Part shown: positions 1 to 64,000 of the stretch, one piece after another | Position numbering within the stretch: position 1 is the stretch's first letter | Layout: each line of letters begins with the position of its first letter | Source of the DNA: Mesoflavibacter sp. | GTDB taxonomy: Bacteria; Pseudomonadota; Alphaproteobacteria; UBA8366; Aestuariispiraceae | Length of the DNA: 64,000 bases | Reading direction: 5' to 3' | NCBI GenBank assembly: GCA_017792345.1 | Contig: CP051228.1 | Span: forward strand, 2,618,501-2,682,500 | The notes under the pieces: model-generated | What the model saw: only the letters and a program-made list of their open reading frames with translations | Told to the model about the DNA's origin: nothing | The model's database searches: none | Program-made: the position numbers and the translations under genes

Positions 1-75
1 TAACGGGGACCGCTGTATGAATAAGACATTGGGCGTCGCGGCCTGAAGTCGCGGCGTGGAAAGGCAGTAGGGGTG

Positions 76-462
76 ATGAGCACGCAAGAAAGACCGCTTT
101 CCCCGCATCTTCAGGTCTATCGCTGGCAGTGGACCATGGCGTATTCGATCCTGCACCGCGCGACAGGCGTGGCGCTGGGGGGCGGGACGCTTCTTCTGGT
201 CTGGTGGCTGGTGGCCCTGTCGAGCGGACCGGAGGCCTTCGATACCGTCCAGGCGGTGATCGGCAGCTTTATCGGGCGATTGGCACTGTTCGGCTGGACC
301 TTTGCGCTGTTCTATCACCTGGCCAACGGCATCCGACATCTGGTTTGGGATACCGGCCGTGGTTTCGATCTGGACGTCGCGGCGAAAACCGGTCACGCGG
401 TGCCGGTCGTGGCGGCGGTGCTGACGATCCTGTCCTGGATTGTCGGCTACGCGGCGCTGTGA
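76..462 (+). CDS. sdhC: Succinate dehydrogenase cytochrome b556 subunit
   Basis: Membrane anchor of complex II; with SdhD it binds haem b and ubiquinone and holds SdhAB at the inner membrane. The 128-residue product has the family N-terminal pattern SPHLQVYRW followed by SILHRATGVAL, three hydrophobic segments, and the haem-ligand region YHLANGIRHLVWD near residues 80-92. A GTG lies immediately upstream of the chosen ATG, so the start could be one codon earlier. It is the first gene of sdhCDAB and is followed after 11 bases by sdhD. The 75 bases before it hold no recognisable gene. Confidence 0.96.
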   Translation: MSTQERPLSPHLQVYRWQWTMAYSILHRATGVALGGGTLLLVWWLVALSSGPEAFDTVQAVIGSFIGRLALFGWTFALFYHLANGIRHLVWDTGRGFDLDVAAKTGHAVPVVAAVLTILSWIVGYAAL

Positions 463-473
463 GGAGACGGTCC

Positions 474-854
474 ATGAGCTTGAAAACGCCTCTTGGTAAG
501 GTTCGCGGTCTCGGTTCTGCGAAGGACGGCACCCATCATTGGTGGGCGCAGCGTGTGACCGCCGTGGCCTTGGTGCCGCTTACTCTCTGGTTCGTCTACG
601 CCGTGATGGCGCTGGCCGGTGCGGATCACGCGACGGCTTCGGCCTGGCTGGCCAGCCCGTTCAACGCGATCGCGATGCTGTTGCTGATCATTGCGACATT
701 CCACCACCTGCATTTGGGTTTGCAGGTCGTCGTGGAAGACTATGTCCATGCCGAGGGCACGAAGATCGCGGTCATGCTGGCGGTGAAGCTGGGCGTGTTC
801 GCCCTGGCCATCGCGGCTGGCTTTGCGGTGCTTAAAGTCGCCTTCACGGCATAA
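474..854 (+). CDS. sdhD: Succinate dehydrogenase hydrophobic membrane anchor subunit
   Basis: Second membrane subunit of complex II, 126 residues. The ATG at 474 is preceded by GAGGAG at 461-466, which overlaps the sdhC stop; the same frame is open further upstream inside sdhC, but this ribosome site fixes the start. The protein has three membrane segments and the conserved [16 protein letters not shown] stretch carrying the haem-ligand histidine and the quinone-site Asp-Tyr. A 41-base gap separates it from sdhA. Confidence 0.95.
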
Positions 855-895
855 CGCGACCGTTCGCGGAAAAACCCGAAAAAGGGATCCGAGTC

Positions 896-2689
896 ATGAG
901 TGACGCATACAAAGTCATCGATCACACATACGATGTGGTCGTCGTGGGCGCGGGCGGCGCGGGGCTGCGCGCGACCTTTGGCCTGGCGGAACGTGGGCTG
1001 AAGACGGCCTGCATCACCAAGGTCTTCCCGACCCGGTCGCACACCGTTGCGGCCCAGGGCGGCATTTCGGCGTCGCTGGGCAATATGGGCCCGGACGATT
1101 GGCGCTGGCACATGTACGACACCGTCAAAGGGTCCGATTGGCTGGGCGATCAGGACGCCATCGAATACATGGTGCGCGAAGCGGCCCCGGCGATTATCGA
1201 ACTGGAACATTACGGCGTTCCGTTCAGCCGGACCGAGGACGGCAAGATCTATCAGCGTCCGTTCGGCGGCATGACCACGAAATATGGCGAGGGCCCGCCG
1301 GCCCAGCGCACGTGCGCGGCCGCCGACCGGACCGGCCATGCGATCCTGCACACGCTGTATCAGCAGTCGCTGAAACACGATGCGGAATTCTTTATCGAGT
1401 ATTTCGCGACCGATCTGCTGATGGACGAAGACGGCACCTGCCGCGGCGTCCTGGCATGGAACCTGGATGACGGCACGCTGCACCGCTTTGCCGCCAAACA
1501 GGTCGTTCTGGCGACCGGCGGTTACGGCCGCATCTACTTCTCCGCCACCTCGGCCCATACCTGCACCGGGGACGGCGGCGGCATGGTTCTGCGCGCAGGC
1601 CTGCCGCTGCAGGATTGCGAGTTCGTCCAATTCCACCCGACGGGGATTTACGGCGCTGGCTGTCTGATCACCGAAGGCGTGCGCGGCGAAGGCGGCTATC
1701 TGACGAATTCCGAAGGCGAGCGTTTCATGGAACGCTATGCGCCGTCGGCGAAGGATCTTGCCAGCCGCGACGTCGTTTCGCGCTCCATGACCATGGAGAT
1801 CCGCGAAGGGCGCGGCGTCGGGTCGAAGAACGATCATATTCACCTGCACCTGGAGCATCTGGCGCCGGAGGTCATCAACGACCGCCTGCCGGGTATCGCC
1901 GAGACGGCGAAGATCTTCGCCGGTGTCGACGTCACCAAGGAACCGATCCCGGTCATCCCGACCTGCCATTATAATATGGGCGGTATCCAGACCAATTATC
2001 ATGGCGAGGTGCTGACCCTGCGGGACGGCGATCCCAATTCGCCGGTGCCGGGCCTGATGGCGGCGGGCGAGGCGGCCTGCGTTTCGGTGCACGGTGCAAA
2101 CCGCCTGGGTTCCAATTCGCTGCTCGACCTGGTCGTCTTCGGGCGTGCGGTCGCGAACCGCTGTGCCGAGACGGTCGACCCGAACGAGAAGACGCGTCCG
2201 CTCGATGATAATGCAGCCGAAGCGGCGATCGAGCGTTTCGACAGCCTGCGGTACGCCAAGGGCTCGACCACCACGGCCGAGCTTCGCGCCGAGATGCAGC
2301 GGATCATGCAGAACAACTGCGCGGTCTTCCGCACCGGCGAAGTGCTTCAGGAAGGCATTGAGGACCTGAAGAAAGTCTGGACGGCCAAGGACGATATCAA
2401 GGTGTCCGACCGCGGCATGGTCTGGAACTCCGATCTGGTGGAAACTCTGGAGTTCGAGAACCTGATCGGTCAGGCCATGGTCACCATCGTCGGCGCCGAG
2501 AACCGCAAGGAAAGCCGCGGCGCCCAGGCCCGCGAAGACTATCCGGACCGGGACGACAAGGAATGGATGAAGCACACGCTGGCTTGGCTGAACGAGGATG
2601 GATCCGTGAAGCTGGATTACCGCCCGGTCATGATGCAGCCGATGTCGAACGACGTGAAGGCCATCCCGCCGAAAGCGCGCGTATACTGA
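896..2689 (+). CDS. sdhA: Succinate dehydrogenase flavoprotein subunit
   Basis: Catalytic subunit oxidising succinate to fumarate in the TCA cycle, 597 residues, the usual length. The N-terminus has the Rossmann motif [12 protein letters not shown] near residues 15-26, then the [12 protein letters not shown] stretch with the histidine that carries covalent FAD. The capping and active-site region ([17 protein letters not shown], and later HYNMGGI) is intact. It sits between sdhD and sdhB on the same strand and is certainly co-transcribed with them. The minus strand is also open across this gene, but that is a codon-bias shadow. Confidence 0.98.
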
Positions 2690-2718
2690 GCCCCGGCGGT
2701 CAGGAAGGATATTGAGAC

Positions 2719-3501
2719 ATGGCTGAATTCGCACTTCCCGCCAATTCCAAGATGGGCAAGGGCAAGACCTGGCCGACCACGGATGCCGGCAAACGGATCA
2801 AGAAGTTCAACATCTACCGCTGGAACCCGGATGACGAAAAGAATCCGGTGGTCGACACCTATGAGGTCGATCTGGACGAATGCGGGCCGATGGTTCTGGA
2901 CGCGCTGATCAAGATCAAGAACGAGGTCGATCAGACGCTGACCTTCCGCCGGTCCTGCCGCGAAGGGATCTGCGGGTCCTGCGCGATGAATATCGACGGG
3001 ACCAACACCCTGGCCTGCACGAAGTTCATCGACGATGTCGACAAGGACGTGAACATCTATCCGCTGCCGCATATGAAGGTGGTCAAGGATCTGGTGCCGG
3101 ATCTGAACAACGCCTATGCGCAGCTGGCCTCCGTCGAGCCCTGGCTGAAATCCAAGACGCCGCCGCCGCCGGATAAGGAACGTCTGCAGACGCCGGAAGA
3201 CCGGAAGAAGCTGGACGGTCTGTATGAATGCATCCTGTGCTTCTCCTGCGCGACCTCCTGTCCCAGCTATTGGTGGAACAGCGACCGGTATCTCGGCCCG
3301 GCGGTCCTGCTGCAGGCCTATCGCTGGCTGATCGACAGCCGCGACGAGGCGACGGGCGAACGCCTGGACAATCTGGAAGACCCGTTCCGGCTCTATCGCT
3401 GCCACACTATCATGAACTGCTCCAAGACCTGCCCGAAGGGCCTGAACCCGGCCAAGGCGATCGCGGAGATCAAGAAGATGATGATCGCGCGTCAGAGCTG
3501 A
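2719..3501 (+). CDS. sdhB: Succinate dehydrogenase iron-sulfur subunit
   Basis: Electron-transfer subunit of complex II, 260 residues, passing electrons from FAD to ubiquinone. Cysteine clusters are all present: [10 protein letters not shown] plus a later Cys (2Fe-2S), [12 protein letters not shown] (4Fe-4S) and [17 protein letters not shown] (3Fe-4S/4Fe-4S). An AAGGA ribosome site precedes the ATG. It is the last gene of sdhCDAB; a strong hairpin terminator follows 28 bases after the stop. Confidence 0.98.
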
Positions 3502-3529
3502 GCCGGCGCATGACGCTTGAAATGACAAA

Positions 3530-3560
3530 GCCCCCGGCACGGAGCCGGGGGCATTTGTTT
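3530..3560 (+). terminator. Intrinsic terminator of sdhCDAB
   Basis: A perfect 9-bp GC-rich stem (gcccccggc at 3530-3538, gccgggggc at 3544-3552) with a 5-base loop is followed by atttgttt. It lies 28 bases after the sdhB stop and before the next plus-strand gene, so it should end the sdh transcript. Confidence 0.85.
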
Positions 3561-3651
3561 GTGGACCGCTCGATAAACTGAAAATGACCCTGTTCCAGGT
3601 CCGGATTTTCTCTTACCTCCTGCGGGCCGCGCGCCTGCAAAGAAGGTCAAA

Positions 3652-4260
3652 ATGTTCATACCGGATATGTTCAAACTGTCCGATCCCGAAGAAATTCGCG
3701 GGATCGTCGAGCGTAATGGCTTCGGCTATCTGATCACCAATGCCGGCGAGGGTGCCTTCCCGATGATCACCGCCGTTCCGATGCTGCTGTCGGATGGGGT
3801 GCTCTATGGCCATGTCGCACGGCCGAATCCGCATGCGCGGCTTTTCGACGGAACGCACGCGACCCGCGCCCTGTTTTCCGGTCCGCATGCCTATATCTCG
3901 CCGACCTGGTATCCAAACCCGGAAGCGTCGGTCCCGACCTGGAACTATATCGTTGCGATCGCCGAAGGCCGGCCGGAAACGGTGACGGATTCGCAGACAG
4001 TGGATTGGATACTGTCCGAAACGGCGCGCCAGTATGAAGGATCGGAAGGCTGGTCCCCCGCTACGACCAAGCCCGGATTCATGGAGGGCATGAAGCGTGG
4101 CATCGTGGCCTTCCGCATGCCGGTGGATCAGATGCTTGGTAAGGCAAAGTTATCGCAGAACAAACCTGTTGAGGTTCGGACGGCGGTGGCGGACAGATTG
4201 GCGGAGGTAGGCGAGGAAGCACTGGCCGCCGTCATGCGTGACGGGACGGTCGGGCCTTAA
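3652..4260 (+). CDS. PaiB-family FMN-binding protein
   Basis: A 202-residue protein of the PaiB family, related to Bacillus PaiB, a negative regulator of sporulation and protease genes with a flavin-reductase-like split barrel. Family motifs are visible: an N-terminal MFIPDMF, HARLF near residue 61, YISPTWY near 80, VPTWNY near 91, GIVAF near 150 and KLSQN near 164. An AGAAGG ribosome site precedes the ATG. It is a single gene after the sdh terminator and converges on the next minus-strand gene with a 4-base overlap of the two stop codons. No target can be read from the sequence. Confidence 0.88.
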   Translation: MFIPDMFKLSDPEEIRGIVERNGFGYLITNAGEGAFPMITAVPMLLSDGVLYGHVARPNPHARLFDGTHATRALFSGPHAYISPTWYPNPEASVPTWNYIVAIAEGRPETVTDSQTVDWILSETARQYEGSEGWSPATTKPGFMEGMKRGIVAFRMPVDQMLGKAKLSQNKPVEVRTAVADRLAEVGEEALAAVMRDGTVGP

Positions 4261-4637
4261 TCCAGGGGTTTGAGCGTTCCGGCCTGAGGCACGGAAGGCA
4301 TGCCGGGATCGGGCAGGTATGGAATGAAATTCTTGTACCGGTTCCCGGTCGAACCGGCCGGACCGGCGGCAGGCGAAATATCGTAAACCTTCTCCACGTC
4401 GGTTTGGGTCGCGATGCGCGGGTCCGGCATTGCAAGCGCGGCGATCAGTGCACCGCAGACCAGAAGCGCGGAAATTCCGAGAACGAACCACCCGGACTCG
4501 CCCATGCCACTACTTTGCGGAGAAAGGTGGGGCTGGTTTGCGGAATCAGGCATACCGACAGAGTCGCGGTCCAGGCCTCGTTCTTTCAACGCATCGTCCA
4601 GCTCTCGCCGGGGCTTACGCAGGTACGGGCTTGTCAT
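4257..4637 (-). CDS. Small single-pass membrane protein, unknown function
   Basis: A 126-residue protein I do not recognise. A hydrophilic, charged N-terminus of about 45 residues precedes one hydrophobic segment (SGWFVLGISALLVCGALIAAL, about 47-67) and a proline-rich periplasmic tail of about 55 residues. It resembles a type II membrane anchor with a short extracytoplasmic domain. The ribosome site is weak. It converges with the PaiB-like gene, overlapping its stop by 4 bases. Confidence 0.6.
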   Translation of the reverse strand: MTSPYLRKPRRELDDALKERGLDRDSVGMPDSANQPHLSPQSSGMGESGWFVLGISALLVCGALIAALAMPDPRIATQTDVEKVYDISPAAGPAGSTGNRYKNFIPYLPDPGMPSVPQAGTLKPLD

Positions 4638-5030
4638 GGATCGTCGTCTTTGAACGCCGCCTCGGATTCCCCTTCGTGCGGCTGTTCCCCCTTGTTCAAA
4701 GGCGCCGGTTTATACCATAAGTCGATGTGTTACGGAACCGTGAATCGCGCCCGTTGTAACCGCTTGTAAGCATTCAAGGAATCACCGATTCCTCAGAACC
4801 TGCAGCCATTGCGGTGGTTGCCGCGCGGGGGATAGCAAGCAAAATCGCCCAAGCTTAAGAACATCTTAAAATAGTAATTATGCATCGCGACTGGATGAAT
4901 TACCGGTTGCGTTGAATCCGTGTCAAAGCACCTTCACCGCGCCGTGACTTTTCCGATCCGGCCCCAGAGATTAGGATCGGACCCGGCCGTGGCGTGCGCA
5001 TATCGGCAGTGGTAAATCAGGAGAGAAAGA
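4638..5030. other. Intergenic region with AT-rich stretch, likely divergent promoters
   Basis: About 390 bases without a convincing gene, separating a minus-strand gene from a plus-strand gene. Bases around 4848-4890 are unusually AT-rich for this genome and probably hold promoter elements for the gene starting at 5031, but no clear -35/-10 pair can be assigned. A perfect 7-bp inverted repeat (AGGAATC/GATTCCT, 4777-4793) lies in the middle and has no T-tract. Confidence 0.4.
4777..4793. repeat. Short perfect inverted repeat
   Basis: AGGAATC at 4777-4783 and GATTCCT at 4787-4793, with a 3-base spacer. It is low in GC and has no following T-run, so an operator or chance palindrome is more likely than a terminator. 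Confidence 0.35.
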
Positions 5031-5429
5031 ATGAGGAATACGGCAGTTGCATTTCTTCTTGGCGTTGTCGTCACGGTAACGGCGCTCATGCCGTCGCGAC
5101 CTGGACCGGCCGCCGAAGAAGGCGCCGTGTTCTACTATGATATGGGGGCCGCACAGGTTCAGTTCGAAACAGAAAATTGCGGCCTGCGGACATTGCTGGT
5201 CGCCTACCAGATCGAACATACCAGCGACCAGGACGTACCGAGAATCACCGGCTACAAGCCCAAGGTTGAAGCCGTGATCTTTGCGACGCTCAGCGATTAT
5301 CTGATGCAGAACAAGACGCCCCGGGCGGGTGCCGTACAAAGCCTGATCAAACGCGCCGCACAAAGTATCTTGGGCAAGGATGTGGTGCAGGACGTTTTGA
5401 TCACCGACATCCAGCAACTGGACATGTAA
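5031..5429 (+). CDS. Secreted or membrane-anchored FliL-like protein
   Basis: A 132-residue protein with an N-terminal signal or anchor (about residues 2-28) and a small extracytoplasmic domain. The C-terminal half (VEAVIFATLSDYL, then QSLIKRAAQSILGKDVVQDVLITDI) has the helix-strand pattern of FliL periplasmic domains, in which a paired helix is followed by a strand ending in a short tail. FliL supports the flagellar stator. Homology is inferred from pattern only, and no flagellar genes flank it. A good AGGAGAG ribosome site precedes the ATG. Confidence 0.6.
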   Translation: MRNTAVAFLLGVVVTVTALMPSRPGPAAEEGAVFYYDMGAAQVQFETENCGLRTLLVAYQIEHTSDQDVPRITGYKPKVEAVIFATLSDYLMQNKTPRAGAVQSLIKRAAQSILGKDVVQDVLITDIQQLDM

Positions 5430-5443
5430 TCCGCTTGGGAAGA

Positions 5444-5959
5444 TCAGGCGTGGCGGTCCAATATGCAGGGGGCGTCGCGCCCCTTCCGCATTCTCAGGGA
5501 TCCGGATTCGCCGTTGCCGTCACTGGCCCAGACGCCATTCAGGAACAGCATGCCGGTATGGAACCGGCCCTCGAACTTGCCGTCGCCGACGAAATTGTCG
5601 TTGGTGGCGTTCCGCTCCCACATCGCAAAGGTGCCTTTGACCGGATCAACGATCATCTCTGCGTCGACGAAATCGACGTCGTCATTGATGCCGGTTATGT
5701 ATCGTGTCACCCCCTCCAGTCGAATGCGGCCGTCGGGGAGCCGCGCGGAGGTGTTGAAGACAAGCTGCATGCATTGCAGGGCGACATTGCCAAGCGACCG
5801 CTCGGAATCCCAAATGAAGTACCCGCTATAGGCCTCGCCGGGCGCCGGGCCCGGGCTCTCGTCGGGTACAGTCTGGCAGGCGGCGGTCAGAAGGACGGCC
5901 GCGCACAGAGACTGCCGCAATATGGAACGCATCGAGTAGGTCAAGGTAACGGCCCTCAT
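5444..5959 (-). CDS. Putative lipoprotein, unknown function
   Basis: Predicted lipoprotein with the lipobox LTAAC after a hydrophobic signal (MRSILRQSLCAAVLLTAAC). The start at 5959 is chosen because agggaa lies about 8 bases upstream; an internal ATG at 5932 also gives a good signal peptide. The mature domain of about 140 residues is beta-rich, with repeated G/N-rich turns. I recognise no family. It lies 11 bases downstream of the VOC-family gene on the same strand, so it is probably the last gene of that operon. Confidence 0.65.
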   Translation of the reverse strand: MRAVTLTYSMRSILRQSLCAAVLLTAACQTVPDESPGPAPGEAYSGYFIWDSERSLGNVALQCMQLVFNTSARLPDGRIRLEGVTRYITGINDDVDFVDAEMIVDPVKGTFAMWERNATNDNFVGDGKFEGRFHTGMLFLNGVWASDGNGESGSLRMRKGRDAPCILDRHA

Positions 5960-5970
5960 GGCCGAATTCC

Positions 5971-6864
5971 CTAGATTTGTGCAAAAGCCAGACAGCAACC
6001 GTGCACTGAAACCGAGGGCACGATCAAGCCCGCACGGGCCCATCGTGTCTCGATGCCGGCATCGGCCAGCCGGCCACGCAGGCTGTCCAAATCGCTGACA
6101 CCGATCCGGGTGGCGGCGAAATGCGGGGTCTCCGGCGCATGAGGGTCAGCGCCGCCGCCATACCATTCGGCATAGGCGTCCGGGGTCAGGACCCGCACCC
6201 GCCCGCGAAGGGTTTCGCAGGTCAGGCCTTCCTCATTCTCGCTCACCGCCTCAGGGGCCTGGAGCCGACCCAAAAGGTCACGCAGGCTGGCGGGTTCGTC
6301 CGCGATCATCGCGACTTCCTCAACGGTGCGGGCGCCATTGGGATGGTCCTGATATTCCGGCTTCCAGAAATACTCGGGCGCATGCTGCTGGCAGGTGAAG
6401 AAGACCGCGTCCGGCGTTTCCGGTGGTGGCGCGAAAGCCAGGGAAAAGGCAACACGGACGGTGTTTCCGTCGGGCAGCACCGCCTGCCGCTCAAAATCGA
6501 ACGGATCGAGGTCCGGCAGGCCGCGCTCGGCGAATTGGTCGCGGTCGGCCCGCGCGTCCCGGCTTTCGAAGACCAGCATGGCCAAGCCCTCGCGCGCTTT
6601 CAGATAGCCGTCCAGGTAACTGCCGAAACTGAAGCTGCGGGGGCCGTGCGGGAACAGTTTCTCCGGGGCCGCGACTTCGATGACCTCCAGAAAGCTGCCT
6701 TGCAGTTGGACGAGGCGGTTCGATGTGCCCCAGGGATGCATGGCGCGGGGCGTCATTTTGAAACCCAGCGCCTCATACCGGGCGGCCGCCTGATCCAGAT
6801 CGGTTACCGCGAGAACCAGATGGTCGATGCCCCGGTCGGGCAGATAGATCGCTTCCCGGGTCAA
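5971..6864 (-). CDS. VOC-superfamily (glyoxalase-like) protein
   Basis: A 297-residue two-domain vicinal-oxygen-chelate protein. The N-terminal module begins GIDHLVLAVTDLDQAAARYEALGF, the classic VOC opening with a metal-ligand His; the C-terminal module begins FAATRIGVSDLDSLRGRLADAGI. The pattern fits the Glyoxalase_3 type, whose members are mostly of unknown substrate. The start is a TTG at 6864 overlapping the upstream stop (TTGA), with GGAG 8 bases before it, so it is translationally coupled to the dienelactone-hydrolase-like gene. A shared role in small-molecule detoxification is plausible but not shown. Confidence 0.85.
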   Translation of the reverse strand: MTREAIYLPDRGIDHLVLAVTDLDQAAARYEALGFKMTPRAMHPWGTSNRLVQLQGSFLEVIEVAAPEKLFPHGPRSFSFGSYLDGYLKAREGLAMLVFESRDARADRDQFAERGLPDLDPFDFERQAVLPDGNTVRVAFSLAFAPPPETPDAVFFTCQQHAPEYFWKPEYQDHPNGARTVEEVAMIADEPASLRDLLGRLQAPEAVSENEEGLTCETLRGRVRVLTPDAYAEWYGGGADPHAPETPHFAATRIGVSDLDSLRGRLADAGIETRWARAGLIVPSVSVHGCCLAFAQI

Positions 6865-7529
6865 CCGACATGCTCCGCGATGAATTCCATGGTGCGGCCC
6901 AGGGCGCGCTCGGCGCTGTCCTTGTGATAGCTGCCGCGCAGGTCGCAGTTGAACCCGTGGCCGGCCGGATAGACGAAGGACTGTACCCCCGGATACAGGG
7001 ATTCCAGCATGGCACCGTCCGTCGAGGGTATCATTTCGTCCAGATCGCCGTAGTGCAGCATCACGGGACAGGTCGGTGCCTCATCCTTGAACGCCGCGGC
7101 GGTTCCGTAATACCCGATTGCGGCGTCCAGAGAGGGGATGCGGGCAGCACTCAGCCAGGCGAGGGCCCCGCCATAGCAATAGCCGACCGTGGCGACCTTC
7201 AATCCTTCGCTTTTCAGGGACGTGACGGCGGCGGCGATATCCAGAACCGGCTTGTCGAAGCCGACGGCGACGCGGATGTCGCGCCCTTTCTGGACGTCGT
7301 CCCCCTCATAACCCAATTCGATATCCGGCTGATGTCGGTCGAAAATTTGCGGGGCGACGGCGACATAACCCAGCGCCGCAAAACGGTCGGCAACCGACCG
7401 GATATGGCGGTTGACCCCGAAAATCTCTTGAATGACGACAATACCGCCCTTGGGCGATTCCTCCGGATCCGCCCGGTAGGCGCCGAAGCGGTGTCCGTCC
7501 GAAGTGTCCAATACGATCGATCGTCCCAT
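6861..7529 (-). CDS. Dienelactone hydrolase family protein
   Basis: An alpha/beta hydrolase of 222 residues. The oxyanion segment IQEIFGVNRHIRSVADRFA lies near residues 33-51, the nucleophile elbow GYCYGG carries the family's cysteine near residue 117, an acidic residue follows in YGDLDEMIP, and the catalytic histidine is in GHGF near 195. These match carboxymethylenebutenolidase-type enzymes. The ATG has a strong GGGAGAGGG ribosome site. It is first in an operon with the VOC protein and lipoprotein; the substrate is unknown. Confidence 0.9.
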   Translation of the reverse strand: MGRSIVLDTSDGHRFGAYRADPEESPKGGIVVIQEIFGVNRHIRSVADRFAALGYVAVAPQIFDRHQPDIELGYEGDDVQKGRDIRVAVGFDKPVLDIAAAVTSLKSEGLKVATVGYCYGGALAWLSAARIPSLDAAIGYYGTAAAFKDEAPTCPVMLHYGDLDEMIPSTDGAMLESLYPGVQSFVYPAGHGFNCDLRGSYHKDSAERALGRTMEFIAEHVG

Positions 7530-7622
7530 TACCCTCTCCCGATCAAGCCTGATGTCCAGGGTCAGATATAGGAACTATGTGACGGTTCGGCCATGCCCGT
7601 TCCGCCCCCGGCATTGGACCGA

Positions 7623-9533
7623 TCAGACGAAGCCTTTTTCCTTCAGGTAGGTGAAGACCCGCTCGGCCAGGACATCCGGATCGCCTGCGGTCGTATCGAT
7701 GCGCAGTTCCGGCGTTTCGGGCGCCTCATAGGGCGAGTCGATCCCGGTGAAGTTCTTGATCTGGCCGGCACGCGCCTTGGCGTAGAGGCCTTTCGGGTCG
7801 CGGTCCTCACAGACCGACAGCGGCGTGTCGATGAAGATTTCGACGAATTCTCCATCGTCGACCAGGTCGCGGGCAAGCTGCCGCTCGCTGCGGAAGGGCG
7901 AAATGAACGAAACCAGCACCAGCAGCCCAGCATCGACGAACAGTTTCGCGGTTTCCGCAACACGCCGGATATTTTCGACGCGGTCGGCCTCCGTGAAGCC
8001 CAGATCCTTGTTCAGACCGTGGCGGACATTGTCGCCGTCCAGGATATAGGTATGCCGGCCGCTTGCGATCAGGCGTTTTTCCACCAGATTGGCGACGGTC
8101 GATTTCCCCGCGCCGGACAGGCCGGTGAACCAAAGCACCGCCGGCTTCTGGCGTTTCAGTTCGGCGCGCGCCTGTTTGTCGACATCCAACTCCTGCCAGA
8201 CCAGGTTGGTGGCCCGGCGCAGCCCGAAGGAAATCATGCCCGCGCCGACCGTCGCGTTGCTGTAGCGGTCGATCAGGATGAAGGACCCGGTTTCGGGATT
8301 CCTGTCATAGGGGTCGTAGGCGACGGCATGGTCGAGCGCCAGATTGCAGACAGCGACCTCGTTCAGGTCCAACGTCTTCGCCGCCGTATGTTCCAGCGTG
8401 TTGACGTTGATCTTGTGCTTCAGTTCGGTCACCGCCGCGCCGACCGTTTGCGTGCCGATCTTCAAGAGATATTGGCGTTCCGGCAGCATCGGCTGATCCG
8501 ACATCCAGACCAGATGGGCGGCGAATTGGTCGGTGACCTCCGCCGGCGTTTCGGCATCGGCCAGAATGTCGCCCCGGCTGATATCCACCTCGTCTGCAAG
8601 GACCAGGGTAACCGCCTGGCCTGGGCGGGCCTCGGTCAAGTCACCGTCGAAGGTGACGATACGGCGAACCGTGCTTGTCTTGCCGGATGGCAGGGCGGCG
8701 ATCCTCTGTCCCTGACGGACCGGGCCACCCGAGACTACGCCGCTGAAGCCACGGAAATCCAGATTGGGCCGGTTGACCCATTGCACCGCCATGCGGAACG
8801 GACCATCGGCGCGATCCTGCGGCAGCGGCGCGGATTCCAACGCTTCCAAGAGGGTCGGGCCGTCATACCAGCCGGTCTTGTCACTGCGCGTCAGGACATT
8901 ATCGCCCTCCAGCGCGGACATCGGAATGGCGGTGATGTCCTTTAGGCCGATCTGGTCGGCGAAGGCGCGGTATTCCGCTTCGATCTCATCGAAAACGGCC
9001 TTGTCGTAATCGGCTAGGTCCATCTTGTTGACCGCCAACACGACCTGCTTGATGCCCAGCAGCGAGACGATGAAGGAATGCCGGCGGGTCTGTGTCAGGA
9101 CACCTTTGCGCGCATCGATCAGGATTACCGCCAGGGACGCCGTTGAGGCGCCGGTTGCCATGTTGCGGGTGTATTGCTCATGGCCGGGCGTGTCGGCGAC
9201 GATGAACTTGCGCTTGTCGGTCGCGAAGAAGCGATAGGCGACGTCGATGGTAATGCCCTGTTCCCGCTCTGCCTGCAGCCCGTCGACCAGCAGGGCGAAG
9301 TCGATGCCGCCCGCAACCGTGCCGTCACGCTTGCTGTCGGCCTCAAGGGCCGAAAGTTGGTCTTCGAAAATCAGCTTTGAATCGTACAGCAGCCGGCCGA
9401 TCAGCGTCGACTTGCCGTCATCCACCGACCCGCAGGTGATGAAGCGCAGCAGGTCCTTGTTTTCCTGCTCCGCCAGGTAGGTGTCGATTTCCGCAATCGT
9501 CAGCGGGGCGGCGGCTTCCAGTTTGGCACCCAT
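7623..9533 (-). CDS. cysNC: Bifunctional sulfate adenylyltransferase large subunit / APS kinase
   Basis: A 636-residue fusion that makes PAPS from sulfate with CysD. The N-terminal EF-Tu-like GTPase (about 25-450) has GSVDDGKST at 35-43, DTPGHEQY at 113-120 and NKMD at 169-172. The C-terminal APS kinase begins with P-loop GLSGAGKST at 471-479 and has [17 protein letters not shown] and [11 protein letters not shown], all canonical. The start ATG shares one base with the cysD stop, so the two are coupled. PAPS could feed assimilation or sulfation. A second, different sulfate-activation set is at 48.6-50.3 kb. Confidence 0.97.
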
Positions 9534-10438
9534 CAGAAATATCCTTCCCGCTTCTTCTTTTCCATCGACCCGGATTGATCGTGGTCGATCACGCGGCCCT
9601 GACGTTCGGAGGTGCGGGCGATCAGGGTTTCCGCCACGATTTCCTGTAGCGTCGTCGCGTCGGATTCGACGGCGGCGGTCAGCGGATAGCAGCCCAGCGT
9701 TCTGAAACGCACGGTTTTCATTTCGGGCGTTTCGCCTTCATTCAAGGGCATCCGGTCGTCATCGACCATGATCAACTGCCCATCGCGTTCCACAACCGGT
9801 CGCGGCTTGGCGAAATACAGCGGCACGATCGGGATGTCCTCGGCCAGGATGTATTGCCAGATATCCAGCTCGGTCCAGTTCGACAGCGGGAAGGCGCGGA
9901 CGCTTTCGCCCTTGCCGATCCGGGTGTTGTAGAGGTTCCACAATTCCGGCCGCTGGTTCTTCGGATCCCAGACATGCCCCTTGCTGCGGAAGGACATGAC
10001 GCGTTCCTTGGCGCGGGATTTCTCCTCGTCGCGCCGCGCTCCTCCGATGGCGCAGTCGAATTTATGGGCGTCCAGAGCCTGTTTCAGCGCCTGGGTCTTC
10101 ATGATGTCCGTGTGCAGGCTGGACCCGTGGCTGAACGGACCTACGCCATCGCGCAGACCGTCCGGGTTGGTATGAACCAACAAGTTCACACCCAGTTCCG
10201 CGGCGCGCCGGTCCCGGAACTCGATCATCTCGCGGAATTTCCAGGTCGTATCGACATGCAGCAGCGGGAAGGGCGGCTTAGACGGATAGAACGCCTTCAT
10301 CGCCAGATGCAGCATCACCGACGAATCCTTGCCGATGGAATACATCATCACCGGATTTTCGAAGGAGGCCGCGACTTCCCGGAAGATATGGATGCTTTCC
10401 GCTTCGAGTCGGCGGAGATGGGTCAGTCTATCGCTCAT
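9533..10438 (-). CDS. cysD: Sulfate adenylyltransferase small subunit
   Basis: A 301-residue ATP-pyrophosphatase-family subunit that forms APS with CysN. The PP-loop [14 protein letters not shown] lies near residues 34-47; [16 protein letters not shown] and [15 protein letters not shown] are family blocks. It precedes cysNC with a one-base overlap. The upstream region (10439-10680) is AT-rich and should carry the promoter, divergent from the methyltransferase gene. Confidence 0.97.
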
Positions 10439-10680
10439 GTTTCATAGTCCGGGAGTTTGAAGCTCGGATTTGGGAACGGTCTGTTGTCATGCAGGCGGGT
10501 AGCTTATGCAAGTTGCTAAGTCCACACAAAAATGGTGTGAAGAAGATAATTTACCATAGAAATATGTTGTTTTATTCGGGACCTCTGCTTTTTGCCCTAT
10601 ATCCCGGACTGGACGTGGTCCGGTGCAGGCGTTATCAGGGGGGCGGTTCTTCAATCAAAGCAGACGAAAGACCCGTTAGA
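10439..10680. promoter_or_regulatory. AT-rich divergent promoter region between cysD and a methyltransferase gene
   Basis: About 240 bases between two divergent genes, including a markedly AT-rich stretch at about 10500-10600 that contrasts with the GC-rich surroundings. A short inverted repeat CACAC (10523-10527) / GTGTG (10535-10539) is present. Promoters for both directions are expected here; I cannot assign exact boxes. Confidence 0.45.
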
Positions 10681-11589
10681 ATGGTTCCACGGCTCGCGAC
10701 ACGTCTACAGGCCGTCCGGAACCTGTCCTGGCCGGTTCTATTGGCCCGAACGCTGCGCCATGCCGGCGTGCGGAACGGGTGGCTGGATCGTCTGGATTTT
10801 CTGAATGCGCCGGACGCGACGCGTCCTCTTAAGGCCGTCGACATCCTGTTCGGGGCGATGCGATCGGCTGGGCTGGACCCGCAGCGCATCGTGGAAAGGC
10901 TGCCGGCGGCGACGGTCCTGGAGATCGGATGCGGGCGCTATATCGGGTTCGCACCGTTGTCGGCCGTCGCCGGTGCGAAACTGTATATCGGCGCGGACCC
11001 CGGCTTGAAGCCGGAACTGTTTCAGAACCGCGCCGTTCTGGACCGGATCGTCGATCCGGCAATCGCGGCGGCTGCTGCCCTGATAGAACGGGGGCCGGTC
11101 GACCCGGCAGAGATGCTGGCCAAATGCCGACTGGAACGATGCGGTGTCGCCGAGGCCCTTCGTCCCGACGATGCGGTAGATGTCTGCGTTTCGGTTTCCT
11201 GCCTAGAGCATATCGGCGACCTTGAGGCTTCCATACGGCGCGTCGCGGCGGCATCCCGTCCGGGCACGGTCCATGCGCATCTGGTGAATTTCTCAAATCA
11301 CCTCAGTAAATCGGCGCCCTTTGCCCATCTCTATGAGACGGACCCCAGCAGCTTCGAGCGGGATTGGGGGGGGATCGTGAACGGGTTTCGTCATCCGGAC
11401 ATGGCGGAGATGTTTCGATCTGCCGGGCTGGATCTTCGGTTTGTACCGTTGGATCGAGTCGCGCCTGACCATATGCCGGCGGAGATCCATCCGTACTGGA
11501 CGGAGAGATACGAGGACGACGTTCTTGCGGTCCGGACCGGCCTGTTCTTTTCCGAAGGGCTGATCCGGTATCAAGGCGTCAAATCATAG
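10681..11589 (+). CDS. SAM-dependent methyltransferase
   Basis: A class I methyltransferase of 302 residues. The SAM-binding motif VLEIGCGRYIGF is near residues 75-86, followed by the acidic YIGADPG and the post-motif VSVSCLEHIGDLEASI typical of the Methyltransf_11/23 group. The frame is open upstream to 10489, but that extension is AT-rich, low-complexity and unlike the rest, so the ATG at 10681 is preferred; the ribosome site is weak. It is alone on the plus strand at the left edge of the glycan island, so a sugar or lipid acceptor is plausible but unproven. Confidence 0.8.
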   Translation: MVPRLATRLQAVRNLSWPVLLARTLRHAGVRNGWLDRLDFLNAPDATRPLKAVDILFGAMRSAGLDPQRIVERLPAATVLEIGCGRYIGFAPLSAVAGAKLYIGADPGLKPELFQNRAVLDRIVDPAIAAAAALIERGPVDPAEMLAKCRLERCGVAEALRPDDAVDVCVSVSCLEHIGDLEASIRRVAAASRPGTVHAHLVNFSNHLSKSAPFAHLYETDPSSFERDWGGIVNGFRHPDMAEMFRSAGLDLRFVPLDRVAPDHMPAEIHPYWTERYEDDVLAVRTGLFFSEGLIRYQGVKS

Positions 11590-11630
11590 CACGCCGAGTG
11601 TGCCGAAACGGCGGCGGACCAGACTCGCGA

Positions 11631-12653
11631 TCAGACCAGATAGCCCTTGTCCCGGCGCAGTTTTCCGGACTGGATCTGCTCGCGCCACCAGTCGACCGTC
11701 CGCGCCAGCCCCTCTTCCAGCCCGATTTCCGAAGACCATCCGCTGACTTGGCCAAGCCGGCGGGCATCGGCCAGCAGTTCGAAAACTTCGGATTTCGTGG
11801 GACGCTTGCGCGTCTCGTCCGTCGTCAGGGGTTTGTCGATGCCGACAATGCCCCGGATCAGATCGGCCGTTTCGCCGATCGTCACGCCCCGGCCGGATCC
11901 CGCATTATAGGCCGTGCCGAATTCAATCGCTTCGGGGGCTGCACAGGCGAGCTTCACGAAGGCGTCCGCCGTGTCTTCGACATAGTTGAAATCGCGGATC
12001 GGGGTCAGGTCGCCGATGCGGACCTCGTCGCAGGACGGATCGAGAAACTGACGGATCAGCGTCGGAATGACGGCACGTTCGCTTTGCCTTGGCCCAAAGG
12101 TATTGAAGGGGCGCAAGATAACCGCGGGCAGGCCGAACGACCGGAAATAGGCGTCGACCATATAGTCCGCACCGATCTTGCTGGCCGAATAGGGCGACTG
12201 TCCCTGAAGCGGGTGGGCTTCCGTGATCGGCGTGAATTGTGCGGTGCCATACACTTCGGATGTCGAGGTGTGGATCAGGCGGCCGACGCCGCCGGCCTTG
12301 CAAGCTTCCAGGACGTTCAGCGTGCCGCTGACATTCGTATCCACATAGGACGCCGGCGCGGCGTAGGAATAAGGAATAGCGATCAGGGCGGCGAGGTGAA
12401 AGACGACGTCCATGCCGTCGGCAATCGCTCTCACGAAATGCGGGTCCCGCACGTCGCCGGACACGATGGTCATGGCCGCAAGGCTGTCATCGTCGATCGT
12501 GTCGAGCCATCCGCGCGTTCCGAAGGAATTGTAAAGCGCCAGAGCGGTGACGGACGCGCCTTCCCGTACCAGCCGCTCGCAAAGATGCGACCCGATAAAG
12601 CCATCGGCGCCGGTAACGAGAACCTTCATTCCGCGTAACGATTTCATGTGCAT
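11631..12653 (-). CDS. legB: LegB-type NDP-GlcNAc 4,6-dehydratase
   Basis: Extended short-chain dehydrogenase, 340 residues. MKVLVTGADGFIGSHL gives the NAD-binding GxxGxxG, followed by the LegB-like YNSFGTRGWLDTI block, STSEVYG with catalytic Ser/Thr, and YSASKIGADY with the Tyr-x3-Lys pair. Campylobacter LegB converts GDP-GlcNAc to the 4-keto-6-deoxy sugar, the first committed step to legionaminic acid. The ATG at 12653 has AAGG 8 bases upstream. It is the last gene of the minus-strand block; its pathway partners (PtmE-, LegC-, LegG-, LegI- and LegF-like) lie 32-48 kb away in other operons. Confidence 0.88.
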   Translation of the reverse strand: MHMKSLRGMKVLVTGADGFIGSHLCERLVREGASVTALALYNSFGTRGWLDTIDDDSLAAMTIVSGDVRDPHFVRAIADGMDVVFHLAALIAIPYSYAAPASYVDTNVSGTLNVLEACKAGGVGRLIHTSTSEVYGTAQFTPITEAHPLQGQSPYSASKIGADYMVDAYFRSFGLPAVILRPFNTFGPRQSERAVIPTLIRQFLDPSCDEVRIGDLTPIRDFNYVEDTADAFVKLACAAPEAIEFGTAYNAGSGRGVTIGETADLIRGIVGIDKPLTTDETRKRPTKSEVFELLADARRLGQVSGWSSEIGLEEGLARTVDWWREQIQSGKLRRDKGYLV

Positions 12654-12683
12654 GGGATTGCCTTACATTTCTACCCGGGCCGG

Positions 12684-14504
12684 TCAGGCCGTGACCGTAT
12701 CCGAACGCACCGATCGCATCCAGAGTTCGAGATTGATCAATTTGAAGAGGTCTTCGACGCGGCCCGACTTGCCGCTGCGCACGGCGGCCAGGGTGGCGTC
12801 CAACCTTTTGCCGTCCGCCAGCTCCCGGATCTTCGCGCCCGGCTCTTCCAACAGGGTCAGAAAGCGTCCCAGGGCCGTGCCATCCTGAATCCACCGGTCA
12901 TAGGGCAGCAGCAGACCGACCTTGCGGCGATGCACGAGGTTGCGGCCGAGATGACGCTCCGCCAGGGACTTCAGGACAGGCTTGGTTACGCCGCCCGGCG
13001 CGCGCACGGCATGGGGCATCGCGTTCACGACCTTCAGTAGCGGCATATGAACGAAGGGCACCCGCGCTTCGACGGAACCGGCCATGCTCATCTTGTCCTG
13101 CCGGACCAACAACGATTCAAGATAAGCCGTTTGGTCGACGGCGAAGAGGCGGTCGCGAAACTCTGCGAACCGGGCCGAGGCCGCTTCGCGGGCGCCAGGC
13201 GCCGGGGGCAATATTTCAGGGAACAGCGCCCTTATGCCTTCGTAATCGCCATAGACCGAGCTGTAAGCCGCGTGATCCAAGCCCCGCAGACGCCGCGTGC
13301 TCTTGAACGGCCAGATGTCGGGCATGGGCAGAAATCCGGGATAGGCCCGATCGATCATTTCATGGCGGCGCAGTTTCGCACTGACTTGATAGCGAAGATA
13401 TCCGCCGAACATCTCGTCGGCCCCTTCGCCGGTCAGAACGACCTTGTGATCGCGCCCGATCTTGTCGCACAGGGCATGTAACGCCACGCATCCGCCATGG
13501 GGAACCGGTCCCTCCATGGAGGCAATCGCCTGCGGCAGTCTGTCCGCGAACCGGATCCCGTCCATCGGGTCTTCCAGATGGTCCAGGCCGAACCGGTCGA
13601 CCAGCGGCGCACGATACCGGCCTTCGTCGAACTGGCTGTCCGAAACCTGAACGGCATAGCTCGACAGGCGGGTGTCCGTCGATGAACAGGCCAGGGCGGT
13701 CAACAGGCTGGAATCGACACCGCCCGAAAGCTGCAGGGCATAGCCGACATCACTCATCAAATGTGCTTGCAGGGAGGCTTCGATCGCCTCGTGGGCCTGT
13801 TCCGCGGTCATCGTCCGCGGACCCGTCAGCGTGTCGAGCGGGTCGCAGAACCGCCGTTCCGTCGCTTCGCCTGTCTGCAGGTCGACACTTACCAGCGTGC
13901 CGCCGGGCATGCGTTCGATATTCTTGTAGTTCGATATCCGGCCGGCCGCCCAATGGAAGGTAAGCAGTTCCGGAAGGGCGGCGGGATCGATCTCTGCCGG
14001 CACCAATCGGGTCAGGGGACGGATTTCGCTGGCGACGGCCGTCAGCTTGCCCCGCCGCAACAGATAGAGCGGCTTTATGCCCAGCGGGTCCCGCGCGGCG
14101 AGAAACCGTCCTTTGCGACGGTCCAGAATCCCAATGGTGAACATCCCCTCCAGGCGTTCGAACACGCCTTCGCCCCAATGGGCATAGCCGCGCAGGATGA
14201 CCTCGGAATCGCCCTGGGTCCGGAACCGGATGCCGGCCTGCTCCAGTTCGGTGCGCAGGGCGCGGAAATTGTAGATCTCGCCATTGAAGACCATGGTCAC
14301 ATCGCGGTCCGGGTCGGTCATCGGCTGATCGGAGCCCGGAGTCGGATCCATGATCGACAGGCGCCGGAAGATCATTGCCGCGCCGACCTCGTCGACTTGC
14401 CCCCCGGAATCCGGACCGCGATGGAACAGATCACGGTCGATCTGCGCCAGCAGTGCCGTGGAGAAGGACCGGCCGGGTTCAATCAGGCAGGCGAAACCGC
14501 ACAT
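12684..14504 (-). CDS. asnB: Glutamine-hydrolysing asparagine synthase
   Basis: A 606-residue class II glutamine amidotransferase fused to a synthetase domain. Cys2 (MCGFACLIEP) is the glutaminase nucleophile; RRLSIMD, FNGEIYNF and GDSEVILRGY are glutaminase blocks. The PP-loop QLSGGVDSSLLTAL lies near residue 258, and LTGEGADEMFGGY and VEARVPFVH follow. AsnB paralogues occur often in polysaccharide clusters, where they may amidate uronic acids rather than aspartate. Here it sits between LegB and a glycosyltransferase, close to a diamino-uronic acid module. The acceptor cannot be decided from the sequence. Confidence 0.93.
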   Translation of the reverse strand: MCGFACLIEPGRSFSTALLAQIDRDLFHRGPDSGGQVDEVGAAMIFRRLSIMDPTPGSDQPMTDPDRDVTMVFNGEIYNFRALRTELEQAGIRFRTQGDSEVILRGYAHWGEGVFERLEGMFTIGILDRRKGRFLAARDPLGIKPLYLLRRGKLTAVASEIRPLTRLVPAEIDPAALPELLTFHWAAGRISNYKNIERMPGGTLVSVDLQTGEATERRFCDPLDTLTGPRTMTAEQAHEAIEASLQAHLMSDVGYALQLSGGVDSSLLTALACSSTDTRLSSYAVQVSDSQFDEGRYRAPLVDRFGLDHLEDPMDGIRFADRLPQAIASMEGPVPHGGCVALHALCDKIGRDHKVVLTGEGADEMFGGYLRYQVSAKLRRHEMIDRAYPGFLPMPDIWPFKSTRRLRGLDHAAYSSVYGDYEGIRALFPEILPPAPGAREAASARFAEFRDRLFAVDQTAYLESLLVRQDKMSMAGSVEARVPFVHMPLLKVVNAMPHAVRAPGGVTKPVLKSLAERHLGRNLVHRRKVGLLLPYDRWIQDGTALGRFLTLLEEPGAKIRELADGKRLDATLAAVRSGKSGRVEDLFKLINLELWMRSVRSDTVTA

Positions 14505-14510
14505 CTGGGT

Positions 14511-16790
14511 TCAGACTCCTTTGCGCCGGCGGGAGGCGACCGCCGTCTGGACAATTTCCACGAACGCCGCCTTGGCTCTATCCGCGACAAAGATGTCCGG
14601 AAGCAGGCTGGGCCGCAGTGCCCGGTCGGTAGAGGGGCTGACGGCCATCATGGCCTTTGGAAGATCGTCCGTGACGGTGACCGCGCCCGGTTCGGCCAGG
14701 GCAGCAATTTCACCGATGGCGCCGCTTTCGGGCGTGGCGATGACCGGGGTGCCAAGCGCCAGCGCTTCCAGGGCCGCGTTCGGCATGCCTTCCCAGCGGG
14801 ACGGCATAAGCAGCGCGTCCGCGCCAGCCACTATCGGCGCCGGGTTGCCGCAGAATCCTGAAAGATGGACGCGGGTGTCGAGACCCGCCTCCATAATCTG
14901 TTGCTGCAGCTTTTCCCTTTCAGGACCGTCGCCCAGAATTTCAAGGCGGTCCGCGCCGGGCATGGCCTTCATCCATTCTATCAGGCGGTCGAAGCCTTTC
15001 TGGCGGACTAGGCGGCCGACAGCGACAAAGCGGCGGCCTTCGCCTGGGGACCGCTCCGGCGTGCCCACCCGGCTGCGGATCCTGTCCCGATCCACCGGGT
15101 TGTAGAGAACCGCAAGGCGCGATTCGGGGATTGCGAAATCGGTTCGGAACTCTGCGGCCATTTGATTCGACGATGCGATGACCTTGTCCGCCCGCCGGAG
15201 TGCCCAGCGGTAAAGCGGCCGGTACCATCGGGGCCAATGTCCGCTCTTCAGACAGGCCGACGGCATATTTGCCTCCCGCACGATGACGGTCAGGGCCGGC
15301 ATCAACCGCGCGATGGCGAGCAGCCCGATATTCAGGTGGACCTGGCTGGTGAAGACGCTGTCGACATGGAACAGGGACAATACCCGCCAGAGCCGCCAGA
15401 AGGCATGACGCAGGCGTTCCGTCGCCAGGTCGTGGACAAATCCGATTCGGCTGAAATCGGCCTTCAGATCGCCCTTACTGCTCAGAACGAACAGGCGGGT
15501 CTGGTATTCGTCTGGCGGCAGACCGTCGACCAGCGTGGTCAGGACTCGTTCCGCGCCGCCGGCGGTAAAGGCCGGCATGATCGCGGCCAAACGGGTTCGC
15601 GCAGGGGAAGCCTCGTGCTTGGACGTCAGCACATCGTCCCAATACTGCGTCAACAGGCTGTAAACCAAATCCGGGTTGCAGGTTTCTTCGGCGCGGTCCC
15701 GCGCTGTCCGGCCCAATTGGCGGCATAGGGCGCGGTCGCGATCCAGTGTCATCAGGAAATCGGCGACCCCGGATGCGTCGAAGCGCGATTGCAGCAAACC
15801 GGTTCGGCCGGTCTCCACGAAATTGCTATAGGTGCCGACGGAAATCACGGGCAGACCCGCCGCCATGCCCTCCAGAATGTCCCGTCCCCACGGATTGTTC
15901 TCGCGCGTCGGCTTTATCAGGACATCGCCCATTCGCAGGACGCGTTCCGGATCAGGGACATGCCCCAGAAACTCGAAACAATCGCCGACACCACGTGCCT
16001 CGGCCATTTCCTGAAGGGTCTTCGCGCCCGGTGCCTTCTCCGCGATCTCCTTAGGCATGCGCCGGGGCAGGTCCATGTCTCCGGCAAGAACGAACCGGAA
16101 CCGATCCCGATCGCCCGCCGGCATCGCCTCCGCGATATCGATCAGACGATCCAGTCCTCTGGCGGGGGAATAGTTGGAAAGGCAAACGGCGCGGAGTGGT
16201 CCGTCGGGGGGGCGGGTATCCGGCTCAGATGGAAATCGAGGGACAGGATTGTAGATGACCCGGCCGGGCGTCGCGGCCCCCAGCAGGGATTCGAAATGGT
16301 CGCGCTCGTTCTCGGTAATGAAGACGAAAGCGTCACAGGCTGCGGCCGCGCGCTTCGTTTGCGCCACGGCGAAGGCCGTCGCGACCGGCAGGGTCCTGAT
16401 ATGCATGACGATCGGCAGATCGGGACGCTGTCTTTTCACCCAGACTGCCAGATCCGCCAGGGAGATATGGTTCAGGTGCAGCAGATCCGCGTTATCCAGT
16501 TTTTCCAGAAGCCGTTTCCGGAAACCCTTGGATCGGGACCATGATCTCAGCCTGAATTCGGCCCGCGTATAGGCGTTGGGCAGGACTCTTTCCAGGCTTG
16601 TCCAGCGCGGCATGTCCGGCTCGACGACGCAGGAAATTCCGGCGGCCTCGTACCCTTCGCGGATCCAATTGTCCTTCCGGCAAATGACCTCAATCCGGAT
16701 CCGGTCGCCTGTCCGCCGTGTCAGAGCATGGTACAAACTACGGGACGAGCCGCCATGGCCGCCTTCGATGTCGATACAAACGACCCGCAT
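14511..16790 (-). CDS. Two-domain fused glycosyltransferase (GT4-GT4)
   Basis: A 759-residue protein made of two GT-B (GT4-like) enzymes in tandem. The first (about 1-390) opens with CIDIEGGHGGSSRSLYHAL and has a C-terminal donor-site stretch ending EGMAAGLPVISV. The second (about 400-759) opens with IMPAFTAGGAERVLTTLV and has VGRLVRQKGFDRLI and PSRWEGMPNAALEALALGTPVIAT with the EX7E pattern. Each half looks complete, so one polypeptide may add two sugars. The start ATG at 16790 shares one base with the WbqC stop; an upstream extension exists but lies inside WbqC. Confidence 0.9.
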   Translation of the reverse strand: MRVVCIDIEGGHGGSSRSLYHALTRRTGDRIRIEVICRKDNWIREGYEAAGISCVVEPDMPRWTSLERVLPNAYTRAEFRLRSWSRSKGFRKRLLEKLDNADLLHLNHISLADLAVWVKRQRPDLPIVMHIRTLPVATAFAVAQTKRAAAACDAFVFITENERDHFESLLGAATPGRVIYNPVPRFPSEPDTRPPDGPLRAVCLSNYSPARGLDRLIDIAEAMPAGDRDRFRFVLAGDMDLPRRMPKEIAEKAPGAKTLQEMAEARGVGDCFEFLGHVPDPERVLRMGDVLIKPTRENNPWGRDILEGMAAGLPVISVGTYSNFVETGRTGLLQSRFDASGVADFLMTLDRDRALCRQLGRTARDRAEETCNPDLVYSLLTQYWDDVLTSKHEASPARTRLAAIMPAFTAGGAERVLTTLVDGLPPDEYQTRLFVLSSKGDLKADFSRIGFVHDLATERLRHAFWRLWRVLSLFHVDSVFTSQVHLNIGLLAIARLMPALTVIVREANMPSACLKSGHWPRWYRPLYRWALRRADKVIASSNQMAAEFRTDFAIPESRLAVLYNPVDRDRIRSRVGTPERSPGEGRRFVAVGRLVRQKGFDRLIEWMKAMPGADRLEILGDGPEREKLQQQIMEAGLDTRVHLSGFCGNPAPIVAGADALLMPSRWEGMPNAALEALALGTPVIATPESGAIGEIAALAEPGAVTVTDDLPKAMMAVSPSTDRALRPSLLPDIFVADRAKAAFVEIVQTAVASRRRKGV

Positions 16791-17488
16791 CACGAATCCG
16801 CATGATTCCGGATGTAACTGGCAGCGCCGTCCCACCCTGTGTGGAACAGGACATCCAGAATGCTGAGACCGGCTTCGAACGGAAGTCCCCCCTGATCATA
16901 GGGGGCAGGGGAGAATGCGGTCATTTCCAGGGCGATCCCCGAGACCTCAAACTTTTCAGGGGATTGATAATTGGCGCCGCCCTTGCCGGACAGGTAGATG
17001 TCGCCGCCAACCTCGCGAACGAGGTCGATCAGGCGGTCATCGGATCTCTTTTCCTCCTGATTGGGGGTGGATGAGGCCAACCGGTATTCCGGGCTCAATC
17101 CCAGCCTTTCAGAAAGGACCTGTATCAGCATCACATTGGCCGAACAGAGATTGTCGCTGGGTAGGTCGGCATAGACCTGCTCCAGAACCGGCCAGATTGC
17201 GGAGAAATGACTGGCTTTCCGGTAGTCGTTCCGAAGCCTGTCCAGATGCCGTGCGGGCCAGTCGGCCTGGCCCGGCACGACGGCATGTATGGCCGTACCC
17301 AGTTTCGGCTTGGCGGGTATCGTAAGCCATCCGGGAGCGCCATCGCCCCGAATTTTGACGCGGTTTACGAAACTGTTCTTTGGAAACTGGGCATCGTCCA
17401 GAAAGATGAAGACGTCGCAATGGGCCAGTTTGTGGAAATACCCGGCCCAGGGAACATAGTTCGGCTGATGTATGGCGACGCGCGTCAC
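16790..17488 (-). CDS. WbqC-family protein
   Basis: A 232-residue WbqC-like protein; the opening VAIHQPNYVPWAGYFHKLAHCDVFIFLDD is diagnostic. The family is common in O-antigen clusters and has no firmly established biochemical role, although an acyl- or amino-transfer function has been suggested for some members. The start is GTG at 17488, 3 bases after the aminotransferase stop, and the gene is coupled to the downstream double glycosyltransferase. Confidence 0.9.
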   Translation of the reverse strand: MTRVAIHQPNYVPWAGYFHKLAHCDVFIFLDDAQFPKNSFVNRVKIRGDGAPGWLTIPAKPKLGTAIHAVVPGQADWPARHLDRLRNDYRKASHFSAIWPVLEQVYADLPSDNLCSANVMLIQVLSERLGLSPEYRLASSTPNQEEKRSDDRLIDLVREVGGDIYLSGKGGANYQSPEKFEVSGIALEMTAFSPAPYDQGGLPFEAGLSILDVLFHTGWDGAASYIRNHADS

Positions 17489-17491
17489 GGA

Positions 17492-18610
17492 TTAAAGGCT
17501 CTCGACGACCGCATCCGCAATTCGATCGATTTCTTCCTCCGTCAGGAAGGGATGCATCGGAAGGCTCAGAACCTCGCCGCACAAGGTTTCGCTGACGGGC
17601 AGGGATCCCTCGCCGCCACCGAAGGCCCGGTAAGCCGTCTGCAGGTGCATCGGCATCGGATAATAGACAGCCGACGGGATGCCTTTTTCCTTCAATGCGG
17701 CCGCGACCGCGTCCCGCCGACCGGCGGGCAGACGCAACGTGTATTGGGCCCAGGCGCTCTGCTTTCCGTCGCGGCGTCCCGGCGTCTTGACCTGGTTGCC
17801 CAACCGGCGGTCATAGGCGGTGGCGACGGCTTCCCTGGCGTCGATCTCGCCGGCGAAATGCGGCAGCTTGGCCAGAAGAACGGCGGCCTGGATCGTATCC
17901 ATTCGAGCATTCAGGCCGACACGCTGAATGTCGTACTTTTCTGTTCCCTTGCCATGCGCACGGATGGATCGCATCACGTCCGCCATGTCCGCGTCATCTG
18001 TGAAGACCGCGCCGCCGTCGCCATAACAGCCGAGTGGTTTGGCGGGAAAGAAACTGGTCGCGGTCGCTTTTGCCAGGGTGCCGACTTTCTTGGCGCCGTC
18101 CGCCCCGCCCATGCTCTGGGCAGCATCGGCCCAGACGGTCAGGCCATGACTTTCGGCCAGGGCATGGATTGCGTCGTATTCGGCAGGCAGACCGAAAAGA
18201 TCCGTCGCCAGAATGCCTTTGGGTTTCAGTCGGCCCTCGGCCTTTACCGCTTCGATCCGGCGCTCCAGATCGGTCAGGTCCATATTGAAATCGTCACCGT
18301 CCACATCGACGAAAACCGGGGTTGCGCCGAGCAACAACGGCACTTCCGCAGTCGCGGTGAAGGTGAAGGACGGGACGAAGACGGCATCGCCGGGACCGAT
18401 CCCTTCCGCCATCATGATCATGACCAGGGCGTCGGTGCCGCTCGAACAGCTGATCACGTGCCGGGCTCCGGTGAAGGACGCCAGTTCGGCCTCCAGTTTG
18501 GCGATCTCCGGCCCCATGATGAAACGGCCATGGGCGAGGACCCCGGCGATTCCGGCGTCGATGTCGTCTTTGTATCGGGCGTATTGCGCGCCCAAGTCAA
18601 CGAACTGCAT
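17492..18610 (-). CDS. DegT/DnrJ-family sugar aminotransferase, WbpE-like
   Basis: PLP-dependent aminotransferase, 372 residues. MQFVDLGAQY, HVISCSSGTDAL, DAAQSMG and the PLP-lysine motif FFPAKPLGCYGDGGA (about residue 185) match WbpE/WlbC, which aminate UDP-3-keto-GlcNAcA at C3. The acetyltransferase and dehydrogenase needed alongside (WbpD- and WbpB-like) lie just upstream, which supports this role. The start overlaps the GT-C gene by 14 bases. The gene for the preceding 6-dehydrogenase (WbpA) is not in the window. Confidence 0.88.
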   Translation of the reverse strand: MQFVDLGAQYARYKDDIDAGIAGVLAHGRFIMGPEIAKLEAELASFTGARHVISCSSGTDALVMIMMAEGIGPGDAVFVPSFTFTATAEVPLLLGATPVFVDVDGDDFNMDLTDLERRIEAVKAEGRLKPKGILATDLFGLPAEYDAIHALAESHGLTVWADAAQSMGGADGAKKVGTLAKATATSFFPAKPLGCYGDGGAVFTDDADMADVMRSIRAHGKGTEKYDIQRVGLNARMDTIQAAVLLAKLPHFAGEIDAREAVATAYDRRLGNQVKTPGRRDGKQSAWAQYTLRLPAGRRDAVAAALKEKGIPSAVYYPMPMHLQTAYRAFGGGEGSLPVSETLCGEVLSLPMHPFLTEEEIDRIADAVVESL

Positions 18611-19982
18611 TCTGAAATCCCCTCAATCGGTGAAGGATGGTCGATAGGGCCGCGCCGATGAAAACGCATAGGGCGGGTTCCATCGGCAGGCGGTACTTTG
18701 GCGATACGATCGGGCCGGTCACGGCCAGCACCGCCGCACACCAGCCGAACAGCAAGAGCACGGCGAAGAGGTCGGTCCTGGCGGCCGGAACGCATCCGTA
18801 GGCGCAGAGGGCAAGCCAGGCGACGGTGGCCAGACCCATGGCCGCAACGATCGCGCCATAGGGTTGGTTCTGTGCGGCAGTCAGGAAGGTGAAGACTTTC
18901 CCGACGGCGCCGTTCCCCGGCGTCGCATAGAAGCTGTCATGCGGCAGGGCGCGTAGGATCGGATTGATCGCCAGGGCAGGGGTCGCAACATTCAGCGCCG
19001 AACCGAGGACCCAGGCCTTGAGCAGATTACCGACGCCGGTTTCGCGCAGCATCTCGGCCCCCAGGGATTCCATCGTGCGGGACTGGGCGAAGCCGTCGCC
19101 CGTCGCGTGGGAAATCTCCTGGAGCCGGGTTTGCGCCTCCCGTTCGGCTTCCTGCTGAGGCTGCATGCCAGAAAGGTCACGCGCCATCGGCACCACCCAG
19201 TACAACAGATGGACACCGCTTTGAAGCGAGAAGGAATAGTGGCCTGTGCTCTCAAAATTGCGCCAGGCAATCGGCTGAATGGCGGCGGCGGCGATCAACG
19301 CCGTCAGTGCCAGAGCACCCAGCCGCTCCCGTGCCTGGAACCCGAACCGGCAGAGGATGAGCACGGCCAGAAGGCCAATCAGGAAGACCGAGAGATGCAG
19401 CGAGACATAGCGGCTGAACACGGCGCCGGTGATACCCAACGACCCAAGAACCACACACTGCCAGAACGGAAACGCCCTTTCTTCCCCCCGAAGGATAAAC
19501 CGCATCGCCGCGTAGATCAGGATTGCATAGAAAAACAGGCACAGCGTGTCCGACAGCATCATGTTCGAGACGACGATCAGTGTCGGGTTCAACGCGGCGG
19601 CAAGACCGGCGGGCAGGGCATACCGGGGTGAAAGTAGGCCGGCCGTCAGGGCGATCACGACGCAGGTCGCGGCATCCAGCACATGCTGGATCAGGATGAC
19701 GCGCCAGGCCAGTGCCACATCCGTGACCCCGGTCCAGGCGAACAGCCAGCCGGCCAGCGGCATGATCTGGGGGTTGTAGATCCCGGTACCGTCGGCCGCG
19801 AAGCCGAACAGGCTGCCGGCCTCGGCATAGGCCCGGGCTTCGAGCAGAAACTGGGTTGAATCCTCTATGGCGAAGGCTTCGACACCACCCAGCCACGAGG
19901 ATAGGGCCATGGCGATGAGGCGAACGCCGAAAGCGACCCCTAAGATCAGAAGAATGGAGCGGCTGGCCAAATCAGGAAACAT
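18597..19982 (-). CDS. GT-C-type membrane glycosyltransferase (ArnT/PMT-like)
   Basis: A 461-residue polytopic membrane protein with roughly 10 hydrophobic segments. The first periplasmic loop, EAFAIEDSTQFLLEARAYAE, has acidic residues in the position of the catalytic Asp/Glu of GT39/GT83 enzymes, followed by GIYNPQIMPLAGWL. Such enzymes transfer sugars from polyprenyl-phosphate donors on the periplasmic side. It lies between the WbpD-like and WbpE-like genes and overlaps the latter. Family-level assignment only; substrate unknown. Confidence 0.72.
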   Translation of the reverse strand: MFPDLASRSILLILGVAFGVRLIAMALSSWLGGVEAFAIEDSTQFLLEARAYAEAGSLFGFAADGTGIYNPQIMPLAGWLFAWTGVTDVALAWRVILIQHVLDAATCVVIALTAGLLSPRYALPAGLAAALNPTLIVVSNMMLSDTLCLFFYAILIYAAMRFILRGEERAFPFWQCVVLGSLGITGAVFSRYVSLHLSVFLIGLLAVLILCRFGFQARERLGALALTALIAAAAIQPIAWRNFESTGHYSFSLQSGVHLLYWVVPMARDLSGMQPQQEAEREAQTRLQEISHATGDGFAQSRTMESLGAEMLRETGVGNLLKAWVLGSALNVATPALAINPILRALPHDSFYATPGNGAVGKVFTFLTAAQNQPYGAIVAAMGLATVAWLALCAYGCVPAARTDLFAVLLLFGWCAAVLAVTGPIVSPKYRLPMEPALCVFIGAALSTILHRLRGFQNAVR

Positions 19983-19999
19983 CCCCGGCAGGAAGCAAT

Positions 20000-20566
20000 C
20001 TAGCGCCGCAAGACCAACCGACCGTCGCCGGTTTCCTCATAGCGCTCCCCGGTTCGGGAACAGACTAGATCCGGGCCCAAGCGCTCTCCCTCGCGGCTCA
20101 CCCAACCGAGCTGCCGCGCCGGATTGCCGACGACGAGTGCGAAATCGGGCACATCCTTGGTGACAACGGCACCGGCGCCGATCATGGCATAAGCCCCGAT
20201 GCGCGTGCCGCAAACGATCGTCGCATTGGCACCGATCGTGGCGCCCCGTCCGACCAGGGTCGGCGCAAACTCGTTTTTCCGCTCCACAAAGGCGCGGGGC
20301 GTCAGGACATTGGTGAAGACGCAGGAAGGACCACAGAAAACGTCTTCTTCAAGCTGTACGCCCTTATAGAGGGAGACGTTGTTCTGAAGCTTGCAGCCAT
20401 TGCCGATCGTGACATCGGGACCGACGGCAACGTTCTGGCCTAGAACGCAATTGCTGCCGATCGTCGTCCGGGGGAGGATATGGCTGAAATGCCAGACCTT
20501 CGTCCCATCGCCGATCGTGACGTCATTGTCGACGATTGCGGTTTCGTGCACGAATGCATCGGACAC
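20000..20566 (-). CDS. Hexapeptide-repeat acyltransferase, WbpD/WlbB-like
   Basis: A 188-residue left-handed beta-helix acyltransferase. Repeated [LIV]G-x4 hexads run through most of the protein, for example VTIGDGTKVWHFSHIL, TIGSNCVLGQNVAVG and GATIGANATIVCGTRIG, and it ends in VVGNPARQLGWVS. This matches WbpD/WlbB, which acetylates the 3-amino group of UDP-GlcNAc3NA. It starts with GTG, 2 bases after the WbpB-like stop, so the two genes are coupled. Confidence 0.88.
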   Translation of the reverse strand: MSDAFVHETAIVDNDVTIGDGTKVWHFSHILPRTTIGSNCVLGQNVAVGPDVTIGNGCKLQNNVSLYKGVQLEEDVFCGPSCVFTNVLTPRAFVERKNEFAPTLVGRGATIGANATIVCGTRIGAYAMIGAGAVVTKDVPDFALVVGNPARQLGWVSREGERLGPDLVCSRTGERYEETGDGRLVLRR

Positions 20567-20568
20567 GG

Positions 20569-21630
20569 TCAGTTTCCTTCATCGAGCCCGCCAACCTTCA
20601 ACGGTTGGGCGGACAAGGATTTAAGTGTCGCCGCATCGCACGCGACGGATGCGCCGCCGCGCTCCATCGACGCCTGCGCCGCGGCCAGCACCTGCAGCAC
20701 GCGTTCGGCTTCTTCACCGTCGCTGACCGGCTTGCTTCCGGATTCGGCCGACCGGATGAAATGCTCGCATTCCTGCCGCAGCGGCTCTGCCTCGGCGTCA
20801 TAGGGGATCGGTTTGGCCTGGGCGCGGTCGACGCTGGGCGGAAGCTGGCGTTCGCCGGTTGTGACCTGATGGGGCCAGACAAGCAGCTTCTCGCCGCCTT
20901 TCGCCACATCGTCGAAGACAGCCATTCCTGTGCTGCCGACGATGACCAGCTTGTGGTCCTTATAGGGGTGCAGCCAGGATACGAAGATATGGGCCCCGAC
21001 CCCGCCCTTGAAGCTAAGCGATGTCAGGCAGACATCGGCGATTTGCGGCGTGATGAACCCGTTGCCCCGCGATTGGACATCTTCCGGCAGCGTGCCGATC
21101 AGGTTCAGGATCATGGAGATGTCGTGCGGCGCGAAGGACCATAGCGCGCTCTCTTCCGTGCGGATTTTCCCAAGACTGGCCCGGTTGGAATAGATGTATC
21201 GAATGTCCCCGATACCGCCGGCCCGAACGAATTCGCGCAATGCGACGAAGGCCGGATGATAGAGCAGCAAATGCCCGACCATCAGGGTCACGCCCTTTTC
21301 AAGCGACAGCTCCGTCAGGGCGCGGGCCTCGTCCAAATCCAGGCAGAGCGGCTTCTCGACGAAGACATGCTTACCGGAAAGGATGGCTTTGCGCGCCAAT
21401 TCGCCATGGGTCACCGCCGGGGTGGCGATCATGACCGCGTCGACGTCCGAGTCGGCGAAAACCGTGTCGGGATCGTCATAAGTCCGGGCCGAGGGGTATA
21501 ACTCGCCATAGGTCTTGCGCGCCGCTTCGCTGGTGTCGCAAAACCCGTAGAGGCAGCCGAGCGAGTCGACATTGCGCAGGAGGTTTTTCCCCCAATAGCC
21601 GGTGCCGAGCACCACGATTTTCAGTCTCAT
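20569..21630 (-). CDS. Gfo/Idh/MocA oxidoreductase, WbpB/WlbA-like
   Basis: A 353-residue NAD-dependent oxidoreductase. VVLGTGYWGKNLLRN is the nucleotide-binding motif, EKPLCLD carries the catalytic Lys, and GHLLLYHPA is characteristic of the WlbA/WbpB group that oxidises UDP-GlcNAcA at C3. The start at 21630 is chosen from homologous N-termini; an ATG at 21645 with ggga upstream is a possible alternative. With the following acetyltransferase and aminotransferase it forms a UDP-GlcNAc3NAcA pathway. A 97-base gap follows the upstream gene, so a promoter may lie there. Confidence 0.87.
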   Translation of the reverse strand: MRLKIVVLGTGYWGKNLLRNVDSLGCLYGFCDTSEAARKTYGELYPSARTYDDPDTVFADSDVDAVMIATPAVTHGELARKAILSGKHVFVEKPLCLDLDEARALTELSLEKGVTLMVGHLLLYHPAFVALREFVRAGGIGDIRYIYSNRASLGKIRTEESALWSFAPHDISMILNLIGTLPEDVQSRGNGFITPQIADVCLTSLSFKGGVGAHIFVSWLHPYKDHKLVIVGSTGMAVFDDVAKGGEKLLVWPHQVTTGERQLPPSVDRAQAKPIPYDAEAEPLRQECEHFIRSAESGSKPVSDGEEAERVLQVLAAAQASMERGGASVACDAATLKSLSAQPLKVGGLDEGN

Positions 21631-21727
21631 GGAAGCGTCTCGCATATCTGTTCCCGGGCCGGCGCGGGGCATACATCCCGCAATCCGCAGGGCCGGTCAA
21701 GCGACCGAATTGCGGCAATTTCGTAAT

Positions 21728-22456
21728 TCATTCCGCGCGGTCGACCCGGTTGCGATAGGGTTCGCAATTGTCGGCGATGGCCTGCGCCAATTGGCGATCT
21801 CGGCCTGTCCGGAATGCATCCAGGGTCGCAACGGGATCGCCCGGCGTCTCGGACGTCCACCAGATTGGATGGGTCAGCAATTGAAGCGCGCTACGCGCCG
21901 CGACCGCGGGATGATCCTGGGGCGCTCCATGATGCCACGCTCCCCGACTGTCGGAGCAATAGCCCATTTCCCGGAAATAGCGCGGTTGATAGGCATGAAC
22001 CCGTCCTGCCAGTGGGGCATCGTAACCCAGTAAGGATTCCGCCGGCCGATGGAAACTGACGGTGCGAACCGGTTTGCCGATGGCGTCTGCCAACAGGGCG
22101 GCCTCGCGACCCGCCGCCGTTTCGAGTGCGTCGCGGTCATTGGCATAGTTGGAGGCGTCGAAATGCAGCCCGACTTCATGTCCCAGGTCGAGTATTCGGC
22201 TCAACGCCTCACTGGAATCAGGCGTGTGAATGCCGTACATCGGCGAACGGGCCAGGACGAAATAGGTCGCCTTCCAGCCATGGTCCGCCTCGATCCGGGC
22301 CATCGGCAACGCGGTACGGATGGAGAAATCCAGGTCGTGCCGCAGAATCAGGTCCTGACGCTTCGGGTCGGCGTCGTGAAAATCCGCGATCCGGTATCCC
22401 TTGCCGGTCAGATCGGCGATCAAGCCGCGATAGGCATCCAACGTGAAGGCCGTCAT
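21728..22456 (-). CDS. Polysaccharide deacetylase-like protein (WbmS-like)
   Basis: A 242-residue protein with a NodB/deacetylase-like core: LILRHDLDFS near residue 37 places His-Asp-x-Asp as in metal-binding motif 1, ATYFVL follows, and LGHEVGLHFD carries the second metal-site histidine. It resembles WbmS-type proteins of O-antigen loci. The ATG at 22456 overlaps the preceding gene's stop (ATGA). It is paired with the asparagine-synthase-like protein, so the two may act on the same sugar, for example N-deacetylation before amide formation; this is inference. Confidence 0.7.
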   Translation of the reverse strand: MTAFTLDAYRGLIADLTGKGYRIADFHDADPKRQDLILRHDLDFSIRTALPMARIEADHGWKATYFVLARSPMYGIHTPDSSEALSRILDLGHEVGLHFDASNYANDRDALETAAGREAALLADAIGKPVRTVSFHRPAESLLGYDAPLAGRVHAYQPRYFREMGYCSDSRGAWHHGAPQDHPAVAARSALQLLTHPIWWTSETPGDPVATLDAFRTGRDRQLAQAIADNCEPYRNRVDRAE

Positions 22457-24123
22457 GCCGCGCGTCCTTCCAGCATGCGGCCGTCCCAGGCCAGCCCTTT
22501 GCTGTTGAGATAGTCTTCGATGTGCCAGGCGATCGCGCTGTGATGGCCGCGGCGATCGGTCCGAACGGTGCCGTAGGGCCATGCCGCGAAGGCGCAGGTC
22601 GCCCCCATCCAGTATTCGAAATAGCGCTTCTCGAACCGGTGCCATGCGGCGCGGCCTGCGAAGACATGCGCGCCCTTGGCCGCCAGACGCAGCGGCTTGA
22701 TCCAAAGCGGGCGAATTCGGGTCGGGTTTACCGGAATATCGCGCCAGACACCGGCCCAGTTCGCCTGATACAAGGTCTGTTTGTACAGCGACTGTCCCTG
22801 CTTCGCGGAGATTGGGGCACGGGCCCAGTAATCCATATAGGCCCGGTCCCAGAGCGGCAGCCGCCAATCCAGTCCGAAGTGATCATAGAGGCGCTGGCCG
22901 TTGATTACATATTTGGACTGGCGGTCCCAGAACTCACGGAATTCATAGTATCCGTGGGCGCCCTTCTTGTCCGTCCCCGGCGCATTCACCGATTGAAGAA
23001 GCCCCCGCAGCTTTTCCGCGATCGTGTTCAATCGCTCAGGGGTTCTGAGGGCGGCCCATTGCCGGTAGTGCTTGTTCAGCAGCCCGTCGACGATTGCGTT
23101 CAGGCGCGCCTCCTCCGAATCCGGAGGGTCGAGCAAACTGGCGGGGACGTGATTGCCGGTAATGAAGTCGCCGGATTGGCCGTTGACGACCACGGTGTCC
23201 CGGTTGATATCGCCCTGTCGCAGCAGCGTATCGATCGCGTGGTATTCCTGCGGGAAATGCACCGAGGTCAGGCTGTCGGACAGGTTCTTGAAGGCAGCGT
23301 AGTCGTCGCTGCGGAACATCCTGGACAAGGCGCCGTTCGTATAGGGGACGAACCGCCATTCATAGCCGAGGCGCCGCGCGATTTCGCGACTGGTTTCCGC
23401 CTCGCGGTTCCCCTTCTGACCATAGGCCACGGTCAGGACATTGTCATAACCCGCCGCTTTCAGGCCTGATGCGATGAAGCGGGAATCCAGTCCTGCCGAA
23501 AGCGGGACGAGAATCTGCCGTCCGTCGGCGTCCCGGATCAAATCGTCGATCAGTCTTTCGTGCAGCGAGGGCAGGGCATCCGGGTCGAACTCCGCCGAGA
23601 CATTCCACGCATCCCAAACCGTGTAACGCTTGGATTCCGGTTCCTCTGAAAGCAGCCAGAGATATTCGCCCGGGCCGATCTGTTGAACGTCCCGATACAG
23701 CGTTTCGTTTCCGATCGTGAAGCCGGACAGGGTGACCGGAATGACGGCACCGGGGTCGATATCGGATGGACCGAGGTTCAGATGGGCTTCTAGAGCCGGT
23801 CCCGACGCGCTGATGCAAGGACGGCCGGTACCGTCCCGGCCCCAGATCAGGGGGTAGCTTCGAACGGGGTCGCAGGCCGCAAAGGCGGCGCTGCGGCCAA
23901 GGACGACGATCCGGTAGAACCCGTCCAGTCCGTTCAGCCATGCCGCCACCGTCGTTTCGGTCGCCGCGAGGGCTTCCGCCGCCAATTGTTCCGGGGCTCG
24001 GTTTCTGACGAAGCCTTCGAACCAGACGGTGCCGTCATCGGTACAAATCCGCCGGGCCCGCGGGCCGGAGAATCCCAACGGTTCAGCCAGATCGGCGCGC
24101 GAGTCGACGGTCGCGGAAGTCAT
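22453..24123 (-). CDS. Asparagine-synthase-like protein lacking the glutaminase cysteine
   Basis: A 556-residue AsnB relative. The synthetase half has a PP-loop-like PLSAGLDSRFIASGL near residue 210 (SAGLDS in place of SGGVDS) followed by LGYEWRFVPY. The N-terminal half aligns in length with a glutaminase domain but begins MTSATVDSRAD with no Cys2, so ammonia from glutamine is unlikely. Comparable proteins in glycan clusters are thought to form amide or other acyl bonds on sugars. It is coupled to the deacetylase-like gene by a 4-base overlap. Confidence 0.72.
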   Translation of the reverse strand: MTSATVDSRADLAEPLGFSGPRARRICTDDGTVWFEGFVRNRAPEQLAAEALAATETTVAAWLNGLDGFYRIVVLGRSAAFAACDPVRSYPLIWGRDGTGRPCISASGPALEAHLNLGPSDIDPGAVIPVTLSGFTIGNETLYRDVQQIGPGEYLWLLSEEPESKRYTVWDAWNVSAEFDPDALPSLHERLIDDLIRDADGRQILVPLSAGLDSRFIASGLKAAGYDNVLTVAYGQKGNREAETSREIARRLGYEWRFVPYTNGALSRMFRSDDYAAFKNLSDSLTSVHFPQEYHAIDTLLRQGDINRDTVVVNGQSGDFITGNHVPASLLDPPDSEEARLNAIVDGLLNKHYRQWAALRTPERLNTIAEKLRGLLQSVNAPGTDKKGAHGYYEFREFWDRQSKYVINGQRLYDHFGLDWRLPLWDRAYMDYWARAPISAKQGQSLYKQTLYQANWAGVWRDIPVNPTRIRPLWIKPLRLAAKGAHVFAGRAAWHRFEKRYFEYWMGATCAFAAWPYGTVRTDRRGHHSAIAWHIEDYLNSKGLAWDGRMLEGRAA

Positions 24124-24165
24124 GACATTCGCTACAGGAAGGAACCCGGTCAGGTCGCTCGCGTG

Positions 24166-25704
24166 TCAGCTCGCCGTCTTGACGCCTGCCGCCGTTGTGG
24201 CGAGACGTTTGATGGCCTGATCCTGGCGCCGGGCCAATCGCAATTCCACGGCCTTTTCACGCGCGGTCATGGTCTTGTTCTCTTTGTCCTTTTCGGACGC
24301 AAGAACATAACCGACGGGCTGGTACTGCGTTTCCATCAGTTCCAGCCGTACCGTCGCCAGGTCTCCCGCGGCCAGTACCTTACCAAGGCGGGTCAACCGA
24401 TCCAGGTCGGCGCGAATCTCCGCCTCGTTCAGGATCTTGCCGTCGTGGATCCAGGCGACCATCGGCCGGGTAATGACGGTATGGTGCCGGATCATCGAGG
24501 TCATGACCCGAATGTCCAAGGATTCGTTCGATCCGATTTCCGCGAAGATCAGCGGTGCAACCAACCGGTCGGTGAAGACGTAGTCGCCCCGGCGCAGATA
24601 GCGCGTGCGCTCCATGAACTGCTGATAATGCGATTGCAGCCCCTTCCGGTCTTTCGGGCTGTACAGCACCGGCACGATCACGTCGGCATCCAGAAGCTGC
24701 TCGTGAATCTTCGTCAGGCCGTCTTCCTTGCGCTTGATGATGCAGCGGTATTCCTCGTCCGGACCGACATGGATCGGGCAGATGTCGCAGGCGATGCAGG
24801 GGCGGATTTCGTCGCACAGCATATCGATCTGATTGGCGTTGACCGCCTTGCCGTCGTTCGGCGCCAGTTTGGCGGCGAGAGAGGCGGCGGTGCCGTCGCG
24901 ATCCTGCAAAATCCAGTAATCGGCGCGCAGGGCGCTGGACAGCGCCGCGTCTCGCGCGGCGGACAGCTTGACCGCAACGCTGGCGATGCGCCGGCCGGTG
25001 CCGATGCAGGTGTCGATGCCGTATTTGTCCTTGGGCGCGGTGCCGACATCGCCCGCATGGGCCGTACCGCCGTATTGCGAGGTCGTTTCGGAATCGTTGC
25101 CGACGCCCAGCATGCCGGCGTTCAGCATGTCCATCAGGGCGTAGATCAGCGTCGTTTCCTGACCGCCATTGCGTTTCGCGCCGACGGCCAGCCCGGCGAA
25201 CAGTTTGCCGTCCAACCCTTCGCGCAATTCGTCATCCGCGCGGATGAATTCGATCAATTGCTGCGCCAGGGACCCGCGATCCCCGAAATAGACCGGCGTC
25301 GACAGGACGATCCCATCCGCGCGAAGCAGGGCGGCCTTCAGTTTGTCCAGATCTTTGGGTTCGCCATTGGCCGGGAAATGGTCGGGAAGGGGAATATGGT
25401 CGATCGCCGCCCCTTTGGAGATTGCCCCCCACAGCCCGGCTGCCAGACAAATTTCGCTGTTCGACAGACCCTTCAGATCGCCGGTTTTCTGCAGGTTGCG
25501 GTAAATCTCATCGAAGGGCAGGCCTTCCTTGCGACCGGCTGCCACGAACTGGTCGAGATGCTCGTTCGCGCGTTCCGCAAGATATCGATCCAGATCGTCA
25601 CGGGACTGCAGCGCCTCGACCTCGTCCTTGAGACGATGGCCGCCCGCGGAGGAGCGCGCATTGCGAAGGCTAGCGGAGAGTCCGAGGATCAGCGGTTTGC
25701 TCAT
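24166..25704 (-). CDS. Two-domain flavodoxin-like oxidoreductase with cysteine cluster
   Basis: A 512-residue protein with two flavodoxin/NADPH-FMN-reductase-like halves. The first opens LILGLSASLRNARSS, with GIVLSTPVYFGDRGSLAQQL as the flavin loop. The second opens with a cysteine cluster CIACDIC (C-x2-C-x2-C) plus nearby Cys residues, then DVIVPVLYSPKDRKGLQSHY. The arrangement recalls iron-sulfur flavoproteins, although the last cysteine spacing is longer. The start at 25704 is chosen at MSKPLILGLS. It stands apart by 235 bases from the upstream operon, with a palindrome at 25876-25898, and could have its own promoter. Confidence 0.65.
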   Translation of the reverse strand: MSKPLILGLSASLRNARSSAGGHRLKDEVEALQSRDDLDRYLAERANEHLDQFVAAGRKEGLPFDEIYRNLQKTGDLKGLSNSEICLAAGLWGAISKGAAIDHIPLPDHFPANGEPKDLDKLKAALLRADGIVLSTPVYFGDRGSLAQQLIEFIRADDELREGLDGKLFAGLAVGAKRNGGQETTLIYALMDMLNAGMLGVGNDSETTSQYGGTAHAGDVGTAPKDKYGIDTCIGTGRRIASVAVKLSAARDAALSSALRADYWILQDRDGTAASLAAKLAPNDGKAVNANQIDMLCDEIRPCIACDICPIHVGPDEEYRCIIKRKEDGLTKIHEQLLDADVIVPVLYSPKDRKGLQSHYQQFMERTRYLRRGDYVFTDRLVAPLIFAEIGSNESLDIRVMTSMIRHHTVITRPMVAWIHDGKILNEAEIRADLDRLTRLGKVLAAGDLATVRLELMETQYQPVGYVLASEKDKENKTMTAREKAVELRLARRQDQAIKRLATTAAGVKTAS

Positions 25705-25875
25705 GTGAGATGTCCCAGTAAGAGTCATTGCATCCGGGCGAAAGAACGGCCGGGTCATGCCGGCCCCGGTAGCCGATATCGTGGCATCTTTTGCGGCTTC
25801 GCCATGCTACCGCAGGCCGGGTCGCACCAGCCTGTCACGATTTGGCATTTGGGCGGCGAAAATTCCCTGCCGACA

Positions 25876-25898
25876 CCGTGTTCATTACCTGAACATGG
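25876..25898. promoter_or_regulatory. Inverted repeat upstream of the flavoprotein gene
   Basis: CCGTGTTCA and TGAACATGG are separated by TTACC, a 9-bp dyad with one G/T mismatch. It lies in the only sizeable gap (25705-25939) in this stretch, 172 bases upstream of the minus-strand flavoprotein gene. No T-run follows, so an operator is more likely than a terminator. Confidence 0.4.
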
Positions 25899-25939
25899 CG
25901 TTTTGGTCAATCCATCCCGTGCTGCGCCGCAGCGAAAAT

Positions 25940-26998
25940 TCAGACGGACAGGTCCAGTTCTGCGACGGGTTCCGCCTTGTCGAACAGCGTTTTAGCGTCC
26001 GTGACCCCATCCAAATGCAGCGCGCCCGCTTCCAGACGCATGCCTGGATCGGCCGGGTGGTCGGCAATCTTGGAAAAGCCATTTGATTCGATTGCGGTTG
26101 TGAGGCCCGCTTCAAGATACAGGAAGGCCTCCTGGCGATTCCCGAGGGTGCCCTGCACCCCATTTCCGTAGACGATCTTCAGACCAAGCGACCGGGCGTG
26201 CTCCAGAAGGGCAAGGTTCTCACGCAGGCCGAGATGCTTGCACAGTTTCAGCTTCACATAGTCCATGCCGAGCTTCGCCGCGCGGTCGATATCGTCCCGG
26301 GTCCAAATCGATTCGTCCAGCATCAAGGGCACGCGGGCCACATCGCGCAAGGCCAGCATCCGGGTATCCGCTTCCGGCGCATAGGGCTGTTCCATCAACT
26401 CGATCGGGAAGTCGCCTGCTGCTTTGGCGAAGGTAAGGGCATCGGCTTCGGACATCTGCTGGTTGGCATCGACCCGGATCAGGGCGTCCTCCGGCAGAAC
26501 GGCGCTGACCGCTTCGACCCGGCGCAGGTCGTTCTGGACATCGCCGCCGATTTTCATCTTCAGCACGGTGTAGCCGTCATCCGACAGCCGGTGCGCGCGG
26601 GCGGCCGCGTCTTTTGGTTCCGTGCCGCCGCACAGGGCCACGCAGGGAATGGAGGACCCGACGGAAAATCCCAAAATCCTCTCGTCGCCCAGTTCGATGG
26701 CATCCGCCGCCGCCGCCAACCCGCTCATTGCCATCGGCGCACTCTCCCGTCTGCTGTTCAGGCAATCGGAGAGATTGAGACCGGCTGACGACGCCAAATC
26801 TTCAAAGGTCGCCCGGACGCTGGCGCCGGTCTCGAAGCTGTAGCCCGGCAAGGGGGTGATTTCGCCATGTCCCACACCGTTCCGTCCTTCCGCCCGGACA
26901 ATGAAGGTATCGAAGGTCGATACCGGGCCAAAGGCGAGCCAGTAGGGTTCTTTCAGCGGCAGGGGAAGATGGCGGATTTCGAAATGGATATTGGTCAT
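25940..26998 (-). CDS. Enolase-superfamily enzyme (muconate-lactonizing/dipeptide-epimerase-like)
   Basis: A 352-residue enolase-superfamily protein. The KMK motif is at 147-149, metal-ligand candidates are D177, E203 and D228 (in DANQQ, MEQP and LDES), and a C-terminal lysine lies in KLCKHLG near 251-254. This layout matches the MLE subgroup, which includes o-succinylbenzoate synthase, N-succinylamino-acid racemase and Ala-Glu epimerase. It ends a co-transcribed set with ATP-grasp, DUF4910, carrier-protein and adenylation genes, which suggests it epimerises or dehydrates an amino-acid-like building block. The substrate is not deducible. Confidence 0.82.
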   Translation of the reverse strand: MTNIHFEIRHLPLPLKEPYWLAFGPVSTFDTFIVRAEGRNGVGHGEITPLPGYSFETGASVRATFEDLASSAGLNLSDCLNSRRESAPMAMSGLAAAADAIELGDERILGFSVGSSIPCVALCGGTEPKDAAARAHRLSDDGYTVLKMKIGGDVQNDLRRVEAVSAVLPEDALIRVDANQQMSEADALTFAKAAGDFPIELMEQPYAPEADTRMLALRDVARVPLMLDESIWTRDDIDRAAKLGMDYVKLKLCKHLGLRENLALLEHARSLGLKIVYGNGVQGTLGNRQEAFLYLEAGLTTAIESNGFSKIADHPADPGMRLEAGALHLDGVTDAKTLFDKAEPVAELDLSV

Positions 26999-28863
26999 CG
27001 CAATCCGATCTCCAATTCAACGGCATCGGCCCCGCGCCGCCCGGCCTCTTCCGGCCCGAAAACACAGTCCCGCAGGAAGGCCGCCCGCGCGTCGGCCTTG
27101 GCGTGCCATTCCGCCAGGATAGCGGCGTCGGGGCGGTTGGCGATCTCGACGACCTTGTCGTGCCAATCCGGTTCGGCCAGATCCACCAGAAAGACGGATT
27201 TTTCCATCCGCTCCCGGATCTCCGGGATCAGCGGCGCGCCCGGATCGGCCAGGTAAATGATCGGCTTTCCGGTTCCGAAGGCCCAGCCGATGGTGCTCAA
27301 CGGGCTTTCCATGAGGATCAGATCCACACCGCCCCGGAAGAATCGGAAGTCGCCGGTCTTGATTGTTTGCACCGGCGCCGGCGCCCGCTCCATATCCCAG
27401 AAGGCATCGCCGTCGATGTAGCGGCGGGTCGAGTAGAGCTTAACCACGCTCCGGCCCCGAATCCTCGGCATGACCTTGCGGCACATCGCATTCTGCAGTT
27501 CGTAGAGGTCGCAATCCCGGGGGGCGTAGCTGAGCTTCCGGAAATTGTTCTGGCTGGCCCGAGCCAGATAGACGACGATCCGTTCCCGCGGGCGGGGCTT
27601 GAACTTGAACCGGGCCAATAGGCGTTGCATCCAGCGCAGCGGCACGCGGCGCGTCTGCTCGGCCAGACCGATCGTGTGGAAATGAATCTGCGCGGTGCGC
27701 GGTTCCTCCAGGAAAAAATCGGACGCGTTCTGCGCGCAGGCCAGATAGGCGGTGCCGTGCACCGGCTCGGCCCAAATGCGAATGGGTTCGTGATAGCGCG
27801 ACAGGCCGGCGGAAACCCCGTGTTCGACCAGGATCGTCGGGATCCCGGCGTCTTCGGCGGCGGCGGCCTGCATGCAACCCGCCAGCGATCCGATCGTATT
27901 GGTTATGATCGCCGCCGCGCCGTCTTGCGCATCGCCGCGCCGCATCTCGTCGACGCTGGCAAGCGCCGCATCCCGCGCGGATTGCCAGTACCGAGAGGCG
28001 TCCTGCAGGCGTTCGGCGGCGATGCCGGCCGGGATAGCCGGGTCGATTGTCAGGTCATGGTCGGCAAAGGCCTGTTTCAGGGCCTCCGACAGGGCCGACG
28101 CATCCGGCAGCCCCTCTTGCGGATCGCCTGCGACCGGTGCCTGCGGCCGGGGCAGGCGGGCAAGGGCGATGCCGCGATCCAGTAACGGCGGCAGCATTTC
28201 CCGGATGGTATCGTTGTCCCTTCCGACAAAGACGGTTGCCTTTGCATTGGACGGTCCGATGCGGGACGCCTTAAGAAACCTCAATTGTCGGGACAGGCGC
28301 TGGGCGCGCGAGATATCGGCGAGCGAGATGATACGGTCGCTTACCGTGCCACGGTCGAAATCAGCTTCCAGGACGGAGCGGTCGAAATCCATTCCGTCCA
28401 GCAACCGGCATTCCAGCCCTCCGGCAATGTTCCTGAAGACGGTATCGAAGGCACCGATGCCGAAATGGCCGCCACCCCCGCCGGTCAGGCCCGGAACACC
28501 GATAATGACTGTTTGTCCGCCAGAATGTGTGAAAGCCTCGACAATCGCCCGCTTGTAACAGAGCAGCCCGAGGAAATAGGCAAGCTGCTGTCCCACGAAA
28601 GGGACCAGTGCCGGCGTCGCCAAACGCTCGGCCACCGTCCGAAGGGCCGGTTCGACCGCCAGAACGGCCGCCCGGCAAGCCAAACCGATGGCATCCGACG
28701 ATTTCGCCGAAATCGCCGCATCAGCCCACTCGACCGGCTCGCCGGACCGTTCCAGACTTTCGACCACCACCGGCGACGTGCTGTACCAGCGGATCGGGCC
28801 GTCGATATGCTGGCGGGCTTCCTCGACGTGAGAAAGCGATTCCACCAGAACATGTGTCGTCAT
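26995..28863 (-). CDS. Large protein of unknown family, possibly GT-B-like
   Basis: A 622-residue soluble protein I cannot place. Features seen: a glycine-rich loop GLTGGGGGHFGIG near residues 125-137; an acidic and histidine stretch ILVEHGVSAGLSRYHEP near 347-363, as in surface-glycan transferases where a conserved EHG precedes a donor site; and GWAFGTGKPIIYLAD near 537, similar to the GKP-I stretch of GT-B donor domains. It overlaps the enolase-superfamily gene by 4 bases and follows the ATP-grasp gene after 9 bases. A glycosyl- or glycerophospho-transferase role is a guess. Confidence 0.5.
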   Translation of the reverse strand: MTTHVLVESLSHVEEARQHIDGPIRWYSTSPVVVESLERSGEPVEWADAAISAKSSDAIGLACRAAVLAVEPALRTVAERLATPALVPFVGQQLAYFLGLLCYKRAIVEAFTHSGGQTVIIGVPGLTGGGGGHFGIGAFDTVFRNIAGGLECRLLDGMDFDRSVLEADFDRGTVSDRIISLADISRAQRLSRQLRFLKASRIGPSNAKATVFVGRDNDTIREMLPPLLDRGIALARLPRPQAPVAGDPQEGLPDASALSEALKQAFADHDLTIDPAIPAGIAAERLQDASRYWQSARDAALASVDEMRRGDAQDGAAAIITNTIGSLAGCMQAAAAEDAGIPTILVEHGVSAGLSRYHEPIRIWAEPVHGTAYLACAQNASDFFLEEPRTAQIHFHTIGLAEQTRRVPLRWMQRLLARFKFKPRPRERIVVYLARASQNNFRKLSYAPRDCDLYELQNAMCRKVMPRIRGRSVVKLYSTRRYIDGDAFWDMERAPAPVQTIKTGDFRFFRGGVDLILMESPLSTIGWAFGTGKPIIYLADPGAPLIPEIRERMEKSVFLVDLAEPDWHDKVVEIANRPDAAILAEWHAKADARAAFLRDCVFGPEEAGRRGADAVELEIGLR

Positions 28864-28872
28864 CGACGGGGC

Positions 28873-29961
28873 TTACCCTTCCAGCGCGGCGATACGATCG
28901 GCGCGTTCGATGGTCAGCGGCAAGTCGACACCGCGCAGGAACACCCAGCCCGGATCGAAGTCGTAGACATCGCGCGGCATCGGCGCGTCGGCATCCTGGG
29001 CCAGTTTCACATACAGTTCCAACTGGCTGTACTTGCCGACCCGATCAAACTGGGGAGAGGTCATCGGGAAACGCCCGATATTGATCTCGGTGACATAGGG
29101 CGTCCCATCGGCATCGCATTTGAGATCCGCCTGATACAGGCCGTGAGGCTTTGTCCCAAAGGCCGAGCAGACCGCCCGCACGGCTTCGACGGTTGCGTCC
29201 ACCGGTTCGCGCTCCGCCACGGTCTGGCTGGTCTTCGGGGTAGAACCCATCATCGAAAGGGATACGTCCTCGGTGTAGTACTCCAGGCGTTCATAGACCT
29301 TGCCGACGCATAGTTCGCCGTTCTGGAACAGGACGGAGACGCAGAAGTCGCGGCCGGACAGGAACGGCGCAACCACGAAATCCTGGGGCGTCATGCCGCG
29401 CAGTTCGCACCACAGATCCATCCATTTCTGACCCTGTTCGATGGTATGCAACCAGGTGGCACCCTGACTGCCCGCGCCTTGGCGGAGACGGATCCAGTAG
29501 CGGTCGCCTTCTGCGAGGTTCAGTCCGGCGACCGCGTCCGCCAAACCTTCACGGGATTCGACCGGCAGGTTCGGAACTGTCCGGCAGCCTTGATCCTTCA
29601 GGAGGCGGTGGAAGTCGTACTTGTCCTGGACGGCATCGACCTGCGCGGGCAGCGGCAGCAGGTGGTGGCATTTGATCCGGTCGAGATGCCGCGCGAAAAC
29701 CGCCGCTTCGAAATCGCTGTTCGCGATCAGCACGTCGATCTTGTGCTTTTCGATCAGTTCCTCGTGTTTCGCGAAATAGGCGGCTTCGTTCTTTGCCTTC
29801 GGAACGATGTAAAGATGCTCCAGATCCGACTTGGCGATTTCATAGGGGTTGAAATGCGTGCCGACGATCGTGTGTTCATCGGCCGACGGCAGCAGGCGCA
29901 GACTGTTCACCAGGTTCAAGCTGCCCGAACCGCCCATGGACGTAATCAGGATATTCGCCAT
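28873..29961 (-). CDS. ATP-grasp ligase-like protein
   Basis: A 362-residue ATP-grasp protein with a pre-ATP-grasp Rossmann domain (MANILITSMGGSGSLNLVNSL, resembling carbamoyl-phosphate synthase-like proteins) and a catalytic part with VDAVQDKYDFHRLLK, the glycine-rich RQGAGSQGATWL and YVTEINIGRF with metal-ligand Glu/Asn. Such enzymes activate a carboxylate as acyl phosphate and join it to an amine or thiol. It abuts the DUF4910 gene exactly and sits in the acyl-activation cassette, so amide formation on a sugar or amino-acid substituent is plausible. Confidence 0.82.
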   Translation of the reverse strand: MANILITSMGGSGSLNLVNSLRLLPSADEHTIVGTHFNPYEIAKSDLEHLYIVPKAKNEAAYFAKHEELIEKHKIDVLIANSDFEAAVFARHLDRIKCHHLLPLPAQVDAVQDKYDFHRLLKDQGCRTVPNLPVESREGLADAVAGLNLAEGDRYWIRLRQGAGSQGATWLHTIEQGQKWMDLWCELRGMTPQDFVVAPFLSGRDFCVSVLFQNGELCVGKVYERLEYYTEDVSLSMMGSTPKTSQTVAEREPVDATVEAVRAVCSAFGTKPHGLYQADLKCDADGTPYVTEINIGRFPMTSPQFDRVGKYSQLELYVKLAQDADAPMPRDVYDFDPGWVFLRGVDLPLTIERADRIAALEG

Positions 29962-31281
29962 TTATCGGTCTCCTCCTTCGACGCGGCTGAATAGGCCGCG
30001 TGATACACATTGTTCCGCTATGTCGTAAAGCAGTGGCAAGGGCATGCCGCTGCGTTCCGCGATGTCGATCAGGTCGCGCCGGCCGTCGCATTGATTGCAC
30101 AGCCACAGGGTCGCATGGGCGCGTTGCCTGTGATCCATGTTCGCCCGCTTGCCGCCTGTGGTTGGGTAGAGCCCGCGCTTACCCAGATTGGGTTCGCCGA
30201 AGGGCGCGTCATTGCGATAGCGATGGTTCTGATCCAGCGTCCGGCAGATTGCCTCCATCGCGTTCAGCGAGGCGTTCAGCGCCGAGAAATCGATCAAATC
30301 CTTGTTGTCCAAGGATGTATGGTATTCGTCGTATTGCCCGTACCGGCCGCGAATGTACGACCCAACCGGCAGATCGAAACCGGGGGAGCAGTACTGCCGC
30401 TCGTCGCTTCCGGTCGGATGAAAATCGCGAACTTCGAAAGGTTCGTCCAACTGCGCCAGGGCATGGCGTGCCGCGCGGTCCGCCAGGGTATCGGCCCGTT
30501 GCGACAACTGGTAGGTCGGGACGGTCGGCAGCCCGACGCAGGTTACGACATAACCGGCGGCGACCGACTTCTTCAGGTGATCGCCACGTTGGGAAAGATA
30601 GGTGATGGCACCGATGGTTTCCGGTGCGAAGACAAACCGGTAGGTGAAGTTGCGCTCCGGCCATTGCGCGATACGGCGCGCCAGAAAGGCGGAAACCAGC
30701 GGGCCGGAAAGCTCGTTATTCGCCATCGACGGGTGGCAGGTATAGGTGGAGATCAGCACCTCGCGGTCGGACTTCCCCGGAAGGACTGCTTCTGAGAATG
30801 TCAGAGACCCGTCAATGAAATCCGTGTCGATCACCACATCATAGTCGCCGTCCGGAAGCGCATCGCGCTGGTTCTGACTCAGACAGAACCCCCAGTTTTC
30901 GCGGTAGTAGCTGGTGACATAGGGAATGGCGTCCGGCATGCCCGGCAGGCTGTAAAGCCGCTCGTCCAGCTCCGCGCGGCTGAGCCTGCCGCGGAAAGGC
31001 GCGGCATAGTTCACGACATGGAGTGTGTTCTTTCGGGCATCCAGAACCCGGTTACCGTCCGGCCCGACCACATAGGCATCCCGGAATACCCATTCCTTTG
31101 GCACGGTCCAATCGAAAGCCTGTGTGCCGGACGGTACTTCGGTGCGGTCGAGGGGAATCAGCTCCGACAGGATATCGTGGGTTTCCCGCACGCCCTCTCC
31201 GGTGATCGAACGCATGATCGGCCAAAGCCGGTCGAAATAGGCTTCCAATTCTTGCCGTTCGTCCATTCGGTCAAACTCCAT
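29962..31281 (-). CDS. DUF4910 aminopeptidase-like protein
   Basis: A 439-residue DUF4910 protein. Signature blocks are TYTCHPSMANNELSGPLVSAFLARRI near residues 179-204 and GSDERQYCSPGFDLPVGSYIRG near 294-315, together giving a zinc-peptidase-like metal site of the M28 type. The last 70 residues look like a winged helix. The family is poorly characterised and is often found in surface-polysaccharide loci. It overlaps the formyltransferase by 11 bases and abuts the ATP-grasp gene. It may hydrolyse or transfer an aminoacyl group; this is inference from fold and context. Confidence 0.85.
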   Translation of the reverse strand: MEFDRMDERQELEAYFDRLWPIMRSITGEGVRETHDILSELIPLDRTEVPSGTQAFDWTVPKEWVFRDAYVVGPDGNRVLDARKNTLHVVNYAAPFRGRLSRAELDERLYSLPGMPDAIPYVTSYYRENWGFCLSQNQRDALPDGDYDVVIDTDFIDGSLTFSEAVLPGKSDREVLISTYTCHPSMANNELSGPLVSAFLARRIAQWPERNFTYRFVFAPETIGAITYLSQRGDHLKKSVAAGYVVTCVGLPTVPTYQLSQRADTLADRAARHALAQLDEPFEVRDFHPTGSDERQYCSPGFDLPVGSYIRGRYGQYDEYHTSLDNKDLIDFSALNASLNAMEAICRTLDQNHRYRNDAPFGEPNLGKRGLYPTTGGKRANMDHRQRAHATLWLCNQCDGRRDLIDIAERSGMPLPLLYDIAEQCVSRGLFSRVEGGDR

Positions 31282-32170
31282 CCCGTCCTGGCAGGATCGT
31301 TCCCGGATCGTACAATCCGGGAGCCGTACACGCCTTGCCGTCGCGTTTCAATTGCGTCAGGCGCACCGCACCCTCGCCACAAGCCACTGTCAGGCCATCG
31401 GATTCCGCGGACAGCACTTCACCCGGCTTTCCCGTGGCGTCAATGGGCTCGGCGCGCAGAACCAGGATCGAACCGTCGGCATGGGTCAGATGCGCCGTGT
31501 AGGTCGGTGAAGAAAGCGGCGCGTAGTTTCCGGCCCGAATGAAGTCGACGACTTGGCGCGGGCTCCAGCGCCAGTCGATCCGCCCGTCCAGCGCGTCCTT
31601 GTGCCGATACAGATGCCGCAGTGTCAGGTCCTGTTTCCGCCGGGGCAGCGGATTGCCGGCGGCGAGAGTTTCGACGACCTGCAGCATCAAATCCGTTCCG
31701 AGCCGGAAAGACCGATCGAACAGCGACAGGCCGGTTTCTGTCGGCCCAATATCGTACCAGGTCTCAGCGACGACATCCCCGGTGTCGACCCCGGGTTCCA
31801 GATAATGGATTGTCGATGCGAACCGGCTCTCACCGTTTCGAATCCCCCACTGAGTCACATGCCGTCCGGCATAAGCGGGCAAGGGGCCGTTATGCAGATT
31901 GAGAGCCTGGCCCTTGTAGGCATCGAGTACCTCTGCCGGGACCAGTCGCGCGCAATTGACGGTCAGAAGCCAGTCGTAAGTCGTCTTCAGGGCGGTGCCG
32001 TCGCTTAACCCGGTATCGGGATGCAGGACGGCGCCGGACTTGCCGGCCAGACTTACGACGCGCGGCTGATCGTACTGGGCAGTGAACCACGCGGCGAGGT
32101 GACCGGCCTCGCTCAACGCCGCCGCGACCCGTTGAGCCGGGCGGTCTTCACCGGCAAGTGCGATCCGCAT
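31271..32170 (-). CDS. Formyltransferase (Fmt-like)
   Basis: A 299-residue N10-formyltetrahydrofolate-dependent transferase. The catalytic triad is visible as N91 and H93 in NLHNGPLP and D129 in GVDTGD. The C-terminal part, GRIDWRWSPRQVVDFIRAGNYAPL, matches the second domain of sugar and peptide N-formyltransferases rather than initiator-tRNA enzymes. With carrier-protein and adenylation genes next door, the formyl acceptor is probably an amino sugar or a carrier-bound aminoacyl group. Confidence 0.88.
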   Translation of the reverse strand: MRIALAGEDRPAQRVAAALSEAGHLAAWFTAQYDQPRVVSLAGKSGAVLHPDTGLSDGTALKTTYDWLLTVNCARLVPAEVLDAYKGQALNLHNGPLPAYAGRHVTQWGIRNGESRFASTIHYLEPGVDTGDVVAETWYDIGPTETGLSLFDRSFRLGTDLMLQVVETLAAGNPLPRRKQDLTLRHLYRHKDALDGRIDWRWSPRQVVDFIRAGNYAPLSSPTYTAHLTHADGSILVLRAEPIDATGKPGEVLSAESDGLTVACGEGAVRLTQLKRDGKACTAPGLYDPGTILPGRDGV

Positions 32171-32180
32171 CGTGACGTTC

Positions 32181-32435
32181 TCAGGCCGCCTTCAAACGCT
32201 CGACTTCGATGCAGAGGCCGTCAACGGAGACCATCCGCTCTTCGTCCAGATCGGAAATGTCGATGGGAATTCCGATCGCGTCTTCCAGGGATCCGATGAA
32301 ATCGAGATAACCAAACGAATCCAAAACCCCGCTCTCAAGCAGGTTCGCCTTTCCGTCGACATCGACCGGGGTGCTGCCCATGCCGCGCAATGTGTCGTCC
32401 AAAACTTTTCGAATCGTGATTTCGATATCGTTCAT
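32181..32435 (-). CDS. Free-standing acyl/peptidyl carrier protein
   Basis: An 84-residue acidic carrier protein. The 4'-phosphopantetheine attachment serine is S40 in ESGVLDSFGYLDFI, which fits the (L/V)DS signature; the helical pattern and length are typical. It lies 48 bases downstream of the adenylation enzyme and 10 bases before the formyltransferase. It is not part of a fatty-acid cluster, so it should be loaded by the neighbouring adenylation enzyme. A phosphopantetheinyl transferase gene is not in the window. Confidence 0.9.
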   Translation of the reverse strand: MNDIEITIRKVLDDTLRGMGSTPVDVDGKANLLESGVLDSFGYLDFIGSLEDAIGIPIDISDLDEERMVSVDGLCIEVERLKAA

Positions 32436-32483
32436 GCTCTGATTTTCCCGGTGTAGGCGTGAGTGTACGGAAAGCCCGCCCGT

Positions 32484-33938
32484 TTACTCCGACTGCATCC
32501 GGGACAACAAGGCCCCGGCGTCGATTTTGTCGTTCGCATTGCGCGGCAGTCGGTCAAGGACGCGGATATCCTGGGGTATCGCATAGGCGGGAAGGGTGCC
32601 GGTCATGCCGTTCCGCAAGGCTTCGACATTTCCGTCGGCGCTTTCCACGAAACCGACCAGCCGGCCGTCATGAAAGACGACACAGGCCGCGATGGCCCCG
32701 GCGTCGCGCAGGGCGGCCTCGACGGCACTCAGTTCCAATCGATAGCCGTTGATCTTGATCTGTCGGTCTATCCGAGAGGTGAAGTAGATATCCGGGCCGC
32801 GCCGCGCGACCCAATCCCCCGTCCGGTAGGCGGCCAGGGTTTGCCCGGCAATTTGCCTGGACACGAAACGGTCGGCTGTCAGGGCGGAATCCTGCCAGTA
32901 TCCCCGCGCCACCTGCGGCCCAGCGATAACAATTTCGCCCTCGTCGCTGTCCGGCCCGTCTTCCAGAAGGATATGCATGCCCGGGATCGGGTCGCCGATG
33001 GCCACATTCTCTCGGCAATGGTCCCGATAGGTATCGGCATCCAGGCGCAGCAGGGTCATCGACACCGTCGCTTCGGTCGGGCCGTAGGTGTTGTAGACCG
33101 TCAGATCCGGGCGCGCTGCGAAGATCGCATCCAGATGCTCCCGCAACAGCGGTTCCCCGCAGAAGGTCATCAGGCGCAGGCTGGACAATGTCTCGCCCGT
33201 CATCTTGCCGCCGCGCCGCATCAGGTCGACGACGCTGGGGACGGAATTCCAGATGGTGAGACCCAGCTTCCGAATTGCGCTTGCTGGCACTAGCCGGTCC
33301 CGCCGATCGTTCAGCGGAACGAGTGTCGCACCGGAACACAGCGCGCCATAGACATCCAGAACGCTGAGGTCGAAACCGAGATTGGGATGCTGGGACCATC
33401 GGTCTTGCGGCCCTGCCGCGATCTCCGACCGCGCCCAATCGGTGTAATGCGTCAGTGCTCCGCGCCCGACCATCACCCCTTTCGGCTCGCCGGTCGATCC
33501 GGAGGTGAACATGACATAGGCTAGGTCATGCGCTGCGGCCGGCTCAGCGAGCCTCTCTTGCGGAAGACCTTCGGACGGATCGATGACCGGCACGCCGGGG
33601 GGATCGATATCCGAGGCGGCGCCGACAATCACAGCAGGCGCGAACCGATGCAATTGCCGCCGCTGCAAGTCGGCGGGGTGATCCAGGTTCACCGGGGAGT
33701 AATAGCCGCCCGCATGCAGCGCCGCGAACATCGCGGCATAGGCCTCGGCATTGCGCGGCAGTCGAACCAGAACCCGGCGTTCCCGATCCGCCGGGACGGC
33801 GGCTGCAATGGCAGCGGCCAAACGGCGGACGAGATCGGCCAGTTCGGCATAGCTCGTGACTCGGGCCCCATCCTCGACGGCAGGGTGATCGGGATGCCGG
33901 TTTGCCGCTTCGAACAGCAGGTCTACAGGATCTTTCAC
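32484..33938 (-). CDS. DltA/NRPS-like amino-acid adenylation enzyme
   Basis: A stand-alone ANL-superfamily enzyme of 484 residues that should activate an acid as its adenylate and load it on a carrier protein. Core motifs: FTSGSTGEPKGV (A3) at 144-155, FDLSVLD (A4) at 189-195, whose Asp fits alpha-amino recognition as in DltA and NRPS A domains, YGPTE (A5) at 285-289, YRTGD and RQIKINGYRLEL (A7/A8), and NANDKID (A10) with the catalytic lysine near the end. The start is a GTG at 33938 overlapping the AAC(3)-like stop (GTGA); the longer open frame upstream is inside that gene. Confidence 0.9.
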   Translation of the reverse strand: MKDPVDLLFEAANRHPDHPAVEDGARVTSYAELADLVRRLAAAIAAAVPADRERRVLVRLPRNAEAYAAMFAALHAGGYYSPVNLDHPADLQRRQLHRFAPAVIVGAASDIDPPGVPVIDPSEGLPQERLAEPAAAHDLAYVMFTSGSTGEPKGVMVGRGALTHYTDWARSEIAAGPQDRWSQHPNLGFDLSVLDVYGALCSGATLVPLNDRRDRLVPASAIRKLGLTIWNSVPSVVDLMRRGGKMTGETLSSLRLMTFCGEPLLREHLDAIFAARPDLTVYNTYGPTEATVSMTLLRLDADTYRDHCRENVAIGDPIPGMHILLEDGPDSDEGEIVIAGPQVARGYWQDSALTADRFVSRQIAGQTLAAYRTGDWVARRGPDIYFTSRIDRQIKINGYRLELSAVEAALRDAGAIAACVVFHDGRLVGFVESADGNVEALRNGMTGTLPAYAIPQDIRVLDRLPRNANDKIDAGALLSRMQSE

Positions 33939-34711
33939 GGCGTCGCTTCCTGTCGGGTCAACGCATAGGGGTCTTGGTGCAACAAGCTGCGCACGGTCTC
34001 GTCGACCGCCGCCAATGGGGCGCGAAGGCTGTCGCGGGACGCATCGATCGGGGCCGGGACACAATCCGGATGGACTTTCAGGGCGGCTTCCGCGCGGCTC
34101 AGATCGTTTTTCACGCGGCTGTCCCTGGCACGACCATAGTACCGGCAGTGGACGTCAGTGACGGTTCCGGACCGAAGAATGCGCCGCGGCACGTCGATCC
34201 AACTCCGGTAAGGCACGCCGACCATGGCTTCGACATGGTGCATATAGGTGGCGCCTTCCTGCGCCGTGCATCCCAGCAGGAGAAGATGAAAACCCTCCCC
34301 CAGCATCCAATCGAAGGATGCACCGGGGCCGAGGGAAAGCAGGGGATTGCAGTCCAACAAGCCCGGCGCCTTCGGTCCGATGGCGCAATGACCATGCATC
34401 GGACAGTCCGTCCGGACCGCATCGGGACGCTGTCTGGCATATTCCGACAGGGCGCCCATGCCGTGCGACGGAGTGGTCGCCGCATCGTAGAGAGCCTCTG
34501 AAGTGAGCGGCAGGGTGTAGGTCGGAAAAATCAGGGTCCCGCCGGGGCCGACAGCATCCCGAAGGGCCTGATAAACCGTTTCAACCCCGCCCGGGATGCG
34601 GCCGAAGCTGAGCAGCCTGGAATGGACCGCCAGATCCATGCCGGGCCGCAGACCGAGCGCGTCGAGATTGGCCTTCAACGCGGCCAGATTTTGGTCCGGT
34701 GAGGGTCTCAC
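33935..34711 (-). CDS. AAC(3)-family N-acyltransferase
   Basis: A 258-residue Antibiotic_NAT-family protein. The opening LGLRPGMDLAVHSRLLSFGRIPGGVETVYQAL and GTLIFPTYT match aminoglycoside 3-N-acetyltransferases. The usual HPxxS catalytic-site pattern is changed: the stretch after R100 reads CPMHGHCAIG, placing Cys103 where the family has His, with His106 and His108 nearby. Located between the adenylation enzyme and the class III aminotransferase, it may N-acylate the newly formed sugar amine, possibly from a carrier-bound donor. Drug resistance is unlikely in this context. The start is GTG overlapping the aminotransferase stop. Confidence 0.83.
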   Translation of the reverse strand: MRPSPDQNLAALKANLDALGLRPGMDLAVHSRLLSFGRIPGGVETVYQALRDAVGPGGTLIFPTYTLPLTSEALYDAATTPSHGMGALSEYARQRPDAVRTDCPMHGHCAIGPKAPGLLDCNPLLSLGPGASFDWMLGEGFHLLLLGCTAQEGATYMHHVEAMVGVPYRSWIDVPRRILRSGTVTDVHCRYYGRARDSRVKNDLSRAEAALKVHPDCVPAPIDASRDSLRAPLAAVDETVRSLLHQDPYALTRQEATP

Positions 34712-36018
34712 GGTTTGCGGAATACCGGCTGAACCCGTTCGCCGCGCAGCTTGCCGTCGAGGTCGCCCGACGCAAGTCCGTCGGCAATCGTGGCGAAGGC
34801 GACGTCATAGGCCTCCAGCGTCCGTTCGACGTCCTGCATCGTGTGGGCGAAAGACGGCGCATGCCAGCCGGCCGCCAGAACGCCCCCGGCGATCCCTTCC
34901 TGCTGAAACACGCTTTTCATCAGCATGCCGTCCGCGCCGTCTCCCTTGAACCACATGACATGCCGCGCGGCGTATCCGTCCAGGCCGATATTGCCGCTCA
35001 ATCCATGCGCCGCGATTTGCCGGGACATGCCGTCCATCAGCGCCTGGCCAATGGTGGAGACATGCTCCAGGACAGGTTCCGTCTCAAGCAGCGACAGGAC
35101 GGTCTGCGCCGCCGTGATGCCCAGCAGGTCGCCGCCGAAGGTGAAGGAAAAGAACACGTCGTTGAAGACATCCATGATGTCGGCCCGGCCCAGCACGACC
35201 GAAATCGGGACACCGTTGCCCAGCGCCTTGCCGAAACAGGCGAGGTCCGGCTGAACCCCGAAGGCGCCGTAGGCGCCCTGCAGATGAATGCGGAACCCCG
35301 TCCAGCATTCGTCGAAGATCAGGACGACGCCGTGCTTGTCGGCCAGGGCGCGAACCCCTTCCAGGTACCCCGGCTTGGGGGGGATGATGCCCATCGGTTC
35401 CATGATGATGGCCGCGACCTGGCCCGAATGCTGTTCCAGCAAATTGGAAAGCGCGTCGAGGTCGTTGTATGCGAAGGGCGTTGTCAAATCGCGGACCGCT
35501 TGCGGTACCCCGGCATGGCGCAGCGTCGTCCCGATGAACCAGTCCTGCCAGCCATGGTAGCCGCAGCACAGAATGCGGTCCCGCCCGGTAAAGGCCCGCG
35601 CCGCGCGAACCGCGCCGGCCGTCGCGTCGGAGCCGTTCTTGCCGAAGCGAACACGTTCGGCATAGGGGAACCAATCGATCAAACGTTCGGCCAGGGCCAG
35701 TTCCACCGTGGTAGGCAGGGAAAAGGCGATCCCGTCCTTCAATCGCTTGGTCACCGCCTCCGTCACGGCGGGGTGATTATGGCCCAGCAACAGCGGGCCG
35801 AGCGCCATCGGCCAATCGATAAAGGCATTTCCGTCGGCATCCCAGATCGTTCCGCCGTCCGCCCTTTCGGCGAAGACAGGCGAGACGCCGCGCGGAAACT
35901 GGGTCCAGCCTTTGGAAAAAGTCTGGGTCTGCGAGGGAATGGCGCCTTCCGCCTTTTTCAGGAGCGCGAGGGAAGCATTCAGCGGCGGCGTGCGCCGATT
36001 GTCACCGAGTTTCGTCAT
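34708..36018 (-). CDS. Class III aminotransferase (GSA-aminotransferase-like)
   Basis: A PLP enzyme of 436 residues. GSDATAGAVRAARAFTG, YHGWQDW, the FDE of the PLP-ring contact near 235-237, and the Schiff-base lysine K264 in CFGKALGNGVP are clear. The fold class is that of glutamate-1-semialdehyde aminomutase, but such enzymes also occur with SpsE/SpsF-type genes. Here it is the only aminotransferase in the PseB operon, which lacks a PseC-like enzyme, so amination of a keto-sugar intermediate is the best guess. It overlaps both neighbours by 4 bases. Confidence 0.88.
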   Translation of the reverse strand: MTKLGDNRRTPPLNASLALLKKAEGAIPSQTQTFSKGWTQFPRGVSPVFAERADGGTIWDADGNAFIDWPMALGPLLLGHNHPAVTEAVTKRLKDGIAFSLPTTVELALAERLIDWFPYAERVRFGKNGSDATAGAVRAARAFTGRDRILCCGYHGWQDWFIGTTLRHAGVPQAVRDLTTPFAYNDLDALSNLLEQHSGQVAAIIMEPMGIIPPKPGYLEGVRALADKHGVVLIFDECWTGFRIHLQGAYGAFGVQPDLACFGKALGNGVPISVVLGRADIMDVFNDVFFSFTFGGDLLGITAAQTVLSLLETEPVLEHVSTIGQALMDGMSRQIAAHGLSGNIGLDGYAARHVMWFKGDGADGMLMKSVFQQEGIAGGVLAAGWHAPSFAHTMQDVERTLEAYDVAFATIADGLASGDLDGKLRGERVQPVFRKP

Positions 36019-36800
36019 TTTGAGGGTTCGATCCCGTCCTTCGCGAGCGACTTGAAATAGCCTTCGTCTCGCAGGGTTGACTGGTTTGCCAAAAGATCCG
36101 CCGGTTGCGACTGAAAGGCCGACAGGACCTGCTGCCAACCGGCCGTGGCTGCACCGTCCTTGCCGAGGGTTTCCGCGATACCCCGGGCGAGCCGATAATC
36201 CAATCCATCGTCGACCGTCCAACGCAGTGCCGACAGGTCCGCGGGGGCCGCTAGATTGGCGCTGGAGAGGCGGCTGCCGCCCTCGAACGCGCAGTTCTTC
36301 CACATCCAGGGCACGACATGCTCTCGTTCGGACGATAGCGTGGCTTCCTCATCGGCCGCCATCAGCGTCTCCTTGGTGAAGACGGAGGCATCCAGACCAT
36401 CCGGCCAGGTCTCGGGCTTCACATTGGTCGCGTAGTCGAGTTTCTCACGGCTTCGCAGCGACAACAGCGCGTCCAATACGGCGGGGTCGATGAATGGGCA
36501 ATCGCCGGTCGCGCGTAGGACGATGTCGGCCTGGGTCGCCTCGCAGGCAAGACGGTAGCGCGACAGGACATCCTCCTCCGATCCCCGAACGACCTGATAG
36601 CCGGCATCCGCAACGACGGCGGCGAGCGCGTCATTGGCGGGGCCGTCGCCCGTTGCCAGAGCGACCTGGTCGATACCGGCGGCCCGGCCGATCCGTTCCA
36701 GGATCAGACAGATCATCGGCCGTCCGGCCAATTCGAAGAGAACCTTGCCCGGCAACCGCGTGGAGCCGATCCGGGCCTGGACGATCGCGACCGTCTTCAT
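36015..36800 (-). CDS. SpsF-like cytidylyltransferase
   Basis: A 261-residue nucleotidyltransferase. AIVQARIGSTRLPGKVL is the CTP-binding opening shared with SpsF, KdsB and NeuA proteins; RATGDCPFIDP carries the metal Asp. It probably activates the product of the NeuB-type synthase encoded two genes upstream as a CMP-sugar. It is clearly different from the second cytidylyltransferase at 45.4 kb. Starts and stops overlap by 4 bases on both sides. Confidence 0.88.
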   Translation of the reverse strand: MKTVAIVQARIGSTRLPGKVLFELAGRPMICLILERIGRAAGIDQVALATGDGPANDALAAVVADAGYQVVRGSEEDVLSRYRLACEATQADIVLRATGDCPFIDPAVLDALLSLRSREKLDYATNVKPETWPDGLDASVFTKETLMAADEEATLSSEREHVVPWMWKNCAFEGGSRLSSANLAAPADLSALRWTVDDGLDYRLARGIAETLGKDGAATAGWQQVLSAFQSQPADLLANQSTLRDEGYFKSLAKDGIEPSK

Positions 36801-37471
36801 GCTGATTTCCGTCCGAACAGATCGAATTTCACGGCGTCGCAAAGGGCGGTCAGCAGCCGCCGGTTCGCGCGGAATCCCTGACCGAACCGGGACGAGCCGG
36901 ATTGCCGGGGTAAGACGGTAACCGGGACCGTATCGAAGGCTTCGCCCCGCCGCAGGGCGGCCAGCGCCAGTTCCGTGCCGACGGACCGGCCTGTCCCGAA
37001 ACGTCCGACGTCGCGATACAAGGACACGTCATATCCTTTCAGCCCGCACAGGATGTCGCCGACACCGAAACGGAGCCGCGTGTAGACGTTGAACAGCCAT
37101 TCCCCGAAACGGGCGGCCTCCGGCCGTTGGCCGAGCACGAGACGGACATTCCCCGACGCCATGGCCGCGATCACCGCCTTGAGCCCGGCGAGTTCGAACT
37201 GGCCGTCAGCGTCATAGGTCACGACGCGGCGCAGGCCGAGCCGGCCTGCCGCTTCAAACCCCGCCTCCAGCGCGCCCTCATAGCCGCGATTGGGCGACAG
37301 GCGGATGACTGTGGCCCCGGCGCCTTCCGCCAGTTCGGCAGTCCCGTCCGTCGACCCGTCATCCACCACAAGCGGCAATCCGCATTGGGAGACGTTGCGC
37401 ACGACCTCCGCAATCGTTTCCGCTTCGTTGAAGGCAGGCATCAGAATGGCGGTGTCGCCGGGCCCGGTCAT
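36797..37471 (-). CDS. Family 2 glycosyltransferase
   Basis: A 224-residue GT-A enzyme. ILMPAFNEAETIAEVV, VVDDGSTDGT and TYDADGQF give the nucleotide-sugar binding site and the DxD-like metal site. It has no membrane segments, and its short length resembles DPM1-like enzymes. It is coupled to the SpsF-like gene and separated by one base from the synthase gene. It probably transfers one residue of the glycan made by this operon. Confidence 0.85.
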   Translation of the reverse strand: MTGPGDTAILMPAFNEAETIAEVVRNVSQCGLPLVVDDGSTDGTAELAEGAGATVIRLSPNRGYEGALEAGFEAAGRLGLRRVVTYDADGQFELAGLKAVIAAMASGNVRLVLGQRPEAARFGEWLFNVYTRLRFGVGDILCGLKGYDVSLYRDVGRFGTGRSVGTELALAALRRGEAFDTVPVTVLPRQSGSSRFGQGFRANRRLLTALCDAVKFDLFGRKSA

Positions 37472-37472
37472 G

Positions 37473-38555
37473 TCAGCGCAGATCTTCCATCGTCACGATG
37501 TCGCCCTCGTCGATGTCACGCGCCAGGGCTTTGCCGATCAGGTCGGGCATCCGATAGGGCGGCAGGCCGTTCACCGGGCAGGGGCGCAGCGGTATCAGGT
37601 CCGCTTCCGTCAGTGTCGCGCCGGCCGAAAGCGCGCGGGTCGTCCGGATCGCCCGCCGTTGCAGCACCACGGTTTCCTTTTCATTGTCCATGACCCGCTT
37701 CTCGGCCGGGCCGAGGGCCGCTTCCAACTCACGCGTGCGGTCCACCATGTCGCGCCAGGTCGTCGGATCCATCGAGAATTTATGGTCGGGGCCTTCGCGG
37801 TCGATACTGTCGGTAAAATGCTTCTCAACCGCGCGTGCGCCCAGCGCGACGGCGCCCAGAACCGTGGCATGGCCCGGCGTGTGATCGGACAGGCCCAGCA
37901 CAACATCCGGGAAGGCAGCGGCATAGGTCTTGAGCACGTTCAGGGCGATATGATGAAAGTTCTCGAGTGACGCCGTGTAGTTGGTATTGCACTGCATGAC
38001 GCACAACTGATCGGTATGGGCACGGGCGACCGAAACGGCGGCCTCGACCTCGTCCATATTCGCGGCGCCGGTCGCGATGAAGAAGGGTTTGTTGTCCTTC
38101 GCCAGTTCGGCAATAGAGGCATGCCAGGTGATGTCGCCCGACCCCAGCTTCCAGGCGGCGACGTACTTCGACAATTCCTTCAACATCGCCATATCGTAAG
38201 GCGCGGTGAAATAGTCGATCCCCGCTTCGTCGCAGGCCGCCTTCAATTCCTGGGTCCATTGCATCGGCAAAGAGGCCGCGTCGTAGACATCAAAGACGCT
38301 CTTCTTCCAGGCCGATTGATGGGATTGCTGACCGCCCAACGCGCGGAAGCCGTAGTCGGACACGATGGTTGCGGCCTGGAAATTCTGGAACTTCGCGGCA
38401 TTCGCACCGGCTTCGGCACAAAGATGGATCAGATCCTTGGCGCGGGACAGGTCCCCGTCGTGGTTGGCCGCGATGTCCGCGATGAAGTATGTGGGATGGT
38501 CGTCGCCGACTTTGAAACGGCCGGTATCCAAGGTGACCCGTTCAGTCTCGCTCAT
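37473..38555 (-). CDS. NeuB-family nonulosonic acid synthase (first)
   Basis: A 360-residue PEP-dependent sugar-acid synthase. FIADIAANHDGDLSRAKDLI is the family opening, then AKFQNF, GSGDITW, a metal-site histidine region QCNTNYTAS, SDHTPG and EKHFTD; a C-terminal SAF domain (LIPLRPCPVNGL onward) is present. The long insertion SHQSAWKKSVFDVYD sets it apart from the shorter LegI-like paralogue at 57.4 kb. It should condense a six-carbon sugar with PEP. The start at 38555 overlaps the RmlD-like stop (ATGA). Confidence 0.9.
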   Translation of the reverse strand: MSETERVTLDTGRFKVGDDHPTYFIADIAANHDGDLSRAKDLIHLCAEAGANAAKFQNFQAATIVSDYGFRALGGQQSHQSAWKKSVFDVYDAASLPMQWTQELKAACDEAGIDYFTAPYDMAMLKELSKYVAAWKLGSGDITWHASIAELAKDNKPFFIATGAANMDEVEAAVSVARAHTDQLCVMQCNTNYTASLENFHHIALNVLKTYAAAFPDVVLGLSDHTPGHATVLGAVALGARAVEKHFTDSIDREGPDHKFSMDPTTWRDMVDRTRELEAALGPAEKRVMDNEKETVVLQRRAIRTTRALSAGATLTEADLIPLRPCPVNGLPPYRMPDLIGKALARDIDEGDIVTMEDLR

Positions 38556-39415
38556 CTTGCTTCCCCTTGCTCTTCCGCCGCATGGGCGTCGATTTCCTGT
38601 GCCAGCGTCGGCAGGTCCAACCCGGCGGCGGTTTCCAGTCTCGCCACATCCATCCGCATGTCCTTGGGACGCGGGGCCCGGCCGGGCAGGTCGGCCGATA
38701 CCCCTTCCGTGGCATTCGTCAGCGGCAGGTTCAATGCCGCCGCCAGGCGGCGCGCAAACCAGGCTTTGCTGGCGCCGTCCCGACTGCCGAGATTGTATGT
38801 TCCGCGAATGCCGTCGGCGACCAGATTTCGCGTGATGCCGGCCAAGGTCTCCATGCGCAGCGGCGAGAACAAACTGTCGGTGAACAGCGTCATCGCGCGG
38901 CCTTCGCGGGCACCCTGGGTCAGCCAATCCGACAGGCTGATGCGCCCAGCGGTGCGGGACCGCCCGAAGAAGTTGACGCGAAGTACCAGCGAATTCTGAT
39001 GGGCCGACGCGGCCAGTTCACCGGCCAGTTTCGTGCGCCCGTAGACGTTGATCGGGTCGGTCCGATCTTCTTCATAGGGGCCGGCGCTACCCGGGTAGAC
39101 CTGATCGGTGGACAGGTGAACCAGGCAGGTCCGCGACGGCAGGATTTCGGCCAGGGCGGCGGCAGGACCTCGGTTCAGTGCGTCCGCCCGCTCCGGATCC
39201 CGTTCGCATGCGTCGACATCCGTCAGGGCGACGGCGTTGATCACCGTGTCCGGTTGCTCCGCCTGGATCAAACCCGCCATGGCGTCCTTGTCCAGAACAT
39301 CGACCTGGTGCGGCCCCTTCGTCCGGCCGACAACCATTGCCGGCCCGTCCGCCGCGAAGGCGTCTTGCAGATAGGGGCCCAGCAGGCCGGTCCCGCCCAG
39401 GATCAGGGTCTTCAT
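38552..39415 (-). CDS. RmlD-like NAD(P)-dependent sugar reductase
   Basis: A 287-residue short-chain dehydrogenase. LILGGTGLLGPYLQ is the nucleotide-binding motif, and STDQVY followed by INVYGRTKLAGE gives the Ser and Tyr-x3-Lys catalytic residues as in dTDP-4-dehydrorhamnose reductase. In this context it probably reduces a 4-keto sugar made by PseB or a later intermediate. The start shares one base with the methyltransferase stop. Confidence 0.86.
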   Translation of the reverse strand: MKTLILGGTGLLGPYLQDAFAADGPAMVVGRTKGPHQVDVLDKDAMAGLIQAEQPDTVINAVALTDVDACERDPERADALNRGPAAALAEILPSRTCLVHLSTDQVYPGSAGPYEEDRTDPINVYGRTKLAGELAASAHQNSLVLRVNFFGRSRTAGRISLSDWLTQGAREGRAMTLFTDSLFSPLRMETLAGITRNLVADGIRGTYNLGSRDGASKAWFARRLAAALNLPLTNATEGVSADLPGRAPRPKDMRMDVARLETAAGLDLPTLAQEIDAHAAEEQGEAR

Positions 39416-40455
39416 CAATCCGCGAAACGCATCAGCAGATGGACTTCGGATGCGGTCTTGCGCGTGTCTAACGCCAGTTGGGCCTCGTCCAGGGCCGGCA
39501 CGATCATCTCCCGCCAGTAACCCGCGAGGGCGGCCGTTTCCGGATTGCGCTCCAACTCCACCGCGACGGACCGATAGAAATCCACCATGTCCGTTCCGAA
39601 CCACCATTCCGACAGGCGGTTAAGGCCGAACTCCCGGCACATCCAGTCGATCGAGCCTTCGGTATAGAGATGCGTATGGCCCGCCGACAACTGGCGCTGA
39701 AAGACCTCCGGGAAGGCACATTCGATCATCGTGCTGGGGCTGAACAGCGGCACGGAAATATAGAAGTAGCGTACATTGGGATTGCTGCGCAGCGCGGCGA
39801 CGATGTCGCGCGGATTCTGGACGTGTTCCAGAACACCGATCATGCTGACCACATCCGCTTCGACGGTCCCGGCGATTTCTGCGGCCGCATCCAATGCGTG
39901 TGCCTTAACCGCATCCTCCGAAATCATTGCCTGGGCAAGGGCGACCTGCACATCGGATACTTCATATCCGTGAGAATGCGGCCAGCCGACGTCCCGCATC
40001 GCGGCGACGAAATAGCCGGATCCGGCCCCCAGATCGGTGAAGCGCAGGGTCTCCGGCGTCTCTCCCGCCTCGGACAGCGCGTCGCGCAGGAATTCGGCTT
40101 TCGGCACATAGATGTCGCGAACCCGGGCGCGATAGGCGTCCTTGTCGGCGGATGAGTAGGTTTTTGCGTAACTGGCGCCGCCATCTTGAACATACATCGC
40201 CTCGCAAAAGGCATCGGTATCTTCGTGGGCGCCGTTCAAATGACTGCAGCGGCCGCACAGAACGTATTCGATGTCTTGCTTGGTGAAACGCGGCCCTTCC
40301 AGAGGGGCGTCACAGCATTTGCAGGCCGTTCGGCGGGGCTGTTGGGTATAGACGGCGCCAATGCGACGGCCCTCGTTCAGAAGGCCGTCATTCTCTGCAA
40401 AAAATCCCTTCTTGTGGGCCAGAAGGGCGCCGGAGCTTTTCCCGTAACGGATCAT
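39415..40455 (-). CDS. SAM-dependent methyltransferase with N-terminal zinc-finger motif
   Basis: A 346-residue protein. A CKCCDAP and LCGRC pair (about residues 45-70) forms a zinc-ribbon-like head, as in sugar C-methyltransferases. FTDLGAGSGYFVAAM is the SAM motif, and MIGVLEHVQNP follows. The C-terminal part is unlike the large C-methyltransferase domain. A keto-sugar acceptor is plausible since it lies directly after PseB with a 4-base overlap. Confidence 0.85.
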   Translation of the reverse strand: MIRYGKSSGALLAHKKGFFAENDGLLNEGRRIGAVYTQQPRRTACKCCDAPLEGPRFTKQDIEYVLCGRCSHLNGAHEDTDAFCEAMYVQDGGASYAKTYSSADKDAYRARVRDIYVPKAEFLRDALSEAGETPETLRFTDLGAGSGYFVAAMRDVGWPHSHGYEVSDVQVALAQAMISEDAVKAHALDAAAEIAGTVEADVVSMIGVLEHVQNPRDIVAALRSNPNVRYFYISVPLFSPSTMIECAFPEVFQRQLSAGHTHLYTEGSIDWMCREFGLNRLSEWWFGTDMVDFYRSVAVELERNPETAALAGYWREMIVPALDEAQLALDTRKTASEVHLLMRFAD

Positions 40456-41501
40456 TCGGCCGGCTCCGCCGTTGCCAGAAGCGCATGCAGGCCCTCGGCA
40501 TCCAGCCACCAATCGTTCAAATCGGATCGGTATTGAAATCCTTCTTCGACCGAGGTTCCGGCCTTGTTGCGGATCGTCGGCTTCAAGGTTTCGAACTTGG
40601 GAACATTGGTCGGCTTGATCACATAGCAGTTCTCGAACTCCAAGGTGTTCGGCACGTCGTCCACCGTGATCATCGTCTCGTGCAGCTTCTCCCCCGGCCG
40701 CAGGCCGACGATCTTGGTCGGATAGCCGGGCGCCAGCGCATCCACCAGCGCCGGGATCGTCATGCTGGGGATCTTCGGTACAAAGATTTCGCCGCCCTGC
40801 ATTTCGCCCAGGCACATCAGAACGAAATCCACGCCTTGTTCGATGGTGATCCAGAAACGGCTCATCCGCTCGTCGGTGATCGGCAGGGCGTCCACCTTGC
40901 GGCGGACCATGCCGCGGAAAAGCGGGATGATGCTGCCGCGGCTGCCCAGAACATTGCCATAGCGCACGACACCGAACTTCGTTTTGGCCTGTCCGGCGAG
41001 ATTGTTCCCCGCAACGAACAGTTTGTCGGAGCACAGCTTGGTCGCGCCATACAGATTGACCGGATTGGCGGCTTTGTCGGTGGACAGGGCGACCACGCGT
41101 TCGACGCCGCAATCGATCGACACATTCACGACATTTTCCGCGCCGATTACATTCGTCTTGATGGTTTCGAACGGATTGTACTCGGCAATCGGCACATGTT
41201 TCATCGCGGCGGCATGGACGACGATATCGATCCCCTGCATGGCGCGCTGCAGGCGTTCGGCATCGCGCACGTCGCCGATGAAATAGCGCAGGCACTTATG
41301 ATCCAGCGGCGAAAACTCCTGCGCCATTTCCGCTTGCTTCTGTTCGTCGCGGCTGTAAATGACCAGGCGCGCGGGCTCGAACTTCTCGAGAACGCGGCGA
41401 ATGAAGGCCTTGCCGAATGAACCGGTCCCGCCGGTGACGAGAACCCCTTTGCCGTTGAGGTCGATTGAGTTGGGGCTCGTGAAATCGGCCATCGCTGTCA
41501 T
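40452..41501 (-). CDS. pseB: UDP-GlcNAc 4,6-dehydratase (inverting)
   Basis: A 349-residue PseB/FlaA1-type short-chain dehydrogenase. VLVTGGTGSFGKAFIRRVL, YSRDEQKQAEMA, HAAAMKHVPIAEYNPFE, and STDKAANPVNLYGATKL with the modified catalytic Lys/Tyr set are diagnostic of enzymes making UDP-4-keto-6-deoxy-L-AltNAc, the pseudaminic acid precursor. GGAG lies 9 bases before the ATG at 41501. It is the first gene of a 15-kb operon that has no recognisable PseC, PseG or PseH. Confidence 0.93.
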   Translation of the reverse strand: MTAMADFTSPNSIDLNGKGVLVTGGTGSFGKAFIRRVLEKFEPARLVIYSRDEQKQAEMAQEFSPLDHKCLRYFIGDVRDAERLQRAMQGIDIVVHAAAMKHVPIAEYNPFETIKTNVIGAENVVNVSIDCGVERVVALSTDKAANPVNLYGATKLCSDKLFVAGNNLAGQAKTKFGVVRYGNVLGSRGSIIPLFRGMVRRKVDALPITDERMSRFWITIEQGVDFVLMCLGEMQGGEIFVPKIPSMTIPALVDALAPGYPTKIVGLRPGEKLHETMITVDDVPNTLEFENCYVIKPTNVPKFETLKPTIRNKAGTSVEEGFQYRSDLNDWWLDAEGLHALLATAEPAE

Positions 41502-41587
41502 GGTTACATGCTCCGATTATGCTACTGTCCGGAAATGGCGAGCAGGGTCGATCCGATAAGCCCGCACATCAAGTTGGAACGCGTTTG
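41502..41587. promoter_or_regulatory. Divergent promoter region, pseB / aldo-keto reductase
   Basis: 86 bases between the divergent starts of pseB (-) and the aldo/keto reductase gene (+). The promoter for the long minus-strand operon must lie here or within the start of the reductase gene. No consensus pair is clear by eye. Confidence 0.4.
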
Positions 41588-42454
41588 ATGAGTTTCTCTG
41601 AAATCGTCCTGGGCACAGTTCAGTTCGGTATGCCTTACGGACTGAACCGCACCCTTATGACCGAAGCGGCGGTGTTTCGCATCCTCGATCGTGCCTGGGA
41701 AATGGGCATTCGCAGGTTGGACACGGCGCGCGGATACGGCTTGGCGGAAGAGCGCCTGGGCGCCTGGCTCGCGCGGCATCCGGATCGAGACCCGGAGATC
41801 GTGACCAAGTTTCCCGACGGAGACGCCGCTTCCGTCACAAAATCCGTCGATACAAGCCTAGCCCTTCTGGGGCGGGATCGCGTCCACGGTTTGCTTGCCC
41901 ACGATCCCGCGACCCTGACGCGGCCCGGCCTGATCGACGCCCTCGCGACCTATCGCGATCGGGTACACGCTTTCGGTGCCTCCGTTTACGATGTCGCCGC
42001 CGCTCGTCGGACGGCCGAACTGATCGACGGCGCGGTCCTGATCCAGGCCCCGGCCAATCCATACGACACGCGTTTCGCCGATAGCGGCTTCCCGGACGCG
42101 TCGACCGATACGCGGGTCGTTTATCGCAGCATCTACCTTCAGGGCATTATCGGCCTGTCGCCGGAAAGGCTGCCTGCTCATCTGCAAGCCCTGCGTCCGG
42201 CCCAGGAAATCCTGCATCGCGCGGCGGCCGAAATGGCCATCGGCCCTCATGCCTTCGCCATCGCCTATGTTCGCCACCGATTGGGGCTGCGCGACCTGGT
42301 CTTCGGTATCGCCGAACCGGGGCATCTCGACGCTTTGGCGGAAGGCCTGGCCGTGCCGGCGCCGTCCAGCGCGATTGAAACCGCAATCCGGCAGGCTCTG
42401 ATCTCGGTTCCGGATGCGGCCATCGACCCGAGGGTCTGGCCCAAAACCCAATAG
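41588..42454 (+). CDS. Aldo/keto reductase family protein
   Basis: A 288-residue TIM-barrel aldo/keto reductase. The tetrad is recognisable: Asp and Tyr in LDTARGYGLAEE, Lys in IVTKFP and His in LLAHDP. The C-terminal NADPH-binding end (LVFGIAEPGHLDALAE) is typical. An ATG at 41588 is used; the frame is open a little further but without a match to the family. It lies alone on the plus strand between two glycan operons. Homologues occur in nonulosonic-acid loci, but the substrate is unknown. Confidence 0.85.
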   Translation: MSFSEIVLGTVQFGMPYGLNRTLMTEAAVFRILDRAWEMGIRRLDTARGYGLAEERLGAWLARHPDRDPEIVTKFPDGDAASVTKSVDTSLALLGRDRVHGLLAHDPATLTRPGLIDALATYRDRVHAFGASVYDVAAARRTAELIDGAVLIQAPANPYDTRFADSGFPDASTDTRVVYRSIYLQGIIGLSPERLPAHLQALRPAQEILHRAAAEMAIGPHAFAIAYVRHRLGLRDLVFGIAEPGHLDALAEGLAVPAPSSAIETAIRQALISVPDAAIDPRVWPKTQ

Positions 42455-42472
42455 CGGCAAGGCCGAAGACGT

Positions 42473-44290
42473 CTATTGAGTCTGCGACTTGAAGGCGCTG
42501 GCGTACCATCCGCCGGCGGCCAGCAGCGCATCATGCGACCCGGCGGCTTCCACCCGGCCCTCCATCAACACGGCGATCTGATCGGAATTCGTGACCGTCG
42601 TCAGGCGGTGGCCGATCAGGATGACGGTGATGTCGGTTTCCCGCCGGATCGCCGCCAGCGCTTCGCGGAACAGCATTTCCGATTCGGCATCCAGATTGGC
42701 GGTGGGTTCGTCCAGGATCAGGATCGGTGCCCGCCGAACCAGCGCCCGGGCCAGATCGATCCGTTGGCGTTGTCCGCCAGACAGCTTGGCGCCGTTTTCA
42801 CCCAGGAGCGTATCGTATCCGTCGCGAAGCGTTTCAATGAAGCCCTCGGCATTGGCCAGCCGCGCCGCGTCGCGAATTTCGGCGTCCGTCGCATCGGGCT
42901 TGGCGTAGCGAATATGGTCGGCGATGGAGACGTTGAACAATTGCGGCTGTTGCGGGGCATAGGAAACGCCTGCCCTCAGCGACGCGACATCCAGTTCCGA
43001 TTGCGGAACTCCATCGAACAGGATCCGGCCGTCCTGCGGCGTCCGCAGGCGCGGAATCAGATCCACCATGGTCGACTTTCCCGATCCCGATGGGCCGACC
43101 AGGGCGGTGGTCTTGCCGGCGGGAATGGTCAAATCGACACCCCGCAGCGCCTTGGTGCCGCCGCCTTCCTCCTCTTCGATCGTGTCCGAATAGGTGAAGT
43201 GGACATTTTCGAAACGGATGGCCTCCTTCAATCCGTCGAAACGCCGTGTGCCACCGGCCGGATCGCGGTGTTCCTTCAGGCCGGTCAGCCGGGCCGTCAC
43301 CACATCGGCGGAGGCGAGGTTGCCGATATAGGCCTGCCGGGAATACAGCATCTCCTTCATGATCGGAACGAGGCGGATCAGGATGAAGAAGAAGAGCAGG
43401 ACGCTTTCGAACGGAACCCGCATGCGCTCGATGGCAATGTAGAGCAGAACGAAGGCCACCAGCAGGATGATCGGTTCGACCACGACGGCCAGGATCGAGA
43501 ATGCCTTGCGCCGGACCATCTCGTGCCGCCGTTGGCTGAGCGTCCGGTCGAACAGCATCGCGGTCTCCGCGCGTTCCATGCCCGACAGGCGGATCAGACG
43601 CACATTGCGCAAACGTTCGACCAGGAAGGAGATGGTTTCCTGGTTGGCCAGGGTGACCAGCTTTCCCATTTCCCGCATGCGACGGATGAAATAGAGGAGC
43701 AAGACCGCGGCAATGGAGAAAACGGCGATGGCGGCCAAGGTCAATTCGGGTGACAGGCTTATCGCGATCGTCGAATAGGCGACGAACAGCATGATGTAGC
43801 CGATGAACTGGGTGGCCGCGACGACGCTGCTGAGGGCACCGCGCAATTCCGTTGTCAGTTCATTGACGAAATCGCCGCCGCGAATGCGGTCGTGATAGGC
43901 GAGACCGGCGAAGACGAAACGTTCGAAGGCCGCATTCCGGATGCGCCGTGACAGTTCGTAATCGATGTAGCCGGAAAACAGTTCCCGGAAATAGAAGAAG
44001 ACCTGCCGCACCAGGATCGCCAGGAAGCATGTGGTCAGCAGAGAGATCAGGGTGGGTTGAACCCCGACGCTCTTGAGAGCGTCGATCAGGAATTTCGATA
44101 CGCCGCTGATGGATTGGGCGTCATCCCCGGCGGCCTTGTTGCCGGCGATGAATTCCAGAATCGGCATCAACATGCCGATGCCGATCCCTTCGAAGATCAC
44201 GGCCCCCAACTGGATCGCCAACATCAGGAAGATCCATTTGCGGGGGAAACCGAGGGTTCGAAGCGTTTGAAGAAAGCCGGGGAGAACCAA
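42473..44290 (-). CDS. ABC transporter, PglK-like oligosaccharide flippase
   Basis: A 605-residue half-transporter: an N-terminal six-helix membrane domain (about 15-320) and a C-terminal ATPase with Walker A GPSGSGKST, Q-loop APQQPQLF, signature LSGGQRQRIDLARAL, Walker B ILILDEPTANLD and switch His in GHRLTT. This is the PglK/WlaB/MsbA type, so it may flip lipid-linked oligosaccharide made by this island. The start is TTG at 44290, supported by AAGG 9 bases upstream; no ATG nearby fits. It is the last gene of its operon and converges on the aldo/keto reductase gene. Confidence 0.88.
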   Translation of the reverse strand: MVLPGFLQTLRTLGFPRKWIFLMLAIQLGAVIFEGIGIGMLMPILEFIAGNKAAGDDAQSISGVSKFLIDALKSVGVQPTLISLLTTCFLAILVRQVFFYFRELFSGYIDYELSRRIRNAAFERFVFAGLAYHDRIRGGDFVNELTTELRGALSSVVAATQFIGYIMLFVAYSTIAISLSPELTLAAIAVFSIAAVLLLYFIRRMREMGKLVTLANQETISFLVERLRNVRLIRLSGMERAETAMLFDRTLSQRRHEMVRRKAFSILAVVVEPIILLVAFVLLYIAIERMRVPFESVLLFFFILIRLVPIMKEMLYSRQAYIGNLASADVVTARLTGLKEHRDPAGGTRRFDGLKEAIRFENVHFTYSDTIEEEEGGGTKALRGVDLTIPAGKTTALVGPSGSGKSTMVDLIPRLRTPQDGRILFDGVPQSELDVASLRAGVSYAPQQPQLFNVSIADHIRYAKPDATDAEIRDAARLANAEGFIETLRDGYDTLLGENGAKLSGGQRQRIDLARALVRRAPILILDEPTANLDAESEMLFREALAAIRRETDITVILIGHRLTTVTNSDQIAVLMEGRVEAAGSHDALLAAGGWYASAFKSQTQ

Positions 44291-44311
44291 CTGAGCGAAC
44301 CTTAAATCGGG

Positions 44312-45367
44312 TTATCTTGACCGGTCTTTTCGGGCGGCGTCCAAGTCCGTCGGGCGCCCGAGGTCGATCCAGTATTCGTGGATGGGGAAGACGCCGATCC
44401 GGTAGCGCAGCGATTTCGCGCGTTCCAGAACCGTGGGCATGTCGACGACTTCGTCATGTTCGATAAGGTTGAGGAAAGACGGCGACAACAAATAGATGCC
44501 CGACGCGACATTGTGCACGACGGTCGGTTTCTCCCGGATCGCACCGAGCAGACTGCCGTTTTCGACCTCGACCACGCCATAGGGGATTTGCTGCCTGTAT
44601 TGGGACACGCACAGGACGCCGTCGAGTTTGGTATCCGACTGGAATCCGCTCAGCGCCGAGTAGTCGACATCGGTGATGATGTCGCCGTTGACGACCAGGA
44701 ACGGGCCTTGCGGGCGCTTCGGCAGCAGCGACAGCGAACCTGCCGTGCCCAAAGGGGTTTCCTCGTAGATGAAGAGAATTTCGGCACGATTGCGCCGTTG
44801 GGCGATGAATTCGCGAATCTGATCGGCGCGATAATGCAGTGTCAGATAGATTTCGGCGACACCGGCGTCTTCCAACGCCTGCAGCACATGATCCAGGATC
44901 GGACGCCCGTTCACCTCGACCAACGGCTTTGGTATGTCCTTGGTCAAATCCCCCAGGCGTTTGCCGAAACCACCGGCCATGACGACGGCCATGTCGATCG
45001 GGGAATTGAGGATGTCGCGCACCAGCACCGACTGAACCACCCCGGCCTTGTCCACCAAAGGCAGGAAGGGCACGGGTCGCTCTCGATCGCGCAGCAGCCG
45101 GGCGTCTTCCCGGGCGGTCTCGAGCCGGCCCAGCTTGAAATTCCGGAACATGAACTGATCGACCGGCTCGTCCAAGGCATGCCCGCTCAGCAGCCCGCGC
45201 CGGATATCGCCGTCGGTCAGCGTGCCGATCGGGCGCTTCTCTGTGTCGACGATGATCAGGAACTGATGCGTCAGTTCGTTGATTTTTGCCAACGCCGCAC
45301 GGGCGCTGATATCGCCCGGGCACAGATAGGGATCTGCGTCCGGATAAGGTTCGTTACTGGGGCTCAT
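44312..45367 (-). CDS. PtmE-like sugar nucleotidyltransferase with CBS domains
   Basis: A 351-residue protein with an N-terminal CBS pair (about 15-120, including IGTLTDGDIRRGLLSG) and a nucleotidyltransferase domain starting AVVMAGGFGKRLGDLTKDIPKPL. This architecture matches Campylobacter PtmE, which makes GDP-GlcN or GDP-GlcNAc for legionaminic acid. It overlaps the cytidylyltransferase gene by 4 bases, consistent with a shared nonulosonic-acid pathway. Confidence 0.87.
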   Translation of the reverse strand: MSPSNEPYPDADPYLCPGDISARAALAKINELTHQFLIIVDTEKRPIGTLTDGDIRRGLLSGHALDEPVDQFMFRNFKLGRLETAREDARLLRDRERPVPFLPLVDKAGVVQSVLVRDILNSPIDMAVVMAGGFGKRLGDLTKDIPKPLVEVNGRPILDHVLQALEDAGVAEIYLTLHYRADQIREFIAQRRNRAEILFIYEETPLGTAGSLSLLPKRPQGPFLVVNGDIITDVDYSALSGFQSDTKLDGVLCVSQYRQQIPYGVVEVENGSLLGAIREKPTVVHNVASGIYLLSPSFLNLIEHDEVVDMPTVLERAKSLRYRIGVFPIHEYWIDLGRPTDLDAARKDRSR

Positions 45368-46080
45368 GCCTTACTCCAGGGTAACTCGGTGCCGGCCCAG
45401 CCGATGACCTGTCCGGTCAAATCCTTCGCGGCCAGGGCTTCCGCTATGTTCCAATCGTCCGGTGTGTCGATATCGATCGAACCGACCCAATCCGTAATGA
45501 CCGCGCCCAACCGTTCCGGAAACAAAGTGCCGTCTCGCCGCAGGACTTCGGTCCGGATCGCGTAGACCGTTCCGTTGGGCACCAGAACTGGCTCCTGGCC
45601 GGTATTCAACGCGGTCAAATTGGCGGTCTCCGGATAGTGATAGGCGGCGGGAACGGTGTTCCGGCGCATGCCGACGACCGCATCGAGCGTGCCATCCTGG
45701 CGCAACAGGCGGATGGCATCCGCCACGGCCTGGGCGGGCCGGAACGGAGAGGTCGCCTGGATAACGACGGTCAAGTCCGGCTTGGCCGCCCCGGTTTCAT
45801 GGACGTCCAATGCGTGCAGTATCGTATCCAGGGTCGAGGCGCTGTCGCTGGCGAGTTCGGCCGGGCGCAGAAACGGCGCATTCCAGCCCAATGTCTCGCC
45901 GGCGGATCGAATGTCGGGCGCATCGGTGGTCAGTAGAACCGGGAAGCCGAGCGCGCTTTCCGTCAGGCAGCGCGCCGTTCTTTCAATCAGCGTTGCCCCG
46001 TTGAGCGGGATCATGTGCTTGCCGGGCAGCCGCTTTGATCCGCCCCGGGCGGGAACGATGAATAGACCGGTATCGCTCAA
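45364..46080 (-). CDS. CMP-nonulosonic acid cytidylyltransferase, LegF/NeuA-like
   Basis: A 238-residue enzyme. FIVPARGGSKRLPGKHM is the CTP-binding P-loop-like motif of NeuA/PseF/LegF; QATSPFR and the C-terminal DIDTPDDW fit the family. With PtmE on one side and HisH/HisF on the other it most likely makes CMP-legionaminic acid or its amidino form. The start is TTG at 46080, 3 bases after the HisH stop, with GGAAG upstream; no better ATG is available. NeuA and PseF remain possible identities. Confidence 0.87.
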   Translation of the reverse strand: MSDTGLFIVPARGGSKRLPGKHMIPLNGATLIERTARCLTESALGFPVLLTTDAPDIRSAGETLGWNAPFLRPAELASDSASTLDTILHALDVHETGAAKPDLTVVIQATSPFRPAQAVADAIRLLRQDGTLDAVVGMRRNTVPAAYHYPETANLTALNTGQEPVLVPNGTVYAIRTEVLRRDGTLFPERLGAVITDWVGSIDIDTPDDWNIAEALAAKDLTGQVIGWAGTELPWSKA

Positions 46081-46083
46081 GGC

Positions 46084-46698
46084 TCAAAGCTTCCGAAAGG
46101 CTTCCAGCAGGCGAAGCCCCGCGTCGCCGCTTTTCTCCGGATGGAACTGCACCCCCAGAACGGACTCCCGGCGCACGGCGACCGGTACCTCCTGCCCGTT
46201 GTAGTCCAGCCAGGCGGCGACAAAATCTGGATCGGCATAAGGCGCGAATGAATGCACGAAGTAGACATAGTCCTCTGCATCCAAGGTGCCCAGAATCGGG
46301 TCGGCTGCATTTACGCGGATCCGTCGCCACCCGACATTTGGAATTCGGTCGGATCGCTGAGGATCGTTCCCGCGCGGCAACAGGGCCACGCGGCCGGGAA
46401 TGACGTCCAACCCTTGATGCGTCTCGAACTCCTCACCCAGGCTGAGCAGGAGCTGGCATCCGACACAAATCCCGAGCAAGGGCGTACCCCGTGCGATCGC
46501 GTCCTTGAGCGGCCCGACAAGCCCCGCGGCACGCAAGCCCTCCATGGCATCGCCGAAGGCACCGACACCTGGAAAGACGATCTTGTCGGCGGTTGCCAGA
46601 TCCGCAGGATCGCTGCTGATCTTCGGTGCCCCGCCGACATGCAGCAATGCCTGTTTCAGGCTGAACAGGTTGCCGCGTCCATAGTCGACAACGATCAT
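46084..46698 (-). CDS. hisH: HisH-like glutamine amidotransferase subunit (glycan paralogue)
   Basis: A 204-residue class I amidotransferase. The triad is Cys78 in GICVGCQ, His186 and Glu188 in QFHPEKS. It releases ammonia from glutamine. In histidine biosynthesis HisH serves HisF; paralogue pairs in glycan loci (Pseudomonas HisH2/HisF2) supply ammonia to a WbpG-type amidotransferase. No other his genes are present here, and such an amidotransferase gene lies at 53.2 kb. It overlaps HisF by 4 bases. Confidence 0.9.
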   Translation of the reverse strand: MIVVDYGRGNLFSLKQALLHVGGAPKISSDPADLATADKIVFPGVGAFGDAMEGLRAAGLVGPLKDAIARGTPLLGICVGCQLLLSLGEEFETHQGLDVIPGRVALLPRGNDPQRSDRIPNVGWRRIRVNAADPILGTLDAEDYVYFVHSFAPYADPDFVAAWLDYNGQEVPVAVRRESVLGVQFHPEKSGDAGLRLLEAFRKL

Positions 46699-47456
46699 GA
46701 CAGACGCACCGGAACGCCGGAATCGTGCAGGGACGATTTCAATTCGGAAACCGTTGCCAGTTTGTAATGGAACATGCTGGCGCAGGCGACGGCATCGACA
46801 TTTCCATTCAAGAAGGCAGCGGAGATATGTTCCGCTTTTCCGGCGCCGCCGCAGGCGATTACCGGTACTTCCACCAATTCGCGGACGCGGGTGATAAGGT
46901 CCATATCGAACCCTTTCTTCGTGCCCTCCATATCGACGGATGTGAGGATGATCTCCCCGGCCCCGAGCGAAACGGCTTCCTGGACCCAGGCGAGCACGTC
47001 CTTGCCGGTGGTTTCCCGGCCGTTGTCGCAAAGCGCTTCCCATTGTCCCGGCGCGTGCCGCTTTGCCTCAATGGACAGGACCACGCATTGACTGCCGAAG
47101 GCGGCCGCGGTTTCCCGAATGAATTCGGGCCGCTTCACGGCAGCCGTATTGACCGCCACCTTGTCCGCCCCGCATCTCAACGCCTGTTTGAAATCATCGA
47201 CGGTTCGTATTCCGCCGCCGATCGTAATCGGGACGAACACGTCCCGGGCCGTTTCTTCGATAACCCCGAAGATGCTGCTGCGGCCGTACAGGCTGGCGAC
47301 GGTGTCCATGTACAGGATTTCGTCGATTCCGTCCTTGTAGTAGGCGCGTGCAAGGTCTCCTGGCTTTCCGACGACGCGAAGGCCTTCAAGGTGAATGCCC
47401 TTGATGACATTCGGGCCTTTGATGTCGAGGCGAGAGATCAAACGAATGGGATGCAT
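46695..47456 (-). CDS. hisF: HisF-like cyclase subunit (glycan paralogue)
   Basis: A 253-residue beta/alpha barrel. The opening RLISRLDIKGPNVIKGIHLEGLRVVG is typical of the WbuY/HisF2 group rather than housekeeping HisF (IPCLDV). Catalytic Asp11 is kept, but the second acid, Asp130 in classic HisF (SIDAKR), is Glu130 here (SIEAKR). That change suggests the cyclase activity is lost and that the barrel only channels ammonia. It lies with HisH in the PtmE/LegF-like operon. Confidence 0.88.
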   Translation of the reverse strand: MHPIRLISRLDIKGPNVIKGIHLEGLRVVGKPGDLARAYYKDGIDEILYMDTVASLYGRSSIFGVIEETARDVFVPITIGGGIRTVDDFKQALRCGADKVAVNTAAVKRPEFIRETAAAFGSQCVVLSIEAKRHAPGQWEALCDNGRETTGKDVLAWVQEAVSLGAGEIILTSVDMEGTKKGFDMDLITRVRELVEVPVIACGGAGKAEHISAAFLNGNVDAVACASMFHYKLATVSELKSSLHDSGVPVRLS

Positions 47457-47495
47457 GGTGTGTGTCGGGACCCTGATGCGAGATCGAGGTTCGGG

Positions 47496-48305
47496 TTAGA
47501 TACTGTTCGAGGGCAGTTCGGCGTCTCGCCGTTCCTGCAGCTCTTCTTCTGTCGGCTCGTGGATGCTGCGGCGAGACCGGTTCAGCATGATCCGGCCTTC
47601 CGTCAGCGTACAGCACAGCCAGACGGCTTCCGGCAGGATCTGGGCCGGGATCATCGCGATGACGTATAGAGCGGCCCCGTATTCCGGCACGAACAACAGG
47701 ACCGGGGCCAGGAAGGACGAATTGACATAATAGGCCGCGACCCAGCCGGTGACGGTCCGGACGCCCTTGAGTTTCGCTTCGGCCTCGTCGCTGACGGGAC
47801 CGCTTTGGACCGTCATCCATTCGCGGAAGAAGCTGAGGCGGTTTCTCGCGAGCTGGCTCGTCAAACAGGCGGCGGCGCCCGCGAACCCCAGAACGATGAA
47901 ATACGGCGACCCGCCCGCGTGCCAGACCGCGATCCCTGCGGCGGGTGGGCACAGAACCAGGAAGATCATGTCGGCGAGGCCGTCGGAGTATTTGCCCCAA
48001 TAGCTCGTCGACTTCGCGACCCGTGCAATGTTGCCGTCTACGAAATCAAGAATGTAGGTCAGGTAAAACAGACCCCCTGCCGCGGCCGTTGCCGGATAGT
48101 TGCCCAGCAACAAAAGCCCTGCGGCCAGGACGGACAGGCACGCCCGCAGCCCGGTCACGCCATTGGCCGTCCACCCGGTGTTGTAGAATAGGGGCGTCAG
48201 AAGGTTTCCCGCCGGCCGGCCGACAAACCGGACGAAGAAAGGCGGTTTGATACGTGCCGAGATCGAGTTCCGGACGTCTTCCAGAGTAACCTTACGCTTG
48301 ATCAT
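47496..48305 (-). CDS. CDP-alcohol phosphatidyltransferase family protein
   Basis: A 269-residue integral membrane enzyme with about six helices. The family motif D-G-x2-A-R-x8-G-x3-D-x3-D is complete: D90, G91, A94, R95, G104, D108, D112. It transfers a phospho-alcohol from a CDP-alcohol to an acceptor. It is the first gene of the operon followed by HisF, HisH and the cytidylyltransferase. Within a glycan island it may make a phospho-linked substituent or a lipid carrier rather than a housekeeping phospholipid. Acceptor and donor are unknown. Confidence 0.85.
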   Translation of the reverse strand: MIKRKVTLEDVRNSISARIKPPFFVRFVGRPAGNLLTPLFYNTGWTANGVTGLRACLSVLAAGLLLLGNYPATAAAGGLFYLTYILDFVDGNIARVAKSTSYWGKYSDGLADMIFLVLCPPAAGIAVWHAGGSPYFIVLGFAGAAACLTSQLARNRLSFFREWMTVQSGPVSDEAEAKLKGVRTVTGWVAAYYVNSSFLAPVLLFVPEYGAALYVIAMIPAQILPEAVWLCCTLTEGRIMLNRSRRSIHEPTEEELQERRDAELPSNSI

Positions 48306-48637
48306 GGGTGTACGAATGGCCCGGGTTCAAATCTTGGGAAGGATGGCCGCACGGTATGCGGACGCGATGGTGCCTGGGGCGGGATGGTTTGTACTGTTGG
48401 GATGGCTGGGTGTTCGATTGCTACCGCACACCAGGATCTTTCACCTGATGAGAAAGCGGCCAAGATCAGCCTTGCTGATCAAGCTTGTAGTGTGCGCACC
48501 GTCGGACTGTCAAGGGAGCGACCGGCTGAAATGGGCGCTGATTTGCCGCCGTTCCGGCGTCGGTGGCGCGGTTTGACGATGCTCCGCTTTGCCGGTAAGA
48601 GGGGGCTGCACTGTCTGAAAGCGTGGGTTTTCGTCCT
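48306..48637. promoter_or_regulatory. Divergent control region between CDP-alcohol transferase and cysC-like genes
   Basis: 332 bases with no convincing gene. It separates the minus-strand CDP-alcohol transferase operon from the plus-strand cysC-sat-pyk-like operon, so promoters in both directions are expected. A perfect 7-bp inverted repeat lies at 48464-48480. No clear promoter boxes are assigned. Confidence 0.4.
48464..48480. repeat. Perfect inverted repeat in divergent region
   Basis: GATCAGC at 48464-48470 and GCTGATC at 48474-48480 with a CTT spacer. No T-run follows in either direction. It could be an operator for one or both of the flanking operons. Confidence 0.35.
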
Positions 48638-49171
48638 ATGGTGATTTGGATTACTGGTCTCTCGGGGGCTGGGAAGAGCACCGTTTGCAATCGCCTATGG
48701 GATTTACTGAAACCGACGATACCCGAGCTGGTTCTGCTGGACGGGGATACCGTCCGGGAAATTTTCGGTTCCCAGCTGGGCTATTCCGAGGCCGAGAGGC
48801 GAATCCAGATCGGTCGGATCCAGTCGCTCGCCAAGGAATTGGACCGGCAGAACCTCGTTGTCCTGGTGGCGGCGCTTTATGCCGCGCCCGACCTGCTGGC
48901 GCGGAATCGCGAACTCTTCGCCGATTACCGGGAAATTTACCTGGACGCCTCGTTGGAGCTTGTCCAATCGCGCGATCCGAAGGGGCTCTATGCGCGGGTT
49001 CGGGGCCAGGAAAACCCCGAAGTGGTGGGCATCGACATCCCATGGAACGCCCCGCAGAATGCCGATCTCCGCATCGACATGAGCAGCGCCAGGTCGCCGG
49101 ACGCCGTGGCGCAGGACATCATTCGGATCGTTCCCCGTTTTTCGGATGCAATCGCTTCTGGCGACCTGTAA
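48638..49171 (+). CDS. Capsule-type CysC-like (APS kinase family) kinase
   Basis: A 177-residue P-loop kinase. P-loop GLSGAGKST at 7-15, LDGDTVREIFG at 34-44 and RDPKGLY at 112-118 are APS-kinase features. However, the canonical FTGIDDPYE block is VVGIDIPWNAP (129-139), and the usual ISPYR stretch is LYAAPDLLARNRE (80-92). In this respect it resembles capsule-cluster relatives more than the CysNC kinase in this window; one such relative, Campylobacter Cj1415, phosphorylates CDP-phosphoramidate. Next to ATP sulfurylase, APS remains the simplest substrate. The ATG at 48638 matches the family N-terminus. Confidence 0.85.
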   Translation: MVIWITGLSGAGKSTVCNRLWDLLKPTIPELVLLDGDTVREIFGSQLGYSEAERRIQIGRIQSLAKELDRQNLVVLVAALYAAPDLLARNRELFADYREIYLDASLELVQSRDPKGLYARVRGQENPEVVGIDIPWNAPQNADLRIDMSSARSPDAVAQDIIRIVPRFSDAIASGDL

Positions 49172-49207
49172 GCGTTCGTCGGGCTTCGGACACACCAACA
49201 GCCGGAT

Positions 49208-50314
49208 ATGAACATGACCGACGACAGCGCCAAACTGGAGCTGACATTTTCCCAGTTCCTTGAGGTGACGAACATCGCGACCGGGACCTATGCGCCGGTG
49301 GCCGGGTTCATGGGAAGTGCCGACCTTAAGAGCGTTGTCAGCGAAATGCGGCTCACGGACGGGTCTCCGTTCCCGATTCCGATCGTGTTGCAGACCAAGA
49401 AAGAATTGGCCGACCGGTTCGCCGGGCGGGACAGTATCGAACTGGTTTTCGCGGGCAAGACCGTCGCGCAGCTTTCCATCAGCGAGATCTTTGACGTCAA
49501 CTTGATCGAGATCGCGCGGGCGGTGTTCGGGACCGATAGTTTCGACCATCCGGGCGTGCGCTTCATGGCGGGCGATCCATCGCGGAACGTCATGATCGCG
49601 GGCATCCCGCAACAGGTTGTGGCACGGCAGTCCGGGTTCGGGTCTTGGGACATGACCCCGGCGGAATCCCGGGCCTATATCGCTGAAATGGGATGGCAAA
49701 CTGTTGCCGGTTTTCAAACCCGGAACGTGCCCCATAGAGCGCACGAGTATCTGCAGCGTACCGCGCTGGAGGTATGCGACGGCCTTTTGATCCACCCTCT
49801 GGTCGGTTGGAAGAAGAAGGGCGATTTCACCCCGGAGGCGGTGCTCGCCGGGTACCAGGCTCTGATCAGCAACTACTATCCGGCGAACCGCGTGAAACTG
49901 GCGCTGCTGCTTGCGCCGATGCGATATGCCGGCCCGCGCGAAGCTTTGCTGCACGCGATCATCCGGCGCAACTACGGCTGCACGCATTTCATCGTCGGGC
50001 GCGATCATGCCGGGGTCGGGGATTTCTACGGCAAGTACGATGCCCATGCGCTCGCGGACCGTTTCCGCGGGGAACTGGGAATCGAAATTCTGAAACTGGC
50101 CGGTCCATTCTACTGTCCGGCCTGCGATGGGATCGCCACCGAAAAAACCTGCAAGCACGTCCACGAGAGTCCGGATTCGGTCGATCACATTGCCGGTACC
50201 GCGATGCGCCAGATGTTGTCGGCCGGCGGCAAGCCGCAGCCGCATCTAATGCGTCAGGAAGTCCTGGACGCACTTAAGAACGTCGATCTTTTCGTTACTG
50301 GGGAAGACCAATGA
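49208..50314 (+). CDS. sat: Sulfate adenylyltransferase (Sat type)
   Basis: A 368-residue homomeric-type ATP sulfurylase, unrelated to CysDN. Q170-T-R-N and H176/H179 form the QxRNxxHxxH nucleotide-binding motif; PMRYAGPREALLHA and GRDHAG (264-269) are conserved, and a Cys set near 299-314 fits the zinc site. The N-terminal part is about 15-20 residues shorter than usual. Second gene of the operon with the CysC-like kinase and PK-like protein; its stop overlaps the next start (ATGA). Confidence 0.92.
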   Translation: MNMTDDSAKLELTFSQFLEVTNIATGTYAPVAGFMGSADLKSVVSEMRLTDGSPFPIPIVLQTKKELADRFAGRDSIELVFAGKTVAQLSISEIFDVNLIEIARAVFGTDSFDHPGVRFMAGDPSRNVMIAGIPQQVVARQSGFGSWDMTPAESRAYIAEMGWQTVAGFQTRNVPHRAHEYLQRTALEVCDGLLIHPLVGWKKKGDFTPEAVLAGYQALISNYYPANRVKLALLLAPMRYAGPREALLHAIIRRNYGCTHFIVGRDHAGVGDFYGKYDAHALADRFRGELGIEILKLAGPFYCPACDGIATEKTCKHVHESPDSVDHIAGTAMRQMLSAGGKPQPHLMRQEVLDALKNVDLFVTGEDQ

Positions 50315-51738
50315 ACAAGACCAAGATCGTTTGCACAATCGGTCCGGCGACAAGTTCCGAAGAGGCGCTGCGCGAATTGCACGCCGTCGGAATGGATATG
50401 GCGCGCCTTAATGGATCGCATGCCGATCTGGATTGGCATCGCGGCGTCATTGCGCGCCTTCGGAAGGTTCTGCCGACGACGCCGATCTTGATGGATATTC
50501 CCGGTCGCAAGATCCGGACGGTGCAGTTGAAGCACGAACCGTCCTTCCGCGAAGGCGAGACCATCATTCTGACGACGGATCAGAGCCACGACGGCACTCA
50601 GAAAGTGCCGGTGAACTACGCCAACCTTCATCGGGATCTCGCGGCCGGCAATACGGTCCTCGCGGATGACGGAACCCTGAAGTTCACGGTCGAGAAGGTG
50701 GAGGGACAGGACATCCACCTGCGCGCGGAAGGCGACGGTACCTTGCGCAGCCGCAAGGGGATCAATGTTCCTTTCGTGAATCTTCAGACCGCGCCCGTAA
50801 CGGACCGCGACCGGTCGATGCTGGCCTTCTGTGTCGAAAATGGCGTGGACTATGTCGGCATCAGCTTCGTCGAGTCGGGCGCCCATGTCGAAGAGATCAA
50901 GAAGGTGATCGGCGGCGCCTCTCCGCGTGTCGTCGCAAAGGTCGAGAACCGGGGCGGCTTGGCGCATGTGGACGAGATCGCGCGTGTCAGCGATGCCCTG
51001 ATGATCGACCGGGGCGACCTGTCCGTCGAAACCTCTATCGAGGATGTGGTCCTCAATCAGAAGCGCGTCATCGAAGTCGCGCGGTCCCATGCGAAGCCGG
51101 TGATCGTGGCGACGGAAATGCTGCACACCATGATCGAGCAGCGGTTCCCGACGAAGGCGGAAGTCTCCGACATCACGAATGCGGTCCTGGATGGATGCGC
51201 GGCGACGATGCTGTCCGGCGAGACCGCCGTCGGCAGCTATTGGCGCGAATGTGTCGCCCTGATGCGCAGCGTCGTCGACAAGGCGGACGCGTTCCAGCAT
51301 CCGGTCGCGGAAACCGCCGCAAAGCTGGAACAGCGCAGCCAGCTTCCGGACGCGGTCGAGGACGCCGTCGCGTTGCTTTGCCGGCAATTGCCGATTTCCA
51401 AGATCGTCACGATCTCGGTGTCCGGTTTCGCGGCCGAGCGGATTTCGTCACGGCGCCCCCGTCAGGAAATCATCTGTGCCAGCAACGACCCGAGAACCGT
51501 CCGCGCGACCAACCTGCTGCACGGCACGCGGGGCGTTTTCGTGGATATCCCGTTCTCCAAAACGACGACGGATCATATTCCGGCATGCCTGAAGGCGCTG
51601 TTCGATCAGAAGGAAATTCTGCCGGAAGATCTTATCATCGTCATCGCCGTCGGTTACCCGAAGAGCGGTAATCGCATGAACCTGATCCAGACCCACGTTG
51701 TCAGCGATCTGGCGGACACGCTCGGATGGTCTGGTTAG
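50311..51738 (+). CDS. Divergent pyruvate kinase-like protein
   Basis: A 475-residue protein with the full pyruvate kinase fold and a C-terminal regulatory domain. Core catalytic residues are kept: R32 and N34, K210 and E212 in AKVEN, D236 in RGDL, T268 and MLSGE. The substrate-site loops differ: RLNFSHG is RLNGSHA, DxKGPEIR is DIPGRKIR (losing the Thr that binds potassium), and ARGDLG is DRGDLS. Translation is coupled to sat. It may act on PEP or another phospho-enol in a glycan-related reaction rather than in glycolysis. Confidence 0.85.
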   Translation: MNKTKIVCTIGPATSSEEALRELHAVGMDMARLNGSHADLDWHRGVIARLRKVLPTTPILMDIPGRKIRTVQLKHEPSFREGETIILTTDQSHDGTQKVPVNYANLHRDLAAGNTVLADDGTLKFTVEKVEGQDIHLRAEGDGTLRSRKGINVPFVNLQTAPVTDRDRSMLAFCVENGVDYVGISFVESGAHVEEIKKVIGGASPRVVAKVENRGGLAHVDEIARVSDALMIDRGDLSVETSIEDVVLNQKRVIEVARSHAKPVIVATEMLHTMIEQRFPTKAEVSDITNAVLDGCAATMLSGETAVGSYWRECVALMRSVVDKADAFQHPVAETAAKLEQRSQLPDAVEDAVALLCRQLPISKIVTISVSGFAAERISSRRPRQEIICASNDPRTVRATNLLHGTRGVFVDIPFSKTTTDHIPACLKALFDQKEILPEDLIIVIAVGYPKSGNRMNLIQTHVVSDLADTLGWSG

Positions 51739-52988
51739 CGCCGCGCGTATAGCGGCGCGCCTCTGCGGGTTACGGCGTCAAACCAGACGCCGGACATCAG
51801 AGACGTGGAAACGGCCGCCAGGACCAGTGTCACATACACCCGCTGATCGACGATCCCATGGTCGTAGACGACGCTGGCAAGGACAATGCCCGGGCCGCCG
51901 CGCGTGTTCATCGCCACGGCGAAGTTCAGGGCTGTCAGCTTGGTGAATTTGGCCAGGTACATGCCGCCATAGACACTGATCATTTCCAGAGCGGACGACA
52001 TCACCAGGAAGCCTAGGAACAGCGTCGGATCGAAGGCTGCCGGGATGTCGATGCGGCAGCCGACCAGGGCAAAATAGATCGGAACGAAAAAGCCCATCGA
52101 GAATGAGTAGATGCTGGATTTCTGCGGTTCGAGCACCGGGCTGTTGATCGATCCGAAGGCGATGCCTGCGATGAAACCGCCAAACACGGCACCGACCCCG
52201 ATCCAGGATGCCAGGGCCGCGACGGCAAGACACCAGACCATGGCATAGCCGAGAGGCTGCGACCGGATCAGCGGCGCCATCTGGAACCGGATCGGCAATC
52301 GTAGGATCTGCGGTCCCAGGAGAAGCCCGCCGGCGCAGAAGGCGAGCGAGAGCAGCGCCGCCCGGCCGATATCCGCGAGAGACGGCGAGGTGAATTGGGC
52401 AATCTGCGTGACGGTCGCCAGCAAGGCCCAGAGCAAGATGTCCTGGACCGTCGACGCGGCCAGGACGATCCTGGCGAAGCGGGTTTCCACGATGCCGAGA
52501 TCCAGGAAAATCTTTGAGATCACCGGGATCGATGTCACCGAAACGGCGATGGCCAGCACCATTGCCATGGTCAGCATGCTGCCATTCGGCCCCATGTAGT
52601 CCGATAGGTCATAGACGAGAGCGGTGGAGAATCCGGCGGTGAAAGGAAGGATTGTTCCCGCCGCAAACAGGATCAGGACAACCCTGGCCTCGGGGCGGGT
52701 CCAGTTGCTGTTGCTGATCTTGAATCCCGCGCAGAACATGAGCAGGACAAGACCGATCGAATAGAAGAATTGAACGATGTCGTGATCCAGCAGCAGGATA
52801 CTATCGACGACCGAACCTTCCGCGCCCCAAAAGTATCCCAGGATAGAGGGGCCCAGAAGAATCCCCGCGAAGATCTCCCCCATGACGCGTGGCATCCGGC
52901 ACTTTTCGAAAACAAATCCGAACAGATGCGAAAACATCAGGATCAGGCAAAGTGTGAACAGAACCTTAGAGAGTTCGTTGTAATCCAT
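51735..52988 (-). CDS. CPA2-family cation/proton antiporter
   Basis: A 417-residue polytopic membrane protein with about 12 hydrophobic segments, matching the Na/H exchanger domain of KefB/KefC-type antiporters: CRMPRVMGEIFAGILLGPSILGYFWG near residues 31-56, a central GVGAVFGGFIAGIAFGS, and a late TRGGPGIVLASVVYDHG. There is no C-terminal TrkA-N/RCK domain. It converges on the PK-like gene, the two stop codons overlapping by 4 bases. No obvious link to glycan synthesis. Confidence 0.88.
   Translation of the reverse strand: MDYNELSKVLFTLCLILMFSHLFGFVFEKCRMPRVMGEIFAGILLGPSILGYFWGAEGSVVDSILLLDHDIVQFFYSIGLVLLMFCAGFKISNSNWTRPEARVVLILFAAGTILPFTAGFSTALVYDLSDYMGPNGSMLTMAMVLAIAVSVTSIPVISKIFLDLGIVETRFARIVLAASTVQDILLWALLATVTQIAQFTSPSLADIGRAALLSLAFCAGGLLLGPQILRLPIRFQMAPLIRSQPLGYAMVWCLAVAALASWIGVGAVFGGFIAGIAFGSINSPVLEPQKSSIYSFSMGFFVPIYFALVGCRIDIPAAFDPTLFLGFLVMSSALEMISVYGGMYLAKFTKLTALNFAVAMNTRGGPGIVLASVVYDHGIVDQRVYVTLVLAAVSTSLMSGVWFDAVTRRGAPLYARR
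51738..51758. repeat. GC-rich hairpin at convergent gene ends
   Basis: GCGCCGC (51738-51744) and GCGGCGC (51752-51758) form a perfect 7-bp stem with a 7-base loop, exactly at the shared 3' ends of the PK-like and antiporter genes. No T-tract, so termination is only possible. Confidence 0.35.
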
Positions 52989-53220
52989 GGAGGGAAACCC
53001 GCCGCAGCCTGATCGTTCTGTTGTGGGGAGTGTCTGCCAGAAGGACGGCAGATTCGATCCTTACCTGAAGGAAACCGGGCGAGACATAACACCTTGCCCC
53101 ATTCTTGTCAGGCTGTTTGTGACCGGACGGGCCGCCGCGCGGTTCAGGTAAGAACCCGAACACGTCGCCGGCATGAACCGCCTTCCGCTGTCGGATCGGC
53201 CGATCGAGCGGCGGATTTGA

Positions 53221-54489
53221 TCAACCGACGCGGTGGCGCAACTGCCATCCTTCGCTGGTCTTCTTCCAGAGATGCGGCGACCGGAAGCTGTCGGCGATCT
53301 CCATGAATTCGGCCTCTTCCATATTCAGGTATTCGAGCACCTGGGGGAAGTAGCGCGCCGGAAACTCCCCGTCGAAACGGTGGACCAGCGCCACGCCTTC
53401 TTCACGTTCGATATGCTTGTGCCGGATTTCCTGGCTGGCTTCATGGGTGCAGCGGCCGATGCCGAACTTGATGAACCCACACCAGTAATGGAACCCGTCA
53501 ATTTTGTCGTCGATGGAATTGTATTTCGAGAACGTGCCTTCGGTGCGCACGGGATTGGCGCTGAACCCGGTGTGGTCGACGGCGTAATAGAAGCATTCCT
53601 GCGGCGTCCAGCGCAGGAAATGACCCAGATAATGCGCCTCGATACCGGCGTCGCGCACCGTGTCTTCCGTGATCGGCATATAGGGCGACAGGTCGCTTTG
53701 CGAGATCCCGTGTTCCGCCAGCTCGTCGGTCGACAGGCCGCCGATGCGGTAATCCTTGTTCGGGTCGCCGGTCAGATAACGGATCGGCACTTGGGAGTCC
53801 GCGTCTTCCCCCTTGCCCGCGCCATACTCGGCGGCATTCTCGCCATAAAAGACCAAGGGGATGTTCATTTGCCGGGCGATCTTCACCGGGAAGTTCCGCT
53901 GCCCCAGGGTGAAAGGCTGGAACGGGTGCAGCAGATTGCGATAGGCCAGTTCCGTAAGCTTGCGCTGGACCAGCCCATTGGCGGTGAACAGGTAATTGTC
54001 GAAGCCGCCCTGATGGATCCAGTTGGTGAAATTCTGCCAACCGATATCGGTATACATGTGCGGCGCCCAGGTCACCGTCAGGGGACGCATGCCGAATTTC
54101 GACTTCAGCATATGGGCCGCATAGGCGGAATCCTTGCCCCCCGATCCCGGAACCAGACAATCGTAGGAGCCGTTGCGCGACCGGAAGCGGTCCAGAAGTT
54201 GACGCAAATCCGCTTCACGCTTGTCCCAGTCGATCTCGTCCTTGCGCTCGACGACCCGGCAGGCCTCGCAGACGCCGTCCTCGCCGAAATAGATCGTCGC
54301 TTTCCGCGCTTCCCGGCGGTCGGAGCCCATGACGCTGGGGGCGGCGCGCTGGTTGGAGATGACGCAATTGCTGCAGAAGGTCACATTCGCCGGCAGGCCG
54401 TACCGCACTTCCAACTCGCCGTCGACCGGGTCGACGACATAGGTCGTGCCGTTGCGTTCGATAATTTCCGGCTGGGCGTCGCTCGTCAT
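53221..54489 (-). CDS. N-acetyl sugar amidotransferase (WbpG/PseA/PtmG-like)
   Basis: A 422-residue PP-loop ATP-pyrophosphatase. CSNCVISNQR and CEACR are two zinc-type cysteine pairs, followed by the PP-loop VPGSGGKDSAYAAHML near residues 113-128. The family converts an acetamido group to an acetamidino group using ammonia delivered by HisH/HisF; a HisH/HisF pair is encoded at 46.1-47.5 kb. It is the last gene of the LegI/LegG operon, so legionaminic acid is the likely acceptor; the 2,3-diamino-uronic acid is an alternative. Confidence 0.92.
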   Translation of the reverse strand: MTSDAQPEIIERNGTTYVVDPVDGELEVRYGLPANVTFCSNCVISNQRAAPSVMGSDRREARKATIYFGEDGVCEACRVVERKDEIDWDKREADLRQLLDRFRSRNGSYDCLVPGSGGKDSAYAAHMLKSKFGMRPLTVTWAPHMYTDIGWQNFTNWIHQGGFDNYLFTANGLVQRKLTELAYRNLLHPFQPFTLGQRNFPVKIARQMNIPLVFYGENAAEYGAGKGEDADSQVPIRYLTGDPNKDYRIGGLSTDELAEHGISQSDLSPYMPITEDTVRDAGIEAHYLGHFLRWTPQECFYYAVDHTGFSANPVRTEGTFSKYNSIDDKIDGFHYWCGFIKFGIGRCTHEASQEIRHKHIEREEGVALVHRFDGEFPARYFPQVLEYLNMEEAEFMEIADSFRSPHLWKKTSEGWQLRHRVG

Positions 54490-54507
54490 TGCCGCAGATA
54501 CCTTCAG

Positions 54508-55698
54508 TCAGATGTCGGTCGAGTTGGCCCAGGGTTCCTTGAACGCCGGGACCGGTTCAGTCTGGAACCGTTTAATGACCAATGTGGATGGATCAGGCAA
54601 GGCCTCCATGACCGCGCAAATGCGCCGCGCCGCCTGACCGTCGCCGTAAAGCGACCCGTTGGGCCTGCCCGATGCGCGGGTGGCGAGGCGGGCCATCAAA
54701 TCGGCGATCTGACCCGGATCCGGGGCGCGGTGATGGACGCTGTCGGCGGCCTCCCGCCCCTCTTGACGGTTCCCGACATTGATGACGGAAAGGCCGAACA
54801 GCCCGGCTTCGATAATGCCGCTGGAGGAGTTGCCGATCATGGTCGACGCACGGCGCATGGCGTTGGCATAGAGCCGCGCACCCAGATTGGCGCGATAAAC
54901 CACCCAGGGCCGTTCCGCACAGAAGGCGTCGATCACGGGCAGCATTTCCGCGCTGCCGGGATCGGTATTGGGCGCGGTGAACAGAACCGGGTCCTTGTGA
55001 ACGTCCAGGGCCTTCAGCACGGCATCCAGCGGCGCCGACGGGGTACGGCTGTTGGTTTCCGGATGCACGGTGACCAGACGCAGACGATCCAGCCCGGGCA
55101 GGCCGGTCTCGGTCAGGAAATCCCCGTCCGTCATGACGGGAACGGATTTCAACGTGTCCAGGTTCGGGGCGCCGACGATATGGATGCGATCCAGTTCTTC
55201 GCCCATTCGGAACACCCGCATCGCCGAATGGCGGTTCAGGACGAAATGCAGATGGCTCAGCTTGGTCATCGCGTGGCGCAGGCGCTCGTCCACCGCGCCG
55301 AAACTGAGGTCACCGCCCGCGATATGGGCGATCGGCAGATTGAAGGGGATGGAGGCGGTGACGGCCGGGAACATATCGATGCGGTCCCCCACCACCAGCA
55401 GCAGATCGGGCGCGGCCGCGGCGATCAGTTCGGCACAGGCGCTTTCAATCTGTCCGGTCCGGTTGCGGCATTCCAGACCGTCCTGTCCGGCGATATCGGC
55501 GCCGCCGACATGAACGTTGCACCCGTCCGGCACCGCCGCGCGGCCATACTCGGCATCCGCCACATGCGACCCGGTCAGGAATACCGTCAGCCGCAGATTG
55601 GGCGACCCTGCGATTTCCCGCCAGACCGGCGCAATGATGCCGATATCGGCGCGATTGCTGGAAATGCTAAGGATATGCATCGGCGCGGATTGGGTCAT
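54508..55698 (-). CDS. legG: UDP-GlcNAc 2-epimerase family hydrolase, LegG/NeuC-like
   Basis: A 396-residue hydrolysing 2-epimerase. The ISSNRADIGI opening is typical of NeuC/LegG, which release the free 6-carbon sugar from its nucleotide with inversion at C2. GDRIDMFPAVTAS, HIAGGDLSFG and the C-terminal GNSSSGIIEAGLFG are family motifs. It lies in one operon with LegI and LegC, so it is called LegG; NeuC is an alternative, but 6-deoxy 4-amino substrates fit the neighbours. The start at 55698 overlaps the ATP-grasp stop (ATGA). Confidence 0.88.
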   Translation of the reverse strand: MTQSAPMHILSISSNRADIGIIAPVWREIAGSPNLRLTVFLTGSHVADAEYGRAAVPDGCNVHVGGADIAGQDGLECRNRTGQIESACAELIAAAAPDLLLVVGDRIDMFPAVTASIPFNLPIAHIAGGDLSFGAVDERLRHAMTKLSHLHFVLNRHSAMRVFRMGEELDRIHIVGAPNLDTLKSVPVMTDGDFLTETGLPGLDRLRLVTVHPETNSRTPSAPLDAVLKALDVHKDPVLFTAPNTDPGSAEMLPVIDAFCAERPWVVYRANLGARLYANAMRRASTMIGNSSSGIIEAGLFGLSVINVGNRQEGREAADSVHHRAPDPGQIADLMARLATRASGRPNGSLYGDGQAARRICAVMEALPDPSTLVIKRFQTEPVPAFKEPWANSTDI

Positions 55699-56687
55699 GC
55701 CTCCTCCACGCATTCTTCAAAGTAACGCCGGACCCGGCCCGGCCGCAGAGCCGGCGGTTCGGATAGGGGCTGTCCCAGGTGATGCTGAAGCACGCGCTGA
55801 GGTTCGTTCACGCCCAGCAACGTCCGGAAGTAAGTGGTTCCGGAGAAGCGCGGGTTGATTTCGAACGCCATCGGCGCGCCATCGACAATCCGGCACTGGA
55901 TGTTGATCGGGGCATCCGCCCCCAACGCGTCCGCGATGCGGCGACAGTAGTCTTCGACTGATCTGGCTTCCGGATCATCGCGTTCCGCCGCAATGGCGGT
56001 CCAGGTGTTTCCGTCCCGAAGTTGACGCCGCAAGGGCGTCACCGCATCAACCTTGTTGCCTAGAATCAGGACGCCGCAGGAATATTCCCGGCTTGAATCC
56101 GGCAGGAATTGTTGAACCATCATATCGGACGATCCCGCGACGGCGGCGTCGAACTGACGTTCGGTCTCGACCAGCGCCACGCCCCGGCTGCGCGCGCCGC
56201 CACGCGGTTTGACGATGAAGGGCGATCCGACACGCCGGACGGCTTCATCGAAACCGATATCCGAGGGGGCGGAGAGAGGGGCATCCAGACCGGCTTCCGC
56301 CAACCGCTCGGCGGTAAGCAGCTTGTCTTTGCACACCCGGACAAGCCCGGCATTGGGGACGATCAGCCTGCATCCCGTTCGGGACTGGAACACGTCACGC
56401 TGTTCTGCCAATGGAAGGACTTCGAAATCCGCCCCCGCGAACAGAAGTTCGCTACCGTGTTGCGTCACGAAGCCCGCCAAGGTGTCGAACCATGCATCCT
56501 CGGTCACCGACGGCGAGAGGAAATCGGGCAACAGTCCCCGGCTATCGCAATAGCGGAACCCGAACGCGTCCGGGAAGTAATCCAGGCCCTGGATGACGAC
56601 AGGGATATCGGCTTGCCTCAATGATTTCAGGATGCCCTGACCGAAAAGCGACCCCGCGCCGGTCACGGTGAGGCGCAGGCCGGTCAT
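55695..56687 (-). CDS. ATP-grasp ligase-like protein (second)
   Basis: A 330-residue ATP-grasp protein with a Rossmann pre-domain (LTVTGAGSLFGQGILKSL). CKDKLLTAERLAEAGL, the nucleotide-binding FIVKPRGGARSRGVALV and FEINPRFSGTTYFR (metal-ligand Glu/Asn) are clear. It probably forms an amide bond through an acyl phosphate. Lying between LegG and the PHP gene with 4-base overlaps at both ends, it is bound to the legionaminic operon. It could attach an amino acid to a nonulosonic-acid intermediate. It is only distantly similar to the ATP-grasp protein at 28.9 kb. Confidence 0.83.
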   Translation of the reverse strand: MTGLRLTVTGAGSLFGQGILKSLRQADIPVVIQGLDYFPDAFGFRYCDSRGLLPDFLSPSVTEDAWFDTLAGFVTQHGSELLFAGADFEVLPLAEQRDVFQSRTGCRLIVPNAGLVRVCKDKLLTAERLAEAGLDAPLSAPSDIGFDEAVRRVGSPFIVKPRGGARSRGVALVETERQFDAAVAGSSDMMVQQFLPDSSREYSCGVLILGNKVDAVTPLRRQLRDGNTWTAIAAERDDPEARSVEDYCRRIADALGADAPINIQCRIVDGAPMAFEINPRFSGTTYFRTLLGVNEPQRVLQHHLGQPLSEPPALRPGRVRRYFEECVEEA

Positions 56688-57409
56688 TTTCGCAGCAAGT
56701 CCTGCAATGCATCCCGGCACCGGCCCATCGTATCCAGATCGTGCACATCCGATCCGATCGAGACGAGCGGGTTGTACTGCCGCACCAGTGCGACCAACTC
56801 CGGCAGGATCGGGGCGTGATACGAATGATTGAACTCGAACGCCATATCCGTATCCCGGATCGCATCCAACAGTTCTTCATAGTATTCCAGCGGGAAACCG
56901 CCATGGAACCGCATCGACATGCCGCCGGGATGGGACATGACATCGCCTTTGCCGGCCCGGATCGCGCCGAGGGAAAGGTCCCGCTCCGTCCTTGTGGCCT
57001 CGGCCGCGTCTACGGTCTTGGGGCTGATGACGCCGCTGCCGTCGCGCAACGGGAAGGAATGAACGCTGGCCAGGATGATTTCGGCCTTTGCCCGCATATC
57101 GTCGCTGATATCCAGATTGCCGTCGAAATCGGTGATCTTGACCTCAAAGCCCCGATAGACCGTCAGGTCGGGGAAGTCTTTGGCCTCCCGGTCGATCTCG
57201 GCGAAGAATTCGGGATAGTAGGTGCTGGTATGGCGCGCATGCTCGGTGAAGGCGATTTCCCGGACCTTGCGGTCGCTCGCCTTCTGCAGCACTTCACGCA
57301 CGGTGCCCTTGCCGTCCGTCCACAGGGTGTGCACCTGAAAGTCCCGCGAAAGCAGGGCGTCTGTCAGCGCGTCGAAGCGATAGAATTTAGGGCGGCGATC
57401 AGGCCTCAT
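56684..57409 (-). CDS. PHP-domain phosphoesterase-like protein
   Basis: A 241-residue PHP-superfamily protein. Metal-ligand clusters: DFQVHTLWTDGKGT near residue 23 (usual HxH is changed to VH-T), EIAFTEHAR near 51, the YRGFEVKITDFDG Glu near 88, ASVHSF near 114, SHPGG near 159 and IGSDVHD near 218. This is like histidinol phosphatase or polymerase-type PHP domains. It may be a phosphatase of a sugar phosphate in the pathway. It overlaps LegI by 11 bases and the ATP-grasp gene by 4. Confidence 0.82.
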   Translation of the reverse strand: MRPDRRPKFYRFDALTDALLSRDFQVHTLWTDGKGTVREVLQKASDRKVREIAFTEHARHTSTYYPEFFAEIDREAKDFPDLTVYRGFEVKITDFDGNLDISDDMRAKAEIILASVHSFPLRDGSGVISPKTVDAAEATRTERDLSLGAIRAGKGDVMSHPGGMSMRFHGGFPLEYYEELLDAIRDTDMAFEFNHSYHAPILPELVALVRQYNPLVSIGSDVHDLDTMGRCRDALQDLLRK

Positions 57410-58460
57410 CCAATTCTCCGCGATCGATCAATTCCCCGGCGCTATAGGCCCGCTTTGCCGTTCGACCGATCAATTCATCCGCGCGCATGGCCGGAATGCC
57501 GGTCTCCGGGCGAAGGGCATTCAGCATGCCGGTGGCGAAGGTTTCGCCTGCGACGACATCCCGCGCCGCGCAGACCGACCGCCGGGCCACCAGGGCGACA
57601 TTCCGTTCGGCCTCCACCGGTTCCTTGCCGTGACGGCCCAACGCGGTCTCGATCCTGCGAACTTCGCGCACGAGGTCGGGCAGAAGGTCGAGGGAGAGGG
57701 AGGCGGCATGGTCCGGACCGGGCAGGGTCGGATCCGGGGAGACGTGCTTTTCGATCAGAACCGCGCCACGGGCGACGGCCGCCAAAGGCGCCGTCATGCC
57801 CAAAGTGTGATCGGAGAACCCGGTCGGCAGTTTATAGGCCTCTCGAAGCGCGTCCATGGCGCGAAGATTGGCGTCCGGCAAATCGGTCGGATAGGAGGAC
57901 GTGCAATGCAGCAGCGTCACCAATCCGGGCCGTTCCTCGATCCCCGCCTTGGTCCATTCGGCGCGGATGAGGTCCAGGCAGGCGCCGACCTCTGCCAAAG
58001 TTGCCATGCCGGTTGAAACGATCAGCGGCTTCCCGGTTCGCGCGACGTGACGCAGCAGGAACGGGTTGGTGATTTCCCCGGATGGAACCTTGATGGCCGG
58101 CATGCCCAGGCCGAGCAGGAAGTCGACGGAGTCTTCATCGAACGGCGTCGACAGGAAGGTGATCCCGGCCTTTTCGCATTCGGCGGCGACGGTATCGAAA
58201 TCGTCGCGGGTCAGGCGGACCGAATCCAACAGGATTTCCTGGTCGCCCCAATCGCCGCCGGCCTTCATATAGTCGGCCAGGGGGGCGTTCTTCGCGACGA
58301 CCGCCGCAGCGGCCTTATAGGTCTGAAACTTGACCGCGTCCGCACCGGCCTCGGCGATCCGATGAATCAGGTCCACCGCGCGGCCAAGGTCGCCGTCATG
58401 GTTCGGTCCGACCTCGGCGACGATGCAGGCGCGTCCGGCTTCCATCAATAACGGTTTCAA
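57399..58460 (-). CDS. legI: NeuB-family synthase (second), LegI-like
   Basis: A 353-residue PEP-dependent synthase. AEVGPNHDGDLGRAVDLI, AVKFQTY, TPFDEDSVDFL, KVPSGEITN, LHCTSSYPT, SDHTLG and EKHVSPD are all NeuB/LegI motifs, and a C-terminal SAF domain follows. The start is TTG at 58460, supported by a GAGGG just upstream; an ATG at 58445 is possible but its ribosome site is poor. Position next to LegG and LegC suggests legionaminic acid synthase, although NeuB cannot be excluded by motif alone. Confidence 0.87.
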   Translation of the reverse strand: MKPLLMEAGRACIVAEVGPNHDGDLGRAVDLIHRIAEAGADAVKFQTYKAAAAVVAKNAPLADYMKAGGDWGDQEILLDSVRLTRDDFDTVAAECEKAGITFLSTPFDEDSVDFLLGLGMPAIKVPSGEITNPFLLRHVARTGKPLIVSTGMATLAEVGACLDLIRAEWTKAGIEERPGLVTLLHCTSSYPTDLPDANLRAMDALREAYKLPTGFSDHTLGMTAPLAAVARGAVLIEKHVSPDPTLPGPDHAASLSLDLLPDLVREVRRIETALGRHGKEPVEAERNVALVARRSVCAARDVVAGETFATGMLNALRPETGIPAMRADELIGRTAKRAYSAGELIDRGELDEA

Positions 58461-58501
58461 GATTCCCTCGTCGCGAAATGGTGGTTGCCGGTCGGTCGGG
58501 G

Positions 58502-59623
58502 TTACTCTTCCTCGAAGACAGGCAGGATCGTCGGTGCGTCGTCGCCCAGCAGTTTCTTCAGCCCGTCCGAGATTGGGTCGAAGAAATTGACCGGGGTGAT
58601 GAAGATCGCGTCATAGCCAAGAAGCGCCTGCCGGTTCGGAACATCGATGGGACGATCGATGCCCGGCAGAAACTGGCCCTTCTTCAAATCGTCATTGTCG
58701 AACAAGCCAATCTCGACCGTATCGGTGAGGCCGCTGACATTCAGCGTGTTGCACAGACCGACGGAACAGCCGACGAAGGCGACCTTGCGCCAGCCCTTTT
58801 CCGCGATAATGGATTTCAGCCGGTCCAGGTGACGGCGGTGATTGCGATCGAACCCATCCAGAAGCGCCTCGGATTCATCCGCCCGTGCGGCCGGGTTCGG
58901 GTCGGCCTTCTTGGCCAGGACCTGCAATGCGCCCTTGTAATTGGCTTCCGCGACCCGCTTCAGACCGACCACTTCCAGGCAGGCATCCAGAGAGGCCGGC
59001 GTGAAATAGGACAGATGCTCATGCACGCACAGTCCGAGATCCCCGATGGCGAGGCTCTGTCGGCATTCCGGCAATTTCAGGTAAAGACTGGCCTCCGGCG
59101 CGAGACGGTCCGACATGGCCTGCAGGAAGGCGACCGGTTCCGGCACATGTTCCAGCGTGTTGAACGATACGATGACGTCGATCGGGCGGTCGATCGGCGT
59201 GTCTGCGCCGAAATAGTCCCGGATCACGGTGATCTTATCCGTGCTGGGTTCATCCACCACGGCGGGGTCGACTAGCAGAACGGATTCGGCGCCGAACTCC
59301 GAAATCATCGTTTCGGCGCTGTACAAGGTGCCGCCACCGACTTCCAGGACGCGCTTGCCCTCGATGCTGCCATAGGTGTCGATCAGCCCCTGGATGCTCT
59401 TCCGGGCCAGCTCGTTGCCCCAGTCTGACGCGCCGGGCGGTGAGGTGATGAAGTGATATCCCTCGACGCTATAGGCCGACACCATGCGTGCCACGATGTC
59501 CTGGTTTGCCATGCGGACCAGGCCATGATCGCCGATGGTGAAGCCGAACGGGGCGGTTTCAAGATTTGCGTTGGGCTGCGTGCCGAGCCAAATCGGCAAA
59601 TCTCCAACCTGACAATCCTTCAT
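58502..59623 (-). CDS. SAM-dependent methyltransferase with C-terminal extra domain
   Basis: A 373-residue protein: a class I methyltransferase core (VLEVGGGTLYSAETM near residues 91-105, and VSFNTLEHVPEPVAFL), then a domain of about 110 residues containing KVAFVGCSVGL and YDAIFITPVNFFDP, similar in layout to sugar C-methyltransferases. The ATG at 59623 has a GGAGAG ribosome site 8 bases upstream. It lies between LegC and LegI, so it may methylate a legionaminic-type precursor. Confidence 0.85.
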   Translation of the reverse strand: MKDCQVGDLPIWLGTQPNANLETAPFGFTIGDHGLVRMANQDIVARMVSAYSVEGYHFITSPPGASDWGNELARKSIQGLIDTYGSIEGKRVLEVGGGTLYSAETMISEFGAESVLLVDPAVVDEPSTDKITVIRDYFGADTPIDRPIDVIVSFNTLEHVPEPVAFLQAMSDRLAPEASLYLKLPECRQSLAIGDLGLCVHEHLSYFTPASLDACLEVVGLKRVAEANYKGALQVLAKKADPNPAARADESEALLDGFDRNHRRHLDRLKSIIAEKGWRKVAFVGCSVGLCNTLNVSGLTDTVEIGLFDNDDLKKGQFLPGIDRPIDVPNRQALLGYDAIFITPVNFFDPISDGLKKLLGDDAPTILPVFEEE

Positions 59624-59672
59624 ACTCAATCTCTCCAGCCAGTCGTTCGTCGAGATGGGGGACGGTGCGGAC

Positions 59673-60788
59673 CTACGCCGCAAGAAACGCCTCGACGGCG
59701 TCGGTTACGCGGGACAGGTCGTCGTCGCTCAATCCCGTGCTGCAAGGGAGCGAAACCACCCGCCCGGAAAGGCTCTCGGCAACGCCGGCCGAGATGAATT
59801 CGGCGCCTTTGTACGCGGGTTGACTGCTGAGTGCACGCCAGAACTTTCGGCTGTCGATGCCCCGATAGTCCAGATGGGCGATCAGGGATTCCGCAACTTC
59901 TTCCGTTTCGCAAAGAACGGAAAACAGCCAGTCGTTCCCCTCGCCCCATTGCGGGTTGGGCATCGCTTTCAGACGAACCCGGGAATCGGTGGACAGAACG
60001 GCCCGGTAGGCGTCGCCGATCTTGTGCTTGATGGCCTGAATCTCGTCGAAGCGTTCCATCTGGGCTTTGCCGACGGCGGCGTTGAGGTTCGACATTCGAT
60101 AGTTGAAGGCCGGGGAGTCGTGCCGGTAATCCGTCCCGATCCTGGCCTGGGCCGTCACGTGCCGCAGCCATTTGGCGGCTTCCGCGTCATGGGTCACGAC
60201 CGCGCCCCCGGCACCGGCGGTGATCATCTTGTTGCCGTTGAAGCTCAGGCAGCCGAAGCGCCCGATCCCGCCGGCCAAACGCCCGCCATAAGTGGCCCCC
60301 AGCGCGCCGGCCGCATCCTCGACGACCGGTACGTCCCCCGCGGCGTCGAGCAGCGCGTCCATGTCGCAGGTATAGCCAAGCGGATGGACCGCGACGATTG
60401 CCTTTACATTGGGATATTTCGCGATTGCCTGGGCGACAAGGGCCGGGTCCAGGGACCAGGTGTCCTGGGTCACGTCGACGAAGATCGGCTTGGCGCCGGT
60501 GTCGGAGACGGCATTCGCCGAGGCGATGAAAGTCCAGTCCGGCAGAATGACGGCATCGCCCGGTCCGACGCCACAGGCCAACAGCGCCATTTTGATCGCA
60601 ACCGTGCCGTTGCACAGGGCGACGGCGTGTTCCGTCCCGCTCTTGGCGGCGATCATGCGTTCGAAGTCCTGGATGAAATGACCCGCGGAGGATACCCAAT
60701 TGTCCGTAACGCAAGCCTGCAGATACTTGGCTTCATTGCCGCGCAAATCCGGTTCACTTAAAGCGATGCGGGGGAGCGGTGCGGTCAT
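59673..60788 (-). CDS. legC: DegT/DnrJ-family aminotransferase, LegC-like
   Basis: A PLP-dependent sugar aminotransferase, 371 residues. VTDNWVSSAGHFIQDFE is the LegC/PseC-like opening, HAVALCNGTVAIKMAL the PLP phosphate site, VVEDAAGALGATYGG the ring contact, and FNGNKMITAGAGG carries the Schiff-base lysine. LegC aminates the 4-keto sugar from LegB. The start at 60788 is chosen by homology; a TTG at 60830 overlapping the upstream stop would add 14 residues. It heads toward a methyltransferase, LegI and LegG. Confidence 0.87.
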   Translation of the reverse strand: MTAPLPRIALSEPDLRGNEAKYLQACVTDNWVSSAGHFIQDFERMIAAKSGTEHAVALCNGTVAIKMALLACGVGPGDAVILPDWTFIASANAVSDTGAKPIFVDVTQDTWSLDPALVAQAIAKYPNVKAIVAVHPLGYTCDMDALLDAAGDVPVVEDAAGALGATYGGRLAGGIGRFGCLSFNGNKMITAGAGGAVVTHDAEAAKWLRHVTAQARIGTDYRHDSPAFNYRMSNLNAAVGKAQMERFDEIQAIKHKIGDAYRAVLSTDSRVRLKAMPNPQWGEGNDWLFSVLCETEEVAESLIAHLDYRGIDSRKFWRALSSQPAYKGAEFISAGVAESLSGRVVSLPCSTGLSDDDLSRVTDAVEAFLAA

Positions 60789-60826
60789 TCTCGATACGCG
60801 TCCTTTCCTGAGGCGGCGTCTCGCGA

Positions 60827-62320
60827 TCAATAGGGCAGAGGCGCCGGCAATTTAGACCGAACGCTTTCTACCAGCTTTTCCACACAAGAATCGACATTCT
60901 CCTGATCATAGGAATTCATATCTCTATAGTCGAAACGTCCCATATCGAAGGATTCCGCCGCCAAGGCGTCCAGGAAGCGTCGTCCTTCGGTGCGGATCGC
61001 CTCGCTGTCATAGTCGCGGGCGCAGAGCGATTTCAGGGCGGGATAGATTTGCGTCTCGTCCGTGATAACCGACACGGAATCCAGGAAATTATACATGTTA
61101 TGGCGACCGAAACTCAAAACGGGCCGGCCGCTTACCGTCGCCTCGAGCCCCGCCGTTCCCGAAATCGTGCCAATGCCCAACGACTGTCTGGAGCAGTCCA
61201 ACCCCATCTGGTCGGTGCGCAGAATGACGACGTTTTTATGTTCCAGAAGCTGTTCGTAGAAACGGGGCGGGCGGCGTCCGATCATATTGAACGCCTCCTT
61301 GACCGCCAGGACGACACCGGCGGGCAATTCCCGCGCCAGAGAGGTGATCGCGGCCTGCTGGTACAGGTATTCCGGTGATATGATCTGCAGTGCGGCTTCA
61401 GGCTCGATATGCAGCGGGAAGAAGACGAAAGGCTGGTCCTTCAGGTCGGCGAGCGTCGTCTTGGAAAGCTGGCTGAGACGCTTGAATTCCCGATAGCTGC
61501 GGAAGGGGAGCGAGACCACATCCTGCGGGAGATAGCCTTTCCGGCCCTTCTCGTAACCGCGGATTTTCCAGTATGCGAACTGGGCCGCGCGGTAGCCGGA
61601 TTTCTTGATGGCGGAAGTCAGACTGCGCTGCTTAAAGAAATCCGTCCGGTTCGCCATATGGGCGTCATAGGGACGCTGCAGGTCCAGTTCCGGCGTCGTG
61701 CCCTGCCGTTTCAATTCTGCATAACGCTCGGCGAACATCGGATTTTCGTAATGTTCGTTCCATGCCCAGTAATGCAGGTTCTTGTAACGCGATCCCGCCA
61801 TGGCCCGATAGGGAATGCCGACGGCGTTGCAGACGACGGCCGCCTCTTTATAGGGATTGATGGCAAGGTCGATCTGCTTCGCTTCGAAGGAGTCGAAGAA
61901 GAAGGACAGGACCTTGTTATACCCGTTCGCGATCGACAGGGGCGTGGCGTTCTTGGACGTAAAGGACCGCGGATGGTAAAAGCCCGCCGGCGAAAACCCC
62001 CTTCCGAGGTGACGGTTCGCGGAGGTCAGGCGCGAATAGGGACGGCCGATCTTCTCTTCCAGTCGCGCGGCGGTCTTCAGCGTCTCCGCCGGGTCGCCGG
62101 GTTGCTCGGTCGCGGCCTGCAGCAGAAAGCCGGCATCCTCGATGCTGTCCAGAAACTCGGATTCCGGTCGCTTGCGGTAGAATGCGACCTGTTCGACGCC
62201 GTTGCAGTAGAGATGAATGCGGCACCCGAATTTTGCCTTTAGTTCCTTGATGACCGACAGGTGGAACAGGCGGGATTCCGCGCGGGCGAAATAGGCTATG
62301 GAGCCTGGAAATTCGGACAT
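60827..62320 (-). CDS. KpsC/KpsS-like surface polysaccharide protein (capsule synthase fold)
   Basis: A 497-residue soluble protein. The C-terminal half has FFPLHIEPEAALQIISPEYLYQQAAI, PAGVVLAVKEAF and GIGTISGTAGLEATVSGRPVLSFGRH, which match capsule-polysaccharide/Kdo-transferase-like families (PF05159-type). The N-terminal half is less conserved and probably contains the acceptor domain. It is the first gene of the minus-strand legionaminic operon. It could transfer a nonulosonic acid, which is Kdo-like; this is inference. Confidence 0.78.
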   Translation of the reverse strand: MSEFPGSIAYFARAESRLFHLSVIKELKAKFGCRIHLYCNGVEQVAFYRKRPESEFLDSIEDAGFLLQAATEQPGDPAETLKTAARLEEKIGRPYSRLTSANRHLGRGFSPAGFYHPRSFTSKNATPLSIANGYNKVLSFFFDSFEAKQIDLAINPYKEAAVVCNAVGIPYRAMAGSRYKNLHYWAWNEHYENPMFAERYAELKRQGTTPELDLQRPYDAHMANRTDFFKQRSLTSAIKKSGYRAAQFAYWKIRGYEKGRKGYLPQDVVSLPFRSYREFKRLSQLSKTTLADLKDQPFVFFPLHIEPEAALQIISPEYLYQQAAITSLARELPAGVVLAVKEAFNMIGRRPPRFYEQLLEHKNVVILRTDQMGLDCSRQSLGIGTISGTAGLEATVSGRPVLSFGRHNMYNFLDSVSVITDETQIYPALKSLCARDYDSEAIRTEGRRFLDALAAESFDMGRFDYRDMNSYDQENVDSCVEKLVESVRSKLPAPLPY

Positions 62321-62403
62321 TTGGCGCTCTGACTGCGGCTTCGGGACGGTTCGGCGCGTATACTAGCTGGCTTCCGCATTGGCAACCCGACAGGGAGGGG
62401 CCT

Positions 62404-63279
62404 CTATCCGTCGGTCGTTTTGTGCGCCACCGTGTCCGTCATCATCAAGCGCGACAGGATTGCCGTGAAAGCGGCCCCGACAACCGGTACCCGGCACAGC
62501 CCGCCGATCCGCCGCCGCAATCCGATATTGCCGTCATAGTAGGACATTTCGGTCAGGCCCGTCAGGCGTTCCGACGTCACGTCCCGATAGGTCCCGAAAT
62601 GCCGCCGCAACAGGGATTTGTGCGTGCCGGGCCAGCGCAGAAACAGCCCATGCTCGGCGGTTTCGTTGGACCGACCCAGCGCCTTCAGCACGCGAAGCCA
62701 GGCACGGCGCGGTAGAAGCCAATGCAGGAACCAGGTCTGCGTATGAGAATCGTATGGTACCAGACGGTGCGGCACGCTGTGGAGGGCGCGGCCGCCCGGT
62801 TTCAGAACCCGCGCGCCTTCCGAATAATACGTATCCAGCACGTCGTCATGGACATGTTCCAGAACCTCCTGGCTGATCAACAGATCGATAGATTGCGACG
62901 CGAAGGGCAGGGTCCGGCCGTCATAGACGAAGAAGCGATCCTCGGGATGTCCCAAACAATCGCGCGTCAGCGCGTTCCAGCGTTCGCAATTGCTGTCATG
63001 GACGTCGACGCCTCGAATATCCGTGTAGCCGCTTGCTGCAAGAAAGAGGAGGGTCAGTCCGCCGCCGCACCCTTGGTCCAGAATGGCGATCGAGGACCGG
63101 TCCCGATCCCCACGAAGATCGTCGAGGCGTTTCAACAAGGCGGCAAGGTGATAGGGCGGTGTGGACTCGTATTTTCGAACCACGGTTCGGAACGCGTCCC
63201 AATGCGGGGCGAGGGGCATGCCATCGGAGGCAGCCTTCGCCAGAGGCGCATAGGTGCTTTTGATCTCAGTCCAGGACAT
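62404..63279 (-). CDS. SAM-dependent methyltransferase
   Basis: A 291-residue class I methyltransferase. SIAILDQGCGGGLTLLFLA near residues 63-81 and LISQEVLEHVHDDVLDTY near 117-134 are motifs I and IV; VLKPGGRALHSVPHRL follows. The start at 63279 is chosen by similarity to related proteins; the frame continues to 63420. A hydrophobic tail near the end (VPVVGAAFTAILSRLM) might bind the membrane. Divergent from the AglD-like gene. Confidence 0.8.
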   Translation of the reverse strand: MSWTEIKSTYAPLAKAASDGMPLAPHWDAFRTVVRKYESTPPYHLAALLKRLDDLRGDRDRSSIAILDQGCGGGLTLLFLAASGYTDIRGVDVHDSNCERWNALTRDCLGHPEDRFFVYDGRTLPFASQSIDLLISQEVLEHVHDDVLDTYYSEGARVLKPGGRALHSVPHRLVPYDSHTQTWFLHWLLPRRAWLRVLKALGRSNETAEHGLFLRWPGTHKSLLRRHFGTYRDVTSERLTGLTEMSYYDGNIGLRRRIGGLCRVPVVGAAFTAILSRLMMTDTVAHKTTDG

Positions 63280-63545
63280 GGGGACGCCGCCAACTCCATT
63301 GATTTCGCGAATTCGAACGGGACGGTGTATACGGCAAACGGCCCACCAGGTCCAAAGGCAATAATCGCCCAGCGCGTCCCCCGCGTCGGTGAGCGGCCGA
63401 ATGCCGGACCGCATACCCATTTGTCATGAATCGGCGTCTATGCTATCCGAACCCCGTATTCACCCCAGTGGCTAACAGCTCTGTTTCCCGGGTCGGTCGC
63501 GACGGCGACTTCGCTACGGCGGGGGCTATCCAGAGAGGTCGATTG
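63280..63545. promoter_or_regulatory. Divergent intergenic region at right edge
   Basis: 266 bases between a minus-strand methyltransferase and a plus-strand membrane-protein gene. Promoters in both directions are expected. The plus-strand gene has a GAGAGG ribosome site about 8 bases before its ATG. No other feature is visible. Confidence 0.35.
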
Positions 63546-64000
63546 ATGGCGCCGCCCGTGCGTAAGATCGTACTTGTCGGGCGGTTGCTCACGACTGCGA
63601 CGCTGCTTGCGGCGGCGCTGTATTATTTTGGCGGCCGGGACTTCGCCGACGACCTGCTGTCGCTTGGCGGTGGCGTATTCGCCGTAATATTCGGCCTGGT
63701 CACGCTCAACATGGCGGTCATTTTCCTCCGCCTCGTCAGCCTGTTTCGACTGTTCCAGTTCGTCCTGCATCCGTGGCGGCTGTACCGCGCGCATGTGGTC
63801 GGCCTCGTTTCCGGGCTGTTCATCTTCAACATCGCCGGGACCATTATCGGCCGCAATATGGAACTCAGACACGCCGGGGTCAGCGCCTCCGCGGTCGCGG
63901 TGCTCAGCACGTTGGAAAAGGGGATCGCCCTTGCGATCGCCGTCGTTTTCCTGTGTGCCGGTGCGGTGGTGTTACTGGGAACCAGGGCGTCGGATTACGC
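63546..64000 (+). CDS. AglD/LPG-synthase-type membrane protein, partial
   Basis: The first 151 codons of a plus-strand gene cut by the window end. The product opens with a basic residue pair and then hydrophobic helices; the stretch RAHVVGLVSGLFIFNIAGTIIGRNMELRHAGVSASAVAVL resembles the lysylphosphatidylglycerol-synthase membrane domain (UPF0104/AglD) found in flippases and glycan-linked membrane proteins, with LEKGIAL where relatives have DRxxGL. The ATG at 63546 has a GAGAGG ribosome site. The full identity needs sequence beyond 64000. Confidence 0.7.
   Translation, partial: MAPPVRKIVLVGRLLTTATLLAAALYYFGGRDFADDLLSLGGGVFAVIFGLVTLNMAVIFLRLVSLFRLFQFVLHPWRLYRAHVVGLVSGLFIFNIAGTIIGRNMELRHAGVSASAVAVLSTLEKGIALAIAVVFLCAGAVVLLGTRASDY

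Follow-up and report, generated by a model that had tools for sequence, protein, structure and literature searches.

To our knowledge, no reaction has been proven for the DUF4910 proteins, which occur in the surface-sugar clusters of many bacteria. We take Cj1295 of Campylobacter jejuni to be a member of this family (DUF2172/DUF4910), and its locus presumably also carries AAC(3)-like and carrier genes. Cj1295 is described as an aminopeptidase-like polysaccharide protein required for the dimethylglyceroyl amide on pseudaminic acid (PMC3068675), and in a strain without this amide the fkbH-domain gene cj1302 is reported to be a pseudogene (PMC7099621). The sole solved DUF4910 structure is that of CA_C2195 from Clostridium acetobutylicum (PDB 3k9t), whose cluster is described as holding a carrier protein, NeuB-SAF, an ATP-grasp protein and a cytidylyl-type nucleotidyltransferase (PMC4000134). 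A NeuB-domain gene and an ATP-grasp gene are also described in the Shewanella flagellin-modification operon sfmABCDE (PMC3765264), and an N-formyl-L-alanyl group is reported in the O2 polysaccharide of V. anguillarum (PMC10059132). Searches of the open-licence literature found nothing joining nonulosonic acid, an adenylation (A) domain and an acyl carrier protein, nothing on aminoglycoside N3-acetyltransferase in flagellin glycosylation, only off-topic matches for alanyl, AMP-dependent or acyl carrier O-antigen clusters, and only general O-polysaccharide papers on formylalanyl. The Shewanella report was among the few matches for nonulosonic acid combined with ATP-grasp or class-III aminotransferases.

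The window analysed here, a stretch of 64,000 nucleotides, contains five minus-strand ORFs at 25940-32170 within a nonulosonic-acid (sialic-acid-like) operon (Table 1). Each has homologues elsewhere, so none is a chance ORF. The earlier note had described five closely packed genes following the carrier protein, and the spacing bears this out, with gaps of 0-10 bases and overlaps of 4-11: 10 bases separate the carrier protein and formyltransferase genes, the formyltransferase and DUF4910 genes overlap by 11, the DUF4910 and ATP-grasp genes abut (0), and the gene for the 622-aa protein lies 9 bases from the ATP-grasp gene and overlaps the enolase gene by 4. The gene set continues past 25940, where the next gene encodes a conserved partner of the enolase-superfamily enzyme. 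Scans for consensus promoters and terminators were uninformative (2 and 12 sites, versus 2.6 and 11.6 in shuffled sequence). A flagellin-linked operon was considered and rejected, since the sole flagellin match lies ~1.9 Mb away and leaves no positional link.

Table 1. Genes of the decorating region and of the adjoining sugar pathway, with the evidence for each assignment.
Feature	Coordinates	Length	Strand	Evidence
FMN_red-type flavoprotein P0008	24166..25758	530 aa	-	Pfam, 63% homologue in L170
Enolase-superfamily enzyme P0003, muconate-lactonizing subgroup	25940..26998	352 aa	-	Pfam, PDB alignment, L170 homologue
622-aa protein P0001, unnamed family	26995..28863	622 aa	-	18-member alignment, hhalign
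ATP-grasp ligase P0002, PRK12767-like	28873..29961	362 aa	-	Weak Pfam, clearer NCBIfam
DUF4910/DUF2172/HTH_47 protein P0005, Asn-Glu clade	29962..31281	439 aa	-	Pfam and alignment
Formyltransferase P0004, Fmt/ArnA-like, N and C domains	31271..32170 (32170-31271)	299 aa	-	Pfam
Carrier protein	32181..32435	84 aa	-	PP-binding, DltC and AmcB models
Stand-alone adenylation (A) domain	32484..34064		-	AA-adenyl-dom, DltA models
AAC(3)-like (Antibiotic_NAT) acyltransferase	33935..34711	258 aa	-	Pfam
HemL-like class-III aminotransferase	34708..36303		-	Family models, homologues in L096/L097/L101
Cytidylyltransferase, SpsF/CTP_transf_3 type	36015..36842		-	Pfam; KdsB-type models
NeuB-SAF nonulosonate synthase; homology begins ~residue 146	37473..38927		-	Pfam/family models

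The window combines DUF4910 with NeuB, a carrier protein and AAC(3), which is a Cj1295-type gene combination. As in C. jejuni, an aminopeptidase-like protein stands in a nonulosonate cluster; in that species, its loss costs the sugar an amide-linked acyl group (PMC3068675). The acyl unit in C. jejuni is glyceroyl, whereas the window has an A domain that would supply an amino acid, and a formyltransferase; no match to FkbH, the route to glyceryl loading, was found in the window's 20 kb. The DUF4910 protein has the same three domains as CA_C2195, and the two clusters share a carrier protein, NeuB-SAF, ATP-grasp and a nucleotidyltransferase, but Table 2 of the CA_C2195 report contains neither an A domain nor a formyltransferase (PMC4000134). 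Likewise, NeuB and ATP-grasp genes share one operon in Shewanella, but the excerpted description of sfmABCDE includes no DUF4910, A domain or formyltransferase (PMC3765264). We read the region, at roughly even odds (probability about 0.5), as that end of a nonulosonic-acid operon which serves to decorate the sugar, the operon being built from interchangeable modules and its formyl-aminoacyl pathway split over separate proteins.

The A domain scores just under the AA-adenyl-dom (TIGR01733) cut-off (309.6 versus 317.4 bits, E = 2.8e-92), and has both the Asp235 and Lys517 positions of NRPS-type A domains. Its annotated ORF start is over-long, the true start being probably near 33940; the HemL-like ORF is over-long as well, with homology beginning at ~residue 109. 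The carrier protein (PP-binding, 2.7e-4) has a phosphopantetheine-type site, DSFGYLDF. Both proteins match models of the DltA/DltC D-alanylation system, and we take the stretches FCGE and NTYGPTEATV of the A domain to be DltA-like; unlike in that system, however, they score under the DltA and DltC cut-offs and the acyltransferase is AAC(3)-like. The best PDB match of the A domain is LgrA, and the window resembles the F-A-T loading module of this linear gramicidin synthetase in bringing formyltransferase, A domain and carrier into one pathway, although here the parts are separate proteins, the formyltransferase is nearer to Fmt and the product is proposed to be for a sugar. The pairing of AAC(3) with an A domain recurs twice in Magnetococcales (L155/L149 and L114/L148), where the A domains are 46-49% identical to that of the window and have specificity codes DLLNTCTVSK or DLMNSCTVSK; the code of the window, DLLNTCTVSK, is identical in L154 and L155. 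In L114 and L155, AAC(3)-like homologues of 41-45% identity stand next to the A domains or close by. A point against our reading comes from Mesorhizobium, where A domain and carrier accompany a GNAT protein, and DUF4910 is absent among the listed genes.

The formyltransferase has both Formyl_trans_N (1.6e-17) and Formyl_trans_C (4.9e-14) domains. In the plasmid collection, it best matches (35%) the N-terminal domain of a protein in which an A domain is present as well. L114, which also carries DUF4910, has the gene order of the window (A domain, carrier, start of a formyltransferase-like gene), the last being a remnant with ~36 aligned residues. The formyltransferase groups with the A domain, the carrier protein and the AAC(3)-like acyltransferase, whose genes lie immediately upstream, and from the fusion and gene order together we propose that it formylates a carrier-bound amino acid. 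The idea of an aminoacyl substituent in a sugar operon, probably N-formylated, thus gains from both the fusion and L114. Formyltransferase genes also adjoin DUF4910 in two loci where no A domain was found (L087 and L092), so the enzyme could act on a sugar. The region would then make two decorations, with the formyltransferase formylating a sugar amine directly (as PseJ, WlaRD or ArnA-like enzymes) and the A domain, carrier and AAC(3) attaching an aminoacyl group, left unformylated, to a different amine. The PDB scores, which are higher for Fmt, a GDP-perosamine-type formyltransferase and ArnA than for the gramicidin F domain, also favor this arrangement, but the L092 enzyme is only 24% identical to that of the window, and both the fusion to an A domain and the position directly after a carrier, here and in the L114 remnant, argue against it; we consider it unlikely.

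The DUF4910 protein is an unambiguous family member (PF16254, 312.4 bits versus a cut-off of 26.6, 1.8e-93; DUF2172, 1.6e-33; HTH_47, 4e-20), and its PDB match is CA_C2195. The earlier note had described its fold as zinc aminopeptidase-like; the likeness is one of fold alone, as the metal site is altered. Against the zinc ligands His189, Asp195 and His324 of CA_C2195, which are a feature of that structure and not of the profile, both histidines are kept (His183 and His321), but Asp195 is replaced by Asn189, followed by Glu190. The same Asn is present in 37 of 51 aligned loci, window included, so it marks a clade rather than exclusion from the family, and in 37/37 of these it adjoins a Glu, which could still serve catalysis. 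CA_C2195 itself keeps Asp195 and lies in the other (Asp-Asn) clade. Aligned to the description in PMC4000134, the M28 catalytic Asp and general-base Glu are absent from the window protein (Ser185 and Pro220 instead), and the general-base position is Pro in 44/46 rows. An ordinary peptidase was rejected as unlikely because the metal-ligand Asp is Asn. A doubtful alternative is that DUF4910 is a zinc amidase stripping acetyl or another acyl group from the sugar, whose amine is then re-acylated; Hitchen et al. adopted this idea as a working hypothesis for Cj1295, and the need for Cj1295 in making the dimethylglyceroyl group fits it (PMC3068675), as do the M28-like fold (3k9t; PMC4000134) and the conserved histidines. 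The altered metal-ligand and general-base positions speak against it, while the idea itself is compatible with the rest of the formyl-aminoacyl reading.

The clades differ in their neighbors. A tree of 67 DUF4910 copies places all 24 that are linked to AAC(3) in a single 43-row clade (support 99/97), compared to 0/24 copies outside it; AAC(3) was not found with the other 19 of the 43 rows, some of which are on short contigs. AAC(3) lies within 10 kb in 20/51 loci, and 15 of these 20 have an A/AMP-ligase or FkbH gene, compared to 1/31 without AAC(3). In annotated plasmids, AAC(3) is found with DUF4910 inside the pse clusters of Tritonibacter and Agrobacterium. The link between clade and cassette is not strict, as genes for a carrier protein and N-acetyltransferases also lie near that of CA_C2195, a member of the Asp-Asn clade (PMC4000134 Table 2). 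We propose that DUF4910 is an acyl-transfer partner acting on a sugar amide.

The earlier note had treated the five genes as one peptide-chemistry set, to be checked by asking whether they assort independently. In part they do. Three loci of the same order (L096, L097 and L101) retain DUF4910, the 622-aa protein, cytidylyltransferase and HemL (70-75% identical), to which L096 and L097 add NeuB, GT2 and RmlD. All three have a methyltransferase at the position of the AAC(3)-A-carrier-formyltransferase cassette, so that the cassette is missing although DUF4910 and the 622-aa protein are both present. On this distribution, these two proteins are part of the conserved backbone. ATP-grasp profile matches come from loci that hold the 622-aa family, NeuB and often HemL and that lack DUF4910 and an A domain. 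In Tritonibacter, an ATP-grasp gene also follows DUF4910-AAC(3)-FlmD. The window protein is below the Pfam ATP-grasp_4 cut-off (19.4 versus 27 bits, 8.7e-4) and only a distant relative of the PRK12767-type NCBIfam family (2.7e-15, 56 bits versus a curated cut-off of 218); it probably belongs to the sugar/transferase set rather than the aminoacyl cassette. By their neighborhoods, the five genes trace to three or more sets that move independently: what is probably a formyl-aminoacyl kit, the enzymes for the core of the sugar, and a pair of enzymes with a separate function. None of the other loci retrieved shows the complete gene order of the window.

For the 622-aa family, Pfam and PDB searches gave chance-level matches only, a genome-contig scan found no relative, plasmid searches with this protein and with the flavoprotein found no match, hhalign detected no similarity between its profile and an annotated polysialyltransferase, and a single-sequence structure model was unusable (mean pLDDT 35.7). 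H348, G349, K475, Y477, S523 and P534 are invariant in an 18-member alignment, and a 530-aa protein standing between cytidylyltransferase and DUF4910 in L083 gives a 96.6% hhalign match. From sequence and context, the protein is probably the glycosyl- or phosphoglycosyltransferase of the operon's sugar.

The enolase-superfamily enzyme (MR_MLE_C, 3e-31) aligns to 3jva and 2p88 with the KxK motif, three metal ligands and second catalytic Lys in place, residues whose catalytic roles we assume. Where 3jva has D-L-D, a DxD pair near the C-terminus that we take to be the ammonium-binding motif of dipeptide epimerases, the window has E-S-N, its best PDB match 2p88 has E-L-T and a 44% homologue in L170 has E-I-N. 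Lacking the DxD pair, the enzyme was rejected as a dipeptide epimerase, and the epimerisation suggested in the earlier note finds no support. In L170, the enolase homologue is paired with a 63% homologue of the flavoprotein, which carries a C-x2-C-x2-C...C motif, alongside ATP-grasp and GT4 genes and no A domain, on a 5.1-kb contig. As 2p88 is presumably an N-succinylamino acid racemase, the enolase may be thought an N-acylamino-acid racemase setting the stereochemistry of a formyl-amino acid; the catalytic residues and the alignment of E-S-N with E-L-T suit this, but the company kept by the L170 homologue makes it quite improbable. Butirosin-like peptide editing, in which ATP-grasp adds an amino acid, the enolase epimerises a dipeptide and DUF4910 trims, would agree with contiguous genes at 0-11 base spacing and with fold classes fit for such chemistry. 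It is highly improbable given the ATP-grasp neighborhoods, the altered DUF4910 metal site and an enolase that lacks the DxD pair and is partnered by a flavoprotein, and the separate assortment of the modules led us to reject a single peptide-editing set.

Gene content, module boundaries, the clade link between AAC(3) and DUF4910 and the fusion of a formyltransferase to an A domain are observed. In the formyl-aminoacyl pathway that we infer, down to its every reaction, the identity of the amino acid, the amine acceptor and the order of steps, RmlD, NeuB-SAF, the SpsF-type cytidylyltransferase and the HemL-like aminotransferase would yield a CMP-activated sugar, with the aminotransferase as source of the amine. 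The stand-alone A domain would charge the carrier protein with a small alpha-amino acid, whose amino group the formyltransferase would formylate, giving a split version of the gramicidin F-A-T loading module. For the AAC(3)-like enzyme we propose transfer of the acyl group from the carrier to an amine of the sugar; together with DUF4910, it would attach the (N-formyl)aminoacyl group in amide linkage to an amino group of the CMP-sugar. The 622-aa protein would then transfer this sugar. ATP-grasp would work in the sugar/transferase part, and the enolase and its flavoprotein partner would make a separate change.

More tentatively, the locus may represent a split NRPS loading module wired to a nonulosonic-acid pathway, in which Asn-Glu-clade DUF4910 and AAC(3) form a carrier-dependent sugar N-acyltransferase on a disabled aminopeptidase, with an exchangeable acyl unit (glyceroyl by FkbH, aminoacyl by an A domain). 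The split of metal-site clades tied to carrier cassettes turns the label 'aminopeptidase-like' into a testable claim on how carrier acyl groups reach sugar amines, and would explain how side groups on sialic-acid-like sugars are swapped through the exchange of two to four genes. If the acyl unit is indeed exchangeable, one transfer machine would yield many surface antigens.

The five genes at 25940-32170 are best explained as exchangeable modules of a nonulosonic-acid (sialic-acid-like) operon, with an (N-formyl)aminoacyl cassette that would act on the sugar, rather than as the single peptide-chemistry set proposed in the earlier note. That note's placement of the genes was borne out: all lie on the minus strand where it put them, and from the carrier protein onward their spacing is 10, -11, 0, 9 and -4 bases. 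In family scans, the same-direction genes upstream were the carrier, a stand-alone adenylation (A) domain, an AAC(3)-like acyltransferase, a HemL-like class-III aminotransferase, a cytidylyltransferase, GT2, NeuB-SAF and RmlD. Farther upstream, the scans found a second nonulosonate set (NeuC, NeuB, a CBS-nucleotidyltransferase, a second cytidylyltransferase and a WbuX/HisH/HisF-WbuZ trio); the trio is probably acetamidino-forming, for the operon's second nonulosonic acid.

Features of the operon in the window
Feature	Positions	Strand	Assignment
Formyltransferase (FT)		minus	both Fmt domains (family scan)
DUF4910 protein		minus	DUF4910/DUF2172/HTH_47 (family scan)
ATP-grasp		minus	distant, PRK12767 type (family scan)
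622-aa protein	26995-28863	minus	no family assigned (family scans)
Enolase		minus	muconate-lactonizing subgroup (family scan)
Flavoprotein	24166-25758		
Other ATP-grasp	55695-56720		
WbuX homologue	53221-54489		
HisH homologue	46084-47043		
HisF/WbuZ homologue	46695-47456		

The enolase seems, by alignment, to retain its catalytic residues. Its nearest relative among 372 class genomes (45%), on a 5.1-kb contig, adjoins a 63% homologue of the window's flavoprotein together with an ATP-grasp and a GT4 gene, and a search for the flavoprotein in a separate set of 289 class genomes located it in no genome but that of the window; on these results, the enolase-flavoprotein pair is rare. The flavoprotein is known here from two places only, and its Cys motif resembles that of iron-sulfur flavoproteins.

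A profile seeded with the ATP-grasp matched six loci (L104, L140, L142, L143, L145 and L146), all of which carry the 622-aa family and NeuB, five HemL and none DUF4910; it also matched the operon's other ATP-grasp (L147). A Tritonibacter pse cluster has DUF4910-AAC(3)-FlmD followed by an ATP-grasp gene, and published descriptions place such a gene in sfm (PMC3765264) and, as CA_C2189, in a Clostridium acetobutylicum cluster (PMC4000134). The 622-aa protein is a putative GT-B-type transferase. Its family matched nothing in Pfam or PDB, and His348-Gly349, Lys475, Tyr477, Ser523 and Pro534 are invariant in an alignment of 18 members. A remote homologue in locus L083 (7279-8871) lies between a cytidylyltransferase and DUF4910, and both proteins belong to a large unnamed family of nonulosonate clusters.

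DUF4910 matches occurred in 28/385 class and 30/398 phylum genomes. Mainly stronger places were taken (27/29 class places besides the window, 20/30 new phylum places), with the omitted places being nine that scored lower and one from a 3-kb contig; L096, L097 and L101, from same-order relatives, entered via the 622-aa search. The alignment had 52 rows, or 51 loci after one fragment was dropped. At the position of the zinc ligand Asp195 of CA_C2195 (PDB 3k9t), 37 loci have Asn, always followed by Glu, and 14 have Asp. AAC(3) lay within 10 kb of 19/37 Asn loci vs 1/14 Asp loci (Fisher 0.004, kinship not removed), the sole Asp-type exception, L090, reading Asp-Glu. The 20 AAC(3) loci divide into nine with an AMP-ligase/A domain, six with FkbH and five with neither; in the 31 loci lacking AAC(3), an AMP ligase occurs once and FkbH never. 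On plasmids (17 loci hand-picked from 42 records, AAC(3) examined within 8-10 kb), AAC(3) accompanied 4/5 Asn-Glu and 0/12 Asp-Asn copies.

On a 67-row DUF4910 tree, all 24 AAC(3) rows fell inside one 43-row clade (support 99/97), with 13 AAC(3) changes vs 19.9 in shuffles (0/500 as low). Nested within this clade is L077, an Asp-Asn locus without AAC(3). In a quick tree, the solved structure, 3k9t, clustered with Asp-Asn rows; what speaks against a strict rule tying clade to cassette is that PMC4000134 describes 3k9t's own cluster with a carrier and N-acetyltransferases. A second DUF4910 operon type, Asp-Asn, was seen in L180, L187, L189, L193 and L195, which come from rhizobia, Streptomyces and a plasmid of Rhodobacterales. 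It combines SDR-DUF4910 with rfbC, a methyltransferase, a nucleotidyltransferase, a PIG-L deacetylase and, in most cases, a HemL-like aminotransferase; AAC(3) is absent from these five loci.

AAC(3) and the A domain recur in Magnetococcales loci L155 (45% and 47%) and L114 (41% and 46%), and the A domain alone (49%) on a short contig of a third genome of that class, L154. L154 and L155 share all of the window's specificity positions, DLLNTCTVSK, and L114 departs from them at two. The gene order in L114 is DUF4910, A, carrier, then a remnant resembling the FT N-terminus (36 residues at E 4e-5 when that stretch alone was searched); AAC(3) lies farther along. Mesorhizobium plasmids (L182, L183, L184) carry an A domain (40-42%) and carrier, then GNAT, inside a polysaccharide-export cluster. 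Among plasmids, the FT matches best to residues 49-303 of an ORF that is 1548 residues long and also bears an A domain, and five of the ten best rows, out of 371 matching plasmid records, are of the same MupA/Atu3671 kind. In L083 (10823-13390), L078, L112, L117 and L120, AAC(3) and FkbH profiles match one and the same ORF, a predicted transferase-loader fusion that overlaps or adjoins DUF4910.

In Campylobacter jejuni, the dimethylglyceroyl amide on pseudaminic acid requires Cj1295 (PMC3068675), and the group is missing from a strain with a broken fkbH gene and from another in which cj1301 is absent (PMC7099621); N-formyl-L-alanyl is named as a component of the V. anguillarum O2 polysaccharide (PMC10059132). 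Our searches, which covered open-licence literature, listed no paper that describes, for any nonulosonate cluster, a cassette with an A domain or FT.

Within the order, an A domain was found at E <= 1e-50 in 2/42 other genomes searched (37-39% identity). L096 and L097 share methyltransferase-RmlD-NeuB-GT2-cytidylyltransferase-HemL-DUF4910-622 aa, while in L101 only the stretch from GT2 to the 622-aa gene is constant and DUF4910 is distant (28%); HemL is 70-75% identical between the window and these three loci. In all three, a methyltransferase occupies the slot of the window's AAC(3)-A-carrier-FT, and the slot between DUF4910 and the 622-aa gene holds GNAT in L096 and L097 and ATP-grasp in the window. 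An Asn-synthase-like gene directly follows the 622-aa gene in L097 and lies past a short ORF in L101; in the window, the enolase and flavoprotein stand between these two genes. Same-order relatives reveal, in this way, which parts of the operon are constant and which are swapped.

Follow-up and report, generated by a model that had tools for sequence, protein, structure and literature searches.

The window, a 64,000-nucleotide stretch of a Mesoflavibacter sp. genome, carries a minus-strand operon in which genes for acyl transfer and a class III aminotransferase stand behind genes for PseB, a NeuB-type synthase and an SpsF-like cytidylyltransferase (Table 1). Most neighbours overlap by 4 nt, including SpsF and the aminotransferase, the aminotransferase and AAC(3), and AAC(3) and the adenylation enzyme; a 48-nt gap then precedes the carrier gene, and 10 nt separate it from the formyltransferase gene. 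The original prediction had described a DltA/NRPS-type adenylation enzyme, a free carrier protein with Ser40, an AAC(3)-like acyltransferase and the aminotransferase in one operon behind these sugar-acid genes, and each of these assignments is upheld by profile searches. The formyltransferase and the DUF4910 protein, which extend the cassette, had been overlooked.

Table 1. Genes of the operon and its immediate surroundings, with the profile matches on which their assignment is based. Scaffold marks genes of the sugar-acid operon shared with relatives; L027–L029 are related loci.
Feature	Coordinates	Strand	Evidence
Aldo/keto reductase, divergent from pseB	41519..42454	+	KidO-like 45 bits; 39% identical in L029, arranged alike there
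PseB, UDP-GlcNAc 4,6-dehydratase (inverting), first gene of the operon	40452..41501	-	TIGR03589 492 bits vs cut-off 408; Polysacc_synt_2 334 bits
SAM methyltransferase, 346 aa	39415..40455	-	PF13489 60 bits
RmlD-like reductase, 287 aa, scaffold	38552..39415	-	PF04321 145 bits; kept in L027–L029
NeuB-type nonulosonate synthase, 360 aa, scaffold	37473..38555	-	PF03102 221 bits
Family 2 glycosyltransferase, 224 aa, scaffold	36797..37471	-	PF00535 59 bits; kept in L027–L029
SpsF-like cytidylyltransferase, 261 aa, scaffold	36015..36800	-	CTP_transf_3 PF02348 81.6 bits
Class III (glutamate-1-semialdehyde type) aminotransferase, 436 aa, scaffold	34708..36018	-	Aminotran_3 PF00202 180 bits
AAC(3)/Antibiotic_NAT-family N-acyltransferase, 258 aa, GTG start	33935..34711	-	PF02522 114 bits
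Stand-alone amino-acid adenylation enzyme, 484 aa, GTG start	32484..33938	-	AMP-binding PF00501 230 bits; AMP-binding_C
Free carrier protein, 84 aa, phosphopantetheine site Ser40	32181..32435	-	PP-binding PF00550 21.5 bits vs cut-off 20.8
Formyltransferase, 299 aa	31271..32170	-	Formyl_trans_N 64 bits, Formyl_trans_C 53 bits
DUF4910/DUF2172/HTH_47 protein (Cj1295 family, aminopeptidase-like), 439 aa	29962..31281	-	PF16254 312 bits; 3k9t putative peptidase 377 bits
ATP-grasp protein, directly 3' of the DUF4910 gene	28873..29961	-	ATP-grasp_4 19 bits (under cut-off); carbamoyl-phosphate-synthase-like 56 bits
622-aa protein, scaffold, probable GT-B fold	26995..28863	-	No Pfam or NCBIfam match

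The upstream genes resemble the canonical pseudaminic acid pathway in part. PseB passes its curated NCBIfam cut-off. The synthase clearly belongs to the NeuB family in general, with scores of 257 bits for NnaB and 219 for PseI, each under its equivalog cut-off (218.5 versus 340 bits for PseI), and 136 bits for SpsE (1vli). PseC, PseG and PseH were not found among the operon genes scanned with Pfam and NCBIfam profiles, nor was any GNAT protein, in agreement with the predicted lack of PseH; a DegT aminotransferase at 17492 reaches 239 of the 423.5 bits set for PseC. The 622-aa protein gave a low-confidence model (pLDDT 64) resembling NeuC and GT-B enzymes, and its GT-B assignment is a guess.

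The adenylation enzyme is of the amino-acid type. TIGR01733 scores 310 bits, slightly short of the cut-off of 317.4, and DltA models come second at 250.7 and 246.7 bits, below their equivalog cut-offs of 476 and 559.85. Aligned with reference enzymes and homologues, the protein retains the α-amine Asp190 and the catalytic Lys471. Its pocket code reads DLLNTCTVSK. Two Magnetococcales loci and Paramagnetospirillum marisnigri have exactly this code and a third Magnetococcales locus a near-identical one; as a control, a prolyl ligase returned the expected proline code. Asp190, Leu191, Cys260, Thr284 and Val292 are common to this pocket and that of DltA, and because the pocket is DltA-like, we predict that the enzyme activates an α-amino acid. 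To our knowledge the code fits no textbook adenylation code. The enzyme is absent from 42 other genomes of the host's order. Ser40, the phosphopantetheine attachment site of the carrier, sits in the motif LLESGVLDSFGY, and DltC is its best NCBIfam similarity, at 26.6 bits against an equivalog cut-off of 68.

An AlphaFold model of the acyltransferase (pLDDT 88) matched FrbF (PDB 3sma) best, followed by YokD and AAC(3) enzymes, with TM-scores of 0.72–0.82 against AAC(3)-type structures, so that both domain and fold place it in this superfamily. It keeps H30 and the His-x-Glu pair, the catalytic His/Glu pattern of AAC(3) aminoglycoside acetyltransferases, FrbF and YokD. Unlike the resistance enzymes, it lies in a glycan context, and it misses all curated AAC(3) resistance cut-offs (best 82.3 versus 270 bits).

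Among the PDB matches of the formyltransferase are Met-tRNA formyltransferase (91 bits), a GDP-4-amino-sugar formyltransferase and ArnA (59 bits each) and PseJ (32 bits). It may N-formylate a sugar amine and so stand in for PseH. A formyltransferase acting on a nonulosonic acid (NulO) or its precursor has parallels in PseJ (PDB 6ci2/6ci4) and in Halorubrum, from which N-formyl legionaminic acid is known (PMC6137143), although the match to PseJ is weak and Met-tRNA formyltransferases match better. The DUF4910 protein lies among the acyl genes, as an N5 acyl exchange of the Cj1295 type would entail. In most of the DUF4910 proteins compared, Asn takes the place of the presumed bridging Asp of the solved homologue, and hydrolase activity is therefore uncertain.

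Related acyl modules occur in Magnetococcales, in Paramagnetospirillum and on a Maritalea plasmid. We compared 11 other AAC(3) loci, four from a contig profile scan with one peptide pattern and the remainder from genome searches. In this small set, several members of which come from one class and in which association is no proof of biochemistry, AAC(3) is accompanied by DUF4910 in nine loci, by a loading enzyme (A-domain/AMP-ligase or FkbH) in nine, by a carrier in eight, by NeuB, PseB or Maf in five, and by a class III aminotransferase in one, or two counting a weak match. In three loci, that of P. marisnigri among them, the stretch examined contains no carrier gene, and several Magnetococcales loci have no NulO genes within about 10 kb. 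Across 397 other genomes, DUF4910 was present in 6 of the 7 with this AAC(3) type versus 23 of the 390 without it (p = 6e-7), and the two genes lie 0.3–4.5 kb apart in five genomes. In P. marisnigri, DUF4910, AAC(3) and A-domain genes adjoin a Maf gene. The Maritalea plasmid encodes FkbH fused to AAC(3), alongside pseB, DUF4910 and a NeuB of 53% identity. At a further locus (L049), the order FkbH-ACP-AAC(3)-methyltransferase-DUF4910 is followed by flgK/flgL-like genes and pseB, a gene set consistent with a methylated glyceroyl group. Since the loading enzyme is FkbH in two loci, once fused to AAC(3), the acyltransferase probably receives its acyl group from a carrier.

The acyl module (AAC(3), adenylation enzyme, carrier and DUF4910 gene) is a unit separate from the scaffold. 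L027–L029 carry the scaffold without the module, including an aminotransferase 70–75% identical to that of the window, and homologues are present in L030–L037. SpsF and the aminotransferase belong to a sugar-acid operon common to relatives and are often a single fused protein; they stand side by side or fused in L027–L034. The grouping of four genes in the original prediction holds only in part: AAC(3), carrier and loader recur together with DUF4910, and the aminotransferase mostly does not recur with them. Base composition gave no signal of horizontal insertion, as the module does not differ from its flanks in GC or GC3, the carrier gene excepted; the case for module exchange is therefore a gene-order argument only.

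From the computed families, motifs, pocket code, gene order and recurrent association, we infer carrier loading, carrier-to-AAC(3) transfer, the acceptor and the roles of DUF4910 and the formyltransferase. In the resulting model, to which we assign a probability of about 0.58, an exchangeable module within a conserved NulO operon is predicted to aminoacylate a NulO amine via carrier and AAC(3). The adenylation enzyme would activate an α-amino acid, probably small or D-configured, and load it onto the phosphopantetheine of the free carrier, from which the AAC(3)-fold enzyme would move the aminoacyl group to the NulO, or to a precursor of it, at an amino group. The acceptor would most likely be the amine whose acetyl group is taken off or exchanged by DUF4910 (N5, the position proposed for Cj1295), with DUF4910 exposing it or helping to do so; the amine that comes from the class III aminotransferase is the less likely acceptor. 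The other amine would fall to the formyltransferase instead of PseH. That an acid delivered on the carrier acylates a sugar amine was the core of the original prediction; this part gains support from the pocket code and the recurrent AAC(3)/carrier/loader/DUF4910 set, and an amino acid is the likely donor. Its derivation of the amine from the aminotransferase is disfavoured by the scaffold loci lacking the module and by the pairing of AAC(3) with DUF4910. Flagellin was considered as a target and dropped as first choice: the same genome has a locus 1.9 Mb away that combines Maf, flagellin and a third NeuB with sugar genes of its own. Because of this separate locus, the product would rather be destined for a surface polysaccharide.

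The tight gene order would also suit a pathway in which the class III aminotransferase makes an amine that AAC(3) itself acylates, with AAC(3), adenylation enzyme and carrier replacing PseH. The three enzyme genes adjoin with 4-nt overlaps, PseH is missing, and a GNAT is present instead in L027 (PseH-like, 41 bits) and L028. Yet AAC(3) modules elsewhere accompany DUF4910 rather than this aminotransferase, eight loci with aminotransferase homologues have neither AAC(3) nor DUF4910, and the neighbouring formyltransferase could replace PseH just as well, for which the formyltransferase PseJ is a precedent; we regard this pathway as unlikely. The same polysaccharide could instead contain another sugar that the module aminoacylates, for example a 2,3-diamino sugar implied by a UDP-GlcNAc 3-dehydrogenase homologue and the DegT aminotransferase encoded at 17492-21672. 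These genes lie downstream in the same run, and Mesorhizobium plasmids carry, in an exopolysaccharide locus that has no NulO genes, a 42–43% identical A-domain together with a carrier and a GNAT. A WlbB-like acetyltransferase gene next to the diamino-sugar genes, the link of DUF4910 to NulO modification in C. jejuni and the proximity of NeuB, PseB or Maf to AAC(3) modules nevertheless make such an acceptor quite improbable.

Two further readings detach the enzymes from sugar N-acylation. A role of the adenylation enzyme and its carrier in making some unrelated small metabolite or peptide, with the glycan genes as mere neighbours, would fit the several Magnetococcales homologues without glycan genes nearby, but is very unlikely given genes that overlap in mid-operon, a DUF4910 association that recurs and the finding of no condensation or thioesterase domains among the proteins scanned. 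Hardly credible is a Dlt-like system in which the carrier hands D-Ala to a membrane transferase for esterification of a surface polymer, AAC(3) being incidental: sequences and pocket do resemble DltA and DltC, but both miss the curated cut-offs, DltB- and DltD-like proteins were not found among the window proteins scanned, and the A-domain and AAC(3) travel together in other taxa.

The probable aminoacylation of a NulO by the window module is a variation on an acyl-swapping theme already known from Campylobacter flagella. In C. jejuni, cj1295, a DUF4910 homologue, is required for the 2,3-di-O-methylglyceroyl group on N5 of pseudaminic acid (PMC3068675), and a strain with a broken fkbH has no di-O-methylglyceroyl group (PMC7099621). 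The flagellar locus encodes the carriers AcpP2 and Cj1308 and an FkbH, Cj1302 (PMC6338021, PMC7099621). It resembles the window, as judged from the papers rather than from sequences, in uniting a DUF4910 protein, the AAC(3)-like Cj1296/7 and carriers (PMC3068675, PMC7099621, PMC6338021). However, the acyl group there is glyceric acid and an FkbH gene is present, whereas the window encodes an adenylation enzyme of amino-acid type along with a formyltransferase, and its operon, unlike the C. jejuni locus, lies apart from the flagellin locus of the genome. C. jejuni also has Cj1307, which we take to be an amino-acid-activating enzyme.

Other systems share single elements. The sections of the Aeromonas study drawn on here describe flagellar islands with pse genes and a class III aminotransferase (group I), or with an ACP and an AMP-dependent synthetase between pse genes (group II), and do not describe AAC(3) or DUF4910 (PMC7874193). 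By the same sections, the two features fall in different groups, unlike in the window, with luxE/luxC fatty-acid type genes. Together with the C. jejuni Cj1295 locus (PMC3068675, PMC6338021, PMC7099621), these islands (PMC7874193) make the original statement that no pathway of such composition is described too strong. The viosamine island of Pseudomonas syringae (vioA, vioB, vioS, vioR, acp), mutants of which change the glycan, likewise transfers a carrier-linked acyl group to the amine of a surface-glycan sugar (PMC3927599). Its sugar is viosamine rather than a NulO, its 3-hydroxybutyryl group comes via a KAS III and a reductase rather than by adenylation, and VioB is annotated as a dTDP-viosamine acetyltransferase. 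DltA and DltC share with the window the stand-alone adenylation enzyme, the free carrier and the common pocket residues, but form an ester on teichoic acid rather than the proposed amide on a sugar.

Few routes by which unusual acyl groups such as glyceroyl, aminoacyl and hydroxybutyryl reach NulOs are known to us, and the question of what the Cj1295/DUF4910 family does dates back to 2010. We tentatively suggest that interchangeable carrier modules may rewrite NulO N-acyl groups, with AAC(3) and DUF4910 fixed and the loader variable (FkbH for glyceric acid, NRPS-type adenylation enzymes for amino acids). The window would then hold the amino-acid version, in which the AAC(3) fold accepts an aminoacyl-carrier rather than acetyl-CoA. 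The module predicts a path from loader to carrier to AAC(3), onto an amine exposed by DUF4910, and four soluble proteins suffice for testing it. The diversity of NulO N-acyl groups affects recognition of flagella and O-antigens; if the proposal is true, an enzyme of AAC(3) fold would gain a role in biosynthesis, with a carrier-bound donor.

The window covers positions 2618501-2682500 of its host genome, a single contig of 4.9 Mb. In it, pseB opens a minus-strand operon whose protein family assignments are firm. Downstream lie genes for a methyltransferase, an RmlD-like reductase, a NeuB-type synthase, a family 2 glycosyltransferase, an SpsF-like cytidylyltransferase, a class III aminotransferase, an AAC(3)-like acyltransferase, an adenylation enzyme (A-domain), a carrier protein with Ser40 in its PP-binding domain, a formyltransferase, a DUF4910 protein, an ATP-grasp protein, a 622-aa protein and further genes; most adjacent genes share a 4-nt overlap or are spaced by no more than 50 nt. 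The four genes of the original prediction (adenylation enzyme, carrier, AAC(3) and aminotransferase) are confirmed as described. In profile searches PseB exceeded its curated cut-off. The NeuB-type protein fell short of the equivalog cut-off for NnaB as well as that for PseI, so its product is called here simply a nonulosonic acid (NulO). None of the scanned operon genes was recognised as coding for a GNAT/PseH protein. Since N-formyl NulOs are already described (PMC3210612; PMC6137143) and the formyltransferase weakly matches PseJ, this enzyme makes a plausible substitute for PseH.

Coordinates of features in the window, elsewhere in the host genome and in loci of other genomes (prefixed L)
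Feature	Position	Strand	Remark
pseB	41501-40452	minus	operon start
SpsF-like cytidylyltransferase	36015-36800	minus	scaffold
Class III aminotransferase	34708-36018	minus	scaffold
AAC(3)-like acyltransferase	33935-34711	minus	acyl module
Adenylation enzyme	32484-33938	minus	acyl module
Carrier protein	32181-32435	minus	acyl module
DUF4910 protein	29962-31281	minus	acyl module
Enolase-superfamily and flavodoxin-fold proteins	24166-26998		further along operon
2,3-diamino sugar genes	17492-21672		kept in L069
Second NulO gene set	44312-46080, 46084-47456, 53221-55713, 57399-60830
Second NeuB	57399-58460		with LegC-like, NeuC, WbuX, HisH/HisF genes
Third NeuB	4.60 Mb in genome		beside Maf and flagellin
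Flagellin locus, own genome (L064)	G000:C1:4588500-4608000
Carrier-like ORF	L032:8138-8395
FkbH-to-PseB locus	L049:7372-16669
Mesorhizobium plasmid A-domain and carrier	L058:11998-14394; L059:9992-12394
AAC(3)-FkbH fusion, Maritalea myrionectae plasmid	L060:7944-10403

The four genes had been read as one acylation cassette. Loci of three relatives from the window's taxonomic order (L027, L028 and L029) share its gene order of PtmE, (ABC), PseB, RmlD, NeuB, GT2, SpsF and aminotransferase (identity 70-74% for NeuB, 70-75% for the aminotransferase), followed by DUF4910, the 622-aa protein and, where the contig extends far enough, AsnS. These loci lack genes for AAC(3), the A-domain, the carrier and the formyltransferase; a methyltransferase sits between aminotransferase and DUF4910, and a GNAT follows DUF4910 in L027 and L028, the former PseH-like (41 bits). 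In many NulO loci, SpsF and the aminotransferase are neighbours or share a single reading frame of ~690 aa. AAC(3) and the A-domain have their nearest relatives in Magnetococcales MAGs and Paramagnetospirillum marisnigri (41-52%) and in an Actinomycetota MAG (33-43%); only one of 43 genomes of the window's order, its own, has the A-domain. Because the scaffold occurs in relatives without the module, whose own relatives lie in other taxa, the four genes are two units: AAC(3), A-domain and carrier stay together as an acyl module, but the aminotransferase belongs with SpsF to the scaffold. The enolase-superfamily (dipeptide epimerase or o-succinylbenzoate synthase-like) and flavodoxin-fold proteins have no matches in L027-L029. 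In L032, a NulO locus without AAC(3), a weak carrier-like ORF directly precedes SpsF and a class III aminotransferase.

Eleven non-window loci were picked by AAC(3) similarity alone (L012, L013, L044-L049, L052, L053 and L060). Of these, 8/11 have a carrier and 9/11 a loading enzyme (A-domain or AMP-ligase in seven, FkbH in two), and five have NulO or Maf genes. DUF4910 accompanies AAC(3) in nine of the loci, and is found in none of eight NulO loci that have the aminotransferase without AAC(3). Across one draw of 398 genomes, DUF4910 occurred in 6/7 other AAC(3)-positive genomes versus 23/390 others (Fisher p = 6e-7, optimistic because Magnetococcales are over-represented); the short AAC(3)-DUF4910 distances, 0.3-4.5 kb in five of these genomes, are the stronger argument. 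FkbH proteins are known to charge carriers with glyceryl groups. The Maritalea plasmid (L060) encodes PseB, an AAC(3)-FkbH fusion, a MaoC-SDR protein ending in a carrier domain, DUF4910 and a NeuB 53% identical to that of the window, and L049 reads FkbH, carrier, AAC(3), methyltransferase, DUF4910, two genes reading as flgK and flgL, and PseB. With a loader of carriers fused to it or nearby, AAC(3) very likely takes its acyl group from a carrier. L049 is also a candidate methylglyceroyl NulO source outside Campylobacter.

The adenylation enzyme resembles NRPS A-domains and DltA (TIGR01733 310 bits, 7 under cut-off; DltA models 247-251 bits, far under theirs), and a prolyl ligase and D-alanine ligases of known structure rank among the best matches of its pocket region. 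Ten pocket positions were assigned by alignment, with the prolyl ligase as control (DLLYLALVC, the textbook proline code). The window enzyme reads DLLNTCTVSK, as do those of two Magnetococcales loci and P. marisnigri; a third Magnetococcales locus reads DLMNSCTVSK, the Mesorhizobium A-domain DITNNCTISK and DltA 3e7w DLMTMCTVA. As the Asp for alpha-amino group binding and the catalytic Lys are kept, the predicted substrate is an alpha-amino acid; the common Cys in the pocket hints at one that is small or D-configured, and we name no particular amino acid. The A-domain gene precedes the carrier gene in L044, L046, L052 and the Mesorhizobium loci, the last being plasmid exopolysaccharide loci with a GNAT.

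In the proposed pathway, PseB, whose family membership is shown, would form a 4-keto sugar, which an aminotransferase may aminate and the formyltransferase may cap at the new amine. NeuB would condense the product with PEP and the SpsF-like enzyme would activate it with CMP; the family membership of both is likewise shown. The DUF4910 protein could expose or exchange N5, by analogy with Campylobacter jejuni Cj1295; the adenylation enzyme most probably loads the carrier; and AAC(3), judging by its fusion and associations, may transfer the aminoacyl group to the amine. The structure predicted for AAC(3) has high confidence (pLDDT 88), and its nearest matches are FrbF and AAC(3) enzymes. The DUF4910 protein matches 3k9t along its length, and the presumed bridging Asp of 3k9t is Asn in most members, so hydrolysis is not assured. 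At residues 188-191 of the window protein, DUF4910 proteins near AAC(3) read NNELSG versus NDNLSG in solved 3k9t, a change at a probable metal ligand. The original interpretation is partly supported, with its genes regrouped.

Cj1295 is needed for 7-acetamido-5-(2,3-di-O-methylglyceroyl)amino pseudaminic acid, with N5 acetyl cleavage proposed by its authors (PMC3068675), and a strain with the fkbH gene cj1302 as a pseudogene is without the di-O-methylglyceroyl glycan (PMC7099621). The theme is the same as in the window, whereas the loading enzyme differs. The parallel calls for caution, because the AAC(3)-like Cj1296/7 was out of frame in the Cj1295 study, yet the acyl group was made (PMC3068675), and Cj1296-Cj1310 were given as not involved in a 2026 paper (PMC13317340). 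For viosamine, mutants support the transfer of a carrier-bound acyl group to the amine of a flagellar sugar (PMC3927599).

The host genome has three NeuB genes, the first in the pseB operon. The second NulO set (NeuB2, NeuC-like, LegC-like aminotransferase, PtmE- and NeuA-like, with WbuX, HisF and HisH homologues) suggests a sugar of the legionaminic type that bears an acetamidino group. The separate flagellin locus holds Maf, the third NeuB, a WbuX amidotransferase and a weak formyltransferase-like protein. Another window segment encodes a UDP-GlcNAc 3-dehydrogenase homologue, a WlbB-like acetyltransferase and a DegT aminotransferase, a 2,3-diamino sugar pathway. The window further contains an ABC transporter, glycosyltransferases and the 3-dehydrogenase homologue. 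The NulO of the pseB operon might be supplied to Maf, but it more probably ends up in a surface polysaccharide.
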